From Paenibacillus mucilaginosus 3016 (GTDB taxonomy: Bacteria > Bacillota > Bacilli > Paenibacillales > NBRC-103111): a stretch of DNA of 64,000 bases. This document shows positions 1 to 64,000 of this stretch, piece by piece; the stretch's first letter is position 1; every line of letters starts with the position of its first letter. The stretch spans positions 5,350,001 to 5,414,000 of the forward strand of contig NC_016935.1 of the NCBI RefSeq assembly GCF_000250655.1. The letters run 5' to 3'. Under the pieces are notes generated by a model, which saw only the letters and a program-made list of their open reading frames with translations, did not search any database and was not told where the DNA came from. The position numbers and the translations under genes were made by a program.

Positions 1-872
1 GTCCCCTCCAGCAGCTGTCCCTTCAGTGAGAACACTTCAATCTCCCCGTCCTCCCGGATGAACAGCTGGTAGTTGTAATCCCCGCTCTTCTCGATCCATT
101 CTTCCAGAATCCAGCTCGTCTCGGACCCCCGGCGGCCAAAGCGCATGAGCCGCTTCACGAGTCCCCTCATCCGCTCCGGGCTCTCCACCAGATGCAGCCC
201 CCTGCCCGAAGCCGAATACGGGTCCTTGACAATGAACCTGGCGCCCGGCGAGTAGAGCTCCTCATATGCCTGCAGCAGCTCCGCCGCCGAACGGCAGACT
301 GTCCCCCTGCAGACGGGCAGACCGAGCATCTGCGCCATGGCCCGGTTCGCCGCCTTGTTGTTGATGCCCGCGGCGGCCCGGGAGGAGGGACCGATGATCC
401 GCAGTCCCGTCCTCACCGCAATCTCCTCTTCCCGCTCCGTCACAGCATACGGGAGGAAGTACACATCCGGCCCGGCCAGCGCAGCCAGCTCCCGGAGCAG
501 CTCTTCATCCTTCAGGACCAGTTCGGCAATCGGGGTGTAAGGGTCCGCCCCCGCAGGACACAGGATGCGCGGAATCTCGAAGCCGAGCGCCTCGAGGTCC
601 GTCAGGAACTCCGCGTCAGGCATGTCGCGGAGGAGGAGCACATCCTGCCGGCGGCACAGCAGCAGGTTCATCTCCTCCATCCGGTTGACCGCGCGGTCCT
701 CCTCCCGGTCCGTGATACCGCCGGTCACCGGGTGCCAGATCTGCTCCGCTCCGATATTGCAGAGCCACACCAGGGTATCCCGCCGCCGGTCCGCCGTCAT
801 CGCCCCGACAAAGGACCATCCCTCTCCGGGGGCCGCATCAATCCAGCGGCAGCTGTCCTCGGATAACGTCAT
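1..872 (-). CDS. ATP-grasp ligase, partial (C-terminus beyond left edge)
   Basis: About 290 residues are visible from an ATG at 872; the 3' end lies outside the window. The ATP-grasp fold is suggested by an INNKAANR segment followed by MLGLP (about residues 180-195), the nucleotide-binding Lys segment VKDPYSASGRG (about 225-236) and an LEEWIE strand. The same landmarks (VNTK..., FLIKDNYGVSGQGN) occur in the ATP-grasp protein at 8920-10260, so the two are diverged paralogues in one cluster. ATP-grasp enzymes join a carboxylate to an amine or thiol through an acyl phosphate; in butirosin synthesis BtrJ loads amino acids onto the carrier protein BtrI. The start overlaps the end of the upstream decarboxylase gene by 35 bases, which points to coupled translation. 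Substrate unknown. Confidence 0.8.
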   Translation of the reverse strand, partial: MTLSEDSCRWIDAAPGEGWSFVGAMTADRRRDTLVWLCNIGAEQIWHPVTGGITDREEDRAVNRMEEMNLLLCRRQDVLLLRDMPDAEFLTDLEALGFEIPRILCPAGADPYTPIAELVLKDEELLRELAALAGPDVYFLPYAVTEREEEIAVRTGLRIIGPSSRAAAGINNKAANRAMAQMLGLPVCRGTVCRSAAELLQAYEELYSPGARFIVKDPYSASGRGLHLVESPERMRGLVKRLMRFGRRGSETSWILEEWIEKSGDYNYQLFIREDGEIEVFSLKGQLLEG

Positions 873-2106
873 GCACCCGCCCCCTTTCTCTCAGCACATA
901 CTCGCCGCCATCATGAAGCAGCACCTCAGCCGGCAGCGCATGGCTCAGGAACAGGACGGGGCTGTGCGTCAGGCCGTAGGCGCCCGATTTGTCCACACAG
1001 ATCACGTCTCCAACAGCTGCGGCCGGCAGCTCCACTTTCTGCCCGAGCACATCCGTCGCCGTACAAAGCGGTCCCGTCACGGTTACCGGCTCGGAGGGTC
1101 CGCTGCGGCCCAGCACCCGCATCGGGAAGTTGTGGCGGATGTACCGGCCGAGGAACGCCGACGAGGCATGCTGGTTCGAGCCGCCGTCGCACACCAGATA
1201 GGTGCTGCCCTTGCTCACTTTGCGGTACAGCACCTTCGTGAGGAATACCCCGGCTTCCGCGAGCAGGAACCGTCCGCTCTCCACCGCGATCCGCGTGCCC
1301 CGGAGCCTGCCGGCATACCGCAACCACAGCTCTGCGATGCCTGCGCGCAGCCGGTCCAGCTCGAGCGCCGCTTCATGGGCAAAGTACGGCACGCCCCAGC
1401 CGCCGCCGATATCCAGGAACTGAAGCGGAGTTCCGGAGCCCTCCGCATACCGGAGCGCGAGCTCGAAGGTATCCTCAAGCTGGGCCAGCAGCGCGTCCGC
1501 CGACAGAATCTGGGTGCCGAAATAGACGTGGAACCCGATGAGCCGGACGCTCTGCAGCCGGGGCAGCTCGGCCAGCACCCCGGACAGCTCCTCCTCGTCG
1601 ATCCCGAACTGGGAGGAGACGCCGCTCATCCGGATGCCCGCCGTCTTCTGCTCGAGGTTCGGGTTAACGCGGATGGCTATATCCGCCACGCGTCCCCTGG
1701 CAGCCGCAATCCGGTCGATCCGGCGGATTTCCTCCAAACTCTCTGCATTGATGGAGCAAATGCCGAGATCCACGGCCCACTCCAGCTCCTCCGCGGTCTT
1801 TCCGGGACTCGTGAACAGAATGTCCGCAGGCGGATATCCCGCCTCCAGAACGGCCGCCAGCTCGCCGGCCGAAGCCACCTCGACCCGGCAGCCTTCCCTT
1901 CGAAGAAGCTGGGCGATGCCGAGGAGCGGATTGCATTTCATCGAATAGTACACCTCCACCCCCGCCTCGGCCGGAAACAGGCTGCGGAGGGTCTCCAGCT
2001 GCCGGCGGATCACGGCACCGTCATAGACATACAGCGGCGTTCCGTACTTCTCCGACAGGCCGGCCAGACGGACTTCATCCAGGAGGCTGTCCACCGTCAG
2101 TTCCAT
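838..2106 (-). CDS. fold-III PLP-dependent decarboxylase (BtrK/LysA superfamily)
   Basis: 422 residues from the ATG at 2106, chosen because longer starts run deep into the preceding gene; the ATG overlaps that gene's stop by 10 bases. Alanine-racemase-like barrel with the Schiff-base lysine in YYSMKCNP (K57), the HVYFGTQ strand (about 193-199) and the phosphate-binding loop DIGGGWG (232-238). The C-terminal beta domain has SGAYG (374-378). Diaminopimelate decarboxylases carry CESGD at the C-terminal active site; here it is GPLCTATD (Cys348), the form I associate with decarboxylases acting on carrier-protein-bound substrates such as BtrK, and with exosortase-associated relatives. With an acyl carrier protein and ATP-grasp ligases in the operon, decarboxylation of an aminoacyl-carrier thioester is the best inference; a primary-metabolism LysA is less likely. 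Confidence 0.85.
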   Translation of the reverse strand: MELTVDSLLDEVRLAGLSEKYGTPLYVYDGAVIRRQLETLRSLFPAEAGVEVYYSMKCNPLLGIAQLLRREGCRVEVASAGELAAVLEAGYPPADILFTSPGKTAEELEWAVDLGICSINAESLEEIRRIDRIAAARGRVADIAIRVNPNLEQKTAGIRMSGVSSQFGIDEEELSGVLAELPRLQSVRLIGFHVYFGTQILSADALLAQLEDTFELALRYAEGSGTPLQFLDIGGGWGVPYFAHEAALELDRLRAGIAELWLRYAGRLRGTRIAVESGRFLLAEAGVFLTKVLYRKVSKGSTYLVCDGGSNQHASSAFLGRYIRHNFPMRVLGRSGPSEPVTVTGPLCTATDVLGQKVELPAAAVGDVICVDKSGAYGLTHSPVLFLSHALPAEVLLHDGGEYVLRERGRVHDVIRGQLPLD

Positions 2107-2918
2107 CGCGCCGCCTCCCCGCCCGCCGCCACAGCAGCCGCAGACGCTTCCTCCACCACCCACGGCGGGGAGCCGCTGTCCCACAGCTCCTCCAGGTACC
2201 GTTTGTCCCTCAGGGTATCCATGCATTCCCAGAAGCCCCGGTGCTTATAGGCGGCGAGCTGTCCGTCCCGGGCCAGTCTGCCGAGCACCTCGCCTTCCAG
2301 CTCGGTGCGGTCGTCTTCCAGGTAATCCAGGACCCCCGGCTCGAACACGAAGAAGCCTCCGTTGATCCAGCTCTCTTCCGCCGGCTCCTTTTCCTTGAAG
2401 CCGGTCACCCGCTCGCCCTCGAACGTCAGGGTGCCGAACCGCCCCCTCGGCCGAACCGCCGTCACGGTGGCCAGCTTTCCCTGCGCATAGTGATAGTCGA
2501 GCAGGGCCCGGAGGTTCACGGAGCTGACCCCGTCGCCGTAGCTCATCAGGAACGTGCCGCCGCGCAGCCGGTCCCGCAGCCGGTACAGCCTTCCTCCGGT
2601 TGTCGTATGCAGACCGGTATCCCGCAGATGCACGGTCCAATCGCTGCCCCGGGACTCCGTCACCTGGACGTGTCCCTCGCCCAGCCGGACGGTAACGTCG
2701 CTCTGCAGATAAGGATAATTCAGAAAGAACTGCTTGATGCAGTCCCCTTTGTACCCGAGCGCCACATAAAATTCCTTCATGCCGTACCGGCTGTAATGTT
2801 CCATGATATGACAGAGAATCGGACGGCCGCCGATCTCCACAAGCGGCTTGGGCTTCAGGGCCGTCTCCTCGCTGAGCCGGGTGCCGAAGCCGCCGGCCAG
2901 CAGTACCACTGGGAGCAT
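2097..2918 (-). CDS. rfbF: glucose-1-phosphate cytidylyltransferase
   Basis: 273 residues from the ATG at 2918, with an AAGGAAG ribosome-binding site about 8 bases upstream; an in-frame TTG sits one codon earlier. Makes CDP-D-glucose from CTP and glucose 1-phosphate, the first step to CDP-linked deoxysugars. The nucleotidyltransferase signature GGFGTRL (9-15) with ALKPKP (20-25) is clear, and SYGDGVSSV is the metal/nucleotide motif seen in RfbF. Length is close to the usual 255-260, with a small alanine-rich C-terminal extension (about 250-273) overlapping the next gene by 10 bases. No CDP-glucose 4,6-dehydratase is visible; it may lie beyond the left edge. Product family clear; the role in the cluster is inferred. 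Confidence 0.88.
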   Translation of the reverse strand: MLPVVLLAGGFGTRLSEETALKPKPLVEIGGRPILCHIMEHYSRYGMKEFYVALGYKGDCIKQFFLNYPYLQSDVTVRLGEGHVQVTESRGSDWTVHLRDTGLHTTTGGRLYRLRDRLRGGTFLMSYGDGVSSVNLRALLDYHYAQGKLATVTAVRPRGRFGTLTFEGERVTGFKEKEPAEESWINGGFFVFEPGVLDYLEDDRTELEGEVLGRLARDGQLAAYKHRGFWECMDTLRDKRYLEELWDSGSPPWVVEEASAAAVAAGGEAARWN

Positions 2919-2937
2919 CAAATCATCTTCCTTTCTC

Positions 2938-3750
2938 TTAGGAGCTCGCGCTGGTGTAACCCCGGATCGCGATCCGCCAGAGGAGCCGGGTCATCAGCAG
3001 GAACAGCAGCGGAGCCGCACAGCCCCACACCCAGTAGACGGGAGTCATTCTCCCGAGGATATAGAGCGGCGACAGGTTGCTGATCAGAAAGACCGGCAGC
3101 AGGAACGTGCCTGCCCGCTGGATCGCGGTATGATAGATCGCCATCGGCATCTGGTTGAAGTCGAACAGCGCGTTCGATACCTCGTTGACCCCGCCCGTCT
3201 TGACCGTCCAGAAGGCCAGCAGCTGGGGCAGGAGAAATATCGCATAGGTCAGCATCACGCCGATGAGGATGAAGCCGATGAAGCCGGCCACATGGGCGGC
3301 CGTCACCGGAATGCCGCTCTGCCGCCAGCCGTACACGATCATGAGCACGCCCCCGATCAGATTCGGGATCGAATACCCGATATCGATGCTGCGCAGCGTG
3401 GCCATGAACTGCAGGGACACCGGACGGGTCATCATGATATCGAGCGAGCCGGTGCGGATATGCTCCGGCAGCTGGATGAAGTTGCCGTAGAAGAAGGTGG
3501 AGTACAGACCGGCCATCACGGTGTACACGCCGGTGAAGAGCAGGATCTGGTCCGGCGAGAAGCCGCGGATGTCCACCCCGATCCGGTAGATCACATAGAC
3601 ATAAGACAGCTTGATGCACAAGTAAGCGAGCTCGATCAGGATGCCGAAGACAAAATTAACCCGGTATTCCATCATCGAGATGACGCTGTTCTTGGCGAAT
3701 AATCCGTAGATCCGTGCGTAACGGAGGCACTCCCTCCATACTGCGGTCAT
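2938..3750 (-). CDS. ABC-2 family transporter permease
   Basis: 270 residues, about six hydrophobic segments, beginning with an amphipathic stretch followed by EYRVNFVFGIL, and containing the RTGSLDIMMTRP loop typical of ABC-2 (PF06182-type) permeases. Starts 3 bases after the upstream permease gene ends, and both follow the ATPase gene at 4557-5549. Two different half-size permeases plus one ATPase form a complete exporter of the kind found in antibiotic and polysaccharide clusters. In this operon it most likely exports the cluster product or gives self-protection (inference from position). Confidence 0.85.
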   Translation of the reverse strand: MTAVWRECLRYARIYGLFAKNSVISMMEYRVNFVFGILIELAYLCIKLSYVYVIYRIGVDIRGFSPDQILLFTGVYTVMAGLYSTFFYGNFIQLPEHIRTGSLDIMMTRPVSLQFMATLRSIDIGYSIPNLIGGVLMIVYGWRQSGIPVTAAHVAGFIGFILIGVMLTYAIFLLPQLLAFWTVKTGGVNEVSNALFDFNQMPMAIYHTAIQRAGTFLLPVFLISNLSPLYILGRMTPVYWVWGCAAPLLFLLMTRLLWRIAIRGYTSASS

Positions 3751-3753
3751 GAC

Positions 3754-4560
3754 TCACCCTCCCACCGACTCGTATTTGCGGAGGCCAGTTCGCCACAGCA
3801 GCATGGACACCAGGGTCAGCACGAGGATCCAGAGCAGCTGCACCGAGACGCTCGCGAGCATGTCGCCGGAAGGAACCTTGCCGAGCAGAAGCTGCGCGGG
3901 AAAATAAACGATATACTTGAACGGCAGCAGGTTCAGCACCGCCCGCACCGAATCGCTGAACATATCGAGCGGGAACAGGCCCCCTCCCGCAATGTTCGCG
4001 AGCAGGCTGAAGGCCAGATAGATGCCCCACACCTCCTGGATCCAGAAGGCGGTCATGCTCAGCGAGAAGAAGATGAGAAAGTTGATGGCGACCGACAGGA
4101 TCAGTGCAGTGAGGCACACCAGGATCCGCATGGGCTCCGGCTGAATATCGCTCCGCAGCGCAAAGACGACGCCGGCCGTCAGCACGGCAATGACGAGATA
4201 GTGGATCGACTTCTCGCCGAGAAACGAGCAGAGGCGGAACAGAAAATAGTGGATCGGCTGCACGACGAACTTGCTCAGACGCCCGTCCTTGATGTCGCCT
4301 GCGATCTCATGCTCGAACCCCGCGGCGGCCAGCTTGCCGAACAGGGCGGCGAGAATCGAATAAGCGATAAGCTCACCGCGGGTATAGCCGAACACCGAAG
4401 GCCGGGCGGCGCTTTGGAAGACCGCGAGCCACAGGAACACCTGGACCACGATCGGAAAGATGCTGCTGAGCAGGCTGAGGGCGAAGTTCGCCCGGTATTC
4501 CAGCGCATTCTGCAGCCCCATGACGAAGGTCTTAGCATACTTGCCCGCCGCTCCGCTCAT
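3754..4560 (-). CDS. ABC-2 family transporter permease
   Basis: 268 residues with about six membrane segments, opening with KTFVMGLQNALEYRANFALSLLSSIFPI and carrying the cytosolic loop AGDIKDGRLSKFVVQPIHYF, a landmark of this ABC-2 subfamily (compare RTGSLDIMMTRPVSL in its partner). Paralogue of the permease immediately downstream. The ATG overlaps the stop of the ATPase gene by 4 bases, so the two are translationally coupled. The pair would form the membrane channel of a heterodimeric exporter. Confidence 0.85.
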   Translation of the reverse strand: MSGAAGKYAKTFVMGLQNALEYRANFALSLLSSIFPIVVQVFLWLAVFQSAARPSVFGYTRGELIAYSILAALFGKLAAAGFEHEIAGDIKDGRLSKFVVQPIHYFLFRLCSFLGEKSIHYLVIAVLTAGVVFALRSDIQPEPMRILVCLTALILSVAINFLIFFSLSMTAFWIQEVWGIYLAFSLLANIAGGGLFPLDMFSDSVRAVLNLLPFKYIVYFPAQLLLGKVPSGDMLASVSVQLLWILVLTLVSMLLWRTGLRKYESVGG

Positions 4561-5549
4561 GAGGCCGCCTCCTTGGCATACAGCAGGGCGATGCCCTCCT
4601 CAATGGAGATTTCCTCAATCGTAAAGTCCAGCACCGGCAGATGCTCCAGCATCTCCTTCGAGCGTTCCTTGAGATCGCTCTTGTCGACCTCGAGCACCGC
4701 CTCCATCCCGCTGCACTCCCGCACACGGCCGAATCGCTCCAGCCGCCGGGGATCGACCGGCTCGCCCAGCTTGATCTTCATCAGCTTCTTCTGCCCGAGC
4801 TGGCGGTTGACTGCGGCCAGGCTGCCGTCATAGACGATCCGGCCGCTGTTCACGATGATCGTGCGCTTGCAGAGATCCTCGATATCATTCATATAGTGGC
4901 TCGTGAGGACGATGGTCGTGCGCTGCTGCTGGTTGTAATATTTCAGAAACTCGCGGATGCGGCGCTGGGACAGGATATCCAGACCGATCGTCGGTTCGTC
5001 CAGGAACAGCACCCGGGGCTGATGCAGCAGCGAAGCGATGAGCTCCAGCTTCATCCGCTCCCCGAGCGACAGGCGCCTCACCTGCACGCCCAGCAGCTCC
5101 TTCACGTCCAGCAGCTCGGCCAGCTCGTCTACCGTGCGGCGGAACTGCCCGTCCTCCACTTCATAGATGTGCTTGTTCAGATGCAGCGATTCATTGGCGG
5201 GCAGATCCCACCACAGCTGGCTTTTCTGGCCCATGACGATGGCGAACTGCTTCTTGAACGCCTTCCTCCGCTCCCACGGCACATGGCCGAGGATCGAAGC
5301 GCTGCCGGAGGTCGGGTACAGGATGCCCGTGAGCATCTTCAGGGTCGTCGTCTTGCCGGCGCCGTTCGGACCAAGGAAGCCGACGATCTCGCCTTCCGGG
5401 ATCTCGAAGGAGATGCCTTTGACCGCTTCCTTGGTCAGCATTTCCCTGCGGAACAGGTTGCGAAGGGAGCTGGCGAGCCCCACTTCTTTCTTATAATATT
5501 GAAAGGACTTCGAGAGTCCTTCTACGATGATTCCCGGCATCTTCACCAC
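4557..5549 (-). CDS. ABC transporter ATP-binding protein
   Basis: 330 residues. Walker A GPNGAGKT (60-67), Q-loop in VMGQKSQLWWDLP, signature RRLSLGERMKLEL (a variant of LSGGQ), Walker B VLFLDEPTIGLD, H-loop LTSHYM. The C-terminal third (about 245-330) is a regulatory extension typical of exporters paired with the permease type that follows. Start is ambiguous: GTG at 5549, or ATG at 5540 three codons later; GTG overlaps the upstream oxidoreductase stop. Powers export by the two permeases at 2938-4560. The family is certain; the transported compound is not. Confidence 0.92.
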   Translation of the reverse strand: MVKMPGIIVEGLSKSFQYYKKEVGLASSLRNLFRREMLTKEAVKGISFEIPEGEIVGFLGPNGAGKTTTLKMLTGILYPTSGSASILGHVPWERRKAFKKQFAIVMGQKSQLWWDLPANESLHLNKHIYEVEDGQFRRTVDELAELLDVKELLGVQVRRLSLGERMKLELIASLLHQPRVLFLDEPTIGLDILSQRRIREFLKYYNQQQRTTIVLTSHYMNDIEDLCKRTIIVNSGRIVYDGSLAAVNRQLGQKKLMKIKLGEPVDPRRLERFGRVRECSGMEAVLEVDKSDLKERSKEMLEHLPVLDFTIEEISIEEGIALLYAKEAAS

Positions 5550-6577
5550 TCCCAGTTAACCTCTAGCTGCGGGTAGCGAATCAGTGACGCCCCCCCCGCG
5601 GCTGCAGACCGATAAATCCGCTCCCCGGCCGCAATCCGGGCGGCAGTCGCATCAAGACTCACAGGCTCCCTCACTCCCTCAATCACATCGCTGAAGAAGA
5701 GCAGCTGGCCGGCGTAATAGCTCTGTTCCTCCCAAAACCGCTTCGACGTCTCCCCTGTTCTCCGTTCTTTGACCTTCAGTCCCATCCGGAAGCCGAGATT
5801 GGGCCGGAAGAAATCGTCCACAGCCACGACAGCCTCTTCGAAAATCAAAGTATGGCCCGCCTTGTAAGGCATCTCGAAGGAAGTGACGGCCGAAGCCTTC
5901 AGCCCGCCGGGATAGCGCAGCTCCGCCTCGAAGGTCCAATCGCATCCGTTCGGCCCTCCGAAGGAAGAACGGCCGGTGCAGGATTCTGCGTCCAGCCCCA
6001 CAGCGGCCTGCAGGAACTGCAGCCAGTAGCAGCCGAGGTCCTGGAAGGCCCCGCCGCCCAGCTCCGGGAAGCTGCGGTAGCTCGTCTCGAAGCCCGCCCG
6101 GGGCAGATACGAGATCCTCGTCGCGATCTCCAGAAGCCGGCCGTACGTCCCCCCGTCGATCAGCTCCTTGACGGCCGCCTGCCACGGGTGGTGCTGCACC
6201 ATGAGGCCTTCGAATACGTGCACCCCATGCTTCTGAACCGCATCCCGGATTGCGTTCATCTCGGCCGAATGCAGGCACAGCGGCTTCTCGACCAGCACAT
6301 GCTTGCCTGCTTCCACCGCCTTGACCGTCCACTCCGCATGCAGGTGATTGCTCAGGAGGATATACACCCAGTCGATCTCACGGCAAGCCAGCAGCTCCTC
6401 ATAGCTGTCGAACACGAGCGGGATGCCGTATTCGTCCGCCACCCGCTGTGCCTTGCTCCGTGTCCGGGAGGCGATCCCCAGTACCTGAAGGTGACCGATC
6501 TCCCTGACCGGCTCCAGCAGCACCCGGGGCAGAATAGACGCCGCTCCGATGACGCCGATCTGCTGTCTTTTTCTCAT
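5543..6577 (-). CDS. Gfo/Idh/MocA family NAD(P)-dependent oxidoreductase
   Basis: 344 residues. N-terminal Rossmann fold with GVIGAASI (8-15), then the family hallmark EKP (97-99) in HVLVEKPLCLH, and the C-terminal alpha/beta domain with DLGCYWLQF. Enzymes of this family oxidise or reduce hydroxyl groups on sugars, inositols and related carbonyl compounds; the closest general type is the dTDP/UDP-sugar or xylose dehydrogenase branch. Located between the radical SAM gene and the exporter genes, so probably a tailoring step on a sugar or cyclitol part of the product (inference). Cofactor preference cannot be read reliably. Confidence 0.85.
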   Translation of the reverse strand: MRKRQQIGVIGAASILPRVLLEPVREIGHLQVLGIASRTRSKAQRVADEYGIPLVFDSYEELLACREIDWVYILLSNHLHAEWTVKAVEAGKHVLVEKPLCLHSAEMNAIRDAVQKHGVHVFEGLMVQHHPWQAAVKELIDGGTYGRLLEIATRISYLPRAGFETSYRSFPELGGGAFQDLGCYWLQFLQAAVGLDAESCTGRSSFGGPNGCDWTFEAELRYPGGLKASAVTSFEMPYKAGHTLIFEEAVVAVDDFFRPNLGFRMGLKVKERRTGETSKRFWEEQSYYAGQLLFFSDVIEGVREPVSLDATAARIAAGERIYRSAAAGGASLIRYPQLEVNWEW

Positions 6578-6607
6578 AGGGCAGGCCTCCGTATGTATCC
6601 GTCCATC

Positions 6608-7783
6608 TCAAATCCCGTGCAGGTACAGCACACTGCACTTCGAGCAGGCCGGGGTCAGGCCTTGCACATTGATGATCTCGCGGATGCGCTCGTAGTCCTG
6701 CGATTCCCAGATGTCCATCAGACTCCGCTCCTTGAGATTGCCCACAGTGAATTCGCTGAAGAACTTGCAGGCGGTCACATCCCCCGTCGGGCCTACATCC
6801 ACCCTGGTGGAGAGAGCAAGACAGGTCGTGGCGCACCGGGAGGTCATCGCTTCTCCGCGGACGAACTGCTGGATCTCGTCATAATCGAGCCCCGGCTGGT
6901 AGCGGACCCGGATATTCCATACCCGCTCATTGATCCGCGTCAGCTCCCCCACCAGCTCATGGACCCGCTCCGCACTCATCTGGTATTTGAACGCATGCCA
7001 GGAGGCGATATGCTGCTCTTCCAGCTTCCGCAGCCAGCTGAATTTCTCGGCGAAGTAGCTGTCCATCTCGAGCGACGTTTCCTTGGAGATGTACCACGGG
7101 AAGCAGAGAATCACGAGATCGAGCTTCAGACTCTCAAAATACTCCAGCAGCTCGTAAAGCTTTGGGATCATGCTGTCGCTGATCATGGAGTGCACGGAGA
7201 TTCTTCCTTTGTAGATCCCCTGCTCCCGCAGCTCCACGAGCCGTTCGATCTGTCTCATCGTCTTGTGGAACGTGCCCTTCCCCCGGATGAAGTCATGCTC
7301 GGCTTCGAGCCCTTCCACGGCCACAAGCAGCTCCAGGTGCGGGGAGATCTTGAGGATGCCGTCCATATACCGGTCCATAAGCAGGCCGTTCGTGCAGATC
7401 GTCATCTCCCGCGGGTCTTCGGCGAGGAGCTCGAGGATCCGGTCGAACTGCCGGTGGATCATCGGCTCCCCGCCCCAGAGATAGAGCCGGGACTGGGTTA
7501 CATGGGTCTCGGCGAGAATCCGCTCGATCACTTCGATGTCGATGTCCTTGTTCTGTTCTTCCTTGTCCATATTCTGGTGATAACCGTCCTCGTTCCACTG
7601 GAAGCAGTGGGCGCAGCGCAGGTTGCACCGGTTCGTCAGCTTGATGCCGATCGATTCGGGGACCGGGGTCTTGTACAGCGGGTTCCTGGTTCTCTCGCGA
7701 AAAGGCACCGCCATCTTCTTCATCGTGCGCTTCATGAGCTCGAAGGACTCCTGATCGAGAGTCACACTGCTGCTTGGCTGCAT
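6608..7783 (-). CDS. radical SAM enzyme with SPASM/twitch-type C-terminus
   Basis: 391 residues. The CxxxCxxC motif is C53-N-L-R-C57-A-H-C60, which binds the SAM-cleaving 4Fe-4S cluster; LWGGEPM follows as the GGE motif. C-terminal cysteines in SRCATTC, VTACKFFSE and PACSKC (C380, C383) fit an auxiliary iron-sulfur domain. Such enzymes mature ribosomal peptides or dehydrogenate sugars and cyclitols (BtrN in butirosin is a shorter relative). No precursor-peptide gene is visible in the operon, so a small-molecule or carrier-bound substrate is more likely. It lies 30 bases before the oxidoreductase gene and 11 bases after the glycosyltransferase gene. Confidence 0.85.
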   Translation of the reverse strand: MQPSSSVTLDQESFELMKRTMKKMAVPFRERTRNPLYKTPVPESIGIKLTNRCNLRCAHCFQWNEDGYHQNMDKEEQNKDIDIEVIERILAETHVTQSRLYLWGGEPMIHRQFDRILELLAEDPREMTICTNGLLMDRYMDGILKISPHLELLVAVEGLEAEHDFIRGKGTFHKTMRQIERLVELREQGIYKGRISVHSMISDSMIPKLYELLEYFESLKLDLVILCFPWYISKETSLEMDSYFAEKFSWLRKLEEQHIASWHAFKYQMSAERVHELVGELTRINERVWNIRVRYQPGLDYDEIQQFVRGEAMTSRCATTCLALSTRVDVGPTGDVTACKFFSEFTVGNLKERSLMDIWESQDYERIREIINVQGLTPACSKCSVLYLHGI

Positions 7784-7794
7784 AGCCGCTCACC

Positions 7795-8907
7795 TCACTT
7801 GGACTTAAGTTTCTGGTCGTTCATGCACAGCTGGTCGACATAGCTGCGGATTGTGCCTTCCCGGGTCCGCAGCGTTACATGCAGGCTCTCCAGCATAGAG
7901 AGGCTGTAATCCGAATCTTTCCATGCTTCATAAGAAATGCCGAATCCGTTCGCAATCCACAGCTCGGCATTCTTCGCCTCATGCGGTCCGAAGGGATCCA
8001 GGAAAACGACGGGTGTCGCCGAGGCCAGCGAATCGATCAGCGTCGCTCCCCCGGGCTTCGAGACAATCGCCTTGGACCCGCGGACAAGCTCATACAATCC
8101 GTGACGGCGGCCGGGTGAGGTGAAGACGGCCGGCTCCCCGGCCCGGACCTCGCCGAATCTTGGGAATGTATGCCGGGGCGGCTCCCCTTCCTTCCGCCAC
8201 GCCTCCCAGCACGGGTCATTCATCCAGAAGCGGTGCTCCCCATGCCGCTCCGCTTCCTGCGCAGCGCCCGCGATGATATCGAGCGCGAAGCCCTTTCCCT
8301 CCAGCTCCATCCGTTTCCCGAGGTATGTGCCCATGCCCCATCCGCCGCCGTGGAGCACCAGGCGGTTCTCTCTCTCCGCATAAGGAACCGGAGGCTCCCC
8401 GGTCACGGGAAGACGGAAGAGGACCTCGAGGGCTGCGGCATCATACATACCGACCTCCCTGTAGCGGGATGCGTAATCGGGGACGTACTTGCGTACGCTT
8501 TTCCAGGAAGGGGATACTCCCGCATCCACGTAGAGCAGCTCCGCCTCGACCGGTTTCTCTCCCATCCGCTCCCGGTAGCGGTCCAGGAGATAGATCCAGT
8601 GGCCGGAGAGCACGACGAACCGTCTGCGGTCCTCCTCCTCCCACCGGGAGAACAGGGCCTCCGCCGCCTCCCAGTCAATCGAGGGCCGCACATCGGCGGG
8701 CAGCCGCTGGGCCACCAGCGCCACCGCGAAGTTCGCATGATACTCCCAGCGGCTCTCGGCTATCTTCTCCTGCTTCTCCTGCTTCAAATAACTTTCGAAC
8801 ACCACGGCTTCCGCGGCATGTCCGCGTGCTTCCAGCTGCCGGCACAAGAGCAGCGACGGGATATAAAATCCAAGGCCGAAGCCCGAGCCGAGTATGGTCC
8901 ACTGCAT
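7795..8907 (-). CDS. GT-B fold glycosyltransferase-like protein
   Basis: 370 residues. N-terminal GSGFGLGFYIPSLLLCRQLEARGH is the glycine-rich loop and helix typical of GT1/GT28 enzymes. The C-terminal half has SKPGGATLIDSLASATPVVFL followed by GPHEAKNAELWIANGFGISYE, matching the donor-binding region of MurG and macrolide glycosyltransferases (GG-T-E-type motif, here GGATLID). With the cytidylyltransferase in the operon, transfer of a sugar onto the cluster product is likely. Donor and acceptor unknown. The alternative, a non-catalytic GT-B homologue acting as a partner protein, cannot be excluded because the usual Glu after the GG motif is absent. Confidence 0.75.
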   Translation of the reverse strand: MQWTILGSGFGLGFYIPSLLLCRQLEARGHAAEAVVFESYLKQEKQEKIAESRWEYHANFAVALVAQRLPADVRPSIDWEAAEALFSRWEEEDRRRFVVLSGHWIYLLDRYRERMGEKPVEAELLYVDAGVSPSWKSVRKYVPDYASRYREVGMYDAAALEVLFRLPVTGEPPVPYAERENRLVLHGGGWGMGTYLGKRMELEGKGFALDIIAGAAQEAERHGEHRFWMNDPCWEAWRKEGEPPRHTFPRFGEVRAGEPAVFTSPGRRHGLYELVRGSKAIVSKPGGATLIDSLASATPVVFLDPFGPHEAKNAELWIANGFGISYEAWKDSDYSLSMLESLHVTLRTREGTIRSYVDQLCMNDQKLKSK

Positions 8908-8919
8908 GGACTGCCCCCC

Positions 8920-10260
8920 TTACCGAGTGAATTCGAGCGACAGCGATTCGAGCAGCCGAAACAGCCGCTCCGTATAGCCGCTGCCGTGCTCCCTGTCCCG
9001 CCCTGCGGAGCAAATGTACAGCCGGCCCTTGAACGGATGGTCCGCAGAACGGTTCACCGTCAGCGTATTCGCCGTCAGCGGAAGCACGCCTCCATCCCGG
9101 CCGGGACGGTACAGTACCCCTTCCCGGTCCATCACCGCCAGCAGGTCTTCGAAGACCAGACCCGGCGGCAGGGAAGGCAGCGTACAGGACCGCAGGTTGC
9201 CCTGAAGGCCGGCCTCCTGCAGGAATTGGTCCAGCCCATGCTTGATCAGGCTCATCGACTTGCGCGCATTGATCTCGACGAGCGGCGCCAGTTCCCCGTC
9301 CGCCAGCCCCATGGAGTCAATGCAGACGTGGCCGAAATAGCCGTCCCGGTGCAGCTCGCGGCCGATCGATTCCATCAACCCGAAGTACCTCCGCTCTTCG
9401 AGCTCCTCCAGGAAGAGCGGCTCCGGGGTATAGGACTCTTGATAAGCGAATTCACTGTTCGCCAGCCGCTGGACGGACAGAATCCGGACCGAACCCTCCT
9501 CGCCCACATGAAACTGGCAGGAGAAATCATACGCTTTGGGCAGCAGCGTCTCCAGCACGTACTCGGTGCGCTTCCCTTTGTTCTCCTGCCCGGCCGTATG
9601 GGCGGTGATGCGCTCCAGCATGCCTTCCGAGTCGATGAGCAGGTTGCCCTGCCCGGATACTCCGTAATTATCCTTGATCAGGAAGGGGCCTTCCGCAAGC
9701 AGAGCACGGCCGGCGGCCGCAAGCTCCCCGGAGCTGCGGACCGTCACCGCCGGGTTCCGGAGGCCCAGCCGGTCTCTCATCTCCGCCGAATACACCTTCG
9801 TATTGACACGGGTGATCACCTCCATCGGCGGCACAGGGCAATTCAGTCCGAGGACGCGCGCCGCCTCCTCCGTTCCGGGGATGACCGCGAAGGGCTCCAG
9901 CGTCCCCTCGCCCGGCAGCCACTCGGCCAAGTCGCTGCGAGGGAGCGCTGCCAAGAGCTCCGGCACGCTCAAGTGAGGGTTCGCCCCGTCTTCGTCCAGG
10001 GGAAGCCGGTTATGGCGGAAGGTGAAGCCGAGCTCGGCCAAATACTGCAGGTGGGCCGCATTCATCGGACGGCGCGTGAGGAGCGTGTCCCCCTCCCGGC
10101 AGAAGGGGAAGAGCAGCTCATCCATCGCCGAGACCATCCGCCGGCCGGCGGGGTCCGGGAGCCCCGGCAGCTTGACCAGTCCTTCCGGCCGCCAGAACTG
10201 CTCGGCCTCGAAGGAACCGCAGTGGACGCGGGGCAGGGCTGTACCTCTCTCCGGCCGCAT
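8920..10260 (-). CDS. ATP-grasp ligase, candidate amino acid:carrier-protein ligase (BtrJ-like)
   Basis: 446 residues, ATG at 10260 preceded by GGGAGATAACG and only 2 bases after the carrier-protein stop, so coupled to it. Landmarks: VNTKVYSAEMRDRLGL (152-167), nucleotide-binding FLIKDNYGVSGQGN (193-206, K196), and the metal-binding end VEINARKSM (328-336). The N-terminal 140 residues are a separate pre-ATP-grasp region and the last 90 a C-terminal cap, an arrangement like BtrJ and pheganomycin-type ligases. BtrJ-type enzymes attach an amino acid to the phosphopantetheine arm of a carrier protein using ATP. Direct adjacency to a free-standing carrier protein supports that role here; the amino acid is not predictable by eye. 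Confidence 0.82.
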   Translation of the reverse strand: MRPERGTALPRVHCGSFEAEQFWRPEGLVKLPGLPDPAGRRMVSAMDELLFPFCREGDTLLTRRPMNAAHLQYLAELGFTFRHNRLPLDEDGANPHLSVPELLAALPRSDLAEWLPGEGTLEPFAVIPGTEEAARVLGLNCPVPPMEVITRVNTKVYSAEMRDRLGLRNPAVTVRSSGELAAAGRALLAEGPFLIKDNYGVSGQGNLLIDSEGMLERITAHTAGQENKGKRTEYVLETLLPKAYDFSCQFHVGEEGSVRILSVQRLANSEFAYQESYTPEPLFLEELEERRYFGLMESIGRELHRDGYFGHVCIDSMGLADGELAPLVEINARKSMSLIKHGLDQFLQEAGLQGNLRSCTLPSLPPGLVFEDLLAVMDREGVLYRPGRDGGVLPLTANTLTVNRSADHPFKGRLYICSAGRDREHGSGYTERLFRLLESLSLEFTR

Positions 10261-10262
10261 CG

Positions 10263-10523
10263 TTATCTCCCGCTCTCGGCCGTCTCCGGCAGATGCTGCC
10301 GGATATATCCGCAGAAGGAGGCAATCGAATCCAAATGAGACAGATCGAAGGTATCAAAGTCGATTTCCACCCCGAATTCGTCCTCCACCCGCAGAATAAA
10401 ATGGGTGATCAGCAGCGATTCCATGCCCGAATCCTTCAGAATGCTCGATTCCGGTGTCAGCCGGTCCGCAAGTGCGGGGTCTTTTTTCAGCTCGCCGATC
10501 AGCTCAATAATGCGTTGTTCCAT
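10263..10523 (-). CDS. free-standing acyl carrier protein
   Basis: 86 residues from the ATG at 10523, favoured over the ATG two codons upstream because AAGGAG is then 8 rather than 2 bases away. The phosphopantetheine site is KDSGMESLLITHFILRVE with Ser36 as the probable attachment residue (the DSL motif is altered to ESL). Downstream EDEFGVEIDFDTFD matches the acidic helix-2/3 region of ACPs. Not part of a PKS or NRPS gene, hence a discrete carrier like BtrI. It sits between the hydrolase and ATP-grasp genes and probably carries the aminoacyl intermediate acted on by the ligases and the decarboxylase. Confidence 0.88.
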   Translation of the reverse strand: MEQRIIELIGELKKDPALADRLTPESSILKDSGMESLLITHFILRVEDEFGVEIDFDTFDLSHLDSIASFCGYIRQHLPETAESGR

Positions 10524-10547
10524 GATCATCGCTCCTTCGATTCGTGA

Positions 10548-13133
10548 TTAACTATTCATGGCTTGCAGTCTACCGCCCGAGTAGAGGATCACCTCCTTGC
10601 TCAGATAAGGATGGGGCCCGCTGCCGTAGCCGGGGAGCAGCAGCTTGCGGGTAAACAGATGCTTCCCAAACAGCTCCGGCGAGGTAGCGAACGCGAACAG
10701 CGCTTTCCTGGCCGGGTTGAGCGGGTTCGGCTGAATGAACAGCACGCAGTACGGCCCCGGGTAAAAGCGCCCTCCGAGGCCGAAGCCATCGACCCGGAGC
10801 TCAGCACGCAGTCCGTTCGGAACCTCCGTCCGCAGCCAGTCCAGCTGAGAGCTTCCGCAGCCGGCCCAGATCCAACTGCGGCGCGCCAGCCGTTCCCTTG
10901 GGAACCCCGGTCCCAAGGTCAGGTGCGGGTAATCGACGTACACCACAGGATCCCAGGTCGCCGTCTTGGGACGGGCCATCACGTCCAAAGCTCTGCGGAC
11001 GGCCCGCTCCTCCTCTTCGGTCCCCCATTCGCCGGGGATCAGCACGTCCACCCCGGAGTTGTATATCCCGAGAATCCCCGTTCCATGAGAGGGGAGATCC
11101 GCCTGCAGAATGTCCGTCCCGCTTACCTGCCGCCAAGCACCGTCCGTCCCTTTCCTGAACTGCAGCTCGCCTGCGGAACCCGGCGGCACGGTGAAGCGCT
11201 GTCCGTCAATGACGGCCTGCACCGGTCTGCCGCCGGCCTGTGACGGATGCAGCTTGAAGCCGCCGGTCCCTTCGGTAGCGATCGCATACGTTCCCGGGGC
11301 GGTACGCTCCCCGGTGAGCTCGGCCGCCGATGCCGCCTCATAGGAGGTCACCTCCAGCCAGAAGCTGCGCCGGTGTCTTCCGATGGCGGAGCGGAATCGG
11401 ACCGCCGGCGGGTCCTCCCGCTTATGGTGCTGCAGAAGCCAGTTCAGAGTGAACGGAAGGTAATGAAAGCCCTTCGTGTCCCAGTGATTCGAACCGGTCT
11501 CCAGCACGCCGGAGTGATGCCCGGGCAGTGCGGCGGCCGGAAGGGTGTAGGCTTCTTCAAGCAGGTAATCCTCATCCCCGCACAGGTTGAGAATGGGCAG
11601 ATGCTGCAGATTCACCAGATTCGGCAGATAAGGGACACCTGCGGTAACGGATATAGCGGCGAACCGGTCGGGATAAGCCTCAGCCAGCGCCCATGCGGTG
11701 GAAGCCCCGTTGGAATAGCCGGTCAGGGTGATGCGCCCCGGATCAATCCGATAGCGGCTGCAGATGAAGTCAAGGCCCTCCAGGAAAGCGGCCTCGCCGA
11801 TACAGCCGCCCATTGTGACTCCCCGGCACGAGAAGGTTGCAAGCACGGCACCGGTCTCCACCCCACTGAGGAAGCCGTCCCGGAAGTCGGGGAGGAACAA
11901 TTCCTCGTGCCCCACCGGCAGTAGAACGATAAGGGGGAAGGAATCCCCTTCCGAATACCCGGGCGGGAGCAGCAGCGTGCAGCGGACAAGAGCACCGTCG
12001 AGCTCCGAGACGAAATAATCGTCAGCCAGTCTGCGGGGATACGAAGCCTCTCGGATGGGACGTCCCTCCCTCACGGCCGCCAGGCAAGCCGGCAGATAGT
12101 CCGCATACTCCCAGGCGATGCGGGGCTTCTCGTCTTTGAGCGCCCCGCGCTCCTCCTCCCGGATCGCCTCCAGCTCCCTCAGAATGCCCTCGATCGTGGC
12201 CCGGTCGTCCCCCGGAATCTCCCGCCCCTCCTGGAGCTGCTCCCATTCCCGTTTCGCCGGCCGAATCAGAGCATCCAGGGGATTAACGATCAAGGGCGCA
12301 CTTAGGCTGTGACCATTGCCCTGGATATCCGCATACCGGATCTCGAAGCACAGCAGGGACCGGGTCAGGGAGCGCAGCCCCTCCAGATCGACGGAGATGA
12401 CCCGGTGGAAGGGCAGCTCCAAGGATGCGATCACCCGGCCATGGTCATTGCGTACGTTCAGCGCCGCCGGTTGTCCGTCATCCACCTCCGTCCGGTCCGC
12501 CGCCAGCAGGAATACCGTATGCTCCGGCCCCTGCGCCAGTGATTTGAATTCGTGTACCAAGACGGCCCGCCTGCGGACATTACGGTTCAAGAATTCCTCA
12601 TACAGCGGATGGGGCTGCCGGGCCGCTTCCTCCTCCGGATCGCTGATCCGCAGCGAGCGGTCTGCCCTCAGCTCGGTGAATTCGATCAGAATCCCATGCT
12701 CCCCCTCGCACAAGGGAATCAGAAAAGGCCCGGAGTCGCAGTAAACGAGCTCGCCGCCGATCCAGATCCGCCCCTTGATCTCGAAACAGCGGAACAGCAG
12801 TTTCCTGTCCCGGTCACACTGCAGCCGGGCCGCCAGGAATAACGATTCCCCTTCTTCCAGGCGGTACCCTGTCAGATCGAGCTCTCGGCTGCGCGGATCG
12901 ATGCGATCCAGCCGCCGGCAGGGAGCCGCCATCCTTCCGCCGGGTCCCGTCAGTTCCAAGGCGTCCGGTCTCTCTTCCTCCAGCCGTCCGCTCCACCAAT
13001 CGGGAGCCTCCGGGTTCACCCTGCCGAGGATCGCCGGCCCGCTCCTGACCGGTCCGATGGCATACGCCTTCGTCAGCCGCATGGGTTCTCCCGTGAATCG
13101 ATTCAGATCAGGCATCCTGTCCACTTCCGTCAT
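10548..13133 (-). CDS. large alpha/beta-hydrolase protein heading the cluster operon
   Basis: 861 residues from the ATG at 13133, which has a consensus AGGAGG site; longer reading in the same frame lacks one. Three parts: an N-terminal beta-rich region (about 1-300), a central esterase/peptidase-like alpha/beta hydrolase (about 370-570), and a C-terminal region of about 280 residues that I do not recognise. The triad is visible: nucleophile Ser474 in TGYSNGAS, Asp520 in LCGDED, His550 in GSNHWD. The central part resembles polyhydroxybutyrate-depolymerase or prolyl-oligopeptidase type esterases. No signal peptide. First gene of the operon; it could release or transfer the acyl group from the carrier protein, or hydrolyse a protected product, but this is inference. 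Confidence 0.78.
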   Translation of the reverse strand: MTEVDRMPDLNRFTGEPMRLTKAYAIGPVRSGPAILGRVNPEAPDWWSGRLEEERPDALELTGPGGRMAAPCRRLDRIDPRSRELDLTGYRLEEGESLFLAARLQCDRDRKLLFRCFEIKGRIWIGGELVYCDSGPFLIPLCEGEHGILIEFTELRADRSLRISDPEEEAARQPHPLYEEFLNRNVRRRAVLVHEFKSLAQGPEHTVFLLAADRTEVDDGQPAALNVRNDHGRVIASLELPFHRVISVDLEGLRSLTRSLLCFEIRYADIQGNGHSLSAPLIVNPLDALIRPAKREWEQLQEGREIPGDDRATIEGILRELEAIREEERGALKDEKPRIAWEYADYLPACLAAVREGRPIREASYPRRLADDYFVSELDGALVRCTLLLPPGYSEGDSFPLIVLLPVGHEELFLPDFRDGFLSGVETGAVLATFSCRGVTMGGCIGEAAFLEGLDFICSRYRIDPGRITLTGYSNGASTAWALAEAYPDRFAAISVTAGVPYLPNLVNLQHLPILNLCGDEDYLLEEAYTLPAAALPGHHSGVLETGSNHWDTKGFHYLPFTLNWLLQHHKREDPPAVRFRSAIGRHRRSFWLEVTSYEAASAAELTGERTAPGTYAIATEGTGGFKLHPSQAGGRPVQAVIDGQRFTVPPGSAGELQFRKGTDGAWRQVSGTDILQADLPSHGTGILGIYNSGVDVLIPGEWGTEEEERAVRRALDVMARPKTATWDPVVYVDYPHLTLGPGFPRERLARRSWIWAGCGSSQLDWLRTEVPNGLRAELRVDGFGLGGRFYPGPYCVLFIQPNPLNPARKALFAFATSPELFGKHLFTRKLLLPGYGSGPHPYLSKEVILYSGGRLQAMNS

Positions 13134-13138
13134 CTTTC

Positions 13139-13144
13139 CCTCCT
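13139..13144 (-). promoter_or_regulatory. ribosome-binding site fixing the hydrolase start
   Basis: AGGAGG on the minus strand, 5 bases before the ATG at 13133. It decides the start of the 861-residue hydrolase gene against upstream in-frame starts. Confidence 0.8.
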
Positions 13145-13252
13145 GCAACCCGACATTCCCTCCGCTATCTTTCCTAAAAATAATCGAATAGTCAATTAAT
13201 GGATAGGGCTCATTTTTCAGATCAAGTATACGAAATTTCGGATGGCTCGAAA

Positions 13253-13286
13253 TTAAAAAAGAACGGACTGCCGGAGCAGCCCGTCC
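13253..13286 (-). terminator. rho-independent terminator (minus strand)
   Basis: Stem ACGGGCTGC / GCAGTCCGT with loop TCCG, followed on the minus strand by TTCTTTTTT. It is the second hairpin after the GH43 gene and lies upstream of the biosynthetic operon, so it insulates the operon from GH43 transcription. Confidence 0.8.
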
Positions 13287-13323
13287 TTGGGATTTGTTGA
13301 TCATGAATCAGGGAGCCATGCTG

Positions 13324-13390
13324 CAAATAAAATACACCTCTTGGCCATGCAGGGAACCCGAAGGCCCCCTCCACGCTGCCAAGAGGTGCA
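13324..13390 (-). terminator. terminator of the GH43 gene
   Basis: Long stem TGCACCTCTTGGC / GCCAAGAGGTGTA enclosing a smaller GC-rich hairpin, followed on the minus strand by TTTTATTT. It starts 20 bases after the GH43 stop codon. Confidence 0.78.
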
Positions 13391-13409
13391 TCTCACATCT
13401 ATCTAACCC

Positions 13410-15971
13410 TTACTTCCCCTGTGCCAGATCGGCCAGCTGCGTCGGAGACAGCGCGCCTTGGTACACGCGCACATCGTCCATCAGACCCTTGAACGGCGTA
13501 TCCCACCAGTTGACGCCGAGGCTGAAGCTGGCATCCGTCGTCGTGAAGATATTCGGGAAGTTCGAACCCGTGAACTTCGCTTCTCCATTCACGTAGACGA
13601 TGATCGTCCCGTTATCCACGGAGAACGCCACATGCGTCCACTCGCCTACCGGAATCGTGAGGCCGGCCGGCGCGTCGTACCACGTTCCGCTGCCGGACCA
13701 GACCATCGTGTTGTTGGCTGCCGGACCGCTTGGCACGAGACTGACCCAGTTGTTCGTATCTTTGGCGCCGAAGAACGTTGTCGTGAACGGCGTCAGCTGC
13801 TCCGGCTTGAGCCACAGCGATACGGAGTACTGGCTTCCCTTGATCAGGCCGCTCGGCAGGCGTACGCCCGAAGCGCCGTTGAACACCGCCGCCTCGCCGA
13901 CTTTGCCTTCCGCAAACGTAATGCTGCCGTTCGTGTTATCGATGCGGCTGCCTGTAACCGTGCCCGCTGCGAATCCGCCTGCCGCATCTTTCAGACCGTC
14001 CTCGAAGGAGTAGTGGGCCTTGAGGTCGGCATCCTGGTAAGGCAGTACGGTAATGTCAAACGTCTTCGTCTTCGATACACCGCCCTTGGTGATCACTGCC
14101 GTCAGGGTGGCCTTCAGCGGAGCCGAGCCATCCTCCGGACGGTTCACAACACCCGTCTCCGTAATCACGGCCGGATCGGAAGTCGTCCAGCTGATCTGCG
14201 CATGACGGGTGCCTTCCGCAGGCAGAGACAGGTTGGCAATCACCTTGCTCGTGTCGCCAAGCTGGAGATCGTTGTACACATCCTCTACCACTTGTGCGTC
14301 CGACTTGTCCTGCAGCTGGCTGCCCCAGACCGATACGCCGTTCGAAGACAATGCGGTAAAGGTATTCACATACCGCTCGGAAGTCGGATCCCACTGCCGT
14401 ACGAATACGCCGTTGTACGTTTCGCCGTCGATGGTCAATACAGCCTCGTTATGGCCCGTTTTGTTCCATGTGCCCTTCACGTCGCCCGAGATCGTGTTGT
14501 TCTTGTTCAGCTTGATGAAGGAGGACTTGGTGATGCTGCCGGAGTAGGTTTGTCCATGGTTGATGAACTTGTACTCCCCGATGAGATCCTGGCGGTTCAG
14601 CTTCTCCAGCTTCTCGCCGGTGTAGCGGTAAGGCGCCACCACCGGCCAGCCGTCCTTGTTCATGTACATCGGGTGGACGCGAAGCTCATGCGCTTCTCCG
14701 GTCTGCGGGAAGCGGGAGTGGAACACAAGGAACTGCTGTCCTGTCTCCGCATCGAAGTAAACCGAATTGTGGCCCGGCGATACGTAACCGAAGCCGATGC
14801 CCGTACCCGGATCGCCGACTTTACGCTCGAACAGGAAGTTGCTAACGAGCTTGTTGCCGATCGGGGAATGGTCGACATCGCCCGGCAGCACGGCGTTCTG
14901 GCCGTCGGCATCGACATAGGGACCCTCAGGGCTCTTGGATCGGAACTGGCGCATGTTGTAGCCGCCGTCCGCGCCAAGCCATCCGTAGGTCACATACAAG
15001 TAATAGTAGCCGTTATTCTTGTTGTAGACGATATAAGGGCCTTCACCGGATTTGCCGAAGCCGCCAGCAATCTTGATCCCGAAGTAACGGTCAATCGGGT
15101 TGCCGGCGGCCGTCTTGCCGTCTTGGCCCGGGTAGATCGCTCTGCCCGTCTCCTTGTCGATCTCCAGCAGGAATATCCCGCCGGACCAGGAGCCGTAGGA
15201 CATCCACAGCTTGCCGTCCTTATCGTGGAACAGCGCCGGATCGATTGCATTCGGGAAGCCGCCCTCTTCGTTGGTGTTGTATTCACCGCTGGTCTTGAAC
15301 CATTTCTCGTTCGGACCGCTCAAGGTTCCTTTGTCAATCAGCGTCTGGATGTTGGTGTTCGTGTACTTGGTGTTGATCTGGCTGTTATTATCATAGGCAT
15401 CATTGCCGGTAAACCCGGAATACATAATGGTATCCACATAAGTGTAGGGGCCTTCAATGGTCTGGGATACCGCATACCCGATCGCGGAGCGCTTCCAGGT
15501 CGAGGAGGTGCAGTAGTACATCATATACGCACCCTTGGTGCCGTCGCTGTTCACATAGTTCGGATTCCAGAACACATCGGGTGCCCATACGGAGAAGCCG
15601 CCCTTGCTGTCGGAATCATTCTCGCCGGCCCAGGCGAACGAACCGGCCAGATTCTTGGACAGGTCCCCGAAAATCACATTGTTCGGAGTCGCATAGCCGT
15701 TCGTAAAGCGGGTCCAGTTCAGCAGATCCTTGGACTTGGCCGCCTCAATGTGGGAGCCGAAGACATAGAACGTATCCCCATCCTTCACCACGGACGGATC
15801 GTGTACCGAAACATTCTGGAACACCGGCGGTGTCCCCTGTACATCCTGGCCTGGCTTGTTGCTGTTCTGGACGGAAACTCCCGCCGCATCCTGGCCGAGC
15901 ACCGTACCGGGTGCCAGCAGTGTCAGCGCTGCCATTCCAAGGCCCATGCGCCGAATCCATTTTGTCGTCAT
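13410..15971 (-). CDS. secreted GH43 arabinanase-like glycoside hydrolase with LamG-type domain
   Basis: 853 residues with a signal peptide (about 1-26, twin basic start, hydrophobic core, cleavage near VLGQD). GH43 five-bladed propeller spans about 45-460: catalytic-base Asp58 in VSVHDPSVV, then FWNPNYVNSDG, IDPALFHDKDGKLWMSYGSWSGG and GEGPYIVYN. Next comes a small beta domain (about 460-570), an Ig-like region related to repeats in other secreted hydrolases (about 575-650), and a LamG/concanavalin-like carbohydrate-binding domain (about 660-850). Likely an extracellular endo-1,5-alpha-L-arabinanase. The RBS is AGGAGA upstream of the ATG. A cre site 30 bases upstream predicts CcpA repression, and two terminators follow. 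Confidence 0.88.
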   Translation of the reverse strand: MTTKWIRRMGLGMAALTLLAPGTVLGQDAAGVSVQNSNKPGQDVQGTPPVFQNVSVHDPSVVKDGDTFYVFGSHIEAAKSKDLLNWTRFTNGYATPNNVIFGDLSKNLAGSFAWAGENDSDSKGGFSVWAPDVFWNPNYVNSDGTKGAYMMYYCTSSTWKRSAIGYAVSQTIEGPYTYVDTIMYSGFTGNDAYDNNSQINTKYTNTNIQTLIDKGTLSGPNEKWFKTSGEYNTNEEGGFPNAIDPALFHDKDGKLWMSYGSWSGGIFLLEIDKETGRAIYPGQDGKTAAGNPIDRYFGIKIAGGFGKSGEGPYIVYNKNNGYYYLYVTYGWLGADGGYNMRQFRSKSPEGPYVDADGQNAVLPGDVDHSPIGNKLVSNFLFERKVGDPGTGIGFGYVSPGHNSVYFDAETGQQFLVFHSRFPQTGEAHELRVHPMYMNKDGWPVVAPYRYTGEKLEKLNRQDLIGEYKFINHGQTYSGSITKSSFIKLNKNNTISGDVKGTWNKTGHNEAVLTIDGETYNGVFVRQWDPTSERYVNTFTALSSNGVSVWGSQLQDKSDAQVVEDVYNDLQLGDTSKVIANLSLPAEGTRHAQISWTTSDPAVITETGVVNRPEDGSAPLKATLTAVITKGGVSKTKTFDITVLPYQDADLKAHYSFEDGLKDAAGGFAAGTVTGSRIDNTNGSITFAEGKVGEAAVFNGASGVRLPSGLIKGSQYSVSLWLKPEQLTPFTTTFFGAKDTNNWVSLVPSGPAANNTMVWSGSGTWYDAPAGLTIPVGEWTHVAFSVDNGTIIVYVNGEAKFTGSNFPNIFTTTDASFSLGVNWWDTPFKGLMDDVRVYQGALSPTQLADLAQGK

Positions 15972-16002
15972 TCCTTGATCTCCTCTCTCTTGGTCAACGG
16001 TA

Positions 16003-16017
16003 TTGAAAACGCTTTAA
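16003..16017. promoter_or_regulatory. cre site (CcpA operator) upstream of the GH43 gene
   Basis: TTGAAAACGCTTTAA fits the catabolite-responsive-element consensus (TGAAARCGYTTW). It lies about 32 bases before the GH43 start, where bound CcpA would block transcription. The matching site at 18732 lies before the GH8 gene. The surrounding 15972-16180 holds only AT-rich promoter-like sequence. Confidence 0.78.
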
Positions 16018-16183
16018 AGACAGATCGTTTCATTTCTTACCGCATCCCCCCTATGTACGTTATCCTTCTTCATTAACCGCTTACAATTGCCAAATTTATT
16101 CATGCTTTTGTAAACAAGTTAATGATAATATAAATAAAATAAGAGATCAAGCGTAAGTTTCATGTTTATGCTAATCATTTTTA

Positions 16184-16225
16184 TAAAATAAAAACGGCCC
16201 CCTCCCCTGACGGGAGAAGACCGTT
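16184..16225 (-). terminator. terminator after the serine hydrolase gene
   Basis: Outer stem AACGG/CCGTT and inner CTCCC/GGGAG, followed on the minus strand by TTTTTATTTTAT. Starts about 12 bases after the stop of the gene at 16237-17397. Confidence 0.82.
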
Positions 16226-16236
16226 CGCCTGCTGCC

Positions 16237-17397
16237 TTACTGCAGCGCTCCATAGATTACATTCCGCAGCCGCGGCTGATGCACCGCTTCGAAGTTCGGC
16301 AGCATCTGCTGCATGTACACCGCGGACAGCTTTTCCTTCGGGTCGATCATCACCCAGGTGCCCGCAAGCCCGCTCCATCCGAATTCGCCGACGGAGGCGT
16401 TGCTGCCTGCTGCCTCGGGATCCATCAAGGTCCTTACGCCGAGTCCGTAACCGAAGCCCTCGAGGTAAGACCAGTTGTAATCCTGCAGCTGCACCGGGCT
16501 GAGCTGGTTGGCGGCCATCAGGCGGACCGTGCCGGAACTCAGGATTCGCTCCCCGTTCCACTCGCCACCCAGCGCGAGCATCTGGGCAAACCGCGAGTAG
16601 TCTCCGATCGTCGACAGCAGGCCCGCCCCGCCGCTCTCGAAGCGGCTGTCCGGCCCGTACGGCTCATCAAACTGCGTGCTGGGAGTGAGCGTACCGTCCT
16701 CCGCCCGGTTGTAATGGGTGCACAATCTTCCCTGCGTCTCAGCCGTGAGCTTAAAGGACGTATCCTTCATGCCCAGGGGCCCAAAGATCTCCTCCTGCAT
16801 GAACTGTCCCAGCGTCCGGCCGGAGATCACCTCGATGAGCGCCCCCAGCACGTCGTGGCTGAAGCCGTACTGCCAGCGGGTGCCGGGCTCGAAGGCCAGC
16901 GGGATCGCCGCCAGGGCCCGGGAGAGCGAGCGGGCATCGAGCTTCTCGGCACGCTGCCGGCTCCCCTCCAGCCACTGCTTCACCCGGCGCTCCGTCTCGG
17001 TCCGCTCTCCCCCGTAGGTCAGGCCGGAGGTCATCGCGAACAGGTCTTTGACCCGGATCGGCCGCTTGGCCTCCACGGTGGACAGCGCTTCCAACGAGTC
17101 CGGCACGAACACCTGCGGATTCTTGAAGTCGGGCAAATACTCATGGAGCGGGTCGTTCAGCAGAAAGCGGCCCCGCTCATACAGGATGAGCGCCGCGGCG
17201 CAGGTGACGACCTTGGTCATCGAGAAGATCCGGTACACGGTGTCCTCCGTGATGGGCTCCCGGCGCTCCAGATTCGCGTAGCCGGCATAGTCCTGGTAGA
17301 GCAGCTCCCCCTCCTTGGATACGGAGCAGGCACATCCGGCCGGCCCCTTCTCCACGAAGCCTTGCATCAGTTCGGTCAGACGGTTCATTCGTTTCAC
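16237..17397 (-). CDS. serine hydrolase, class C beta-lactamase/EstB family
   Basis: 386 residues from a GTG at 17397 preceded by AGGAGG at 8 bases. SxxK motif S59-M-T-K62 in YRIFSMTKVV, and the second-motif tyrosine in WQYGFSHDVLG, which matches the Tyr of EstB-type esterases rather than the YxN of penicillin-binding proteins. No signal peptide or membrane segment is visible, so it is probably cytoplasmic. Located between the GH43 and GH8 genes, each with its own terminator; it could deacylate plant-polysaccharide oligomers (inference). It might also be a general esterase or D-peptidase. Confidence 0.82.
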   Translation of the reverse strand: MKRMNRLTELMQGFVEKGPAGCACSVSKEGELLYQDYAGYANLERREPITEDTVYRIFSMTKVVTCAAALILYERGRFLLNDPLHEYLPDFKNPQVFVPDSLEALSTVEAKRPIRVKDLFAMTSGLTYGGERTETERRVKQWLEGSRQRAEKLDARSLSRALAAIPLAFEPGTRWQYGFSHDVLGALIEVISGRTLGQFMQEEIFGPLGMKDTSFKLTAETQGRLCTHYNRAEDGTLTPSTQFDEPYGPDSRFESGGAGLLSTIGDYSRFAQMLALGGEWNGERILSSGTVRLMAANQLSPVQLQDYNWSYLEGFGYGLGVRTLMDPEAAGSNASVGEFGWSGLAGTWVMIDPKEKLSAVYMQQMLPNFEAVHQPRLRNVIYGALQ

Positions 17398-17490
17398 GGG
17401 CTGATCCTCCTACGTTATCTTTGTATGTTTGCTTAACAAAGCTTCGCTGCCCGGGCGGCTTATTCCTTTTTCTGAAGGTGCCTTCCTGAG

Positions 17491-17520
17491 AAAAAAGAAA
17501 CCCTGCCTCGAAGGCAGGGG
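17491..17520 (-). terminator. terminator after the GH8 gene
   Basis: Stem CCCTGCC / GGCAGGG with a short loop, followed on the minus strand by TTTCTTTTTTC, 26 bases after the GH8 stop. Confidence 0.85.
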
Positions 17521-17545
17521 GTCAGCCGCGTCCAGCTCCGGGAGT

Positions 17546-18709
17546 TCACTCCGCGGCGGCAGGAGCCCAAATCCGGTACTCTCCGCTGAGCGCGAGCAGG
17601 CTGAACAGGTACAGACAGTTATCGTAATACCGTCGCTCTCCGGTGCGCACCGGGGTGTTCCAGAACAGCTCGACCATCTGCCTCGCCGCAGGTCCGGCCG
17701 CGGCGAGCGAAGCCATCGCATTGGTCGCGATCAGGCCGACCGGATGCAGGGATTTCTCCTCGAACGGTTCGCCTGCGATCGTGTATCTCCGGTAGTCCTC
17801 CGGTGATTTGTCCGCGAAGAACGCCTGAATCCGCTCCGCCGCGCCCACCTGCCACTCGTCCGCCCGGAACCATTCATAATCAAGGCCGAGATTGGCCGCC
17901 ACCCGGTACGAATCGCTGAAGAAATGGCCGTAGCCCCGCTCATCGTTGGGGGTGCCGTCATAGTGGGCATACTCCGGTGCCAGCCCGGTAACCGGGTGCA
18001 GAGCGACGTGCAGGTACTGCCGGCTGGCCGCAGCCGCTTCCTTCCAGAAGGCCCGGTCCTCCTCATTCGCCCACAGGGCGAACAGCTCGTAGAAGTGCGG
18101 CAGATGGTACGACGGGTCGGAATACTCGCACTCCGGGATGAACTTGATGAGCTTGTTGTCCGGGTTCCACATCGGATACCCTTCCCCATCCTCGCCTCGG
18201 TGCAGGCACGTATGCAGCAGCTCCCGCGCCTGCTCGCTGTAGTTGAACGGCTCCGGACCGTCGCCCCAGCGGTGCGATGCGAAGAACAGCGCCATTGCGA
18301 AGAACTCCTCCCCGTCCGGCGCCGGACCATAGGCCCGCTTCGAACCGTCCGGGCTGCAGGACCAGGCGAAGTAGCCGGCATGCAGGCCTTCGGTCATGTA
18401 CATATGCGTTTTGGACCATTTCCAGAGGCGGTCGAAGACCTCTTTTTGGTCCAGCTGCACGGCCATCATCATGCCGTAGGACATGCCTTCCGTCCGGACG
18501 TCGAGGTTGCCCGTATCGAGCATATACGCTTCATCGGCGCCTGACTCGAAATAGATCCGGGTGTTTTCATCCCCGAAGAAGATATCCTGCCACGCCTGGC
18601 GGACTCGGCCTGCGATCTCCTCTTCCGTATAACCGCACTCCCTGAATACATTGCGGTACTCCCCGGTGTAGAATGCTCCTCTGCTTGCCTGCTGTATGGT
18701 CATCTCCAT
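17546..18709 (-). CDS. GH8 reducing-end xylose-releasing exo-oligoxylanase (Rex)
   Basis: 387 residues, no signal peptide, so intracellular. Releases xylose from the reducing end of imported xylo-oligosaccharides. From memory it matches Bacillus halodurans Rex closely along its length: LDTGNLDVRTEGMSYGMMMAVQ with catalytic-acid Glu74, AGYFAWSCSPDG, YGPAPDGEEFFA, FFASHRWGDG, FSDSYRVAANLGLD and WNTPVRTGERRYYDNCLYLF. Length agrees with Rex (388). The ATG at 18709 is used; a second ATG follows two codons later. A perfectly palindromic cre site lies 23 bases upstream. With the GH43 gene it indicates hemicellulose use under carbon catabolite control. Confidence 0.93.
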   Translation of the reverse strand: MEMTIQQASRGAFYTGEYRNVFRECGYTEEEIAGRVRQAWQDIFFGDENTRIYFESGADEAYMLDTGNLDVRTEGMSYGMMMAVQLDQKEVFDRLWKWSKTHMYMTEGLHAGYFAWSCSPDGSKRAYGPAPDGEEFFAMALFFASHRWGDGPEPFNYSEQARELLHTCLHRGEDGEGYPMWNPDNKLIKFIPECEYSDPSYHLPHFYELFALWANEEDRAFWKEAAAASRQYLHVALHPVTGLAPEYAHYDGTPNDERGYGHFFSDSYRVAANLGLDYEWFRADEWQVGAAERIQAFFADKSPEDYRRYTIAGEPFEEKSLHPVGLIATNAMASLAAAGPAARQMVELFWNTPVRTGERRYYDNCLYLFSLLALSGEYRIWAPAAAE

Positions 18710-18731
18710 CAGCTCACTCTCTCTAGAAAGA

Positions 18732-18746
18732 TTGAAAACGCTTCAA
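18732..18746. promoter_or_regulatory. cre site (CcpA operator) upstream of the GH8 gene
   Basis: TTGAAAACGCTTCAA, with TTGAA/TTCAA arms forming a perfect inverted repeat around AACGC. It lies 23 bases before the GH8 start and closely resembles the site at 16003. Confidence 0.83.
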
Positions 18747-18839
18747 GAGTCATCTTAGCAAGCGGAGGGCCGGGCGGATAGAGAGCAAACTAAAGCTAAT
18801 CCTTAACAAACTATAGGTCCTTGAATGTCCAAAAGATGC

Positions 18840-20672
18840 TTACCGCAGCTTCACTCCGGCAAGACTCCCTCCTTGGGCAAAGAAACGCCCGATGTTCTTC
18901 TCGACATCCGGATCGGGAATCAGCGGAGGCGCCTGGTGCGGCTTCGTCCGGGCGTCGATGATCAGGCTGTCGCAGCCCCAGTGCTTGTACCGCACCTCAC
19001 TGTTCACGCCGTAGATATCATGCGACGGATTGCTCCGCGTGAAGGTCACCCACAAGAAGTTGCTCAGGTCCGCACGCAGGAAGGCGCTGTCGTCGCACAG
19101 GATGATCATCGGGCAGCCCTCCGCCGCCCCCCTCGCCGCCAGTTCGGCCGTCAGCGCCTCAAGCTGCTGCCCTGCGTCCTCGTAGCTGTGGAACGCTGGC
19201 CCCTGCAGGGCCACCACGCCCGGCATCACGAGCTCGGGATGTCCGAAGTCGCGCAGGTCCCTGAACCCATCCGGCACCTCCCGGCACAACTCCCGCTTCT
19301 TGTCCCCGTAGGCGGCGATGACCACTTTGCTGCCGTAGTTCAGCCCCATCCCGGAGTAGTCCAGCGTATCGATGGTCGTATTCGTATAAAAATGCAGGTC
19401 CCGCCGCAGGTCTATGCGCTCGAGGATGTAGGCGAGAAACTCCGCTTCCTTGTGCGAGTCGAGCGGCTGCTCCTCTTCGGCGGTAATGAACAAATACTTC
19501 GCCAGGCTGAGCTGCCCTGTCCCGAGAATCCGGTTCGCGAGCGTCAGCAGCTCGGTCGGCTGCTTCACCTGCTGGTACGGCGTGTAGCGCTCGCTTCCGA
19601 TCGCGAACAGCAGCGGATGCACGCCGGCCGCGTCCACGGCATGGACTTCACGGACGCCGGGGATCTCCTGCGAGATCGCGTCGCCCGTCAGCTCGTGGAT
19701 CAGCTCGCCGAAGGACGTATCCTCCTGCGGCGGACGGCCGACGACCGTGAACGGCCAGACCGCATTCGGCTTGGCAAAGACCTTGTGGATCCGCATCAGC
19801 GGGAACTCATGCGTCAGGCTGTAGTAGCCGAGATGGTCACCGAACGGCCCTTCCGGCTTCGTCTGGCCCGGATAAATCTCACCGGTGATGACGAAATCGG
19901 CATCGTTGCTAATGCAGTAGCCGTCAACGTAGCTGTAGCGGAAGCGCCGGCCGGCCAGCAGTCCGGCGAAGGTCATCTCGCTGAGTCCTTCCGGCAGCGG
20001 CATGACGGCCGACAGCGTATGGGCCGGCGGTCCGCCGACGAAGATGCTGACCTTGAGCGGCTCGCCCTTCTTGACCGCCTTGGACTGGTGTACGCCGATC
20101 CCGCGGTGAATCTGATAATGCAGGCCGATCTCCTGGTCCAGCTCATATTCGTTGCCGCTGAGCTGCACACGGTACATGCCCAGGTTCGAGTTCATGATCC
20201 CCGGCTTGTCCGGATCCTCCGAATACACCTGCGGCAGCGTGATGAACGCTCCGCCGTCCATCGGCCAATGCTGGATCAGCGGCAGATCCGAGATGCGGAT
20301 CTCCTGCAGGGCCGCCGGGCCTCCCGAGGTCTTCATCGGCAGCGCCTTCAGCGCCGCCAGCCCGGTGCCGGTATGCTTCAGCGGGTGCTTCAGCGCCTGC
20401 ATCGGATCGCTGCGCAGCGCGACGATATTCTTCGCCGCTTCCCACGTATGGCGAAAAATAAACTTGCTGCGCTCCACCGTGCCGAACAGGTTCGAAACCG
20501 CGCGGAACTTCGACCCTTTGACCTTCTCGAACAGCAGCGCAGGACCGCCCGCTTCATAGACTTTCAGATGGATCGCGGCCATCTCCAGATAAGGGTCGAC
20601 TTCCTCCTTGATCCGGACCAAGTGGCCGTTTTGTTCCAAATCGATGATGCATTCTTCTAAATTCCGGTACAT
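18840..20672 (-). CDS. UbiD family prenylated-FMN-dependent decarboxylase
   Basis: 610 residues from the ATG at 20672 (MYRNLEECI...), with AGGAG upstream; longer starts would overlap the neighbouring gene. UbiD enzymes reversibly decarboxylate aromatic or unsaturated acids with prenylated FMN made by a UbiX partner, which is not present here. Landmarks: GTVERSKFIFRHTW, the central KPEGPFGDHLGYYSL segment that carries active-site Glu residues, and VVGRPPQEDTSFGELIHELTG. At 610 residues it is in the longer UbiD subgroup. Possible roles are menaquinone (futalosine route) or phenolic-acid metabolism; context does not decide. A 68-base gap separates it from the upstream hypothetical gene. Confidence 0.88.
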   Translation of the reverse strand: MYRNLEECIIDLEQNGHLVRIKEEVDPYLEMAAIHLKVYEAGGPALLFEKVKGSKFRAVSNLFGTVERSKFIFRHTWEAAKNIVALRSDPMQALKHPLKHTGTGLAALKALPMKTSGGPAALQEIRISDLPLIQHWPMDGGAFITLPQVYSEDPDKPGIMNSNLGMYRVQLSGNEYELDQEIGLHYQIHRGIGVHQSKAVKKGEPLKVSIFVGGPPAHTLSAVMPLPEGLSEMTFAGLLAGRRFRYSYVDGYCISNDADFVITGEIYPGQTKPEGPFGDHLGYYSLTHEFPLMRIHKVFAKPNAVWPFTVVGRPPQEDTSFGELIHELTGDAISQEIPGVREVHAVDAAGVHPLLFAIGSERYTPYQQVKQPTELLTLANRILGTGQLSLAKYLFITAEEEQPLDSHKEAEFLAYILERIDLRRDLHFYTNTTIDTLDYSGMGLNYGSKVVIAAYGDKKRELCREVPDGFRDLRDFGHPELVMPGVVALQGPAFHSYEDAGQQLEALTAELAARGAAEGCPMIILCDDSAFLRADLSNFLWVTFTRSNPSHDIYGVNSEVRYKHWGCDSLIIDARTKPHQAPPLIPDPDVEKNIGRFFAQGGSLAGVKLR

Positions 20673-20740
20673 AAGTGAACGGGCTCCTAACAAAGAAGTA
20701 TGGTATGTATGGCGGTTGGATCTTTTCATAAACCTGATTC

Positions 20741-21256
20741 TTAAACCTGTATGGCCTCCGGATATCGTTCCCCGTCGACATAGTCTGACGAAATCCATTC
20801 ATAGTGTGTCAGGCCAAGCCTCTGTGCAAGAACGTAGGGAGGCGGCTCGTTACCAAGTATGGCATAATGCTGCTTGAGGTCAAAAACGGCTTCCATATCA
20901 TCTGCGGAGTTCCCTTGTTGTATAATCAGCTCTCGCAAGAGATAAGGATCGAACTTGTTTTTTTCAATGCGAAGCTCATCGGTCCAATCACATTGATAAT
21001 CGAAAACCAGCTCGTCCTTGCTCCAGATTTTGAGCTCCCACCCATGGTCTTCCGCATAAATGTAATGCAATAGAATGCCGGGATTCCAGTTGATGACTTC
21101 GTCGTTAATGTCAAAAGGCGGTCCAGTCACTACGAAGCTTACCCATCCGTTTTCTACCGGAAAAATAAAACCGTGATTCCCGGAATCCTGAAGCAGTGCA
21201 GCCGCTGCCTCCCGGTCGTTTGTTCTCAAATGATAGCTCGCACTGAATTCACTCAT
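20741..21256 (-). CDS. hypothetical protein, 171 residues
   Basis: Soluble, acidic, no signal peptide or membrane segment. Composition is rich in Trp/Tyr/Asp (GWVSFVVTGPPFDIND, HGWELKIWSKDELVFDYQCDWTDE). The general look of an N-terminal alpha/beta region followed by a short helical tail recalls small immunity-like or SMI1-like proteins, but I do not recognise a family. It has lower GC than its neighbours. It is upstream of the UbiD gene on the same strand and could be co-transcribed with it. Confidence 0.72.
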   Translation of the reverse strand: MSEFSASYHLRTNDREAAAALLQDSGNHGFIFPVENGWVSFVVTGPPFDINDEVINWNPGILLHYIYAEDHGWELKIWSKDELVFDYQCDWTDELRIEKNKFDPYLLRELIIQQGNSADDMEAVFDLKQHYAILGNEPPPYVLAQRLGLTHYEWISSDYVDGERYPEAIQV

Positions 21257-21570
21257 ACATTATACCTCTTTCTCTACTGTACATTAAAGTTAGGATCAGG
21301 ACTGCCGGATTCCATCTGCACTTTACTCTCCCCCAGGAGCTTTCCCAGGCAGCAAAGAGGGGAGTCCGGTACTTTCGGCCATCAGGCTAAACAGCTGATC
21401 ATTGCCTCCCAAGGAGAGCGGCGTTTTTGGGGAGTATTGGTATGCTTCTTCCTACCAAGTACCGCATGCCATGCGAAGAATCCATGGATTCACTTCCATC
21501 ATACTCGATCGCTTACATGGCGGAAACCCTCTTGCGCCCGCCTCCCGCTCACTTGTCCATCCGCCAAAAC
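21257..21570. other. intergenic region without recognised genes
   Basis: Divergent spacer between the 171-residue hypothetical gene and the acidic-repeat gene. Short open frames here lack ribosome-binding sites and family resemblance. It presumably holds the promoters of both genes; the first is not identifiable by eye. Confidence 0.5.
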
Positions 21571-21614
21571 ATTCAGCCACGATTCAGCCGGCATTCAGTC
21601 CGCATTCAGTTTCG
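21571..21614 (+). repeat. four 11-bp direct repeats (ATTCAG) in the promoter region
   Basis: ATTCAG begins at 21571, 21582, 21593 and 21604, exactly 11 bases apart, so the copies lie on one face of the helix. The array ends 62 bases before the start of the acidic-repeat gene, and a 12-bp palindrome TGGAATATTCCA (21634-21645) follows. The layout is that of a PhoB/OmpR-type response regulator bound in tandem; the regulator is unknown. Confidence 0.7.
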
Positions 21615-21676
21615 CTTCCGATGAAGACAGCAGTGGAATATTCCACCAGGCTTCAAAATCGAGAGGAGAACTGACC

Positions 21677-22645
21677 ATGTCCATGTCCATTTCCCGCACC
21701 ACCTATTCCACAACCACGGTTTCGAGCGATCAAACCCAGTCCGTTGAGGGACAGCCTCATGTTCACCGCCATCAGCGATCCGCCGATCAGGCCGCCAAGC
21801 CGCAGGACCGGGCGATCGATTCCTTCGAGCTCAGCGCCGAGATGTCCGCGTATCTGGCGGGATACGCCGATGGTACACCTGCCGCCGCAAGCACCTACAC
21901 TGCAGACTCGGAGGAGCTGACGTCGGAACAAAAGCTGCAGGTGTCGATGAACCGCATGGCTCCTCCGCCGCCATGGATATTGAACGGAGCACTGCTGGTC
22001 GAGACAGACGATACATACACGGAACTCACAGTAGAAGAGCAACGCTCCCTCCTGACGGAGATGAAGAGCAGACTGAATGACCTGTCTTCGGCGCTTGCGG
22101 ATGAGTCTTCAACCGAAGCGGATGCCGTGTCTCCGCTGGCGGGTCTGCAAGCGGAGCTCAGCGGATGGAATCTCTCCGAAGCGACGGACGAAGAGGTCGC
22201 CGCGGCGTTCGATGACATTATGGGAATGCTCGCCGAATTGCGTCCGCCGCGTCCGGAAGTGGACCGGCCGCATCCACCGCCGGCTGACCCAACCGGCATT
22301 CCCTCCATGCTGAGAGGCATGGGCGGGATTGTGCCGCCGTTCGCTTGGGAGCAGCAGAACGGCCTTGAGCATTCAACTCCTCTTGACAGCGGTACCGAAA
22401 GCAGCGTAGACGAGTTGACCGTAGAACAGAAAATGAGCATCCTGTCCGACCTCGCCAAGCTGCTGCAGAAGCTGGACAGCTCTGCCGATAGAGATGAGAC
22501 AGTTGACGAGGAAATTAGCTCGGCAGCCCTTGTGGAAGAACTACAAGACTATGACGCTTCTACCGCTGACGATGAGGAGGTCTCGGCTGTGTTCAATGAG
22601 ATCGCGAAGCTGCTTCAGCCTTATCTGTCATCCATGGAACGATAA
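21677..22645 (+). CDS. acidic hypothetical protein with two internal repeats
   Basis: 322 residues from the ATG at 21677, with AGGAG 9 bases upstream. No signal peptide or membrane segment. The first 100 residues are Ser/Thr/Gln-rich. Two related modules follow: ELTVEEQRSLLTEMKSRLND...EATDEEVAAAFDDIMGMLAEL (about 115-195) and ELTVEQKMSILSDLAKLLQK...TADDEEVSAVFNEIAKLLQPYL (about 240-318), with a degenerate earlier copy starting LTSEQKLQVSMNRM. The modules are separated by a Pro-rich linker. Each looks like two helices with an acidic middle. Function unknown. Transcription may depend on the four 11-bp repeats upstream. Confidence 0.82.
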   Translation: MSMSISRTTYSTTTVSSDQTQSVEGQPHVHRHQRSADQAAKPQDRAIDSFELSAEMSAYLAGYADGTPAAASTYTADSEELTSEQKLQVSMNRMAPPPPWILNGALLVETDDTYTELTVEEQRSLLTEMKSRLNDLSSALADESSTEADAVSPLAGLQAELSGWNLSEATDEEVAAAFDDIMGMLAELRPPRPEVDRPHPPPADPTGIPSMLRGMGGIVPPFAWEQQNGLEHSTPLDSGTESSVDELTVEQKMSILSDLAKLLQKLDSSADRDETVDEEISSAALVEELQDYDASTADDEEVSAVFNEIAKLLQPYLSSMER

Positions 22646-22685
22646 GCCTTTCTTACCCTCTCCCCATCAAACGCTCGCCGAATGC

Positions 22686-22716
22686 AAAACAGCCGGGACC
22701 CCGGGTCCCGGCTGCT
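22686..22716. terminator. bidirectional terminator hairpin
   Basis: AGCCGGGACC / GGTCCCGGCT forms a 10-bp GC-rich stem between convergent genes. On the minus strand it is followed by GTTTTGC, so it serves the small gene at 22745-22903 best. Confidence 0.75.
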
Positions 22717-22744
22717 TCATACGACAATCCTCTTTCCACGCATC

Positions 22745-22903
22745 TCACGAGCCGTTTCGTTTGACATGGGCCATATCGATCTCTTCCATGTTGAACTCGG
22801 CGTCCTCATAAAATTCCTGGTCCATTGCAATATTGGCGTCAACGGTCTCGGCTGCCTGCACGGCTGCCTGTTCATCTGTAGTCTGCGCTTGGCGGTGCTC
22901 CAT
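22745..22903 (-). CDS. small acidic hypothetical protein, 52 residues
   Basis: Start taken at the ATG at 22903 (MEHRQAQT...), which has AGGGGGGA just upstream; an in-frame ATG eight codons earlier lacks one. Helix-forming, strongly acidic C-terminal half (EFYEDAEFNMEEID). No family recognised. Support is a good ribosome-binding site and a terminator after the stop. Confidence 0.6.
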   Translation of the reverse strand: MEHRQAQTTDEQAAVQAAETVDANIAMDQEFYEDAEFNMEEIDMAHVKRNGS

Positions 22904-22998
22904 GGAATCCCCCCTGGTCGTATCCATCTTACCCGGTTAGGTTATCCGGGATTCCCTCTTCCATGCATGGCCGCCGCCGGAGGAATCCGTCCTCTGCC

Positions 22999-23343
22999 TC
23001 AGCTGAACCGGATTCCTCCGGGCGAGATGTTTGAATACAGCAGCAGCCCCACAAGGGCCAGCAGATAGAGAACCATGACGAACAAGAACATCCATAGGCT
23101 CGCCCTGCAGTAATTTCTCCGGTTGACATTGGACGTTTTGCCGAAAGCCCATACGAACAGCATAACCAGATTGATGACAGGCAGGGCCAGAATCAACTGG
23201 GTAATAACCCAATCCTTGACGGTCATGGGTCTTTCGCTGGGGTGGACGTAGTCCCAGAAGCCGGGATGACCCGGTCGTCCTTTCTGCTGCGGAGCGAGCG
23301 GAGCTGAGGTGCTGGTCTGGTCTGTAGATGGCGTTCCGTTCAC
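22999..23343 (-). CDS. small two-helix membrane protein, 114 residues
   Basis: Start is a GTG at 23343 with GGAGG about 11 bases upstream. A Ser/Thr/Pro/Gln-rich N-terminal tail (1-35) precedes KDWVITQLILALPVINLVMLFVWAFG (TM1) and SLWMFLFVMVLYLLALVGLLLYS (TM2), joined by a basic loop KTSNVNRRNYCRA. This DW...LPxxNxxMLFVWAF pattern is widespread in bacterial small membrane proteins of unknown function. It is separate from its neighbours. Confidence 0.8.
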   Translation of the reverse strand: MNGTPSTDQTSTSAPLAPQQKGRPGHPGFWDYVHPSERPMTVKDWVITQLILALPVINLVMLFVWAFGKTSNVNRRNYCRASLWMFLFVMVLYLLALVGLLLYSNISPGGIRFS

Positions 23344-23523
23344 TTGAATCGAATCCTCCCGTTGTTCTCTCTGCGATCAGTCCCCCTTCCTCAGCCAAGT
23401 GTGCATACCGGCCGCCGGATAGGTCATTAGAACCATACACATTATACGGGAATTGTGAAATTTTGACTATAGGGTTTGCGGTTATGGAGGAAAAAATAAG
23501 GGGCTTCATCACAAACTCCTCCT

Positions 23524-23841
23524 CTAGCTGAAGAGTCCCCCGAGCAGGTCCCCGACTACCTCGCCGACCGAGTCCAGTGCCTTCTCCGCCGCTTGACCCA
23601 CCGTATCGACTGCCGCCCCCGCCGTCTTCAACGTCCCTTCCGCGAGTGAGCCGGCCGCACTCACCGACCCTTCCGCAGCTGAGGCGATCAGTTCCCCTCC
23701 GGACGACAGCACTTCGCTGACCGTATGCAGCAGGGCGTCCGTCAGGTTCGCTTCCTGCTCTTCTTCCTTTTTTTCTTCCTGCGTCTCCCCCTGTTCCTCT
23801 CCGTAGAACTCCCCTACCGCTTCGCCTTCGAATTCTTCCAT
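23524..23841 (-). CDS. acidic LEA-like hypothetical protein, 105 residues
   Basis: N-terminal third is almost all Glu/Gln/Lys (GETQEEKKEEEQE). The rest is an amphipathic Ala/Gly/Val-rich helix with recurring TVGQAAEKALDSVGEVV-like turns, recalling LEA or general-stress proteins. GGAAGG lies upstream of the ATG at 23841. No enzymatic motif. The longer overlapping frame on the same strand has an Arg/Gly-rich shadow composition, so this frame is preferred. Confidence 0.68.
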   Translation of the reverse strand: MEEFEGEAVGEFYGEEQGETQEEKKEEEQEANLTDALLHTVSEVLSSGGELIASAAEGSVSAAGSLAEGTLKTAGAAVDTVGQAAEKALDSVGEVVGDLLGGLFS

Positions 23842-24102
23842 ACGCTTCTACCTTCCTTCCAGCCGCCAATGATGGCTTTATCGAAAGCATACGAATCTTC
23901 CCTGGAGCAGGTTTCACCCTCTGTCCGCCATGGCCGTACATCATGCATCCCTGAGTCTGCTCTCCTGCCTCCCAAGCCCTTCCCATCCCTGAACTCGGCC
24001 TGCCTCTAGAACCCGTTCCATAGATCCATAATCATAGACCCGTATATTCTCCCATAGGAAATGGACATACATGTAAATATACTTTCGACATGGGGTGTTA
24101 AC

Positions 24103-24654
24103 ATGAATGAACGCAAGGATTGTTGGAAGCCTCAAGAGGACAGCCTCCTCGCCGAGGTGATCCTGGAGCATATCCGCAGCGGAAGTACGCAGCTCGCCGC
24201 CTTCGAAGAGGTTGGGGAGCGATTGGCACGCACGGCCGCAGCCTGCGGGTTCCGCTGGAACGCCGTGGTCCGCCACAGCTACCTGGCCGCGATCAAGCAG
24301 GCGAAGCTGGACCGCAAAGCCATGAAGCAGGCGAAGCATCCGCGGCCGATCCGGCTCGCAAGGACCCAGCCGGGCGGCTGGAGCCTGGAGCGCGCCGACA
24401 CGGTCATCGAACAGATCCGTGCCTATCTCATCCGCAGTGATGAGCTGGTCAGACAGCTGAAGGAGATGGAAGATGAGCTCGACGCCAAGAACCGGCGGAT
24501 ACACGAGCTGGAAGAGCAGCTGATGCTCGCTGGAACCGGAGGCCCGGCGGATTCCACATTGACCGAGGACTTCAAGAAAATGCTGAAGCTGCTGGAGAGA
24601 GCGAGACTCTCCGGGCTGCTCACGGACAATTTTGAGCAGTCCCAGATTTCGTGA
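24103..24654 (+). CDS. rsfA: RsfA family prespore-type transcription factor
   Basis: 183 residues from the ATG at 24103, which has GGGGTG upstream; longer starts lack one. The N-terminal Myb/SANT-like domain [53 protein letters not shown] is the RsfA/YlbO hallmark. A basic linker and a coiled coil (about 108-145, [26 protein letters not shown]) follow. RsfA adjusts sigma-F-dependent transcription in the forespore of Bacillus. A spore-protein gene lies just downstream. Paenibacilli carry several paralogues, so the exact regulon is not assigned. Confidence 0.88.
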
Positions 24655-24684
24655 GGATGTTTTTCAAAGAAATGAAGATTCGCA

Positions 24685-24715
24685 TGAATACGATATCAAA
24701 GACGATGACATACTA
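24685..24715 (+). promoter_or_regulatory. sigma-G type promoter of the SASP gene
   Basis: TGAATA, 18-base spacer, CATACTA. Both boxes match the forespore sigma-G consensus (TGHATR / CATACTA) and lie 32 bases before the SASP start. Expression late in the forespore is expected. Confidence 0.8.
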
Positions 24716-24746
24716 GCTTTACACCTCAACGAAAGGGATGATATAC

Positions 24747-24968
24747 ATGGCTAACAGAAGAAACAGCAACACCTTGGTCGTTCAGCAAGCTCAACAGGCA
24801 TTGGATCAGCTGAAGTATGAGGTCGCCCAGGAATTAGGTATTCAAATCCCGCAGGACGGTTACTACGGTTACATGGCAACCCGCGACACGGGTGCGATCG
24901 GGGGACACATTACCCGCCGCCTCGTGCAGATTGCCGAGCAGCAGCTCAGCGGCCGCTCTTTCCGTTAG
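24747..24968 (+). CDS. small acid-soluble spore protein, alpha/beta type
   Basis: 73 residues from the ATG at 24747; AAGGG lies 9 bases upstream, and an ATG three codons earlier would place it too close. Coats and protects spore DNA. The family core is present: LDQLKYEVAQELGI (the germination-protease cleavage region is normally E-(I/V)-A within this stretch), and GYMATRDTGAIGGHITRRLVQIAEQQL, the conserved DNA-binding helix. Preceded by a sigma-G promoter and followed by a strong terminator, so monocistronic. Confidence 0.95.
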   Translation: MANRRNSNTLVVQQAQQALDQLKYEVAQELGIQIPQDGYYGYMATRDTGAIGGHITRRLVQIAEQQLSGRSFR

Positions 24969-25022
24969 TCGGAGGAGTCCTGCAGGCCTCTCGAGCCGGT
25001 TCACTATATACTTACCTGAACG

Positions 25023-25062
25023 AAAAAGGACTTCTCCCCAAAAATGTGGGAGAAGTCCTTTT
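25023..25062. terminator. bidirectional rho-independent terminator
   Basis: Perfect 15-bp stem AAAAGGACTTCTCCC / GGGAGAAGTCCTTTT around a 9-base loop, with A-tract and T-tract in the arms. It lies between the convergent SASP gene and the cyclase gene and serves both. Confidence 0.93.
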
Positions 25063-25108
25063 GTTGTGTGTCCAACGCGCGCCTCCAGTGATCCGCTGCC
25101 TGCTCGCC

Positions 25109-28100
25109 TTACAGCCGGATTCCCAGCGGCTCCAGCAGGCTGGAGGCCTTCGCTGCACAGCCGGCCTGCTCGGGATCCGATGCCTGGAGCCGGCGGGCGG
25201 CTTCGAGGTACGCACGCCCCTCTTCGTAAGGCATCCCGGCTTGGCGGGCCTGCGTCCAGCCCATCTTCCAGGCCTGGCGGGCTTTGCCTATTTTCCCTTC
25301 CAGCCAGGCGGCGGTGCCGCGGTATAACGACAGCCTCGGCTTCGCAATGGGGAAGATGCGGGCGAACGATTGCAGCGCCTTCAGCGACTGCTGCAGCTCG
25401 GTCTTCACCGATTCCTCTCTGCCGGTGCCCCACAGCTCCAGGAACACTTCCACAAGCAGGGCGTAGCTGTCAAACGAGTAGTAAGTGGTCGGTGCGGAGC
25501 TGCGGATAAACCCGAGCCCCTTCCGGGCATAATGCTGCGCTTCCGTCCGATTGCCGGCCTTCATGCTTGCGAAGGCGAGCAGGCAGTACACGCGGATCTC
25601 TTCCGTACGGCCGATGTTCACCGGAATCAGCGCCTCCGCCTCCTGCAGCAGGAGCAGGGCTTCTTCCGTCCGCTCGAGATAAAGGAGACTTTCCGCCCGG
25701 GCCAGAAGTCCCCAGGACTTCGCCTGGGCGTTGCCGCTGCGCTGCCCGGAGTCATAGATCATTCCCGCCAGCTTCATGCTGCCCTCGAAATCCGCCTTGT
25801 GGTAGAGCAGCACTTTGACATGCAGGTAAGAAGCGGCTTCCCAGTACCGGCGGTTCCCGATCCGGTCATAGATGGCAATGGCTTCGAGCGCCAGCTTCTC
25901 GGCATCCTCCCACTCGCCGATCCCGATGTGATACAGAGACAAATCCATCGCCACCCAGGCCTGGGCCGTCGGGTCCTGAACCTCGGCAGCCACCTCCAGC
26001 GCCTGCTTACGGTAGGCGCCCGCCAGCGGATGCATCGTCATAATGCCTGCCGTGACGCACATGTTGCCGGTGATCTGCGCGAGTACGGTCGAGGGGCCTG
26101 AGGCTTCAGCGAAGTTCAGGCCGTGCAGCGAATGATACAGATTCTCAAGCGGCTTGTTGATGAAGAAGCTGATCTCCGAGAGCCGGAAGTAGCAGCGGGC
26201 CACTTCATCGAGCTCGCTGCTTCTCCCCTTCTGCCGGCCGATAAAGAGCGACGGCCGGGAGCGGTGCAGCAGCTGCCGCCCCAGCTGCCCGGCCACATGC
26301 CAGGCGAACCGGGCCGGCCCTCCCGCCTGCCGGCGGCCCCGGAGAGCCAGGGCCTCATACAGCTGCTCGGTCGCCTTGGCCATATCTCCGATCGCCATAT
26401 ACGCCTCGCCCAGGAGACGGTTCCACTTGGCCGCTTCGGAGACCGCCGGCGCCGCTTCGGGGATCAGACCGACAAGCTCTTCGAATGCCGTTACCGCTTC
26501 CTGGTAGGCGCCCGTCCGCAGGGCGAGTTCACCGGATTTTTCGAGATAGAGAGCCGTCTTCTCCGTCACCCCTGCCTTCGACCAGTGATGGGCCAGCGTG
26601 TTGTAATAAGGAGCCATATCCGTGAACTGCCGCTCATACCACTGCGCAACCGCGTGATGCAGCTGCCTCCGCTGGGAGTGGAGCAGCATGCTGTAGGTGA
26701 CCTCCTGGGTGATGATATGCTTGAAGAGATAGGTCAGCTCCGGCTCCATGTCTTCGAGCACCGTCATGTTCACCTGCTCGAGCAGCTCGAGGTACACGGA
26801 GAGTTCTTCCCTGCTCGTCTTGAGCGGCAGGGTCCCATGCAGAGCCGAGTAGGAGAAGAGACGGCCGATCACGCTGGCCGCCTTCAGCACCAGCTGCTCC
26901 GCAGGCGGCAGCCGGTCGATCCGGCTCATGATAATCCCTTGAATCGTCGGGGGATAGTGGACGTCCTGGAACTCCTCCAGCTCCTTCACCACCCAGCACT
27001 CCCCCTCGCGTACTTCGATGAAGCCCCGGTCGCGGAGGGCATAAGCGAACTCCTCGCTGAAGAACGGATGCCCCTCGAATTTGCTCAGAATCAGGGAGGT
27101 CACCGCTTCCGGCAGTGCGGCTGCGCCCAGACGGTCGCAGAGCAGCTGAAGGGTATCCCGCTCGGAGAGCTCCCTCAGGGAGAGCATGACCGTGGCAGGC
27201 TCCCCGGCAACCAGCTCGTATTCCGCCGGCAGCGAGGAATCATCGGGACGCAGGGCCAGCAGCAGCAGGACCCGGGGCAGCTGCCGGGATACGGCAAGCA
27301 GCAGCGTCCAGGAAGCGGAATCGAGCCAGTGTCCGTCATCAAGGATGATGACGGTCGGCGCGGCACCGATCCCCTCGCGGAGCAGCTCCGTCAGGAAATC
27401 CAGGGTATTGTCCGCCCGCGCCTGACCGGTCATCGGCTCGGTCCGCTCATTATCCGGGATCTCAAAGGGCAGCACCGGATTCAGGAGCGGCCCGAGATGG
27501 ACCATGGACGGCAGCAGGGATTGTACTTTATCAAGAACGTAACCCGCTGCGGCAGCTGTGTCGTCCGGCAGCAGGTCAAGCTGCAGCAGATGGAAAAATA
27601 CCGAGCGCCAAGGGAAGTAAGGCGTCCGCCTTTCAATCGAGTCGCCGCTACCTGCCAGCAGACGGATTCTTCGCTCCTTCGCCTGTTCATACACATACTG
27701 GATCAGGCGGGATTTGCCCATCCCGGCTTCGCCGGAGATCAGGATGGTACCGCCAACTCCTGCGAGCAGCGCATCCAAACGGCCAAGCAGCTCCGCCTTC
27801 TCCCCGCTGCGCCCGATCATCGACTGCGGCTGGAGCTCTGCGGTCCGGGCCGCTCCCGTGGGCCGGAACACGCCAAGCGGTTCGGCGAAGCCCTTGAAGT
27901 GCCGCGTCCCCTGCGGCTCCATCGCCATCTCCCCGAGCGCCTCCTCCCGGGTAGCCTCGTCACACAGTACACCGCCCTCCGCCGCCTGCATGAGCCGGGC
28001 GGCCAGATTCACCGTCTCGCCGATCATCGTATATTCCCGCCGGACCCGGCTGCCGATCGAGCCGCAGAACACCATGCCGCTGGCGATCCCGATCGCATGC

Positions 28101-29140
28101 GGAACCTTCATGGCCGCGAGCCGGGCATTCACGGCGAGGCCCGCCTTGACCGCCCGGGCCGCATTCCTCTCGTGCGTCAGGGAAGGCAGCCCCATGCCGG
28201 CGATCACGGCAGCCCCTTTGTCATCGAGGCTGACCTTGTTGATGACGCCTTCATAGGTCTGCATGATGTGCTGAATGGCGTAGATCGCCTGCTGGATCGT
28301 TTCGACCGGGACACCCTGATGGAACTCGGGCAGGTGGATGAACAGGACCGTCACTTTGCGCAGCTCCGCCGCCCAGTCCGAGCCTTGAGCCGCAGCCGAT
28401 GCGATCACCGATGGAGGCAGATACGGCAGCAGGGCTTCCTCGGGGACATCCCCCCACCCCGTCTGCTCCGCCTGAGGCTGGAATTCCCCCGCGGTCACTG
28501 AGGATACGAAGATCCCTCCGGCTTCCCCGTCCGCTTTCTCAGGGATGCAGCTGTCCTCTACGAGCGCAAATGCGGCGCCCGAGAGCAGGACCCGCCCCGG
28601 GAGCGACTGGGGGCCGCCGTCGGTGATCTGCCGGACCGCATCGCCGGAGAGCACGAGCTCCCATCTCCCCCCGAGCCCGCCGACATAGCTGACGCGATAC
28701 TCGCCCGCTCCCACAATGGAGCGCAGCGAGAGCCGCAGCGGCGGGAGGAGCTCCCGGTCGTGCAGTGCCTCCTGAAGCTGAAGTGCGCACTGTACCGCCA
28801 GCTGTGTGCATAGCGCCGGACTGCCGCCGGAGGCGGCCAGGCTCCATACCGCCAGAAGCGCATCTCCGGCAAAATGGACCACTTCGCCACCGAGATCCGC
28901 AATCGTCGAGATCATCGTATCAAAATAGGTGTTGAGAATGACGGACAGCTGCTCGAGGCCGATCGTGCCCTGCTGCGCTGCCTGCTTCGCCAGATGGGTG
29001 AAGCCCGAAATATCCACGAACAGGACGGCTCCGGAGGCCGTCTCTTCCACAGGCCTGCTGCGGTCCCATCCTGCGTCGGTCAACTTTCTTAAGATCAGTC
29101 CGGGGAGATAGCCGGCTACTTGGTCAACTCCGATGTTCAT
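25109..29140 (-). CDS. class III cyclase / AAA ATPase / TPR protein (soluble adenylyl cyclase-like)
   Basis: 1343 residues. Two cyclase homology domains: C1 (about 36-190) with VLFVDISGFTHL (metal Asp43) and VVHFAGDALLAVW (second Asp93); C2 (about 265-410) with VTVLFIHLPEF, where the first metal Asp is His, and SLDDKGAAVIAGMG. Then an AAA/STAND ATPase (Walker A SGEAGMGKSR near 468-476; Walker B VIILDDGHWLD) and a long TPR-type helical region (about 850-1343). This order is that of mammalian ADCY10 and its bacterial relatives. Asymmetric metal residues suggest a heterodimer-like single active site, but guanylyl versus adenylyl specificity is undetermined. No membrane segment or signal peptide. 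Monocistronic. Confidence 0.88.
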   Translation of the reverse strand: MNIGVDQVAGYLPGLILRKLTDAGWDRSRPVEETASGAVLFVDISGFTHLAKQAAQQGTIGLEQLSVILNTYFDTMISTIADLGGEVVHFAGDALLAVWSLAASGGSPALCTQLAVQCALQLQEALHDRELLPPLRLSLRSIVGAGEYRVSYVGGLGGRWELVLSGDAVRQITDGGPQSLPGRVLLSGAAFALVEDSCIPEKADGEAGGIFVSSVTAGEFQPQAEQTGWGDVPEEALLPYLPPSVIASAAAQGSDWAAELRKVTVLFIHLPEFHQGVPVETIQQAIYAIQHIMQTYEGVINKVSLDDKGAAVIAGMGLPSLTHERNAARAVKAGLAVNARLAAMKVPHAIGIASGMVFCGSIGSRVRREYTMIGETVNLAARLMQAAEGGVLCDEATREEALGEMAMEPQGTRHFKGFAEPLGVFRPTGAARTAELQPQSMIGRSGEKAELLGRLDALLAGVGGTILISGEAGMGKSRLIQYVYEQAKERRIRLLAGSGDSIERRTPYFPWRSVFFHLLQLDLLPDDTAAAAGYVLDKVQSLLPSMVHLGPLLNPVLPFEIPDNERTEPMTGQARADNTLDFLTELLREGIGAAPTVIILDDGHWLDSASWTLLLAVSRQLPRVLLLLALRPDDSSLPAEYELVAGEPATVMLSLRELSERDTLQLLCDRLGAAALPEAVTSLILSKFEGHPFFSEEFAYALRDRGFIEVREGECWVVKELEEFQDVHYPPTIQGIIMSRIDRLPPAEQLVLKAASVIGRLFSYSALHGTLPLKTSREELSVYLELLEQVNMTVLEDMEPELTYLFKHIITQEVTYSMLLHSQRRQLHHAVAQWYERQFTDMAPYYNTLAHHWSKAGVTEKTALYLEKSGELALRTGAYQEAVTAFEELVGLIPEAAPAVSEAAKWNRLLGEAYMAIGDMAKATEQLYEALALRGRRQAGGPARFAWHVAGQLGRQLLHRSRPSLFIGRQKGRSSELDEVARCYFRLSEISFFINKPLENLYHSLHGLNFAEASGPSTVLAQITGNMCVTAGIMTMHPLAGAYRKQALEVAAEVQDPTAQAWVAMDLSLYHIGIGEWEDAEKLALEAIAIYDRIGNRRYWEAASYLHVKVLLYHKADFEGSMKLAGMIYDSGQRSGNAQAKSWGLLARAESLLYLERTEEALLLLQEAEALIPVNIGRTEEIRVYCLLAFASMKAGNRTEAQHYARKGLGFIRSSAPTTYYSFDSYALLVEVFLELWGTGREESVKTELQQSLKALQSFARIFPIAKPRLSLYRGTAAWLEGKIGKARQAWKMGWTQARQAGMPYEEGRAYLEAARRLQASDPEQAGCAAKASSLLEPLGIRL

Positions 29141-29265
29141 TCATCCAACCCTCGTTTTCTGTGTCCTATTGATTGTTAGTATAGCAGAAAACACGGGCGG
29201 TGGAGGGCCGAAATCAGCAAAAGGGGAAGCTGCAAAAGCGCTTGATACGGGCAGGGCTGCTCCTC

Positions 29266-30648
29266 TTAGCCCGCGGATTTCTTTGTTAGGAAAAGACGGT
29301 TCAGCCGCGGCAAATACATCCATAGGAACACGGACCGGCCCAGGGTAAAGACGATGAAGGAAAGCCACAGCCCATGATTGCCCAGCGGCGGAACCGTGAG
29401 GAACAGCAGCGGAATGAAGACGGCCAGGGAGAAGACGAGCGAATTGCGGATCGGGCCGGCCATCGTGGCCCCTGCGAAGACGCCGTACAGCTGCAGTCCC
29501 CAGAATCCGGCCAGCGGATACAGCAGCAGCCAGGGCAGATACTGCCGGGCAAGCTCCAGCACTTCGGGCATACCGGTGAAGAGCGTGAGCAGCTCACTGC
29601 CCCACAGGAGCACGATGACGGTCAGGACGGCCGACAAGCCGAAGGACCAGATTCCGCCGAGCCGGACCGCTCTCCGGTACAGAACGGCACTGCGTTCGCC
29701 GAGCGCCCTGCCGGTCAGAATACTGCTGGCATTGGCAAATCCGTCATACAGATAAGCCATGACATAGTGGATCTGCAGCAGAATGGCATTGGCCGCCAGC
29801 GTATCCTCCCCCAGCGCTGCGCCCCGGGAGGTGAACAGGAAGAAGACGGCCAGCAGGCATGCGGTACGGATCAGCAGGTCGCGGTTGACCTTCAGCATCA
29901 GCATCATCGGGCGAAGGTTGATGACGTTCCGCAGGGATGCGCCCCCCCTCCCCCTGCGCTGCAGCATCAGCACCCAGATCACCCCGGCGGCGGCGGCGCC
30001 GACTTCAGACAGCAGCGTCGCCCAGGCCACACCGGTTACCTCCATCTTGAGCCCCCCGACAAGGAGCAGGCAGAGAAGAATGTTGGAGAGATTCATGCCG
30101 ATCTGCAGTAACATCGCTCCCTTCACCCGCGAGACGCCGATCAGCCATCCCATCACGACATAATTGGCCAGCGCAAAAGGAGCCCCCCAGATGCGGATGT
30201 TATAGTACACACCCGCATAGCCTTCCACCTCCGGGCCCGCAGTCATCAGAGCCAGCGAAACGTCCCGGATCGGGCTCTGCAGGAGGACCAGCAGCAGTCC
30301 GAACACCCCGGCCAGCAGCAGCGGACGGTAAAAGGACAGGCTGAGGCCGGCCGGATCCCCGGCCCCCTGCGCCTGGGCCGTGAAGCCGGAGGTGCTGACC
30401 CGCAGGAAGCCGAGGAGCCAGTAGAGCGTATTGAAGATCAGCGTGCCGACAGCCACGCCTCCAAGCAGCGACGGGTCCGGGATCCGGCCGATGACGGCGG
30501 TATCCACGACCCCGAGCAGAGGTGTGGAGAGCGCCGACAGCATCAGGGGAATCGACAAAGCAAGGAAGGTGCGGTGAGTCAGAATCTCTCCGCCCGGCCG
30601 CTCAGGCTGTACCGGAGGAGCCGAAGCCCGGGTTGAATGTAAAGTCAA
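29266..30648 (-). CDS. MATE family efflux transporter
   Basis: About 460 residues from a TTG at 30648, which has AAGGAAGTG 6 bases upstream; a GTG at 30657 is the alternative, and no ATG precedes the first helix in a suitable place. Twelve membrane helices. Landmarks: IPLMLSALSTPLLGVVDTAVIG at the first helix and FLRVSTSGFTAQAQGAGD, typical of the DinF subgroup. MATE proteins export cationic compounds or drugs by Na+ or H+ antiport. A good promoter with an 11-bp palindrome at the start site lies upstream, suggesting repressor control. Confidence 0.88.
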   Translation of the reverse strand: MTLHSTRASAPPVQPERPGGEILTHRTFLALSIPLMLSALSTPLLGVVDTAVIGRIPDPSLLGGVAVGTLIFNTLYWLLGFLRVSTSGFTAQAQGAGDPAGLSLSFYRPLLLAGVFGLLLVLLQSPIRDVSLALMTAGPEVEGYAGVYYNIRIWGAPFALANYVVMGWLIGVSRVKGAMLLQIGMNLSNILLCLLLVGGLKMEVTGVAWATLLSEVGAAAAGVIWVLMLQRRGRGGASLRNVINLRPMMLMLKVNRDLLIRTACLLAVFFLFTSRGAALGEDTLAANAILLQIHYVMAYLYDGFANASSILTGRALGERSAVLYRRAVRLGGIWSFGLSAVLTVIVLLWGSELLTLFTGMPEVLELARQYLPWLLLYPLAGFWGLQLYGVFAGATMAGPIRNSLVFSLAVFIPLLFLTVPPLGNHGLWLSFIVFTLGRSVFLWMYLPRLNRLFLTKKSAG

Positions 30649-30730
30649 AAAAGGCACTTCCTTTCTTTCGATGAGGCACAAGCAGCTTGCGGGCAGGCAA
30701 ACGTACACATGCGTAATAATTACATTTAAC

Positions 30731-30759
30731 ATCATAAAGAAAGGAGGGTGCTCTGTAAA
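30731..30759 (-). promoter_or_regulatory. sigma-A promoter of the MATE gene with adjacent palindrome
   Basis: Minus-strand TTTACA (30759-30754), 17-base spacer, TATGAT (30736-30731). Transcription would start near 30724, within the palindrome GTAATAATTAC (30713-30723), a plausible repressor operator. This gives a 5' leader of about 75 bases before the TTG at 30648. Confidence 0.72.
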
Positions 30760-30921
30760 CAACAAAATGAAAGCTGCAGGCCCGGCCGGTATCCTTCGGC
30801 AGGTATGCGCCCTGGAGAAGCAGCGCACGCAGGATCTGGCTCCTCGCCAAGACTGTGCAGGCGCTGCCGGAGAAATAAAAGGCATGAGGCCATGCACCCG
30901 CCCGGCCAAACGGACAAGCGG

Positions 30922-30953
30922 ACAAGCCAAGCCTGCTGAGAGGCTTGGCTTGT
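30922..30953. repeat. 13-bp perfect inverted repeat without T-tract
   Basis: ACAAGCCAAGCCT, 6-base loop, AGGCTTGGCTTGT. A strong hairpin in the spacer between cysI and the MATE gene (30760-31024). Neither strand has a run of T after it, so it may be an RNA stabiliser or a backup terminator. Nothing else is recognisable in this spacer. Confidence 0.6.
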
Positions 30954-30989
30954 TCCTGGCTGCGGCACGGATTCACCCGGTGCCGGCAA

Positions 30990-31020
30990 ACAAAAACGGC
31001 CCGCCACAATGGCGGGCCGC
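30990..31020 (-). terminator. terminator of the cysJI operon
   Basis: Stem CGGCCCGCCA / TGGCGGGCCG with a 3-base loop, followed on the minus strand by TTTTTG. It begins 5 bases after the cysI stop codon. Confidence 0.9.
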
Positions 31021-31024
31021 TGGA

Positions 31025-32749
31025 TTATACAGCGTGGAAATCTTGTCCGGAACGCGTCTCCTTGACGTAGCCGGCGCGGATCACGAAGTCGCCGAAGTGC
31101 TCGCCTTCATTGCGCTCCTTGGCATAGCGGGAGAACATGCCCTGCAGGGATTCGAGAATTTCGGCCTCGCCGATATTCTCTTTGTACAGCTTGTTGAGGC
31201 GCTGGCCGGCGAAGCCGCCGCCGAGGTACATGTTGTACTTGCCCGGCGCCTTGCCGATGAACGAGATCTCGGCAAGCATCGGACGGGCGCAGCCGTTCGG
31301 GCAGCCGGTCATGCGGATGACGATGTCCTCGTCGCGCAGGCCGTTCTCCACGAGCATCGGCTCGAGCTTATCGAGCAGCGTCGGAAGGTAGCGCTCGGAT
31401 TCGGCCATGGCCAGTCCGCAGGTCGGAAGCGCCACACAGGCCATCGAATTGCGCTTCAGCGCGGTATAGTGGAGTCCGTCCGTGAGGGCGTATTCCTTGA
31501 TCAGGGCGTCGATCTTCTTCTTCTTCGCCGTGGTGACATTGCTGATGATCAGGTTCTGGTTCGCCGTCAGGCGGAAATCGCCGGTATGCACCTTGGCAAT
31601 CTCGCGCAGCCCCGTCATCAGAGGGTAGCCCTCTTCGTCCATGACACGTCCGTTCTGGATGAACAGGTTGAAGTGCCACTTGCCGTTCGTGCCTTCCACC
31701 CAGCCGTAACGGTCTCCGTTGCTGTCGAAGCGGAACTCACGGGCAGGCTCAAGGCTGTAGCCGAGGCGGCTTGTCAGCTCGCCGATGAACCACTCGATGC
31801 CGCGGTCGTCGATCGTGTACTTGAAGCGCGCGTGCTTGCGCACCGAACGGTCGCCGTAATCGCGCTGGATCATAACGGTCTTCTCCGCCACGTCAACCGC
31901 CTGCTCCGGCGTGCAGAAGCCGATGACTTGGGCAAGCTGCGGATAGGTCGCCGGGTCCCCGTGCGTCATCCCCATGCCGCCGCCGACCGAGATGTTGAAG
32001 CCCTTCAGACGGCCGTCTTCGACGATGGCGATATAGCCGAGGTCCTGGGAGAAGACGTCCACGTCGTTGGACGGCGGAATCGCCATCCCGATCTTGAACT
32101 TCCGCGGGAGGTATACCGGTCCGTAGATCGGCTCCTGCTCTTCGTTGTCGCGGCTGTCGACCACTTTCTCGCCGTCCAGCCAGATCTCATGATACGCGCG
32201 GGTGCGCGGATCGAGATGGTTGCTGATCCGGCTTGCCCATTCGTATACTTCGCCGTGAACTTCCGACTCATACGGATTCGGGTTGGCCATCACGTTACGG
32301 TTCACGTCGCCGCAGGCGGCGAGCGTGCTCAGCATCGCGTCGTTGACTTCCTTGATCGTGGACTTCATGTTCCACTTGAGCACGCCGTGGAGCTGGAAGG
32401 ACTGGCGCGTGGTCAGACGGATCGTTCCGTTCGCGTACTTCTGTGCGACGCGGTCCATCATCAGCCACTGGTCCGGCGTCACGACGCCGCCCGCCGCGCG
32501 GACACGCAGCATGAACTGGTACGCAGGCTCGAGCTTCTGCTTCTGGCGCTCGTTGCGCAGGTCTCTGTCGTCCTGCATGTAGCTGCCGTGGAACTTCATG
32601 AGGCGGTTGTCATCTTCCGGGATGGAGCCCGTAATACGGTCTTGCAGCGTTTCTTCCAGGCTGCCGCGCAGATAATTACTGCGGCGCTTGATATCTTCCA
32701 CATCGCTGTGCGGCGCACTGTTCGGTGAAAGCAGATTATTTTCGGACAT
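31025..32749 (-). CDS. cysI: assimilatory sulfite reductase (NADPH) hemoprotein beta subunit
   Basis: 574 residues. Reduces sulfite to sulfide with six electrons delivered by the CysJ flavoprotein; cytoplasmic. Siroheme/4Fe-4S ligands are visible as C438 and C444 ([20 protein letters not shown]) and C483 and C487 ([15 protein letters not shown]). The N-terminal half has [15 protein letters not shown] and the [10 protein letters not shown] substrate-site segment, and [17 protein letters not shown]. Length equals the family norm of about 570. It follows cysJ by 38 bases and ends in a strong terminator, forming a two-gene cysJI operon as in Bacillus subtilis. Confidence 0.97.
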
Positions 32750-32787
32750 AGTGGACTTTCTCCTCTCGCGATCTTCGGGAACCCGTC

Positions 32788-34602
32788 TTAATAAACATCC
32801 CGCTGATAACGTTTCTGCTGTTGCATACGGTTCAGATATTCTACGGCTTCCTCAGGGCTGAGGCCGCCTTCTTGTTCAAGGATCGTTGCCAGGGCGGCAT
32901 GCACGTCATGCGCCATCTTCTTCTCGTCGCCGCAGACATAGACGCAGGCGCCTTCCTGCAGCCACTGGTACAGCTCGCGGCTCTTCTCGAGCATCCGGTG
33001 CTGGACGTAGACCTTCTCGTCCGTGTCCCGGGAGAACGCCACATCCATACGGGTCAGCACGCCGTCCTTAAGCCAGCGCTGCCATTCCACCTGGTACAGG
33101 AAGTCCGTGGCAAAATGCTGGTCGCCATAGAACAGCCAGGACTTGCCTTCTGCTCCCGTCTCTTCCCGCTCGCCGAGGAACGCACGGAACGGAGCGACGC
33201 CGGTGCCCGGTCCGATCATGATGATCGGGGTATCCCCGTTCTCCGGAAGCTTGAAGCTCGGGTTGCTCTGCACGAAGACCGGCAGCGGATCGCCGGGCTG
33301 TACGCGCTCGGACAGGTGCACGGAGCACACGCCGTAGCGGTTGCGGCCCTGGGCTTCGTAGCGGACCGTGCGGACCGTAAGGTGAACCTCATCCGGATAG
33401 GCCTTCGGGCTGCTCGCGATCGAGTACAGGCGCGGAGGCATCTTGCGGAGGACGGAGACGAACTCGCCGGCAGGAATGCCCTTCAGGCTGTAATCCTGCA
33501 CGAGGTCGAGCAGGTCGCGGCCGTTCGTATACGCCCGGAGCTCCTGCTCGCGGCCCGCTTCCAGCAGCTCGCCGATCCCGCTGTTCGAAGCCAGCTTCGC
33601 AACCTGCTCAAGGAGCGGCTTCGTGAGGACCGTAATCTCGAAATTGCGCAGAAGCGCGTCACGCAGCGGCTTTTGTTCGCCGTTCTTGTTCACGGCAACC
33701 GGCTCTTCCGCATTCCATCCCATCGCTTCGATGAGCTCATCCACAAGGCGCGGATGGTTCTCCGGATAGACGCCGAGGCTGTCGCCCGCTTCGTACTGGA
33801 GGTTCGACCCTTCCAGGGAGAGCTCGACGTGACGGGTTTCGCGGTCGGAGCCGCGTCCGTTCAGGTTGAGATTCTCCAGCACTTCGGCCTGGAACGGGTT
33901 GGAACGGGAATACTCCGACTCCGCCGCGCCTGCTGCAGGAGCTTCAGCGCCGCCGGAAACTGCAGCGGCTGCGGAAGCGCCGTTCAGCGAACCGGCGACC
34001 TGGTCCATCCACTCGGCCGCCGCGTCTGCGAAGTCGACGTCACAGTCCACGCGCGGAGTCAGGCGCTTCGCACCCAGCTCCTCGAGGCGGGCGTCGAAGT
34101 CCTTGCCCGTCTGACAGAAGTATTCATAGGACGTATCGCCCAGAGCAAGGACGGAGAACTGCATGCCGTCGAGCTTCGGCGCTCTCTTGCTGTGGAGGAA
34201 CTCGTAGAATGCGATCGCGTTGTCCGGCGGCTCGCCTTCGCCGTGGGTGCTCACGACGATAAGCAGGTTCTGCACCTTTTTCAGGCCGTTCGGCTTGAAG
34301 TCGCTCATCGAGGAGAGCGTCACCTGGACGCCCTGGGCTTCCAGCTTCTTCGCCAGCTTCTTCGCGAGCCCGTTGCTGTTGCCCGTCTGCGAACCGAAGA
34401 GCACGGTCGCTTCCTTGGCCTGCGCCGGAGCCGCCGCAGGTGCTGCCGCAGCCGGTACGGCCGCTGCGCCCGCCGCGCCCTGAAAAGCGCTAAGGTATCC
34501 GCTGAGCCAGACACGTTGGTTGTCCGTCAAACTCGGCAGGATGCGATTGAGCAATTCGACTTGCTCCTGATTAAAAGGACTGTTCGTTACTTGAAGTACC
34601 AA
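32788..34602 (-). CDS. cysJ: sulfite reductase (NADPH) flavoprotein alpha subunit
   Basis: 604 residues from a TTG at 34602, chosen because GAGGTGGA sits 6 bases upstream and the product then starts (M)[13 protein letters not shown], like B. subtilis CysJ. Flavodoxin domain (about 62-205) with [17 protein letters not shown] and [14 protein letters not shown]; an Ala-rich linker (about 205-225); FAD-binding domain with [25 protein letters not shown] domain with [19 protein letters not shown] and the C-terminal aromatic Tyr. Passes electrons from NADPH to CysI. The Ala/Pro-rich hinge near 60 ([16 protein letters not shown]) is unusually long. Confidence 0.96.
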
Positions 34603-34724
34603 CTCGATCCACCTCACATGGCATGCAATGATTTGATTTCCCAGCATTTCTATCTTCATTCTTTCGCTCTATTGAACCTAACACAGCGGATCGTTCCGGT
34701 CAATTACAATCATCTTATAGGATC

Positions 34725-34741
34725 TATCAGTTGTTCTGATA
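34725..34741. promoter_or_regulatory. inverted repeat, candidate LysR-type operator for cysJI
   Basis: TATCAG-N5-CTGATA, a T-N11-A type dyad. It is about 130 bases before the cysJ start and roughly 30 bases upstream of a minus-strand TTGACC (34703-34698). The position suits an activator such as CysL; no lysR-type gene is visible here. Confidence 0.5.
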
Positions 34742-34819
34742 AAGGTACAAATAAGGACAAAACCGGGCCGGATTCGACGTGCGCCTTCCCTATCATCCCC
34801 TAAATATCGCCAGGACAAA

Positions 34820-34869
34820 GAAAAAAGATGTCTTCCGGAGCAGCAGGTGCTGCCTTGGAAAGACACCTC
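34820..34869 (-). terminator. terminator-like hairpin upstream of cysJI
   Basis: Minus-strand stem AGGTGTCTTTCC / GGAAGACATCT with inner GCAGCA/TGCTGC, followed by TTTTTTCTTTG. It could be the second terminator of the Calx-beta gene, or an attenuator in an extended cysJI leader. No SAM (S-box) or T-box consensus is recognisable around it. Confidence 0.72.
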
Positions 34870-34981
34870 AAACCGGGTCATCAGGGGCCGGGTTCTCATA
34901 AAGATCCGTGGTCCCCCTGCTCACGGATTCATAATCCGGCATGATCCTGTCCGCTCCCTGCACCGATCGATCATTACACGG

Positions 34982-35012
34982 CAAAGCCCGCCATCTCAGA
35001 GACGGCGGGCTG
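34982..35012 (-). terminator. hairpin after the Calx-beta gene
   Basis: Stem AGCCCGCC / GGCGGGCT with an extra CTC/GAG pairing, 33 bases after the stop of the Calx-beta gene. The following T-run is short (TTT), so termination may rely on the second hairpin at 34820-34869. Confidence 0.65.
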
Positions 35013-35044
35013 CTTGCGCTGCCGGAGGGCTCCCGATTACCGGA

Positions 35045-36583
35045 TCAATACCGGGGCCATGGCCACGGACTCGGCCAATAGATCGGATCGCGGTCATACA
35101 GGGACACAATCATTCTCGGACGCTCCCCGAGTTCAGCGCCGCCCGGGCTCGACAGTTCCACGGCAAAATACTCGTAGTATTCTTTGATCCCGTCGTCGAG
35201 CAGGGACACGGTCAGCGTCTTCGAAGCTTCGCCCGCTGCGAACTCCAGCGTACCGGACGCGGCACGGTAATCGCGGCCGTCCAAAGCGGTGTGGTCCTTC
35301 GTCGCGTACTGGACGCTCGCCGCTTCATTCGTGCTGCCCGTGCGCGTGACGGTCAGCGTCACCGTACCGTCCTCCTCATAAGCGCTCTTGGTATACGCGC
35401 TGAACTCGATCCGGCTGGAAGGGTCGTTATCCTGAATCGTCACGTCGCTGCGGACGAGGGAGCCCAGCACCCCTCCGTTCGACGCCGATGTCAGCAGGAC
35501 GGCGAACTGTTCGTTTCCTTCATGCACCGCATCTTCATAGACAGGCGCCTCAATCCACTTTTCCGTCTCCCCATCGCCAAAATAAAGCTGTCCGCCGGTG
35601 CCTCCGAAGTCGGCTCCTTCGGCCGCCGTACCGCTCTCTATGCGGTAATCGACCGCAACCTCCCCGTCAGCGCCGCCATGGCGGAGCACCCGGATCGGCG
35701 CTGTACCGCTTCCTTCGTCGACGGTGTAAGCGGCCGACTCCAGCTGGAACTCGCCCGGCTGGTCAGGTACATAAGGATCGTTATCGGCGATGGTGACCTC
35801 CGCCGTGCCCGATTCGATGGACGTTTCGCCGCTGGCCCCAAACAGCGAGACGGAGAACGACTCGTTCTCCTCGTGCTCGCTGTCGTCGAGGATCGGAACC
35901 TGGAGCACGGCCAGACGCTCGCCCGGCGCGAAGTTCAGGGTGCCGCTGAACGCCGAATAATCCTGGTCTTCGCCCGCAGAGCCGCCGGATGCCGCATACT
36001 GGACCGAGATGTTGTCCGCCGCGCCGCCCGAGCGGACCACCTGCAGCCCCACATAGCCTTCGGATTCTCCAACCGTATAAGAAACGGGATCGAACGAAAG
36101 CACGCTCGGCGGATCCGGAATCCAGCTGTCGTTGTCGGCAATGGATACAGCGGCCGAAGAATAGGTGCCGAGCTCGGCACCGGCTGTCGGATTCGACAGC
36201 AGCACGGAGAACGATTCGTCCCCTTCCGTCTCGCCGTCGTCGTAGATGGCGACATCGACCGTCTTCACCGTCTCGCCGTCCGCGAAGACAAGGGTGCCGG
36301 AGCCCGGACCATAGTCGCTCTCCGCATAGGCCGAACTGTCTGCCGTCGTGTAATCAACGGACGCCTCCCCGCTTGCGCCGCCCTCTCTGCGGACGGTCAA
36401 TGTAACGATGCCGGCATCTTCCCCAGCCGTATAATAGTCGCTCTCGAACGTAAATTGCCCTGCCGGCGATTCGGCATGAGAAACAGAGCTTCCGCCGTAA
36501 GGAATGAGCATCGCGGATGCCAGCAGCATTACGCCGAGCTTGCGGCGCAGGGACTGCGGCTGCAGAACCTTCAATTCTTTCAT
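35045..36583 (-). CDS. secreted Calx-beta repeat protein
   Basis: 512 residues from the third of three consecutive ATGs, which is 8 bases from GGAGG. Signal peptide (about 1-38: basic start, VMLLASAMLIPYGG, cleavage near SHAES). Four Calx-beta domains follow at about 40-150, 160-265, 275-380 and 390-500, each with the GTLVFADGETVKTVDVAIYDD-type strand pair and ending in I-x-DND or Y-DRD calcium-site residues. Calx-beta domains bind Ca2+ and occur in adhesion proteins. No sortase motif or S-layer domain is present, so it is probably released or bound by the domains themselves. Ends in RDPIYWPSPWPWPRY, a Trp/Pro tail of unknown role. Confidence 0.87.
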   Translation of the reverse strand: MKELKVLQPQSLRRKLGVMLLASAMLIPYGGSSVSHAESPAGQFTFESDYYTAGEDAGIVTLTVRREGGASGEASVDYTTADSSAYAESDYGPGSGTLVFADGETVKTVDVAIYDDGETEGDESFSVLLSNPTAGAELGTYSSAAVSIADNDSWIPDPPSVLSFDPVSYTVGESEGYVGLQVVRSGGAADNISVQYAASGGSAGEDQDYSAFSGTLNFAPGERLAVLQVPILDDSEHEENESFSVSLFGASGETSIESGTAEVTIADNDPYVPDQPGEFQLESAAYTVDEGSGTAPIRVLRHGGADGEVAVDYRIESGTAAEGADFGGTGGQLYFGDGETEKWIEAPVYEDAVHEGNEQFAVLLTSASNGGVLGSLVRSDVTIQDNDPSSRIEFSAYTKSAYEEDGTVTLTVTRTGSTNEAASVQYATKDHTALDGRDYRAASGTLEFAAGEASKTLTVSLLDDGIKEYYEYFAVELSSPGGAELGERPRMIVSLYDRDPIYWPSPWPWPRY

Positions 36584-36603
36584 CATCATTTCCTCCGTTC
36601 ACT

Positions 36604-36947
36604 TCACAGCTTGGCTTGGCACTTCCCTTGGCTCAGGATAGCGGCCAGAGAAAACATACCATGAGAGTGAAGGACCGGATAAGTATCCATAAGTATACAT
36701 TTTGGCGGAGCGCAGGAAGCTCGGGCTGAGATCCCCTGGCGAAGCCGCAGAATCCGGGGATCATCCAACGGGGGCGGACCGGACGCTCCTGTCTCATGGC
36801 TGTCCGCTGTACGGGAACCCGTTCCCGAGCGGCATCCGTACTCATGAAGTCCATGCCGGCGCGGCCGGTCCACTGCCCTGCCAGCCCAGTACAAGACTCT
36901 CTTTCAGCGCGCTCCCTTCGGGCCGGAACAACCCGGTCCGCACCCAT
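36604..36947. other. intergenic region without recognised genes
   Basis: Spacer between the divergently transcribed Calx-beta and clpE genes. Open frames here are Arg/Pro-rich shadows without ribosome-binding sites. The Calx-beta promoter must lie in it but no convincing boxes were found. The clpE promoter begins at 36948. Confidence 0.5.
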
Positions 36948-36975
36948 TTGACAAATGTTGAAGCTTGATTATAAT
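36948..36975 (+). promoter_or_regulatory. sigma-A promoter of clpE
   Basis: TTGACA, 16-base spacer, TATAAT: both boxes are perfect. It is immediately followed by the CtsR heptad repeats, so repressor binding would overlap the transcription start. Confidence 0.9.
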
Positions 36976-36988
36976 AAAGATCAGACAA

Positions 36989-37027
36989 GGTCAAAGTCAA
37001 ATAAGATCAAAGTCTAAAATAGTCAAA
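36989..37027 (+). promoter_or_regulatory. CtsR operator array upstream of clpE
   Basis: Repeated GTCAAA-type heptads: GGTCAAA (36989), GTCAAAT (36996), GATCAAA (37005) and AGTCAAA (37021). These match the CtsR direct-repeat motif (A/GGTCAAA-NAN-A/GGTCAAA). CtsR represses clp genes and is released by heat or protein stress, so clpE is predicted to be stress-induced. Confidence 0.82.
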
Positions 37028-37115
37028 CCGTTTGCCTGCGGAACGCCGCTCTTCGGCGTCGTCCGTACCGATATTTGGATATAAAAATAACTTTACATTA
37101 TTGGAGGTAGAAGCC

Positions 37116-39254
<2,139 letters not shown>

Positions 39255-39317
39255 GCATGCAGCGCTTGTCATGAGGATTCCTGAATCATCAGCACATTCA
39301 TATCCTTTAGTAAAAAT

Positions 39318-39341
39318 GGGCGGCCGCTTGGCTGCCCTTTT
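39318..39341 (+). terminator. terminator of clpE
   Basis: Stem GGGCGGCC / GGCTGCCC with a 4-base loop, followed by TTTT. It is 64 bases after the clpE stop. Confidence 0.75.
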
Positions 39342-39462
39342 GATCGTTTCCTGAGGGAAAAGGGGTTATTTTCCTGCGTCCAGCTGCCGATAGTAAGCTA
39401 AGAGGCTGAGACACTGCAACATCCCGATAGCAGCCGAGATCCAGTCAAGAAAGGTGTGGACC

Positions 39463-40782
39463 ATGAGAAAGTCAACCCAAAAGAGCATTCTCGCCGTACT
39501 CGGCACCACTTTACTTGCCGGCGCCGTCGGATGCAGCCATCCGGCCGGCCGGAACGCGCAGCAGACAGAGCATCCGGAAGACGTCACGCTGAAATTTATA
39601 TGGTGGGGCTCCGAAAGCCGGAAAGAAAGCACACTGAAAGTGATCGAGCTTTACCGGAAGGAACATCCTCATATTCATTTTGAAACCGAATCCCTTGCGA
39701 ATACCGGGGCGGTCGCGACTCAGTTGGCGGTACAAACCTCCGGCCAGACTACCGCGGACATCATCCAGGCGGATTATAATTTCATCTATGATTATATTAA
39801 CCGCGATCTCATCGAGCCCTTGAATGCGTTTACGGAGGACGGCACCCTGAATCTGTCGGATATGGATAAGTCTTATCTGCTTCCCGGTACGAAGGACGAT
39901 CAGTTATATGCCATGCCTATAGGGAACAATTCGACGATGCTGATCTATGACCCGCAGTTATTGACAAGCGCTGGGGTTCCCGTACCCCAAGAAGAATACA
40001 CGATCGACGAGCTTTATCAAACCCTGAAGCTCTTGAAGCAAAAGATCGGCAGGCCGGACTTTTATCCCCTCGGGAACATGATTGATGTCTTCTATTACCT
40101 CAGAGCCCGTGGAGCCTCCATGTACAACAAAGAAGGCACCGCCCTGGGTTATCAGGATGACCGGCTGATGGCCGATTTTTTCGCCTTGAACAAGCAGTGG
40201 CGGGATGAAGGGCTGCTCGGAGGGTCGTCTGCGGTTGCCGGTAATGATAAGAATCATCCGATCGTCTCCGGCCATGCCGCTTTTTATTCCGTGGCGACCA
40301 ACGCCGTCTCCTCCTTAAGCAAACTCGCAGGCCGTCCCTTAAAGCTCCTCCCTTATCCTGAAGTCCCGGGAGGACAAACAGGCCATTTTATCAAGCCGTC
40401 CATGTTCCTGGCTCTGTCGTCCTATTCCAAGCATAAAAAAGAAGCGGCCGCGTTCATGAACTTCTTCCTGAACAGCGAAGCGGCGAATGATATCCTGAAA
40501 GGAGAGCGAGGCGTTCCTGTGTCGGGCAAAATTGCTGCGAGACTGTCCGCGAATCTCGATGAAGCCGGCAAAGAGCAGTACCGGATTCTCGATTACCTGA
40601 AAACACGCTCCAAGCCGATCGATGCCCCTTACCCCTCCAGTCACGTGGTGGTCAGCAAGGCTTATGAACTGGCCTTGAAGCAGGTCACCGATGGGAAATT
40701 GACTCCGGAGCAGGCCGCCAAGCAGTACGGCGAGCAGGCCAAGGTCTACCTGGGCGGAGCCAAGGAGGGTGCCGGCAAATGA
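39463..40782 (+). CDS. extracellular solute-binding lipoprotein (family 1, sugar-type)
   Basis: 439 residues from the ATG at 39463, with AAAGGTG upstream. Lipoprotein signal with lipobox AVGC (about Cys24). The mature protein matches carbohydrate-type binding proteins: [34 protein letters not shown] at the N-terminus and [23 protein letters not shown] near the C-terminus. No permease or ATPase genes are adjacent. Instead its stop codon overlaps the start of the chemoreceptor gene by 4 bases, so it probably presents ligand to that receptor, or serves both uptake and taxis with a permease encoded elsewhere. Ligand unknown. Confidence 0.9.
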
Positions 40783-42479
40783 AGAAATCCAAGGGATTCA
40801 CGATTCAAAGAAAGCTGTACGGAGGGTTCGGACTGGTCCTCTTCCTGCTCGCCGTCATGTCGACGATCAGCTATGTGTATCTGGTCAAAGTGAATGACTC
40901 TTATACCGAATTGATCAAGCACCAGTCGAAAACCCTTCAGCTCATCAAGGATCTGAACATTGCCGTCGAGAGCGAAAGCTCCCATCTGAACAAGTACCTG
41001 ATCACCGGAGATCCCAAGCAGGTGGATGCTTTTCAACAATCGCAGAGCCGCTTTGCAGCTGCTCTGACCCAGCTGAAGACCTTGATCACAGACCGGGACG
41101 ATAAGCAGATCCTGGCGGGCCTTGACCTGCTGCAGGGTCAATTCAGCTCCGCCGCCATGCAGATGATCGATGCCAAAAAACAGGATAACACCAAAGCGTT
41201 CGTTGACATCTCCGTCGCTCAGGGTCCGGTGCTGGATGCCTTTACGACCTCGGCCAACCGGTTCGTCGAGCGAAAGCAGGCAGCCTTGGATGTGCAAGCA
41301 TCCGCTACCTTCGAGGAGGTCGAACGGACCAAAAGCCTGGTCATTCTTCTGACGGTTATCACCTTATTGGCAGGTGCGGCAGCCACTGTAACGATCAGCC
41401 GAATGATCTCCATTCCGATCATCAAGCTGCAAGCCATGGCCTCCAAGATCGCGCACGGCGATCTCCGGGAAACGAACGTAGTCGTAAAGAACAGCGACGA
41501 GATCGGAGATCTGGCCAAAGCATTCAACCTGATGGCGGGCAATCTCAGGAGCCTGATTCAAGAGGTCGGCACCAATGCCGAACAAGTGGCGGCTTCCTCC
41601 GAGCAGCTTACCGCAAGTGCGGAACAAACCGGACAGGCCACCGAGCATGTCGCCCATATCACCGAGAGCCTGGCGGAAGGAACCGAAAAGCAGGTCGGTA
41701 CGATCACGGAGAGCGTATCGCTTGTGCATAAGATGGATGTCGAAGCAAAGAACATCGCTTCACGCGCTTCCCTTGTCACTGCCGCCGTCCAGCAGGCATC
41801 GCAGGTTGCGGCGGAGGGCGGAACAGCCGTTCAGTCGGCCATTCACCAGATGTCCTCAGTGCAAAGCAATGTGGGTGAGATCACTCAAGTCGTTACCTCC
41901 CTCGGCCATAAAACGGATGAGATCGGGCAGATCATCGCCATCATCACCGATATCGCGGCCCAGACCAATCTCTTGTCGCTGAATGCCGCCATTGAAGCGG
42001 CGCGTGCCGGCGAGAGCGGAAAAGGGTTTGCGGTGGTAGCGGGTGAAGTACGCAAGCTGGCCGACCAGACGGCCAGGTCCGGCAAACAGGTGTCCGACGT
42101 GATTCTTGCCATTCAAGCCGAAACGAAACGGGCGATCGAGAAGGTCATCCAGGGGGAAAAAGAAGTACTGGAGGGCATCGGAGCCGTTCATAAGGCCGGC
42201 GAATCCTTCCGTCATATCGAATCTTCCATCCATGAGGTGAACGGTCAGATCAAGGAGGTCTCCGACTCTTCCGCCGGGATGTCCCTCGAAACGAAGCATC
42301 TTGTGGCTGCCTTTGAGGAAATCAACCGGGTAACGCAGGAGGCCGCCAAAGGAACCCACAGCGTCTCCGCCTCGGCCCAGGAGCAGCTCGCAAGTGTAGA
42401 AGAAATCACCGGCTCCTCCAGGGAATTGGCACGCCTTGCCCAGAAACTGCAGGAGAGCATTGAGAAATTCTCCTTCTAA
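40779..42479 (+). CDS. methyl-accepting chemotaxis protein
   Basis: 566 residues. TM1 about 15-35, an extracytoplasmic four-helix-type sensor domain (about 36-188), TM2 about 189-209, HAMP (about 210-262, [20 protein letters not shown]), and the signalling domain (about 280-566) with hairpin tip [51 protein letters not shown], which contacts CheA and CheW. The start overlaps the solute-binding protein stop (ATGA), so the two are made together. The sensor domain is helical and lacks a Cache pocket, which fits indirect sensing through the binding protein (inference). Confidence 0.93.
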
Positions 42480-42592
42480 AATTAGGACCAGCGATTCATT
42501 TTTTGACCATTGGAAGGAATTAACTCGGCAGGGGCGAACTAAGACGTTCTTTGGAATCCATCTCTACTTTACAACCCACTCAGGAGGCATCC

Positions 42593-43867
42593 ATGAACAA
42601 GTCGACCGCAATTCTATTCGCCGCTGCAATTCTAACTACAGGTTCCCTGAGCAGTCCGCTAACCCCCGCCCCGCTGCTTCCCGCTGCCGAGGCGGGGGCC
42701 GCGGACCATTCCTTCATCGAAGAGGTGGAAGCGAGATATAAGGCGCTGGAGTCGAAATACAGAGGCCTGTACGATGCAGACTACAAGCAGGCGCACGAGG
42801 CCTATGACGCCTTTTACGACAGCATCCATAACGACCAGCACAGGCTGAACCGTGCGGGGGAAGACGACCTCGCTTATTTGACCGGCTTGCTCGAAGACGA
42901 CCTAAAGGGCTTGAAGGAGCGCTACAGCGGCTCCTCCGCCCGCGACGCGCTGAACGAATACCAGCGGCAGAGCAATCCGAATTCCTCCTCGGGCGCGCTG
43001 TGGGAATACGCCGCAGCGCTGAACGAGAACTACTCTTCGAGCACCCACTGGGAATTCGCCACGGCCATAAATGAGAATTACAGCTCCTCCCTCATGTGGA
43101 ATTATCATAAGGAGATCAATGAGAACTATTCCGGGAGCCTCATGTGGGAGTACAGCAGCGAGACGAATCCGAACTACTCCGGCAGCACCATGTGGGAGCT
43201 GCATAACGAGTCGAACGCGAACTACTCCGGCAGCGTCATGAACCAGTACAAGCTCGGGAATCTGTCGCGGCAGCAGGCCGAAGCCCGGATGAATGAACTG
43301 CTGGTTCAGGGAGAAAAAGATCTGGAAGCGATCCGCGGCGCGGCACTCGCCGGACTGTCCCGCACGCAGCAGGAAACGGTGCAGAAGCTGACGGCGCTGA
43401 GGGATTCCACAGTCAGCCGGATTCTGAAGCAGCGTGCGCAGTCGCTGGAAGAAATCATGGCGGTCCGCAAGCGCCATTTCGGCGGGGAAATCGCGGTCAA
43501 GCCGCTCGCATTCGGCTTTGGCATCCAGGTCGTCATCGACGGGGAGCCGCAGACCTACGAGCAGCCGCCGGTCAACAAGGACGGCAGTATCCTGGTGCCG
43601 ATGCGGGCGATCTTCGAGCGGCTCGGCGCCGTGCTCACCTGGAACGCGCAGGAGCGCTCCGTCACGGCCGTAAAGAAGGAGACGACGGTCTACCTCAAGC
43701 TGGACAGCACGGAGCCGACAGTGAACGGCACGGTGAAGCCGCTCGAGGTGCCCGCACAGCTTGTGAACTCGAACACGATGGTGCCGGTGCGGTTCATCAG
43801 CGAGGCGCTCGGCGCCGAAGTGAGCTGGGATGGAGCCGCCCAGACCGTATATATCCAAACGAAATAA
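42593..43867 (+). CDS. secreted repeat protein with copper amine oxidase N-terminal-type domain
   Basis: 424 residues from the ATG at 42593 with GGAGG upstream. Signal peptide about 1-35 (KSTAILFAAAILTTGS...AEAGA). Helical, charged region about 36-125. Six tandem 16-residue repeats (about 128-223) of the form N-x-N-Y-S-(G/S)-S-x-M-W-(E/N)-Y-x-x-E-x. A coiled coil of about 70 residues (QQAEARMNELLVQGEKDLEAIRGAAL...) follows. The C-terminal PF07833-type domain (about 310-424) shows two stalk units, ILVPMRAIFERLGAVLTWNAQERSVTA and TMVPVRFISEALGAEVSWDGAAQTVYI. Such domains are common on Paenibacillus surface proteins and are not enzymes themselves. Probably cell-wall-associated; function unknown. 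Confidence 0.85.
   Translation: MNKSTAILFAAAILTTGSLSSPLTPAPLLPAAEAGAADHSFIEEVEARYKALESKYRGLYDADYKQAHEAYDAFYDSIHNDQHRLNRAGEDDLAYLTGLLEDDLKGLKERYSGSSARDALNEYQRQSNPNSSSGALWEYAAALNENYSSSTHWEFATAINENYSSSLMWNYHKEINENYSGSLMWEYSSETNPNYSGSTMWELHNESNANYSGSVMNQYKLGNLSRQQAEARMNELLVQGEKDLEAIRGAALAGLSRTQQETVQKLTALRDSTVSRILKQRAQSLEEIMAVRKRHFGGEIAVKPLAFGFGIQVVIDGEPQTYEQPPVNKDGSILVPMRAIFERLGAVLTWNAQERSVTAVKKETTVYLKLDSTEPTVNGTVKPLEVPAQLVNSNTMVPVRFISEALGAEVSWDGAAQTVYIQTK
42974..43261 (+). repeat. six 48-bp coding repeats (16-residue units)
   Basis: Units start at Asn codons every 48 bases: NPNSSSGALWEYAAAL, NENYSSSTHWEFATAI, NENYSSSLMWNYHKEI, NENYSGSLMWEYSSET, NPNYSGSTMWELHNES, NANYSGSVMNQY. DNA identity between neighbours is partial, so the array has diverged under protein-level selection. 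Each unit keeps one aromatic at position 4, Trp10 and an aromatic or Leu at 12. Confidence 0.88.
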
Positions 43868-43900
43868 GGGGGTAGGCTCGAAGGAATCGATAGTCCAGTG

Positions 43901-43943
43901 ATGACAAGGACCCGCAGCTTTACAGCTGACGGGTCCTTGTCAT
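43901..43943. terminator. long hairpin between convergent genes
   Basis: Perfect 14-bp stem ATGACAAGGACCCG / CGGGTCCTTGTCAT with an inner CAGC/GCTG loop hairpin. It lies 34 bases after the repeat-protein stop and 2 bases from the MATE stop. A clear T-run is missing on both strands, but position suggests a shared terminator. Confidence 0.75.
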
Positions 43944-43944
43944 G

Positions 43945-45348
43945 TCAGGATACGGCTGCGGTTGTGACCGCCTCCCTCTCCCCGCTTCCCGTCCGCCAGC
44001 GCCCGGCGGCCCAGCGGCGGCGCATCAGCAGGGCGCGGGTCCACTCGTCAAGAATAAAGGCGGCATAGACGCCGATGATCCCGAGGTCGAACACCGTGAT
44101 ACAGAGCCAGGATACCGGCACGCGGATGCCGATCATGAAGAGCACGCCGAGCTTGGCCGGATAGGCCGGGTCGCCCGCCGCTTTCAGCACATGCTGATAG
44201 ATCATGCACAGGCTGTGAGCGGGCTGGAACAGCAGCATGAGCCAGAGCACCCGGGTGCCTTCGCGGATGACGGCCGGGTCCTCCGTGAAGAGGCCGAGCA
44301 GGGGCTCTGCGGCGAAGGCAGCTCCCGCAGCGGCGGCCGCACAGAGGCCCATCGACCAGCGGATGCTCCGGCGGCATTCGTCCTCCGCCTCGGCCATCCG
44401 TCTGCCTCCGACCAGTCGGCTTACGATAATCTGGGTGCCGACCGCGATCGAAGTCGCAAGCAGAGAGACGATCCCCAGCACGCTGTCCGCATAGACCCGG
44501 GTCGTCAGCGCCGCGATGCCGATCGAGACAATGAACGAAGTGATGATGAGCTGTGAGACATAATAGGCCATATATTCGATGGTGGACGGAATCCCGATCC
44601 GCAGCAGCCTCCGGGCGCAGGCCCCCGCTTCACGGAGGAAGGAAGAGGGCTTCAGCCGCGGACGAAGCGTTCTCTTCGCCACGTACAGGATGGCGGTCAT
44701 CGCCAGCAGCCGGGAGACAACCGTCGACCAGGCTACGCCTTCGAGCCCCAGCTGGGGCAGACCAAACGGCCCGTAGAGCACCAGCGCATTGCCGAGCACA
44801 TGCACAGCGTTCATGCCGATCGAGATCCACATGACTTCACGGGTCAGCCCATAGCTGCGCAGCACCGCGGAGCCCGTCAGCATCACCACTTCCAGGAAAA
44901 GGAAGCTGCCGACGATGCGCAGATACGTTCCGGCCTCGCCCATCATCTCGTCAGGTGTTCCGAGTAGCGTAAGGAAGAAGGCGGCGCCGCCGCCGAGGGC
45001 CAGGCTGATCCCGAGCCCCAGCACCGAATTCATCGCTGCGGCCGTGCAGGCCGCCTGCACCGCCTTTTGCCGCTGCCCGCCCCCCAAATCCTGCGATACC
45101 ACGATCGTCGTTCCCGCGGCCACAAAGCCGAAGAGCATGATAAAGAACTGCAGCAGCTGATTGGCGATCCCCACAGAGGCCACGGCCCGCTCGCTGTAAT
45201 GGCTCAGCATGAGAATATCGAGATTGCCCATAAGCAGATGCAGCAGCATCTCCACCAGGATTGGCCAGGTGATCCGGGCCAGGCTCAGCTCCGGGGTCCC
45301 CGTACTCGTCGTTTGGTTCAACTTTTGGTTTATCGATTCTTCCGTCAT
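43945..45348 (-). CDS. MATE family efflux transporter
   Basis: 467 residues from the ATG at 45348; a TTG 19 codons upstream is possible but would add only a polar tail. Twelve helices. Landmarks: ITWPILVEMLLHLLMGNLDILMLSHYSERAVASVGIANQL and VAAGTTIVVSQDLGGG, as in the NorM branch, distinct from the DinF-like exporter at 29266. It is divergent from a WYL-domain regulator gene, with a 115-base shared promoter region. Substrate unknown. Confidence 0.9.
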   Translation of the reverse strand: MTEESINQKLNQTTSTGTPELSLARITWPILVEMLLHLLMGNLDILMLSHYSERAVASVGIANQLLQFFIMLFGFVAAGTTIVVSQDLGGGQRQKAVQAACTAAAMNSVLGLGISLALGGGAAFFLTLLGTPDEMMGEAGTYLRIVGSFLFLEVVMLTGSAVLRSYGLTREVMWISIGMNAVHVLGNALVLYGPFGLPQLGLEGVAWSTVVSRLLAMTAILYVAKRTLRPRLKPSSFLREAGACARRLLRIGIPSTIEYMAYYVSQLIITSFIVSIGIAALTTRVYADSVLGIVSLLATSIAVGTQIIVSRLVGGRRMAEAEDECRRSIRWSMGLCAAAAAGAAFAAEPLLGLFTEDPAVIREGTRVLWLMLLFQPAHSLCMIYQHVLKAAGDPAYPAKLGVLFMIGIRVPVSWLCITVFDLGIIGVYAAFILDEWTRALLMRRRWAAGRWRTGSGEREAVTTAAVS

Positions 45349-45463
45349 ACTCTCTTGGTCCCCCTTCGGATCGAATGTCCTCAGGGTATCACCGAAAAGT
45401 GCCAAACCCCGTCACCTTTCCATGCTACAATGATTTCATCATCCACCTGGAGGGACCCGCCCG

Positions 45464-46420
45464 ATGAACAAAGCCCAGCGCCTGCTTCACATCCTGATGA
45501 CGATGCAGGCCCACCGCAAATTCAACCTGAAGGAGCTGACCGAGGAATTCGGAGTCTCGAAGCGGACGATCCTGCGCGACCTGCAGGAGTTAAGCGAGCT
45601 CGGCGTACCGCTGTACTCGGAGCTCGGTGTCCACGGGGGGTACCAGCTGCTCCGAGACCGGATGCTTCCGCCGATTCACTTCTCGGACAAGGAGGCGGTC
45701 GCCCTGTTCCTGGTGGCCGAATCGCTGAAGGGCTACCCGATGCTGCCCTTCGAGGCCGAGGTGGAGTCCGCGCTGAAGAAGTTCTACCATTACTCCCCCC
45801 CGTCGACGAAGGAGAAGATCGAAAAACTCCGCTCGCATGTACTCTTTCATGTGCAGGAGCGGGGCCTCGATACACCGTATTTGACCTCGCTGCTGGAGGC
45901 TTCGCTCGAGGGGCGCATCGTCACGATCACGTATGAGGCGGAAAAAGGCACTTCCGAGCGCGACATCCAGCCCATCGGCGTCTACACGGCCAGCGGCCTG
46001 TGGTACTGCCCCGCCTACTGCTTCCGCTCCAGGGAACCCCGGCTGTTCCGCGCCGACCGCATCACCGCCCTGAAGATTGTGGAGGATCAGTCACGCCGGA
46101 TCGATCCCCCGGGCTATGATCTGCGGGACTGGTTCACCGGCCGCCCCAGCGGGGAGACGGCCGAGCTTGTGATTCACCTGACCCGTGCCGGCGCAGTCCG
46201 TGCCAAGAGCGATCCGCTGCTGGCTGAAGGGCTGACGGTCCATGCGGATGGGAGAGGCTGTGTGCGGCGCGCAGCCGCCATCTCCGACCTGTCGTGCCTC
46301 GCCGACACGCTGCTTGGATATGGAGCCAAGGCGGAGGTCGAAGCGCCGGCCCTGCTCCGGGAGATGCTGCTCCAGCGGGTCAACGAGATCCGTGAGCTGT
46401 ATGCGGGTGCGGGCGGCTGA
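45464..46420 (+). CDS. HTH-WYL domain transcriptional regulator
   Basis: 318 residues. N-terminal winged helix (about 1-60, LKELTEEFGVSKRTILRDLQELSELGVPLYSE), then the WYL domain (about 140-220, RIVTITYEAEKGTSERDIQPIGVYTASGLWYCPAYC) and the WCX C-terminal region. This is the YafY/PafC architecture; WYL domains sense nucleotides or other small ligands. GGAGGG lies upstream of the ATG. Divergent orientation makes the MATE gene a likely target (inference). A TACAAT -10 box is seen near 45425 but no good -35. Confidence 0.9.
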   Translation: MNKAQRLLHILMTMQAHRKFNLKELTEEFGVSKRTILRDLQELSELGVPLYSELGVHGGYQLLRDRMLPPIHFSDKEAVALFLVAESLKGYPMLPFEAEVESALKKFYHYSPPSTKEKIEKLRSHVLFHVQERGLDTPYLTSLLEASLEGRIVTITYEAEKGTSERDIQPIGVYTASGLWYCPAYCFRSREPRLFRADRITALKIVEDQSRRIDPPGYDLRDWFTGRPSGETAELVIHLTRAGAVRAKSDPLLAEGLTVHADGRGCVRRAAAISDLSCLADTLLGYGAKAEVEAPALLREMLLQRVNEIRELYAGAGG

Positions 46421-46487
46421 CCTTTGAGGCTCACGCCGACACCTCTGCCCCGCAAGCCGGACGGACAAGGCGGCCATGCCGGGCGCC

Positions 46488-46718
46488 TTACCCCTTCTCG
46501 AGCAGCTGGCCGAGAGGCCTCAGCACCGCAGAGATCCATTGAGTGGGGCCCGGCGTCCTGGGCGCCGCCAGCACGATCAGGGAGCAGGCACAGACGGCGG
46601 CATACAAGCCCAGGAGCAGCAGGTTCTCCCGCCGAGAGACCCCTCTGCCCCGCTTCCACTCCGAGAAGGCCAGACCCCCATAGAGAAGCATGATCAAGAT
46701 TGCATTCAGGACGGTCAC
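46488..46718 (-). CDS. small membrane D subunit of a germinant receptor
   Basis: 76 residues from a GTG at 46718 that overlaps the stop of the gerC-type gene (GTGA); GGAGGTGA lies 7 bases upstream inside that gene. Two membrane helices: LNAILIMLLYGGLAFSEW and NLLLLGLYAAVCACSLIVLAA, separated by a basic loop KRGRGVSRRE. Gene order A-B-C-D and the two-helix size match the D subunits of Bacillus Ger receptors, which modulate germinant responsiveness. A longer frame start is rejected because it would lie inside the C gene without a ribosome-binding site. Confidence 0.8.
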   Translation of the reverse strand: MTVLNAILIMLLYGGLAFSEWKRGRGVSRRENLLLLGLYAAVCACSLIVLAAPRTPGPTQWISAVLRPLGQLLEKG

Positions 46719-47920
46719 GGATTCATCACCTCCGCCGGTTTGACCGCCGTGCTTCCGCCTATAGCGCCGCTTCGCTCGATGGTTCCCTGGGCCTGAATCA
46801 TGACCTGCAGCTTGGGAAAGAGCTTGTCCCACTGCCCTTTCATCTGCCGCCACTGCTGAGGATATTGGCGGCTGATGGCGTCGGCGAAGCCGAAGATGTC
46901 CGCGTTCCATTTATTCTGCGCGGTCTGAATGCTTCGGCGGATCCGCTGGTCGAGCGCCGCATTCAGCTGGCTCTCCAGCTGCCTGTTGATCTTCGGATCC
47001 ATGGGATTCATTCCAGAGGTATTCTGCAGCATATAGGTTTCGGCCTTCACAACAACTGTCATGACCACCTCACCGCTGCGGAGCTCCGGAACAAGCCTCG
47101 CGTGATTTTTCCAGGATCGGACCGATACCGTCCCGCCTCTCTCGCCTCCGGCCGGGAAGCTGAGCACGGCCGAATTCATTTCGTTGCGGACCCACAGCAC
47201 GCCCCGCGCAAGGGTGTCGTCCATGGTGCCGACCATCTTCCCCTTCTTGATCACGGCCAGTCCGCGGATATAATGGATCCCCCCCTCCTTGCTTTTCCCG
47301 CTGTTACCGGAAGGCTCCCGTTCCAGCAGGGGGACGGCGAGGCTGTCCGACTGCCCGCTGAGCTGAACTTCCATATCCTTCACCGTCATGCTGAGTCCCG
47401 TCCGGATCGCGGCCATCTCACGCACGACTTCGGCGGACGAGCGTTCGAGCGGCGACTGCGTTTTGAGCATCTCCTTGCCTTTGCCTCTGCTGATAAAGAC
47501 ATAAGCCCGCTTCCTGGACTGCGGGGCGCGTGCAAGAAAGTCGACATGGTCCGTAATCCCGTCCCGGGCCGCCTCTTCCCCAATCACGTACACCTCGTTA
47601 TGGCCGAGAAAAAGAAACCGGGGAACCTGCTCCTGCAGCTTGCTCAATGCTTCCCCGATCGATTTGCCTACCGCCGAGCGGACCAGTGTAGCACCTCCCG
47701 CATGTTGGCCGGACTGCATCTCCCCGCCTCCTCCTCCGCCTCCACCGCCCCCGGACGAACGGGGAATGAAGATCTGGACCGACACCTCGACGGCGCGGTC
47801 TCCTGCCTTATCAATCGACATGGCCATGGTGAAAGCCATGTCGTTCACTTCGGTACGGTCCCAGCAGCCTGCAAGCCCCAGCAGCAGACCTACTAGTGCC
47901 AGCCCCCTCGCCCGCTTCAT
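46715..47920 (-). CDS. spore germination lipoprotein, GerC family
   Basis: 401 residues from the ATG at 47920, overlapping the gerB-type stop (ATGA). Lipoprotein signal with lipobox LAGC (Cys19), followed by WDRTEVND, the family hallmark. A run of ten glycines (about residues 57-66) after IFIPRSS is an unusual low-complexity insert. Domain features include FLFLGHNEVYVIGEEAARDGI and VVVKAETYMLQNTSGMNPMDPKINRQLES. It forms the outer lipoprotein subunit of the Ger receptor in the spore inner membrane. Confidence 0.92.
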   Translation of the reverse strand: MKRARGLALVGLLLGLAGCWDRTEVNDMAFTMAMSIDKAGDRAVEVSVQIFIPRSSGGGGGGGGGGEMQSGQHAGGATLVRSAVGKSIGEALSKLQEQVPRFLFLGHNEVYVIGEEAARDGITDHVDFLARAPQSRKRAYVFISRGKGKEMLKTQSPLERSSAEVVREMAAIRTGLSMTVKDMEVQLSGQSDSLAVPLLEREPSGNSGKSKEGGIHYIRGLAVIKKGKMVGTMDDTLARGVLWVRNEMNSAVLSFPAGGERGGTVSVRSWKNHARLVPELRSGEVVMTVVVKAETYMLQNTSGMNPMDPKINRQLESQLNAALDQRIRRSIQTAQNKWNADIFGFADAISRQYPQQWRQMKGQWDKLFPKLQVMIQAQGTIERSGAIGGSTAVKPAEVMNP

Positions 47921-49032
47921 GGCTGCAGCTCCTGTCCGCCTCGACCCCGCCGGCCATGAAAAACGGCTGCCGCCGCCCATAACAGAAGGGGAAGAACCAG
48001 CCGGACCAGCAGACCGTACATCGGAACGATGCTGCCGAGGAAGCCGGCAAGCTCCTGCTGGTTCGGCGCGGCCCAGACCGCGAAGACGAGCGTCAGAAAG
48101 CCGAGGGGGACCACCAGCTGCCGGAAACCCGACAGCCGTAGCCACTCCGCCGCACCCAGGCAGACCACATAATGGATCATCGTGATCTTAATGAACATGA
48201 CCGAGATCCAAACCGCGAGAATAAGGGCTTCCAAGTGCTGCAGGAAACCCGCCAGGCTGATGTATTCGGCGGCGCTCATCAGGGGGTACATCTGGCGGGA
48301 GACCGTGTTCCCGAAGAGCATCAGCGACCAGATGCCGGTCAGCACCAGGGTAGCCAGCACGCCGAGGAAAGCATACAGGGACGAGCGGCGGATCACCTTC
48401 TCCGGATCGGAGACATAGGGCAGCAGGAAGGCCATGAGAAACAGCTCGCTGTACCAGCTCTGTGCCGGTATGGAGCCCATCAGCGAAGGCTTCAGTCCGC
48501 GTTCCATAATAGGCGGCACCAGCTTCGGATCGAGATCCGGAATCAGGAGCAGAAGCACGATCAGGAGGAGCACCACGACGACCGGAACGAACATTTGGGA
48601 TGCCCGTCCGATGCTCTCGATTCCACCGGAAGCAGCGTACATGCAGACGAGCATCATGCATCCCATCACGAACAGCAGCGGAGTCCTCGGAAGAACGGTC
48701 CCCACAATGAATTCCCCGTACTGCCTCAAATTCAAGCTGTTGATATGCAGGTAGAAAAATAAAAGAACGCTGCCGAGCAGCCGGCCTCCCCACCGTCCGA
48801 GAAGGACGGAACTGTATCCGATGACCGTCCGCTTCGGGAAATACCGGTGAAGAGCCATCGACAGCCAGATGACAAGCAGCCCGGCAAAGGCGGCCCACAC
48901 GGGCGAGAGGTACAAGTCCCTCTCCGCGTGCTTGGCCATAATGGCGGGAGCCTGCAGGATCACCGTAGCCAGTACGGTGGAATACAGCAGCAGTGATAAT
49001 TGCTGAGCGGAGATGCGCCCTTGGTCCAACAT
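47917..49032 (-). CDS. spore germination permease-like protein, GerB family
   Basis: 371 residues, ten or so membrane helices, APC-superfamily fold. Family features: RISAQQLSLLLYSTVLATVILQAP at the N-terminus, YGEFIVGTVLPRTPLLF, and SWYSELFLMAFLLPYV in helix 6, which lines the germinant pocket in known GerB structures. It lies 9 bases after the gerA-type gene and overlaps the gerC-type gene by 4 bases. Probably binds the germinant (amino acid or other small molecule). Confidence 0.92.
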   Translation of the reverse strand: MLDQGRISAQQLSLLLYSTVLATVILQAPAIMAKHAERDLYLSPVWAAFAGLLVIWLSMALHRYFPKRTVIGYSSVLLGRWGGRLLGSVLLFFYLHINSLNLRQYGEFIVGTVLPRTPLLFVMGCMMLVCMYAASGGIESIGRASQMFVPVVVVLLLIVLLLLIPDLDPKLVPPIMERGLKPSLMGSIPAQSWYSELFLMAFLLPYVSDPEKVIRRSSLYAFLGVLATLVLTGIWSLMLFGNTVSRQMYPLMSAAEYISLAGFLQHLEALILAVWISVMFIKITMIHYVVCLGAAEWLRLSGFRQLVVPLGFLTLVFAVWAAPNQQELAGFLGSIVPMYGLLVRLVLPLLLWAAAAVFHGRRGRGGQELQP

Positions 49033-49041
49033 GCCTCGCGG

Positions 49042-50577
49042 TCAGCTCCTTCCCCCTCGTGGATTGCTCTGGCGTACCGGATTCCGGGATTGCTTCAGCT
49101 GCGGACGGGTCTCCATCTTCCTCTCGGGCGCCCGCAGGAGAACATCCTTCCACGACTTCCTGTGCTGGGGGGCCAGGGGGCTGAGGTACGGCTCCCTGAA
49201 AGAGCGCAGCTGGCATAAGTGAATGACGATGATGATGACACCCAGCGTCAGCCCCACCAATCCCTGAATTCCGGAGAGGAGCATCAAGGGAAAGCGCAGA
49301 ATCCGGTAGACGATGCTGGTCTGGTACTGGGGGATCATGAACGATGCGATGCCGGTGATCGCCACAACCATGACCATCGGCGAGGAGACGAGGCCTGACG
49401 CAGTCGCCGCCTGGCCGATGACAAGCGCTCCGACGATGCTGACGGCGGCGCCCACCTGCTTGGGCAGGCGGATGCCCGCTTCCCGCAGGCCTTCGAACAT
49501 GACTTCCATCAGGAAGGCCTCCACGACCGCCGGAAACGGAATGTCCTCCCGCGACTTGGCAATGGTCAGCAGCAGCGTGGTCGGAACCATCTCCTGATGG
49601 TAGGTGAGAATGGCCACATAGAAGGACGGAGCGAACAGCGCGATAAAGGAGAACATGTACCGGATCCACCGGATCAGCGTGGCGCTGACCGAGCGCTGGT
49701 AATAATCCTCGGGCGACTGCAGCAGAGAAAAGAGCGTGACGGGGGCGATCAGGGCAAACGGCGTGCCTTCCATCAGGAGGACGATCCGCCCCTCCAGAAG
49801 CGCGCCGGCACACACGTCGGGCCGTTCGGTGCTCCTTAGCTGCGGGAACGGCGAAGAAGGCTGATCTTCCATCAGCTCTTCGATATAGGCGCTCTCCAGA
49901 ATGCCGTCGAGCTTGATGCGCCCGATTCTCTCGGCCGCTTCGCGGACGAGACCGGGTGCTGCAATCCCTTCGATATACACCAGCGCGAGTTCCGTCCGGG
50001 TATACTCGCCGACCGTGAAGAAGTTCATCTTGAGCTTGGGGCTGCGAATCTTCCTCCTCAGCATCACCGTATTGGACGCCAGATCCTCGGTGAAGCCCTC
50101 CCTCGGTCCGCGCACGACCGACTCGGCGGCCGGCTCCTCGATCGAGCGCTTGTCCCATTTGGGCAGCGCGAGCGAGAATGCCGCCGCCTGCCCCTCAAGC
50201 AGCAGCGCCGGGCTGCCGCTCAGAATCCGATGGGCCAAATCATCGAAGCCAAGCACCTCGCCCGCCGAAGCTACGGGCAAGGACTGCTTCAGCCAATCCG
50301 CCGGCCGGGCCGCAGCTTCCCGGTCCAGGCGGACCTGCTGCAGGGCGCCCACCACCTGTTCCTGAAGGGCCGCGATGTCGGACAACCCGGGCACAAAGAC
50401 CAGGGTCGCCCGCTCCCCGCTCCCCAGCGCGATCTCGCTGAACAGGACATCGTCGCAATCACCGAACATGCCCTGCAGCCGTTGGATGTTCTCCCCGTAA
50501 TCGGGGCCGAACCGGTCCTCTGCCGCTCGAGGGACCGGAGGGGCCTCCGCATGCCCAGTGCGTGGCGGATCGCTCAT
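49042..50577 (-). CDS. spore germination protein, GerA family
   Basis: 511 residues, ATG at 50577 with AAAAGGAGAG upstream. Soluble N-terminal region (about 1-270) with NIQRLQGMFGDCDDVLF and RKIRSPKLKMNFFTVGEYTRTELALVYIEGIA, then the membrane domain (about 285-455) with PEDYYQRSVSATLIRWIRYMFSFIALFAPSFYVAILTYHQEMVPT, and a basic C-terminal tail ending NPRGGRS. First gene of a four-gene operon; forms the multimeric channel-like part of the receptor. Sigma-G control is expected but no convincing promoter was found. Confidence 0.93.
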   Translation of the reverse strand: MSDPPRTGHAEAPPVPRAAEDRFGPDYGENIQRLQGMFGDCDDVLFSEIALGSGERATLVFVPGLSDIAALQEQVVGALQQVRLDREAAARPADWLKQSLPVASAGEVLGFDDLAHRILSGSPALLLEGQAAAFSLALPKWDKRSIEEPAAESVVRGPREGFTEDLASNTVMLRRKIRSPKLKMNFFTVGEYTRTELALVYIEGIAAPGLVREAAERIGRIKLDGILESAYIEELMEDQPSSPFPQLRSTERPDVCAGALLEGRIVLLMEGTPFALIAPVTLFSLLQSPEDYYQRSVSATLIRWIRYMFSFIALFAPSFYVAILTYHQEMVPTTLLLTIAKSREDIPFPAVVEAFLMEVMFEGLREAGIRLPKQVGAAVSIVGALVIGQAATASGLVSSPMVMVVAITGIASFMIPQYQTSIVYRILRFPLMLLSGIQGLVGLTLGVIIIVIHLCQLRSFREPYLSPLAPQHRKSWKDVLLRAPERKMETRPQLKQSRNPVRQSNPRGGRS

Positions 50578-50753
50578 GTTCCACTCTCCTTTTGCTTTCG
50601 GCTGCAGGGTTTCTATGTACAGGCTATCCTAAACAGGCAATATTATGCAGCAGACGGAGAGGGGGTTGACATGAGTTCTCTTCAGCGGAAGGTTCTGGGG
50701 TATACGGCATATGGGATGGGGCAGTCTAATAGCAAGGGAGGGAACAACCGGAC

Positions 50754-51233
50754 ATGGAACTGTGGGTTCACTTACTCGTCTCGATCCTCGTCTTCAATGT
50801 TGCGGCTTACTTGATTCCCAAGAAGCTGACCCTGCTCGAACATTACACGACCATCCTGTTCTCTCTGCTCCTTGCGCTGGTCACCGACGTAACGCTGAAC
50901 CTGAATTTTGATCTCTACGGCTATTTCGACGTGGGCGTCGACCGCATCGGTTATCTTGCCATTTACGGGATCTACCCGGCGATCAACGTGCTGTTCCTGA
51001 ACCTCTTTCCTTACGACCGCAGCCTGGCCGCCAAGAGCCTGTATATTGCCGGCTGGTGGCTCTTTGCCGTTGTTTATGAATACACAACGCTCGAGGCAGG
51101 CTGGTTTTATTACAACGGCTGGAAGCTGGAATACTCCACGGTGACATATCCGTTCCTGTATATGCTGCTCCTCTGGAATTTGAACTGGATCCGCCGGATG
51201 AATGACAACAAGGGAGGATCCCCGGCACGCTGA
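50754..51233 (+). CDS. CBO0543 family membrane protein
   Basis: 159 residues, ATG at 50754 with AGGGAGG upstream. Four to five membrane helices (WVHLLVSILVFNVAAYLI, LEHYTTILFSLLLALVTDV, LYIAGWWLFAVVYEYTT, VTYPFLYMLLLWNLNWI). The LFPYDRS and YEYTTLEAGWFYYNGWKL segments characterise this uncharacterised Firmicute family. Divergent from the ger operon; function unknown. Confidence 0.85.
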   Translation: MELWVHLLVSILVFNVAAYLIPKKLTLLEHYTTILFSLLLALVTDVTLNLNFDLYGYFDVGVDRIGYLAIYGIYPAINVLFLNLFPYDRSLAAKSLYIAGWWLFAVVYEYTTLEAGWFYYNGWKLEYSTVTYPFLYMLLLWNLNWIRRMNDNKGGSPAR

Positions 51234-51317
51234 CCGGGAGATTCTCCCTTGTTTGACCTCGTTCCTTTCCTGATAACCGACCTCTCTGCCGATCCGATCC
51301 GTCCGTCGGCCGGCGTC

Positions 51318-51758
51318 TCAGCGGGAACTGCCCCTTGCCCCCGGCTGCTGGCTGAGCAGCTGGGCATACAGGGCTTCATATACGAGACAGCCCTTCTCCA
51401 GGGCTTCCTCATCACTGCCGCTGATGAGCCGCAGCCCTTCGCAGATGGCATCCAGGCCGGCGGCGGCGGGCTCTAGCACGATCTCCTGCAGCGTATCGGC
51501 TTCATCCACGATCCGGGCTATTCTCAGCAGCACCGGGTCTCTCAGCTCAAACGACTGCACGAGGGCATGAAAGCTGCAGTGCCCCCGGTGATGGGTGAAC
51601 CGCACCCCGGGAATATCGAAGCCCTCCGCCCCTTCCGGAAGCTCGGTCGATCCCGCCTCAATGAAGAGGAACTCGGCCTCCGGGTCGATGAAGCGGCGGA
51701 TCAGCCAGGCACAGCCCATCCGGTCCACACCGATTCCTTTCCATGTCACCCATCTCAC
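51318..51758 (-). CDS. chromate resistance protein, ChrB C-terminal domain as a separate gene
   Basis: 146 residues from a GTG at 51758 overlapping the stop of the upstream gene (GTGA); AAGGAAGA precedes it. Starts RWVTWKGIGVDRMGCAWLIRRFIDPEAEFLFIE, matching the ChrB C-terminal domain, followed by GVRFTHHRGHCSFHALVQSFEL. Together with the 145-residue gene just upstream it equals a whole ChrB (about 300 residues). ChrB acts as a chromate-responsive regulator or sensor in chr operons. Confidence 0.85.
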   Translation of the reverse strand: MRWVTWKGIGVDRMGCAWLIRRFIDPEAEFLFIEAGSTELPEGAEGFDIPGVRFTHHRGHCSFHALVQSFELRDPVLLRIARIVDEADTLQEIVLEPAAAGLDAICEGLRLISGSDEEALEKGCLVYEALYAQLLSQQPGARGSSR

Positions 51759-52192
51759 TCTTCCTTCTCCCCTTTCCTGGCATTCAACAGCTCCTCCCGG
51801 ATGCGCGGTCCCCAGGCGGAGCCGAAATAATCCTGCTGCTGCACCTGCAGATAAGCACGGGACGCGGCGGCATAATCCGCCTTCGGCTCCTTCAGCCCTG
51901 CCAGGACAGCCTGATAGGCCTCGTCCGCCTGGCTCTCGAACTGCCGGACGAGCGCCTCCTCCTGCCCGGGCAGCAGCGTATCCGCCTGCCACACCTGCAC
52001 TTCCCCGCCAAGCTCCTTGATCTCGGCCGCAAGCCACTGGAAGTGCTCCCGCGTCCTGGGTGTGGCGGGCAGAATCCAGACGGCGTCATGCCAGAGGAGC
52101 GCGCCCAGCTTCTTGAGCTTCCGCCAGACATAGACGCGGCTTGAAGTCGGCTTCGGCGGTACTTTGTAGACCAGCAGCAGCCATGGCTGCAT
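51755..52192 (-). CDS. chromate resistance protein, ChrB N-terminal domain as a separate gene
   Basis: 145 residues. PWLLLVYKVPPKPTSSRVYVWRKLKKLGALLWHDAVWILPATPRTREHFQWLAAEIKELGGEVQVW is the ChrB N-terminal domain. It ends in KGEKEE where the full-length protein would continue. Lies 19 bases after chrA and is coupled by GTGA to the gene for the C-terminal half. Because both halves have proper starts and stops, this looks like a real split, not a frameshift, but one sequencing indel should be excluded. Confidence 0.85.
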   Translation of the reverse strand: MQPWLLLVYKVPPKPTSSRVYVWRKLKKLGALLWHDAVWILPATPRTREHFQWLAAEIKELGGEVQVWQADTLLPGQEEALVRQFESQADEAYQAVLAGLKEPKADYAAASRAYLQVQQQDYFGSAWGPRIREELLNARKGEKEE

Positions 52193-52211
52193 AGGCTCCC
52201 CCTCCCTTCGG

Positions 52212-53411
52212 CTAGTGAGTCAGCGGATAGACGATCAGCCCGAGCACGGCCGCGCCGAGGACGATCACAGGCTCGGACGCCTTCTTGACCTTCCAGAGCA
52301 GCAGCAGGGTCACCAGGGCGAACAGCAGCGTCGGCAGGTCCACGATGGACCGCTTGCCGAGGACGAAGACCGCGCCGGCAATCGCGCCGCAAGCGGCGGC
52401 CGTCACCCCGGTGACGAAGTGAGCGATCCCCGGACGCCGGCCGTACTTCTTGAAGAACGGCGCCGGCACGATCGTCAGCAGGTAGGCCGGCAGGAACGTG
52501 GCCAGCGCGGCGACCGCCGCTCCGGAGAAGCCGGCGACCAGGAATCCGATGAACCCGGTCGTGATGACGACGGGTCCCGGCGTGATCATCGCCACGGCGA
52601 CGGCGTCGACGAACTGGCTGTCGGTCAGCCAGCCGTGCTCTTTGACCACGCCGGAGAAGAGGAACGGCACGATGGCGATGCCGCTGCCGAAGACGAAGGC
52701 GCCGGCCTTCGCGAAGAAGAGCAGCAGCTCCCACAGCGTACTGGAGCCGGCAGCGGTGACCGCGCCGCTCGCCGCATGGGTGAGCGTGTCGGCTGGAAGC
52801 GCGAAGAAGGACGCCTGTACCCTGCCCGGGCGCTTCGCCGACTTCAGCAGCCAGTAGAGCACGCCCGCGCCGAGGATCAGCAGCACGTCTTCGGTCTCCG
52901 TCCAGGCGGTGTACAGGGCCACGACGGCGAAGATGCCCCAGAGAACCCTGTCCCTGCCGACGGTCTTGGCCGTTAATTTGTACGCGCTGAACGCGATGAT
53001 GCCGATGACACTGGAGCCTACGGCATAGAACACGGCCTGCATCCAGGAGATTCCGCCGTAGAGCTGATAGGCCCAGCCGAGGGCCACGACCATCAGGAAC
53101 GAAGGCAGCACGAAAGCAATGCCGGCCAGGGTCGAGCCGATCACGCCGTAATGCACGTACCCGAGATAAAATCCGAGCTGGGCGGCTAGCGGGCCCGGGG
53201 CCAGCTGGGACAAGGCCAGACCGTCCTTGTAATCCTCCTCGGAGATCCATCGGCGGCGTTCGACCAGGTCCCGGAACATATACCCCACGAGAGCGACCGG
53301 ACCGCCGAAGCCTACCGTGCCGAGCTTCAGGAAGTACAGGACGAGCTGCCAGAGCGTGTAAGGGGCCGGCTCCGGCCGGACAGCCGTTGGGGCAAGCTGC
53401 GGTTCAGACAT
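52212..53411 (-). CDS. chrA: chromate transporter ChrA
   Basis: 399 residues from the ATG at 53411; AGGAGG is 6 bases upstream, and the ATG two codons earlier would abut it. Two homologous halves of about 190 residues, the long-chain ChrA type. Half 1 has YFLKLGTVGFGGPVALVGYM and LSQLAPGPLAAQLGFYLGY; half 2 has FFAKAGAFVFGSGIAIVPFL and AVAVAMITPGPVVITTGFIGFLVAG. Exports chromate by the proton-motive force. A perfect 20-bp palindrome 19 bases upstream is a likely operator. Heads the chrA-chrB(N)-chrB(C) operon. Confidence 0.94.
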   Translation of the reverse strand: MSEPQLAPTAVRPEPAPYTLWQLVLYFLKLGTVGFGGPVALVGYMFRDLVERRRWISEEDYKDGLALSQLAPGPLAAQLGFYLGYVHYGVIGSTLAGIAFVLPSFLMVVALGWAYQLYGGISWMQAVFYAVGSSVIGIIAFSAYKLTAKTVGRDRVLWGIFAVVALYTAWTETEDVLLILGAGVLYWLLKSAKRPGRVQASFFALPADTLTHAASGAVTAAGSSTLWELLLFFAKAGAFVFGSGIAIVPFLFSGVVKEHGWLTDSQFVDAVAVAMITPGPVVITTGFIGFLVAGFSGAAVAALATFLPAYLLTIVPAPFFKKYGRRPGIAHFVTGVTAAACGAIAGAVFVLGKRSIVDLPTLLFALVTLLLLWKVKKASEPVIVLGAAVLGLIVYPLTH

Positions 53412-53429
53412 TCTCATCCTCCTATTCGT

Positions 53430-53449
53430 AATGTAACCATGGTTACATT
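53430..53449. promoter_or_regulatory. 20-bp perfect palindrome, candidate operator of the chr operon
   Basis: AATGTAACCATGGTTACATT reads the same on both strands. It is 19 bases before the chrA start, in the expected operator position. The arms TGTAACC/GGTTACA resemble TetR- or MarR-type sites. No such regulator gene is adjacent, so the split ChrB or a distant repressor may bind it. Confidence 0.72.
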
Positions 53450-53502
53450 TTAGGAGATGTCTTCCTTTCCCGCAATCCTTTTTTATCTTTGTTCTGCCCA
53501 AA

Positions 53503-53533
53503 ACAAAAAACACCCCAACAAACGGAGGGTGCT
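53503..53533 (-). terminator. possible terminator-like hairpin upstream of chrA
   Basis: Minus-strand CACCC...GGGGTG followed by TTTTTTGTTT, about 90 bases before chrA. No minus-strand gene precedes it, so it is either an attenuator in a chr leader or a chance hairpin with a weak 5-bp stem. Confidence 0.4.
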
Positions 53534-53681
53534 AAAAGGGAGAACCATGCCGAACGGATCGGAACCCGCTGAATAACTTCTGGAAATCCGAGGAAGCCTA
53601 GACTTAACAAGCTCATGACGACAGCCATTCCCTTCGAAAACATAACCCGGTCTGTCCGAAACTAAGGAGGTTCCCACCGCC

Positions 53682-53897
53682 ATGCAGTTTGATGTATCGA
53701 CCGTGAACCGAGTCGCCAAGGAAATCGAGGAATCCGGCAAGCGGATCCAGGCCGCTGTCAACTCGCCGAATGAACTTGAGGCCGAGCTCCAGAAGCTTCA
53801 GAGCTCCATGGACAGCCTCCAGTCGCTGACGCAGGCCGGTGCTGCAGGCGCCAATGCCAACACGGCGCAGAATGCGCCGAACCAGAACCAGAGCTGA
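53682..53897 (+). CDS. small hypothetical protein, 71 residues
   Basis: ATG at 53682 with a strong AAGGAGG 9 bases upstream. Predicted single long helix (VNRVAKEIEESGKRIQAAVNSPNELEAELQKLQSSMDSLQSL), then an Ala/Asn/Gln-rich tail. Acidic, soluble, no signal. Small enough to be a spore or stress protein, but no family is recognised. Followed by a hairpin shared with the kinase gene. Confidence 0.75.
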   Translation: MQFDVSTVNRVAKEIEESGKRIQAAVNSPNELEAELQKLQSSMDSLQSLTQAGAAGANANTAQNAPNQNQS

Positions 53898-53941
53898 ATC
53901 CGAACTTGAGCTGAAGCCCCATTGGCCGCACACTACAAATG

Positions 53942-53973
53942 AAAACCCCGCTCCGTTATTCCGGAAGCGGGGG
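53942..53973. terminator. terminator hairpin between convergent genes
   Basis: CCCCGCT-CCG / CGGAAGCGGGG stem. On the minus strand it is followed by TTTTC and includes the last codons and stop of the histidine kinase gene in its arm and loop; on the plus strand it follows the small gene by 48 bases. Confidence 0.75.
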
Positions 53974-55230
53974 ATTTGGTGTCTTCGCCGCGAGCGGGAA
54001 CCTGATCGTCACCCGGGTGCCGACATGGACCTTGCTTTCATACGACAGGCTCCCGCCTAACGTCTCGATCGTCCGCAGCGCGATGGAGGTGCCGAGGCCC
54101 GTCCCTCTGTCCTTGGTGGAGTAATAGGGCGTCCCGAGACGCTTCAGCTGCGCTTCGTTCATGCCCGCTCCGGTATCCGCGATATGGATGCGGGCCTCTC
54201 CCCCCTCACGCTTCAGCTGCAGCGAGACTTGTCCTCCGCTGGCGGTCGCCTCCACCGCATTCTTCATCAGATTCACGATCGCCTGCTGCAGCAGGCTTTT
54301 GTCCGTCGTCAGCACAATCCCTTCTTCAATGTCAGCCGTAACCATCACGCCGGCTTTGAGCCCGAGCGGCGTCAGAAGGACGGCGGTATGGTCCAGCATA
54401 CGGGAGAGATCCAGGCTCTCCAGCTTTTTCAGTTCGGGACGGGCGAAGCTCAGGAAGTCGTTCAGGATCGATTCAGCCCGGTTCAGCTCCTCCAGAATGA
54501 GCGGCACATAGTTCGGCGCATCCTCCGCCCTTCTCTGCGAAAGCTGCATGAAGCCTTTGACGACCGTCAGCGGGTTGCGCACTTCGTGGACAATCGAGGC
54601 GGCGAGATCGCTGAGCGTATTGAGCTTCTCCGCCCGCCGGATCTTCTCTTTCATCTGCCGGTGCTCGAGCATCGTTTCATTGAGCTTGGCGCCGATCCAG
54701 GCGGCGACGATATAGATGAAGCCGAACATTACGATATTGGATAAGGGAAGCAGGGCGAGCGATTCCTTGACAGGCTGGATGGAGAGGTGAATCACGAGCA
54801 TCAGCAGAGACACGAGCATGGGCCACAGGGAGATCAGCACGACGATGTTGACCCGCTTGCGGGAAGAGAGCCCCAGAAAGGAACGGCTCATCAGATACAG
54901 GAACCCGCCGGAGAGCAGGCAGTTCACATAACCGAACAGCAGCTGGTCCCCGCCGATCACCGTCCTCATAAGCAGGATGGCTCCCATCGTGATGAAGCCG
55001 GGCCCCTGCCCTGCATACAGGAACGCGATCACCATCGGAATATTCCGCAGATCCCAGTAGAAGCCGAGATAATAGAACGGAAAAGCCATGCAGACGAGCG
55101 AGCTGATGCCAAGCAGCACACCGTAAAGATAAGGTGAGCGGGACGCTCGCAGGTGATCCTGATAGAATCCGTATCCGAGGATCGGAGCCAGGATCATCAG
55201 AAGATGAAGGAGTAGTTTTTCGGTTAGCAC
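53956..55230 (-). CDS. sensor histidine kinase with 5TM receptor domain
   Basis: 424 residues from a GTG at 55230, chosen because AAGGGG is 6 bases upstream; an ATG two codons earlier abuts it. N-terminal five-to-six-helix 5TMR/LYT-type sensor (about 5-195), then HisKA with VHEVRNPLTVVKGFMQLSQRR (phospho-acceptor His in this motif) and HATPase with NLMKNAVEATASGGQ, DTGAGM and GTGLGTSIALRTIE. This layout and the HEVRNPLT box resemble sporulation kinases such as KinB/KinD. No response regulator gene is adjacent, as is usual for phosphorelay kinases (orphans). Its input is unknown. Confidence 0.9.
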   Translation of the reverse strand: MLTEKLLLHLLMILAPILGYGFYQDHLRASRSPYLYGVLLGISSLVCMAFPFYYLGFYWDLRNIPMVIAFLYAGQGPGFITMGAILLMRTVIGGDQLLFGYVNCLLSGGFLYLMSRSFLGLSSRKRVNIVVLISLWPMLVSLLMLVIHLSIQPVKESLALLPLSNIVMFGFIYIVAAWIGAKLNETMLEHRQMKEKIRRAEKLNTLSDLAASIVHEVRNPLTVVKGFMQLSQRRAEDAPNYVPLILEELNRAESILNDFLSFARPELKKLESLDLSRMLDHTAVLLTPLGLKAGVMVTADIEEGIVLTTDKSLLQQAIVNLMKNAVEATASGGQVSLQLKREGGEARIHIADTGAGMNEAQLKRLGTPYYSTKDRGTGLGTSIALRTIETLGGSLSYESKVHVGTRVTIRFPLAAKTPNPPLPE

Positions 55231-55339
55231 TGGCATCCCCTTGTGACAAAATGTACTTTCACTGTAAACCATCCCGTTAGGAAAGTCTATGAGATCCTGG
55301 TCCACGCGAGCTGCGCTGGCGTGATATCCATTCTTATTT

Positions 55340-55388
55340 TTCAAGAGAAAGAGCCTGTGTCCCCTTCGGAAGGAAAGGAACCAGGCTC
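55340..55388 (-). terminator. terminator of the serine hydrolase gene
   Basis: Stem GAGCCTGGTTCC / GGGGACACAGGCTC, followed on the minus strand by TTTCTCTTG. It begins 46 bases after the stop codon. Confidence 0.75.
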
Positions 55389-55434
55389 CCGGTTGACGGT
55401 CCCGTGTCGTCTTCGTGTCCGGATGACCGGTGGA

Positions 55435-57354
55435 TCAGGAATAGTGTACCGGAAGGAAGTTCCAATAGTACAGGAACCCCGTGAACCCCAGCGTAAAGAG
55501 GGAAAAAGCGGTCTTCCAGCCGGCCCATCCGCTCCCTCTGCGGCCCGATGCCATCTTCCACAGCAGCCATACGGCCAGCGCCGCGGAGACCAGCGGCAGG
55601 GAGCTTATGCCCCATGCGTACCATGCGGGGTACCCGAACGTAAGCTGGCTGTTCCCGTAGGTGAGCTGCACGGCCAGGAAGACCGTATTGAGCAGCGCGA
55701 TCGCCGCCACTATGCCGGATACCGGCTTCGCGGACTTCCGGAACGCCCGGATGCCGTAGCGCACAAGCCAGATCAGGCCGATGACGAGGAAGACCAGCGA
55801 TCCTGCGGCATACAGGGACAGCAGTGTCCAGGTTTTCTGCCAGAACGAGACCTTCCCCAGAGTCGTATGATCGGACAGCGTCATCGCCATCCGCCCTTCC
55901 GCCTCCTGGAAGCTCAGCTTCTCCCGGCCGTTCACCTCCTGGAACAGCCCGCCTCCGGCGTGCTTGAAAAGCTTCGTCTGCTTCTCGGGGCTGCCGGAAA
56001 AGACGGCGGTCACCCGAAGGCTTGACGGATCCGGCGACTCCACCTGCGCGCTGAAGCCACCGAGGAACCGCAGCCACTTGCCCCAGCCGTGCCGGGGATT
56101 GATCCCCGCCTGATAATCGCCGGCCAGCGCCGCCGTGTCGATCGCGGCCGGAGCGGTCCTCCGGCCGCCGGCAGACGCCGACGCACTCGGATCAAGAGGC
56201 TGTGCAGGAGCGCTCATGTGCCCGCTGAGGGCCTCAACGATCTCCTCATGCAGCTGGACATCCGAGCCGGCGCTGTTCACAGCCACGAAGATGCCGACCT
56301 TCTCGGAGGGGATCAGCACGAGCTCCGACACAAAGCCGTCGATCTCGCCGGTGTGGTACAGCGTCGGGATGCCGCTCGCGGTCCGGCCTCGGAAGAAGCC
56401 GTAGCCGATCCCGTCGAGCTGCGGATTCGCGGCGTACTGCTTCGCGTGCATGGCTTCCACCGAATCCGGCTTCAGAATCCGCGTGTCCCCCGCCTGCCCC
56501 CCGTTCAGGTGGGCGATCAGGTAGTTCGCGAATTCATTCGGCACGACGGTGAGCCCCCCTGCTCCCGGCAGGGAGATGTAGCTGTACGGAACTTCCTGAT
56601 ACACGCCTTTGGCGTAGGAATACGACTTCGCGAGCTGCGGATCGCCAAGCGGAAGGTCAAGCGTGGCGCTCGGCATCTTCAGCGGTCCGAGGAGCTTCTG
56701 CTCGTAATAAGCGGACAGCGGCTGGCCTGATGCGATCTCGACGAGATTGCCGGCCAGGCCCAGACCGGCGTTGCTGTACTCGTATTTCTCACCCGGAGGG
56801 CGGACCGGAGGCTGCGCCTCGAAGTACCGCTTCAGGAAGGTCTCCGCATCCGGTGTGGATTCCTTCGTCTTCCCGTTCACCTCGTATACCGCCTGGTCGA
56901 GGCCCGAGGTATGGGTCAGCAGGTCATGAAGCGTAATTGGCAGATTCCCGAATTTCGGCGCCTGATACGTCCGCAGATACGTATTGATATCCTGCTTCAA
57001 ATCCAGACGGCCCTCTTCCACAAGCTGCATGGCGGCCGTAGCGGTCACCGACTTCGTCAGCGAACCGATCGGGATCCGCGTCCGGGCCGGGTCCATCGGC
57101 ACCTGCGCCGCCGTATCCGCATTGCCATATCCCTTGCTGAAATAAATCCCGCTGCCCTTGGTCACGACAACCGCGGCGCCGGGGATATGAAGAGCGTCCA
57201 TCCGTTCCTTCATCAGCCCGTCCAGAGTGGACTCCAGTCCGGCGGGCGTCAGATTGAATTCGGCGGCGGCCGGACGGACCTCCGCATTCACCAGAGGCAG
57301 CAGCAGGCCTGCACAGAGCCCAAGCCGGGCGGCAGTCTTTAGCAGTTTACTCAT
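55435..57354 (-). CDS. membrane-anchored serine hydrolase (beta-lactamase/S12 family)
   Basis: 639 residues from the ATG at 57354 with AGGAGG upstream. Signal peptide about 1-30. The S12 domain spans about 35-380: SxxK S98-L-T-K101 in IGSLTKSV, YxN Y193-S-N195 in YEYSNAGLGLAG, and HTGEIDGF. A beta-rich linker (about 400-500) is followed by four C-terminal membrane helices (about 510-639). The catalytic domain is therefore outside the cell, tethered by its tail. Similar layouts occur in prodrug peptidases of NRPS clusters (ClbP, ZmaM, XcnG) and in many Paenibacillus penicillin-binding-like hydrolases. It follows the NRPS gene after a terminator, so a link to that pathway is possible but unproven. 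Confidence 0.85.
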   Translation of the reverse strand: MSKLLKTAARLGLCAGLLLPLVNAEVRPAAAEFNLTPAGLESTLDGLMKERMDALHIPGAAVVVTKGSGIYFSKGYGNADTAAQVPMDPARTRIPIGSLTKSVTATAAMQLVEEGRLDLKQDINTYLRTYQAPKFGNLPITLHDLLTHTSGLDQAVYEVNGKTKESTPDAETFLKRYFEAQPPVRPPGEKYEYSNAGLGLAGNLVEIASGQPLSAYYEQKLLGPLKMPSATLDLPLGDPQLAKSYSYAKGVYQEVPYSYISLPGAGGLTVVPNEFANYLIAHLNGGQAGDTRILKPDSVEAMHAKQYAANPQLDGIGYGFFRGRTASGIPTLYHTGEIDGFVSELVLIPSEKVGIFVAVNSAGSDVQLHEEIVEALSGHMSAPAQPLDPSASASAGGRRTAPAAIDTAALAGDYQAGINPRHGWGKWLRFLGGFSAQVESPDPSSLRVTAVFSGSPEKQTKLFKHAGGGLFQEVNGREKLSFQEAEGRMAMTLSDHTTLGKVSFWQKTWTLLSLYAAGSLVFLVIGLIWLVRYGIRAFRKSAKPVSGIVAAIALLNTVFLAVQLTYGNSQLTFGYPAWYAWGISSLPLVSAALAVWLLWKMASGRRGSGWAGWKTAFSLFTLGFTGFLYYWNFLPVHYS

Positions 57355-57489
57355 ATGTGGGTTTCCTCCTTTCCGGGAACGGCGAATTCCCTTCCCTTCT
57401 CTCTCTATGGTTTCCCATTTATCACCAAATATAGGGCCGCAAGGATTACTACCCGAAAAGTTTCGCCGAGAACCGTGGAAGCAGGAAAA

Positions 57490-57536
57490 CCAAAGCAAAA
57501 AGGGCATCGACAAGCGTCGATGCCCTTGGCTTTGGT
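57490..57536 (-). terminator. terminator of the NRPS gene
   Basis: Perfect stem AGGGCATCGAC / GTCGATGCCCT with outer CCAAAGC/GCTTTGG pairing, followed on the minus strand by TTTTTGC. It lies 32 bases after the NRPS stop and separates it from the serine hydrolase gene. Confidence 0.9.
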
Positions 57537-57567
57537 TGGAATTACTTAGGACTTGGCGGCTGCCCTG

Positions 57568-60500
57568 TTATACGGTTGTCCCCTCCCGAGAGGAGCTTGT
57601 CAGCTGACCGGCAATTTCGGCAAGCACGCTCTTCAGCACCTGGGCGTTCGCCTCGACATAACCATGCTCGAGGATCTCATCATGTCCGCCCTTCATCATA
57701 TGCTCCGTGTAGGCCCCACGTGTCCCCTGCTTCCAGCTGAGGCGGTCGTCCTTGACGGACACACCTGGCACCAAACCGCCGGCCGCAATGAAATTGTGGA
57801 TGCTTGACTGGACGCTCCACCGGTTCACAAGACGGTTGCCGTACTGTGCATAAGCATGCACGCGTTCCCTGTGACGGCCGGTAAGAATCTCTTTGAACGG
57901 CTCGGCAATGCCCTCCAGCGAGGCCTCCACCTGCCGGCGAAGCTCTTCGGCATCCAGATTATAGTCCCTGACAATCCTTGCCGAGTCGATCATCAGCAGA
58001 TGGGATACCGTGTATCCCCTCTTCTCCATTTCCTTGGCCACCTCGAATGCCAGATTGCCTCCCATGGAATAGCCTCCGAGGATGAATGGAGATTCCTGCT
58101 GAATCTCGGTAATGGCCCGGACGTACCGGTCCAACATGTCTTCCTCGCCGGCGGCATCATCGATATAATCCAGCCCGTATACCACGGCATGGGTATCGAG
58201 TTCCACGGCCAGCTCCGAGAAGGCGAGACCCGATCCGATCATCGGCGGGAACAGGAAGATCCGGAGGGGTCCCGATGCATTCAGCCTTGTGGCCGGTGTG
58301 CCGCTTCCCGGATCAAGCTCACTCTTCACGATTTCGACCGCCAGCGCCTCCAGTGTGGGCGTTTCGAAGACGGTCCGCAGCGGAAGCTCCAGGCCCAAAT
58401 CGGTCTCAATGCGGCGCATAAGCTCCAGCACCTTGAGCGAGTGGCCTCCCAGGTCGAAGAAATTATCCTTGATCCCTACGGTTTCCACACCCAGCACTTC
58501 CTGCCAGATACCGGCAAGGCGCTTCTCGTTCTCCGAACGGGGAGCCACATATTCGGCTCCCGTCAGAGTCCGTCCTTCCGGCTCGGGGAGCGCCTTCCGG
58601 TCCACTTTGCCGTTCGGCGTAAGCGGCAGCCGCTCCAGCTGCATGAGCCGGGCCGGTACCATATGCGCCGGCAGCGATTGGCGAAGCTCCTTCAGCAGCG
58701 CTTCGAGATCCAGCTCAGCCTCAGCCGCTGCATAGCCGCACAGATATTTGCCCCCCCGTTCGTCCGTGCGGTCTATGACGACCGCCTGTTTGACACCCGG
58801 GAACCGGAGGATCGCCGTTTCGATCTCGCCAAGTTCGATCCGGTAGCCGCGTATCTTGACCTGATGGTCCATCCGGCCGATAAAATCAACGTTGCCGTCT
58901 TCCATCCACCGGGCCGCATCGCCTGTCCGGTAGATGCGTTCTCCCGGCACGAACGGGTTCTCAATGAATTTCTCCGCCGTCAGGTCCGGACGGTGCATAT
59001 AACCGCGGCCCACCCCGGGACCGCCGATGCACAGCTCGCCTGTCACCCCTACCGGTACGGGACGCAGCTGAGGATCCAGGATATAGAACCTTGCGTTCAT
59101 GTACGCCCGGCCTACCGGCACATGGCCGGTCTTCGGCAGCTTCTCCAGCGGCTCGTCATAATAACTCGAGTCAATCGCCGCTTCCGTCACGCCGTACGAG
59201 TTAATGATGCGGATCCGGCTTCCCCAACGCTCCTGAAGCTGACGGTAATCAGCCACACTGCAGCTGTCGGAGCTGGTGATGACCAGCTTCAGCGAGGTGA
59301 GCGCGCAGTCCTTGCGGGCCGCATAATCCAGGAAAGGAATCACGAGCGCCGGTGTAGCCTCGAACAGGGTAAGGCCGTGTGTCTCGATCAGGGCATGCAG
59401 GCGCTCCGGATCGATCCGGTCTTCTTTCGGGCAGATGACCATCGTTCCGCCGTTCAGCAGCGCACGGGTCAGATCGCCCGCGAAGACGTCGAACGAGAAG
59501 CTGGCCAGCTGCAGCAGACGGACGGGGAATTCGCCGAGGCGGTATTCCCGCCGGTTCGCCATGGCAGTGCTCATCAGACTCCTGTGTTCGATCATGACGC
59601 CCTTGGGGCGCCCTGTCGTACCCGAAGTGTAGATCACATACGCCAGGTCACCCGGCGCGTTGATATTCGGCAGGCTTGCGGCTTCCACGCTGCCGCCGTC
59701 CGGATTCACGCTGTACAATGACTCGTCGTCCAGGCTCAACACGAGGCGGTCCGCCCCCGGCTGATCGCTCCACGGCGCCACCCGGCCGGTCAGCGCCGCC
59801 TGCGTTAGCAGTACCTGCGCCTTGCTGTTCTCCAGCATGTATTCGATCCGCTCCGCCGGGTAATCCGGGTCCAGCGGGAGGTAGGCGCCGCCCGCTTTCC
59901 ATACGGCGAGCACCGCCGTGATCATCTCCACGCTCCGCTCGGCCAGTATGCCGACCACCTGCTCCCTGCCGATGCCGGATTCCCGCAATCGAACGGCTAG
60001 CAGGCTTGCCCTGGCGTTCAGCTCTCCGTAGGTCAGGCTGCGGTCCTGGAAGATGACCGCCGTCTCCTCCGGACTCCGGCGGGCCTGCTGTTCGAACAGC
60101 TCATGGAACAGAAGGGGGCGTGTTTCTTCCGCACCTTCCGGAAGGGCGCCGAAGCTCTCGAGCAGCGCCTCCCTCTCGCCGGCGGTCACAAGCTCCAGGC
60201 TCTCCACGCTGCGTTCCGGGTCCTCCGCCATCTGCGCCAGCATATGAACGAGGTGCCCCTGAATCCGTTCGATCTCCCGGCCGCTGTACAGCTCCGCGTT
60301 GTACTCGAACTTCACGGCCGTTTCCTCGCCCGGCATGACGGTCAGGTTGAAGCCGTAGCTCGTCTGCTCGACCATACCCACGTCCGAGATCTGGAACGCC
60401 GCCTGCGGATGGCCTCCGAGCTGCTCCACCTGTTCCTCGACCGGGTAATTCTCGAACACCATAATATGGTGGATAAGATCCTGCCGGCCGCCCGCGAGGG

Positions 60501-63500
60501 ACTGAATCTCATACAGCGGGTAATAATCGTAGGCTTGGGAGGCGAGCGCCCCTTCCTGGGTCCGCCTAAGGAGCGCCGAGACGGACTCTTTGCCCTCGCT
60601 GCGGACACGGACTGGGACCGTGTTGATGAACAGGCCGATCATGGATTCGACGCCCGGGATGTGGGCGGGACGTCCGGAGACGACGCTGCCGAACACCGCA
60701 TCCCCGTGGTTATTGTATCTCTGCAGGATAATTCCCCAGGCGGTCTGCATGAAAGTATTGAATGTCACTTGATGCGCCTTCGCCGTCCGGTTGATCCGGT
60801 TCGTCAGGTCGCGGCCCAGCTCGCATGTCAGCTCCGCAGCCGTATAACCGGACCCCTTGGCTGCCGTATCACCATACGGAAGCTTGGTTTCCTGCTCGTA
60901 GTCCGCCAGATACTGCCTCCAGTAAGAAGCAGCCTCTTCCTTAGGCTGGTCCTGCAGCCAGCGGATGTAGTCGCTGTAAGGCGTCACCGGAGCAAGCACC
61001 GCCTCCCGCCCTTCCAGCTCGGCGCTGTAGCGTTCGAACACTTCGCCGTTCACAACGGAGAGGCACCAGCCGTCCATGATAATGTGATGGAAGCTCCAAA
61101 TGAAGCGATAGGCCGTTTCGCTCGAACGCAGAACCCTAATGCGCAGCAGCAGATCCGAGCCCAGATCAAATCCGCGCGCAGCGTCCTCGGCTATAACAGC
61201 CGCCATATGCCCTTCCCGGTCCGCCTCGTCCAGGGACCTGAGATCTTCATATCGGTATTCAGCTCGGCGGCTTCGGAATACGGCCTGCAGCGGGCGGTCG
61301 GACGCACCGAAGAGGAAATTCGTCCGGAGCACGGCGTGCCGGGAGATCAGACCGTTCAGGCTTTTCTCGAAGGCTTCGGAATCGAAGGTGCCGTACAGAT
61401 TGTACGTCACCTGTTCGAAATAAGCTCCCGACTTCGGTTCGTAGCGGCTGTGAAACAGCATGCCGGCCTGCATCGGTGTCAGCGGATAGACATCTTCGAG
61501 CTCACCCAGATGGGCGGTACGCGAGGTCAGCTCCTTCAGCTCCGCCGCGCTCATGCCCCTCAGGGTCACATCGCTTGGCGTCAGCTCTCTGCGCTGCTGA
61601 GCGGCACAGTGCCGGATCACTTCACGCAGGCTGATCTGCAGCCCGTCGGCGAGCGCCTGGACCGTCTCCGGACGGTATTCCTTGCGGCTGTACGTGATGG
61701 TGAGACCAAGCTGGCCTCCGGAGATCATGCCGTTGATATCCAGCGAATACCATCTCGGCGTCCGTCCGCTCAGCGGCATCCCCGATGAATAAGCGGAGGT
61801 TTCGATCGCGCTGCGTTCCAGGTCCTGGTCAAACTGTCCGAGATAGTTGAAGGAGATCTCCGGCTTCAACGCGGCGAGCGGACTGTCCTCCGGCTCTGCC
61901 AGGAACTTCAGCAGACCATAACCGATCCCCTTGTTCGGGATAGCTCGCAGTCCCTCTTTGACCTGCTTGATGTTCTCCCCGACATCCCCGTCAACTCCTG
62001 TCTCCAGCAGAACAGGGAACTGCGAGGTAAACCAGCCGACGGTCCGGGTGATGTCCATATCCGGTATAATCGGTTCCCGGCCGTGCCCCTCCAGGTTGAC
62101 GAGCACCTTTCCTTGTCCCGTCCATCTCTGTACGGCCAGACCGAGCGCCGCCAGCAGCAGATCGTTCACTTCCGTGTTGTAGGCGCGGTGCGCCTGCTTC
62201 AGGAGCAGCTCCGTCTCCTCTTCCGTCCAGGTAACGGATACGGACTCGCTGTCCTGTACATAAGAGCTTTCCTCTGCCGTGTAATCCTTTGGAAGAGACG
62301 GGCACTGCGCATCCGCAAGACCCAGCCAATAGTCGCGCTCCGCTGCCATCCGGGGACCTGCCGCATAGTCGGCCAGGCTCCGGGCCCACAGCTGGAAGGA
62401 ATCCGTCTTCAGCGGCAGCGCGGCGGCCCGTCCGGCCAGCGCTTCCTCGTAGGCCGAGGCGAAGTCCTCAAAGAGAATACGCCAGGAGACACCGTCGACC
62501 ACCAGGTGGTGAATGGCCAGCAGCAGATGCTCCCCGTCCTCGCACCGGAACAGTCCCAGCTTCATCAGCGGACCGGTTCCGAGATCGATGCTGCGCTGGA
62601 TCGCTTCCGCCTCCTGTTCGACAGCAGCGGACGGGTCGGCGGATTCGCGCAGATCCACCGTATGAAGAGTAAACAGTTCACCTTCCAGAGACGGACGGAT
62701 TCGGGCCGAATAGCCCTCTTCCTCCGAGCGCTCGAATATCATCCGGAGGGCGTCGTGGTGCTTGACGACCTGTGCGGCCGCGAGGCGGACCGCCTCTTCC
62801 CTGAACCCGTCCGGGCGATACAGCATCACGGATTGGTTAAAATGATGCGGTTCCGCATTCGCCTCTCCCAGGAACCAGCGGAGAATCGGAGTCAGCTCCA
62901 CCGGTCCGCTCGCCTCTCCCTGGTCTGCCGTACGGCCGGCCGGCCGTACCCTGCCGCCCAGCTCGGCGATAGTCGGGTACTGGAACAGTTCCTTCATCTC
63001 CACCTTGTACCCGGCCTGGAGCAGGCGGGAGGACACTTGAATCGCCTTGATGGAGTCGCCGCCGAGGTCGAAGAAGCTGTCGCGGATGCCCACCTGCTTC
63101 GCGCCGAGCACGGACTGCCAAACCCGCGCGAGCGCTTCTTCGGCCGGTGTGCGCGGCGGTTCGTAAGGCGTGCCGGTGTCGAGCTGATCCGAAGGAACGG
63201 GCAGCGCGGCCCTGTCGATCTTGCCGTTAGGCGTGAGCGGCATCTTCTCCAGCCGGGTGAAGTAGGCTGGAATCATATACCCCGGGAGCTCACGGGCGAG
63301 GAAGCGCCTCAGTTCGCCAGGGGACAGCGGCGCGTCCGCCACATAGTAGGCGGCCAGCTGCCTGCTCCCTTCCGCGTCTTCCCGCGCGAGTACGATGGTC
63401 TCCTGCACGGACGGCGCCTTCAGAATCTGCGCCTCCACCTCGCCAAGTTCGATCCGGTGCCCCCGGATTTTGACCTGATGGTCTATCCGGCCGAGGAATT

Positions 63501-64000
63501 CGATGTTCCCGTCGGGCAACCAACGCGCCAGATCGCCGGTGCGGTACAGGCGCTCGCCCGTCCGGTAAGGGTTCGGGATGAACTTCTCGACCGTCAGCTC
63601 CGGCCGGTTCAGGTAACCGCGGGCCAAGCCGTCTCCGCCGACGCACAGTTCACCGGGAACGCCGATGGGAGCAAGCCGCAGCGGGTCCCCTCCCTGCACG
63701 ATATATACGGAGGTATTGGCGATGGGACTTCCGATCGGCAGGGAAGATGATCCTTCATCGAGCTCATGTACCGGATAGCAGGTGGCGAACACCGTGCTCT
63801 CCGTAGGTCCGTACACATGCAGCAGACGATCCGGACCCAGGAACTGCAGGGCTCTGCGGACATGTGCCGGGGATGAACGCTCGCCCCCGAACAGCACTTT
63901 GCGCAGAGAACTCAGGGAGCCCAGATTGAGGTCGACGAGTACGTTGAAGAGTGCTGTCGTAATGAAGAGCACCGAAATCCGTTCGGAGGCGATGAGCTTC
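57568..64000 (-). CDS. nonribosomal peptide synthetase, partial: A-PCP-E-C-A-PCP-TE
   Basis: At least 2143 residues; the 5' end is beyond the right edge. Numbering below counts the GTG at 63972 as 1. Partial A domain to about 270 (YGPTES, GDLARW, GKIDR), PCP1 with LGGDSIK (Ser307), epimerisation domain with HHLVVDG (about 487-493), C domain with HHIIMDG (about 961), A domain with YTSGTTGRPKG (about 1446), PCP2 with LGGHSLK (Ser1845), and thioesterase with GYSMGG (Ser1969). LGGDSI before the E domain is the usual form for epimerising modules. Pocket residues of the last A domain read D-V-G-E-V-T-S-I-D-K, close to Orn/Dab codes. The TE makes this the terminal protein, so the product probably ends D-Xaa then a basic residue, released linear or cyclised. 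Confidence 0.95.
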   Translation of the reverse strand, partial: KLIASERISVLFITTALFNVLVDLNLGSLSSLRKVLFGGERSSPAHVRRALQFLGPDRLLHVYGPTESTVFATCYPVHELDEGSSSLPIGSPIANTSVYIVQGGDPLRLAPIGVPGELCVGGDGLARGYLNRPELTVEKFIPNPYRTGERLYRTGDLARWLPDGNIEFLGRIDHQVKIRGHRIELGEVEAQILKAPSVQETIVLAREDAEGSRQLAAYYVADAPLSPGELRRFLARELPGYMIPAYFTRLEKMPLTPNGKIDRAALPVPSDQLDTGTPYEPPRTPAEEALARVWQSVLGAKQVGIRDSFFDLGGDSIKAIQVSSRLLQAGYKVEMKELFQYPTIAELGGRVRPAGRTADQGEASGPVELTPILRWFLGEANAEPHHFNQSVMLYRPDGFREEAVRLAAAQVVKHHDALRMIFERSEEEGYSARIRPSLEGELFTLHTVDLRESADPSAAVEQEAEAIQRSIDLGTGPLMKLGLFRCEDGEHLLLAIHHLVVDGVSWRILFEDFASAYEEALAGRAAALPLKTDSFQLWARSLADYAAGPRMAAERDYWLGLADAQCPSLPKDYTAEESSYVQDSESVSVTWTEEETELLLKQAHRAYNTEVNDLLLAALGLAVQRWTGQGKVLVNLEGHGREPIIPDMDITRTVGWFTSQFPVLLETGVDGDVGENIKQVKEGLRAIPNKGIGYGLLKFLAEPEDSPLAALKPEISFNYLGQFDQDLERSAIETSAYSSGMPLSGRTPRWYSLDINGMISGGQLGLTITYSRKEYRPETVQALADGLQISLREVIRHCAAQQRRELTPSDVTLRGMSAAELKELTSRTAHLGELEDVYPLTPMQAGMLFHSRYEPKSGAYFEQVTYNLYGTFDSEAFEKSLNGLISRHAVLRTNFLFGASDRPLQAVFRSRRAEYRYEDLRSLDEADREGHMAAVIAEDAARGFDLGSDLLLRIRVLRSSETAYRFIWSFHHIIMDGWCLSVVNGEVFERYSAELEGREAVLAPVTPYSDYIRWLQDQPKEEAASYWRQYLADYEQETKLPYGDTAAKGSGYTAAELTCELGRDLTNRINRTAKAHQVTFNTFMQTAWGIILQRYNNHGDAVFGSVVSGRPAHIPGVESMIGLFINTVPVRVRSEGKESVSALLRRTQEGALASQAYDYYPLYEIQSLAGGRQDLIHHIMVFENYPVEEQVEQLGGHPQAAFQISDVGMVEQTSYGFNLTVMPGEETAVKFEYNAELYSGREIERIQGHLVHMLAQMAEDPERSVESLELVTAGEREALLESFGALPEGAEETRPLLFHELFEQQARRSPEETAVIFQDRSLTYGELNARASLLAVRLRESGIGREQVVGILAERSVEMITAVLAVWKAGGAYLPLDPDYPAERIEYMLENSKAQVLLTQAALTGRVAPWSDQPGADRLVLSLDDESLYSVNPDGGSVEAASLPNINAPGDLAYVIYTSGTTGRPKGVMIEHRSLMSTAMANRREYRLGEFPVRLLQLASFSFDVFAGDLTRALLNGGTMVICPKEDRIDPERLHALIETHGLTLFEATPALVIPFLDYAARKDCALTSLKLVITSSDSCSVADYRQLQERWGSRIRIINSYGVTEAAIDSSYYDEPLEKLPKTGHVPVGRAYMNARFYILDPQLRPVPVGVTGELCIGGPGVGRGYMHRPDLTAEKFIENPFVPGERIYRTGDAARWMEDGNVDFIGRMDHQVKIRGYRIELGEIETAILRFPGVKQAVVIDRTDERGGKYLCGYAAAEAELDLEALLKELRQSLPAHMVPARLMQLERLPLTPNGKVDRKALPEPEGRTLTGAEYVAPRSENEKRLAGIWQEVLGVETVGIKDNFFDLGGHSLKVLELMRRIETDLGLELPLRTVFETPTLEALAVEIVKSELDPGSGTPATRLNASGPLRIFLFPPMIGSGLAFSELAVELDTHAVVYGLDYIDDAAGEEDMLDRYVRAITEIQQESPFILGGYSMGGNLAFEVAKEMEKRGYTVSHLLMIDSARIVRDYNLDAEELRRQVEASLEGIAEPFKEILTGRHRERVHAYAQYGNRLVNRWSVQSSIHNFIAAGGLVPGVSVKDDRLSWKQGTRGAYTEHMMKGGHDEILEHGYVEANAQVLKSVLAEIAGQLTSSSREGTTV

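Follow-up and report, generated by a model that had tools for sequence, protein, structure and literature searches.

What does an operon make that places a butirosin-like set of carrier genes beside genes for a deoxysugar, and which of its proteins perform the butirosin-like steps? The question arises at the left edge of the window analyzed here, a stretch of 64,000 nucleotides from the soil-type bacterium Paenibacillus mucilaginosus 3016 (NC_016935.1, positions 5,350,001 to 5,414,000). Most likely the product is a sugar-containing natural product decorated with a small amino acid by a carrier route resembling that of butirosin. In the fuller reading that we favor, and consider somewhat probable, the genes form a biosynthetic cluster of two joined modules, a butirosin-type side-chain module and a glycosylating core, for which we infer substrates, step order, acceptor, and product from sequence.

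Operon organization and the comparison set

A preliminary description had listed a tightly spaced minus-strand operon in positions 1..13133, and open frames together with domain and profile matches bear out its gene types; all of its genes are present with open reading frames. The window edge cuts this operon. Extension to the left, which that description had recommended, revealed a same-strand continuation of about 1.95 kb, to window position -1952, holding a second carrier protein (CP2) and a gene for a BtrH-like cysteine acyltransferase, while a convergent CDP-glucose 4,6-dehydratase gene follows the operon's left end, out to -3118. The extended operon thus contains two carrier/ATP-grasp pairs, of which the butirosin-like pair lies at and beyond the left edge. 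Its 14 genes are spaced by -35 to +30 bases, the largest internal gap being 30 bases. The decarboxylase probably starts near 2106 rather than at 2226, as its overlap with the neighboring gene suggests. A terminator-like hairpin at 13288-13259, a weak signal (one found against 0.5 expected by shuffling), lies inside the longer reading frame of the large hydrolase and fits a hydrolase start at 13133. The phosphopantetheinyl transferase family has three matches in the genome.

The operon was compared with the best 80 of 162 related loci, which reach about 10 kb to either side of the radical SAM gene or to contig ends (8 of the 80 are under 19 kb). Their genes came from a simple longest-ORF caller with best BLAST labels, which short or overlapping genes can escape; the CP2 gene of locus L119 is visible by eye though absent from the ORF calls, and that of L118 is not resolved. 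Given the short loci and common descent, absences in these counts are soft and any p-values drawn from them are too optimistic.

Sugar, glycosyltransferase, and export genes

Both enzymes of a CDP-6-deoxyhexose route score above their curated cut-offs: the RfbF-type glucose-1-phosphate cytidylyltransferase (2097..2921, minus strand; TIGR02623, 339.5 bits, cut-off 300.25) and the 4,6-dehydratase (-3118 to -2021, contig positions 5346882-5347979, plus strand; TIGR02622, 469 bits, cut-off 278.45). In two related loci, L107 and L108, the 4,6-dehydratase gene comes directly after the BtrH-like gene, and both lie on one strand. As in the RfbF/RfbG pathway, then, the enzymes leading to CDP-glucose and on to CDP-4-keto-6-deoxyglucose are in place; here, however, they are linked to a carrier/ATP-grasp cluster, and no later CDP-deoxysugar enzyme was recognized save one candidate, the minus-strand Gfo/Idh/MocA oxidoreductase (5543..6577; PF01408, PF22725). 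Among its 21 listed PDB matches the best is an unassigned oxidoreductase (3e-33), and the sugar 3-ketoreductase 3rbv follows at 1e-24.

The remaining genes of this group, all on the minus strand, encode a GT-B glycosyltransferase and an ABC exporter. The glycosyltransferase (7795..8907) has a C-terminal half resembling GT28/UgtP: its family profile, A6, matches the diacylglycerol beta-glucosyltransferase of PDB 9wde (E 1.1e-6), and Glyco_tran_28_C is seen in 3 of 21 family members (E up to 0.01), among which the protein encoded here does not figure. The exporter comprises two ABC-2 permeases (2938..3750 and 3754..4560; PF06182, 148.7 and 101.5 bits) and a DrrA-like ATPase (4557..5549; PF00005, 94.1 bits).

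These genes invite a different reading of the whole operon, in which the carriers supply aminoacyl groups, much as in Dlt systems, to a glycosylated lipid or wall polymer of the cell surface that the ABC system flips. The resemblance of the glycosyltransferase to a diacylglycerol glucosyltransferase fits such a role, and it is in surface glycan synthesis that CDP-sugar genes are most often met. Against it, the operon encodes a single glycosyltransferase, and no membrane acyltransferase, initiating transferase, or polymerase was recognized among its genes; the ATPase is nearest the DrrA model, though below cut-off (TIGR01188, 205.8 bits against 312); and the accessory genes differ between species, as they do in natural-product clusters. 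Modification of a surface glycolipid or polymer is the strongest of the alternatives, but an unlikely one.

Two carrier/ligase pairs and the probable site of butirosin-like chemistry

When the operon is set against the genes of a butirosin-type locus, counterparts of BtrI (carrier), BtrJ (ATP-grasp ligase), and BtrK (fold-III PLP decarboxylase) recur here, along with a candidate counterpart of the acyltransferase BtrH. The gene order differs, and the scaffold, by recognized gene content, is not an aminoglycoside. The preliminary description had seen a core of carrier, ATP-grasp, and decarboxylase genes beside the sugar genes, and in this it was right; the BtrH-like gene lies beyond the edge of what it covered. 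It had also taken the carrier within the window (CP1; 10263..10529, minus strand; PF00550, 36 bits, cut-off 20.8) and the ligase at 8920..10260 (ATP-grasp 2, minus strand) as the BtrI/BtrJ pair, with the decarboxylase acting on CP1, and this part is not supported. The two genes are adjacent and share one operon with the decarboxylase, and in 3 of the 80 loci (L165, L176, and L182) a BtrJ-group ligase does sit beside a CP1-type carrier, in the absence of ATP-grasp 2, CP2, and decarboxylase, which indicates that a given ligase group need not always go with the same carrier. Nevertheless, a full BtrI/J/K/H-like set stands at the operon's left end, and profile and co-occurrence data both point to it.

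The ligase of that set, ATP-grasp 1 (-516 to 872, of which 1..872 lie inside the window; minus strand), matches PreAtp-grasp, ATP-grasp, and PGM1_C above cut-off. A butirosin-type locus of another genome in the family (L208 and L209; its BtrK shares 95% identity with the PDB chain) served as yardstick: a profile built from three ligases of BtrJ type gives ATP-grasp 1 158.9 bits and ATP-grasp 2 47.8 bits, and the ranges are disjoint: 141.6-207.6 bits for 19 of 19 ATP-grasp 1 rows, 42.0-73.1 for 25 of 25 ATP-grasp 2 rows. By pairwise comparison ATP-grasp 1 shares only 26% identity with BtrJ, to which it is no closer than to ATP-grasp 2 (E 1.5e-35). A tree of 51 rows, in which ATP-grasp 2 is represented by 25 chosen rows (the window's own and 24 from the 73 loci that have it), places ATP-grasp 2 on its own branch (100/100) and joins ATP-grasp 1 with BtrJ across a 99/95 split that depends partly on a flagged long row, G023. 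As the tree is unrooted and has no outgroup, it does not by itself settle the kinship of ATP-grasp 1 and BtrJ, and for these reasons the profile scores are taken as the main evidence.

The carriers tell the same story. CP2 (-773 to -513, contig positions 5349227-5349487, minus strand; PF00550, 35.1 bits) is 40.7% identical to BtrI over 54 aa (E 1.2e-13), whereas CP1 has no BLAST match to BtrI; by bits, BtrI fits the CP2 profile twice as well as that of CP1 (61.1 against 30.7). Finally, the decarboxylase is not found nearby in 62 of the 73 loci with ATP-grasp 2, while all 11 of the 80 loci with a decarboxylase also have ATP-grasp 1 and a BtrH-like gene. Because ligase profiles, carrier profiles, and co-occurrence agree, the assignment of butirosin-like chemistry to CP2 and ATP-grasp 1, rather than to CP1 and ATP-grasp 2, is supported at the level of sequence, and a decarboxylase working on the CP1/ATP-grasp 2 pair appears improbable. 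The loading experiment proposed with the 8920-10260 ligase, the in-window carrier, and the decarboxylase probably names the wrong pair.

The decarboxylase

The fold-III PLP decarboxylase (838..2106, minus strand) has the BtrK chains 7ru7 and 2j66 as its top PDB matches (E about 1e-99), by far its closest solved relatives, with a diaminopimelate decarboxylase next at 5e-49. Its identity to BtrK is 42%, compared with 27.6% to LysA of the same genome, and it carries a BtrK-type motif, GPLCTATD, where BtrK has GPLCTPED. A tree of this family contained a LysA row on an exceptionally long branch (10 changes per column), as well as four rows less than half filled, and identities are therefore used as evidence in its place. 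Could it simply be a diaminopimelate or ornithine decarboxylase of the usual kind, its operon having nothing to do with such chemistry? The fold is the same, and the lysA model TIGR01048 scores 288.6 bits, just under its cut-off of 297.9; yet the genome has a separate LysA that reaches 505.5 bits on that model, and both its proximity to BtrK and its company in 11 of 11 loci, where ATP-grasp 1 and a BtrH-like gene are always nearby, speak against such an enzyme, so that this reading has very little probability.

The BtrH-like acyltransferase

The acyltransferase gene (-1952 to -777, contig positions 5348048-5349223, minus strand) is a candidate counterpart of BtrH. Its own product does not reach the PF14399 cut-off of 29.7 (23.8 bits), and relatives in L036 and L037 do (31.1 and 42.3 bits). 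Compared pairwise with true BtrH, the protein gives nothing significant (E 0.003 for a P. puerhi relative), and its sole PDB match is an unrelated kinase fragment at E 0.72. An iterated profile of four rounds nonetheless reached true BtrH at E 3.3e-6 prior to its inclusion, and Cys, His, and Asp are invariant among 18 relatives. Across the broader family a single His column is kept in 87 of 89 rows, a listing in which the Cys was not recovered. By the four-round profile, BtrH-like proteins occur in 66 of the 80 loci, as against 49 at round three, so drift in the last round is possible; in a small control of 60 ORFs from 91 kb of other DNA of the same genome, compared with 1104 locus ORFs, the profile had no matches. 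KAS III-like proteins occur in 9 of the 14 loci without a BtrH-like protein. Of 21 loci having the BtrH-like gene, 10 showed no decarboxylase.

A conserved core and its radical SAM enzyme

By sequence and distribution, CP1 and ATP-grasp 2 are a separate conserved core, mostly without a nearby decarboxylase. Together with the GT-B enzyme and the twitch-type radical SAM enzyme, and often with a Gfo/Idh enzyme and an ABC exporter, they recur in Paenibacillaceae and some clostridia. ATP-grasp 2 is homologous to ATP-grasp 1 (E 4.6e-35) and has invariant Lys, Glu, and Asn columns in common with the other ATP-grasps compared; it matches no Pfam family at E 0.001 (PreAtp-grasp and PGM1_C appear below threshold at E 0.007-0.008) and nothing in PDB at E 1.

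The radical SAM enzyme (6608..7783, minus strand; PF04055, PF13186) has a SPASM/twitch domain of the twitch type, whose auxiliary-cluster cysteines, C321-X17-C339-X40-C380-X2-C383, are kept in 81 of 81 rows. BtrN, the twitch radical SAM dehydrogenase of butirosin synthesis, is similar in this spacing (17-44-2 in the BtrN-like protein) and in its C-terminal part (E 1.5e-6 over 75 aa), although the barrel lacks significant similarity (E 0.33). That the radical SAM, ATP-grasp, and ABC genes instead mature a RiPP peptide is the least credible reading, for while the radical SAM enzyme weakly matches several RiPP maturase models, it is under cut-off in each of the 25 best of 75 matched families, two carrier proteins are present, and the largest operon gap, 30 bases, leaves no space for a precursor gene between genes.

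A proposed pathway

In the two-module reading, ATP-grasp 1 would couple glutamate (or aspartate) to CP2 through the distal carboxylate, the bound residue would be decarboxylated to GABA (or beta-alanine) by the BtrK-like enzyme, and the BtrH-like enzyme would pass the omega-aminoacyl group from CP2 to the scaffold, putatively the deoxyhexosylated product of the core. In the core, ATP-grasp 2 would load a second amino acid on CP1, and the GT-B enzyme would attach a sugar, probably a CDP-derived 6-deoxyhexose supplied by the cytidylyltransferase and 4,6-dehydratase, perhaps with the Gfo/Idh enzyme. The radical SAM enzyme may oxidize or rearrange a CP1-bound or sugar position, and the product would leave by the ABC system.

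Several butirosin functions have no counterpart by family match among the 14 operon genes: a luciferase-like monooxygenase of BtrO type (BtrO/BtrV hydroxylate the GABA unit), a gamma-glutamyl cyclotransferase such as BtrG, which removes the gamma-glutamyl protecting group (the hydrolase is partly unassigned), and 2-deoxy-scyllo-inosose synthase with its aminotransferase, which provide 2-deoxystreptamine. The lack of a recognized synthase, remarked on earlier for the visible part, extends to the whole cluster, left extension included. VinO is described as decarboxylating a carrier-bound isoaspartyl group, and the same is proposed for the BtrK-like BolN (PMC7756342). Bolagladin (BolO/BolC/BolN, the role of BolN being a proposed one) and vicenistatin (VinN/VinL/VinO) likewise combine an amino acid on a free-standing carrier with PLP decarboxylation (PMC7756342). 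Their beta-alanyl-type starters, however, are loaded by adenylating enzymes, not ATP-grasp ligases, and feed an NRPS or PKS.

Implications for related clusters

More tentatively, the core (carrier, ATP-grasp, GT-B, and twitch radical SAM, often with Gfo/Idh and a BtrH-like or KAS III-like acyltransferase) may represent a widespread, uncharacterized class of carrier-templated aminoacyl-glycoside clusters that use neither NRPS nor PKS, which some Paenibacillus species would have extended with a module of butirosin type for omega-amino acids and with genes for CDP-deoxysugars. Lacking an NRPS or PKS enzyme, such a core may be overlooked by standard mining rules, and in the open-licence PMC text sampled no description of such an ATP-grasp-loaded carrier cluster was found. 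If the proposal is right, the side-chain chemistry of butirosin is a portable module that here serves another kind of sugar scaffold, and the clusters of a large group in Paenibacillus and clostridia can then be interpreted. In butirosin itself the side chain protects the aminoglycoside against several resistance mechanisms (PMC10318531). The assignment of carriers and ligases also opens the loading and decarboxylation steps to direct test.

The large hydrolase at the operon's right end (10548..13133, minus strand) has an alpha/beta-hydrolase core resembling PHB depolymerases and esterases, sub-threshold in Pfam and matching PDB LC-Est1C (E 5e-12) over residues 386-577; its relatives occur in 4 of the 80 loci (L106, L108, L109, and L110). 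Counting against the two-module reading, ATP-grasp 1 and the decarboxylase also have relatives in clusters of a quite different make-up (L210-L216).

Extent and make-up of the cluster

The cluster at the left end of the window consists of known parts in a new combination, namely a butirosin-type side-chain module placed on a widespread core of carrier, ATP-grasp, glycosyltransferase and radical SAM genes, for which no description was found in the literature searched. A role in surface-glycan formation is a less likely alternative. The window (bases 5350001-5414000) lies within a single 8.74-Mb contig, and the gene for the BtrJ-like ligase ATP-grasp 1 (-516 to 872, minus strand; negative coordinates lie left of the window), which the edge interrupts, was completed from the genome sequence. 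Beyond the edge follow another carrier, CP2 (window -773 to -513, minus strand), a BtrH_N-like protein (window -1952 to -777, minus strand) and a CDP-glucose 4,6-dehydratase (window -3118 to -2021, plus strand). Fourteen minus-strand genes run leftwards from the start of a large hydrolase (10548-13133) at 13133 with intergenic gaps of -35 to +30 bases and, with the dehydratase, make 15 genes whose translations are all free of stops. These ends match relatives in other genomes, whose sets extend from hydrolase to dehydratase (locus L108), from the in-window carrier CP1 (10263-10529) to the dehydratase (L107), or from hydrolase to BtrH-like gene (L109 and L110).

Judged by sequence appearance alone, the operon is followed on its right by an arabinanase-like protein (window 13410-15971), a beta-lactamase-fold protein (16237-17397) and a glycosidase-like protein (17546-18709). 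The genome as a whole has 109 carrier-domain matches, many within very long frames comparable to those of NRPSs or PKSs, and several closely flank the cluster (5298347-5342377 on the left, from 5408339 onward on the right).

Position of the butirosin-type module

A butirosin-type locus from a different genome of the same family served as yardstick: its decarboxylase is 95% identical to the solved BtrK and adjoins a carrier, an ATP-grasp and a BtrO-like gene, and a BtrH_N protein (45 bits) and a BtrN-like protein are also present. We take these genes to be BtrI, BtrJ, BtrH, BtrN and BtrO from gene order, similarity and the general genetics of butirosin synthesis. The window's fold-III PLP decarboxylase (838-2106, minus strand) is 42% identical to BtrK versus 27.6% to LysA of its own genome. 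The preliminary description had set CP1 and its neighbouring ligase ATP-grasp 2 (8920-10260, minus strand) beside this decarboxylase as the counterparts of BtrI and BtrJ, a placing that the profiles speak against. On a profile from three BtrJ-type ligases, ATP-grasp 1 scores 158.9 bits and ATP-grasp 2 only 47.8; across all rows the ranges are disjoint (141.6-207.6, n=19, versus 42.0-73.1, n=25), and reverse profiles concur. BtrI likewise scores 61.1 bits on the CP2 profile and 30.7 on that of CP1, and in BLAST against BtrI CP2 matches at E 1.2e-13 whereas CP1 gives no match. A tree gives ATP-grasp 2 its own branch (100/100) with BtrJ on the ATP-grasp 1 side (99/95), but is not decisive alone because it lacks an outgroup and the latter split leans partly on one flagged long row. 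The pairing of ligase and carrier is not strict: in L165, L176 and L182 a BtrJ-group ligase replaces ATP-grasp 2 next to CP1 and the glycosyltransferase, and CP2 is missing too, so that, judging from gene content, CP1-type carriers can also have a BtrJ-type ligase as partner. The genome of the yardstick locus (G084; L208, L209, L058) has, besides its butirosin-type cluster with the 95% identical BtrK, a separate radical SAM core cluster at G084:C1:2288461.

Proposed chemistry

In the scheme that we propose, ATP-grasp 1 would load glutamate (gamma) or aspartate (beta) onto CP2, the BtrK-like enzyme would remove the alpha carboxylate of the bound residue, and the BtrH-like enzyme would pass GABA or beta-alanine on to the scaffold, at an amine or a hydroxyl group; all of these substrates we infer. 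Precedent for the glutamate route is the action of BtrK with glutamyl-BtrI (PMC7857480), and for the aspartate route the isoaspartyl carriers of vicenistatin and, as proposed, bolagladin (PMC7756342). Neither BtrO nor BtrG was recognised in the cluster, and hydroxylation and protection of the side chain are therefore not expected. The core would charge CP1 with a second amino acid and join this to a sugar, for which CDP-4-keto-6-deoxyglucose is here the likely precursor because both its enzymes exceed curated cut-offs.

The radical SAM protein carries three SAM-cluster cysteines and the pattern C321-X17-C339-X40-C380-X2-C383, each in 81/81 rows. This auxiliary pattern recurs in the BtrN-like protein with spacings of 17, 44 and 2, and the C-terminal stretches of the two proteins match (E 1.5e-6), whereas their barrels give no significant match; the domain is of the twitch type. 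BtrN itself oxidises a cyclitol at one of its alcohol groups. The Gfo/Idh protein is similar to several oxidoreductases that act on sugars, sugar 3-ketoreductases among them, and the likeness of the GT-B protein to a diacylglycerol glucosyltransferase is confined to its C-terminal half.

An acyltransferase theme

The window genome's own BtrH-like protein scores below its Pfam cut-off. An iterated profile from 18 such proteins reached true BtrH at E 3.3e-6 in the third round (49 loci) and after the fourth had members in 66 of 80 loci. It found no match even at E 10 among 60 ORFs taken from 91 kb elsewhere in the window genome, a small control beside the 1104 ORFs screened in the loci. Within this family a single His column is conserved in 87/89 rows, and Cys, His and Asp are invariant in the closer set (18/18). 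Genome-wide, a three-sequence profile matched 11/104 family genomes, 10 of the 11 within about 14 kb of a radical SAM gene, and 5/398 class genomes. Nine of the 14 loci without a member have a KAS III-like protein, two representatives being above a Pfam cut-off; neither type was seen in L131, L165, L168, L174 and L185.

Linkage across relatives

When a species-genome collection was scanned with a pattern for the radical SAM family, 162 relatives came up and the best 80 were retained: mostly Paenibacillus, with Cohnella, Clostridium, Cellulosilyticum, a Lachnospiraceae and a Clostridiales MAG, and a Terriglobus MAG with the radical SAM gene alone visible on its contig. In these 80 loci, which are related and reach only about 10 kb either side, such that p-values for co-occurrence do not come from independent tests and absences carry little weight, the counts are radical SAM 80, GT-B 78, ATP-grasp 2 73, CP1 71, ABC ATPase 58, Gfo/Idh 46, CP2 28, BtrH-like 21 (by BLAST), ATP-grasp 1 label 15, cytidylyltransferase 14 and decarboxylase 11. 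Each of the 11 loci with the decarboxylase also has ATP-grasp 1 and the BtrH-like gene, and CP2 was called in nine, with one more seen by eye. No decarboxylase was seen in 62 of 73 loci with ATP-grasp 2, in 10 of 21 with a BtrH-like gene, or in four of 15 labelled for ATP-grasp 1 (L165, L176, L182 and L123, which stops at a contig edge). The next gene after CP1 is ATP-grasp 2 in 55 cases and the radical SAM gene in 15; CP2 stands after ATP-grasp 1 nine times and ahead of the BtrH-like gene 10 times. The core occurs in 29/104 genomes of the family and in 4/398 drawn across the phylum, the window's genome included.

ATP-grasp 1 and the decarboxylase also have relatives (42-46% and 50-57%, respectively) in clusters of different make-up (L210-L216), with a carrier, a nucleotidyltransferase relative and, by eye, AMP-ligase-like and kinase-like genes; these two enzymes alone therefore do not define the acceptor. 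P. athensensis retains CP2 and the BtrH-like gene in its cluster (L091/L106), while its ATP-grasp 1 and decarboxylase relatives are found elsewhere, in a cluster of the other type (L213). L213-L215 also encode a protein of about 896 aa with a weak likeness to the hydrolase of the window. In L211 and L215 the ATP-grasp gene is split across two or more reading frames, as are the nucleotidyltransferase and permease genes of L211; this points to decay or to errors in the sequence. The BtrH-like gene of Paenibacillus sp. P25 (L036/L107) seems to go out of frame close to the C-terminus, part of the last third being picked up separately by the profile, and the radical SAM gene of L064 (genome G039) has one in-frame TGA. 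A phosphopantetheinyl transferase gene adjoins the core in L112 (confirmed), L115 and L116, consistent with carrier loading.
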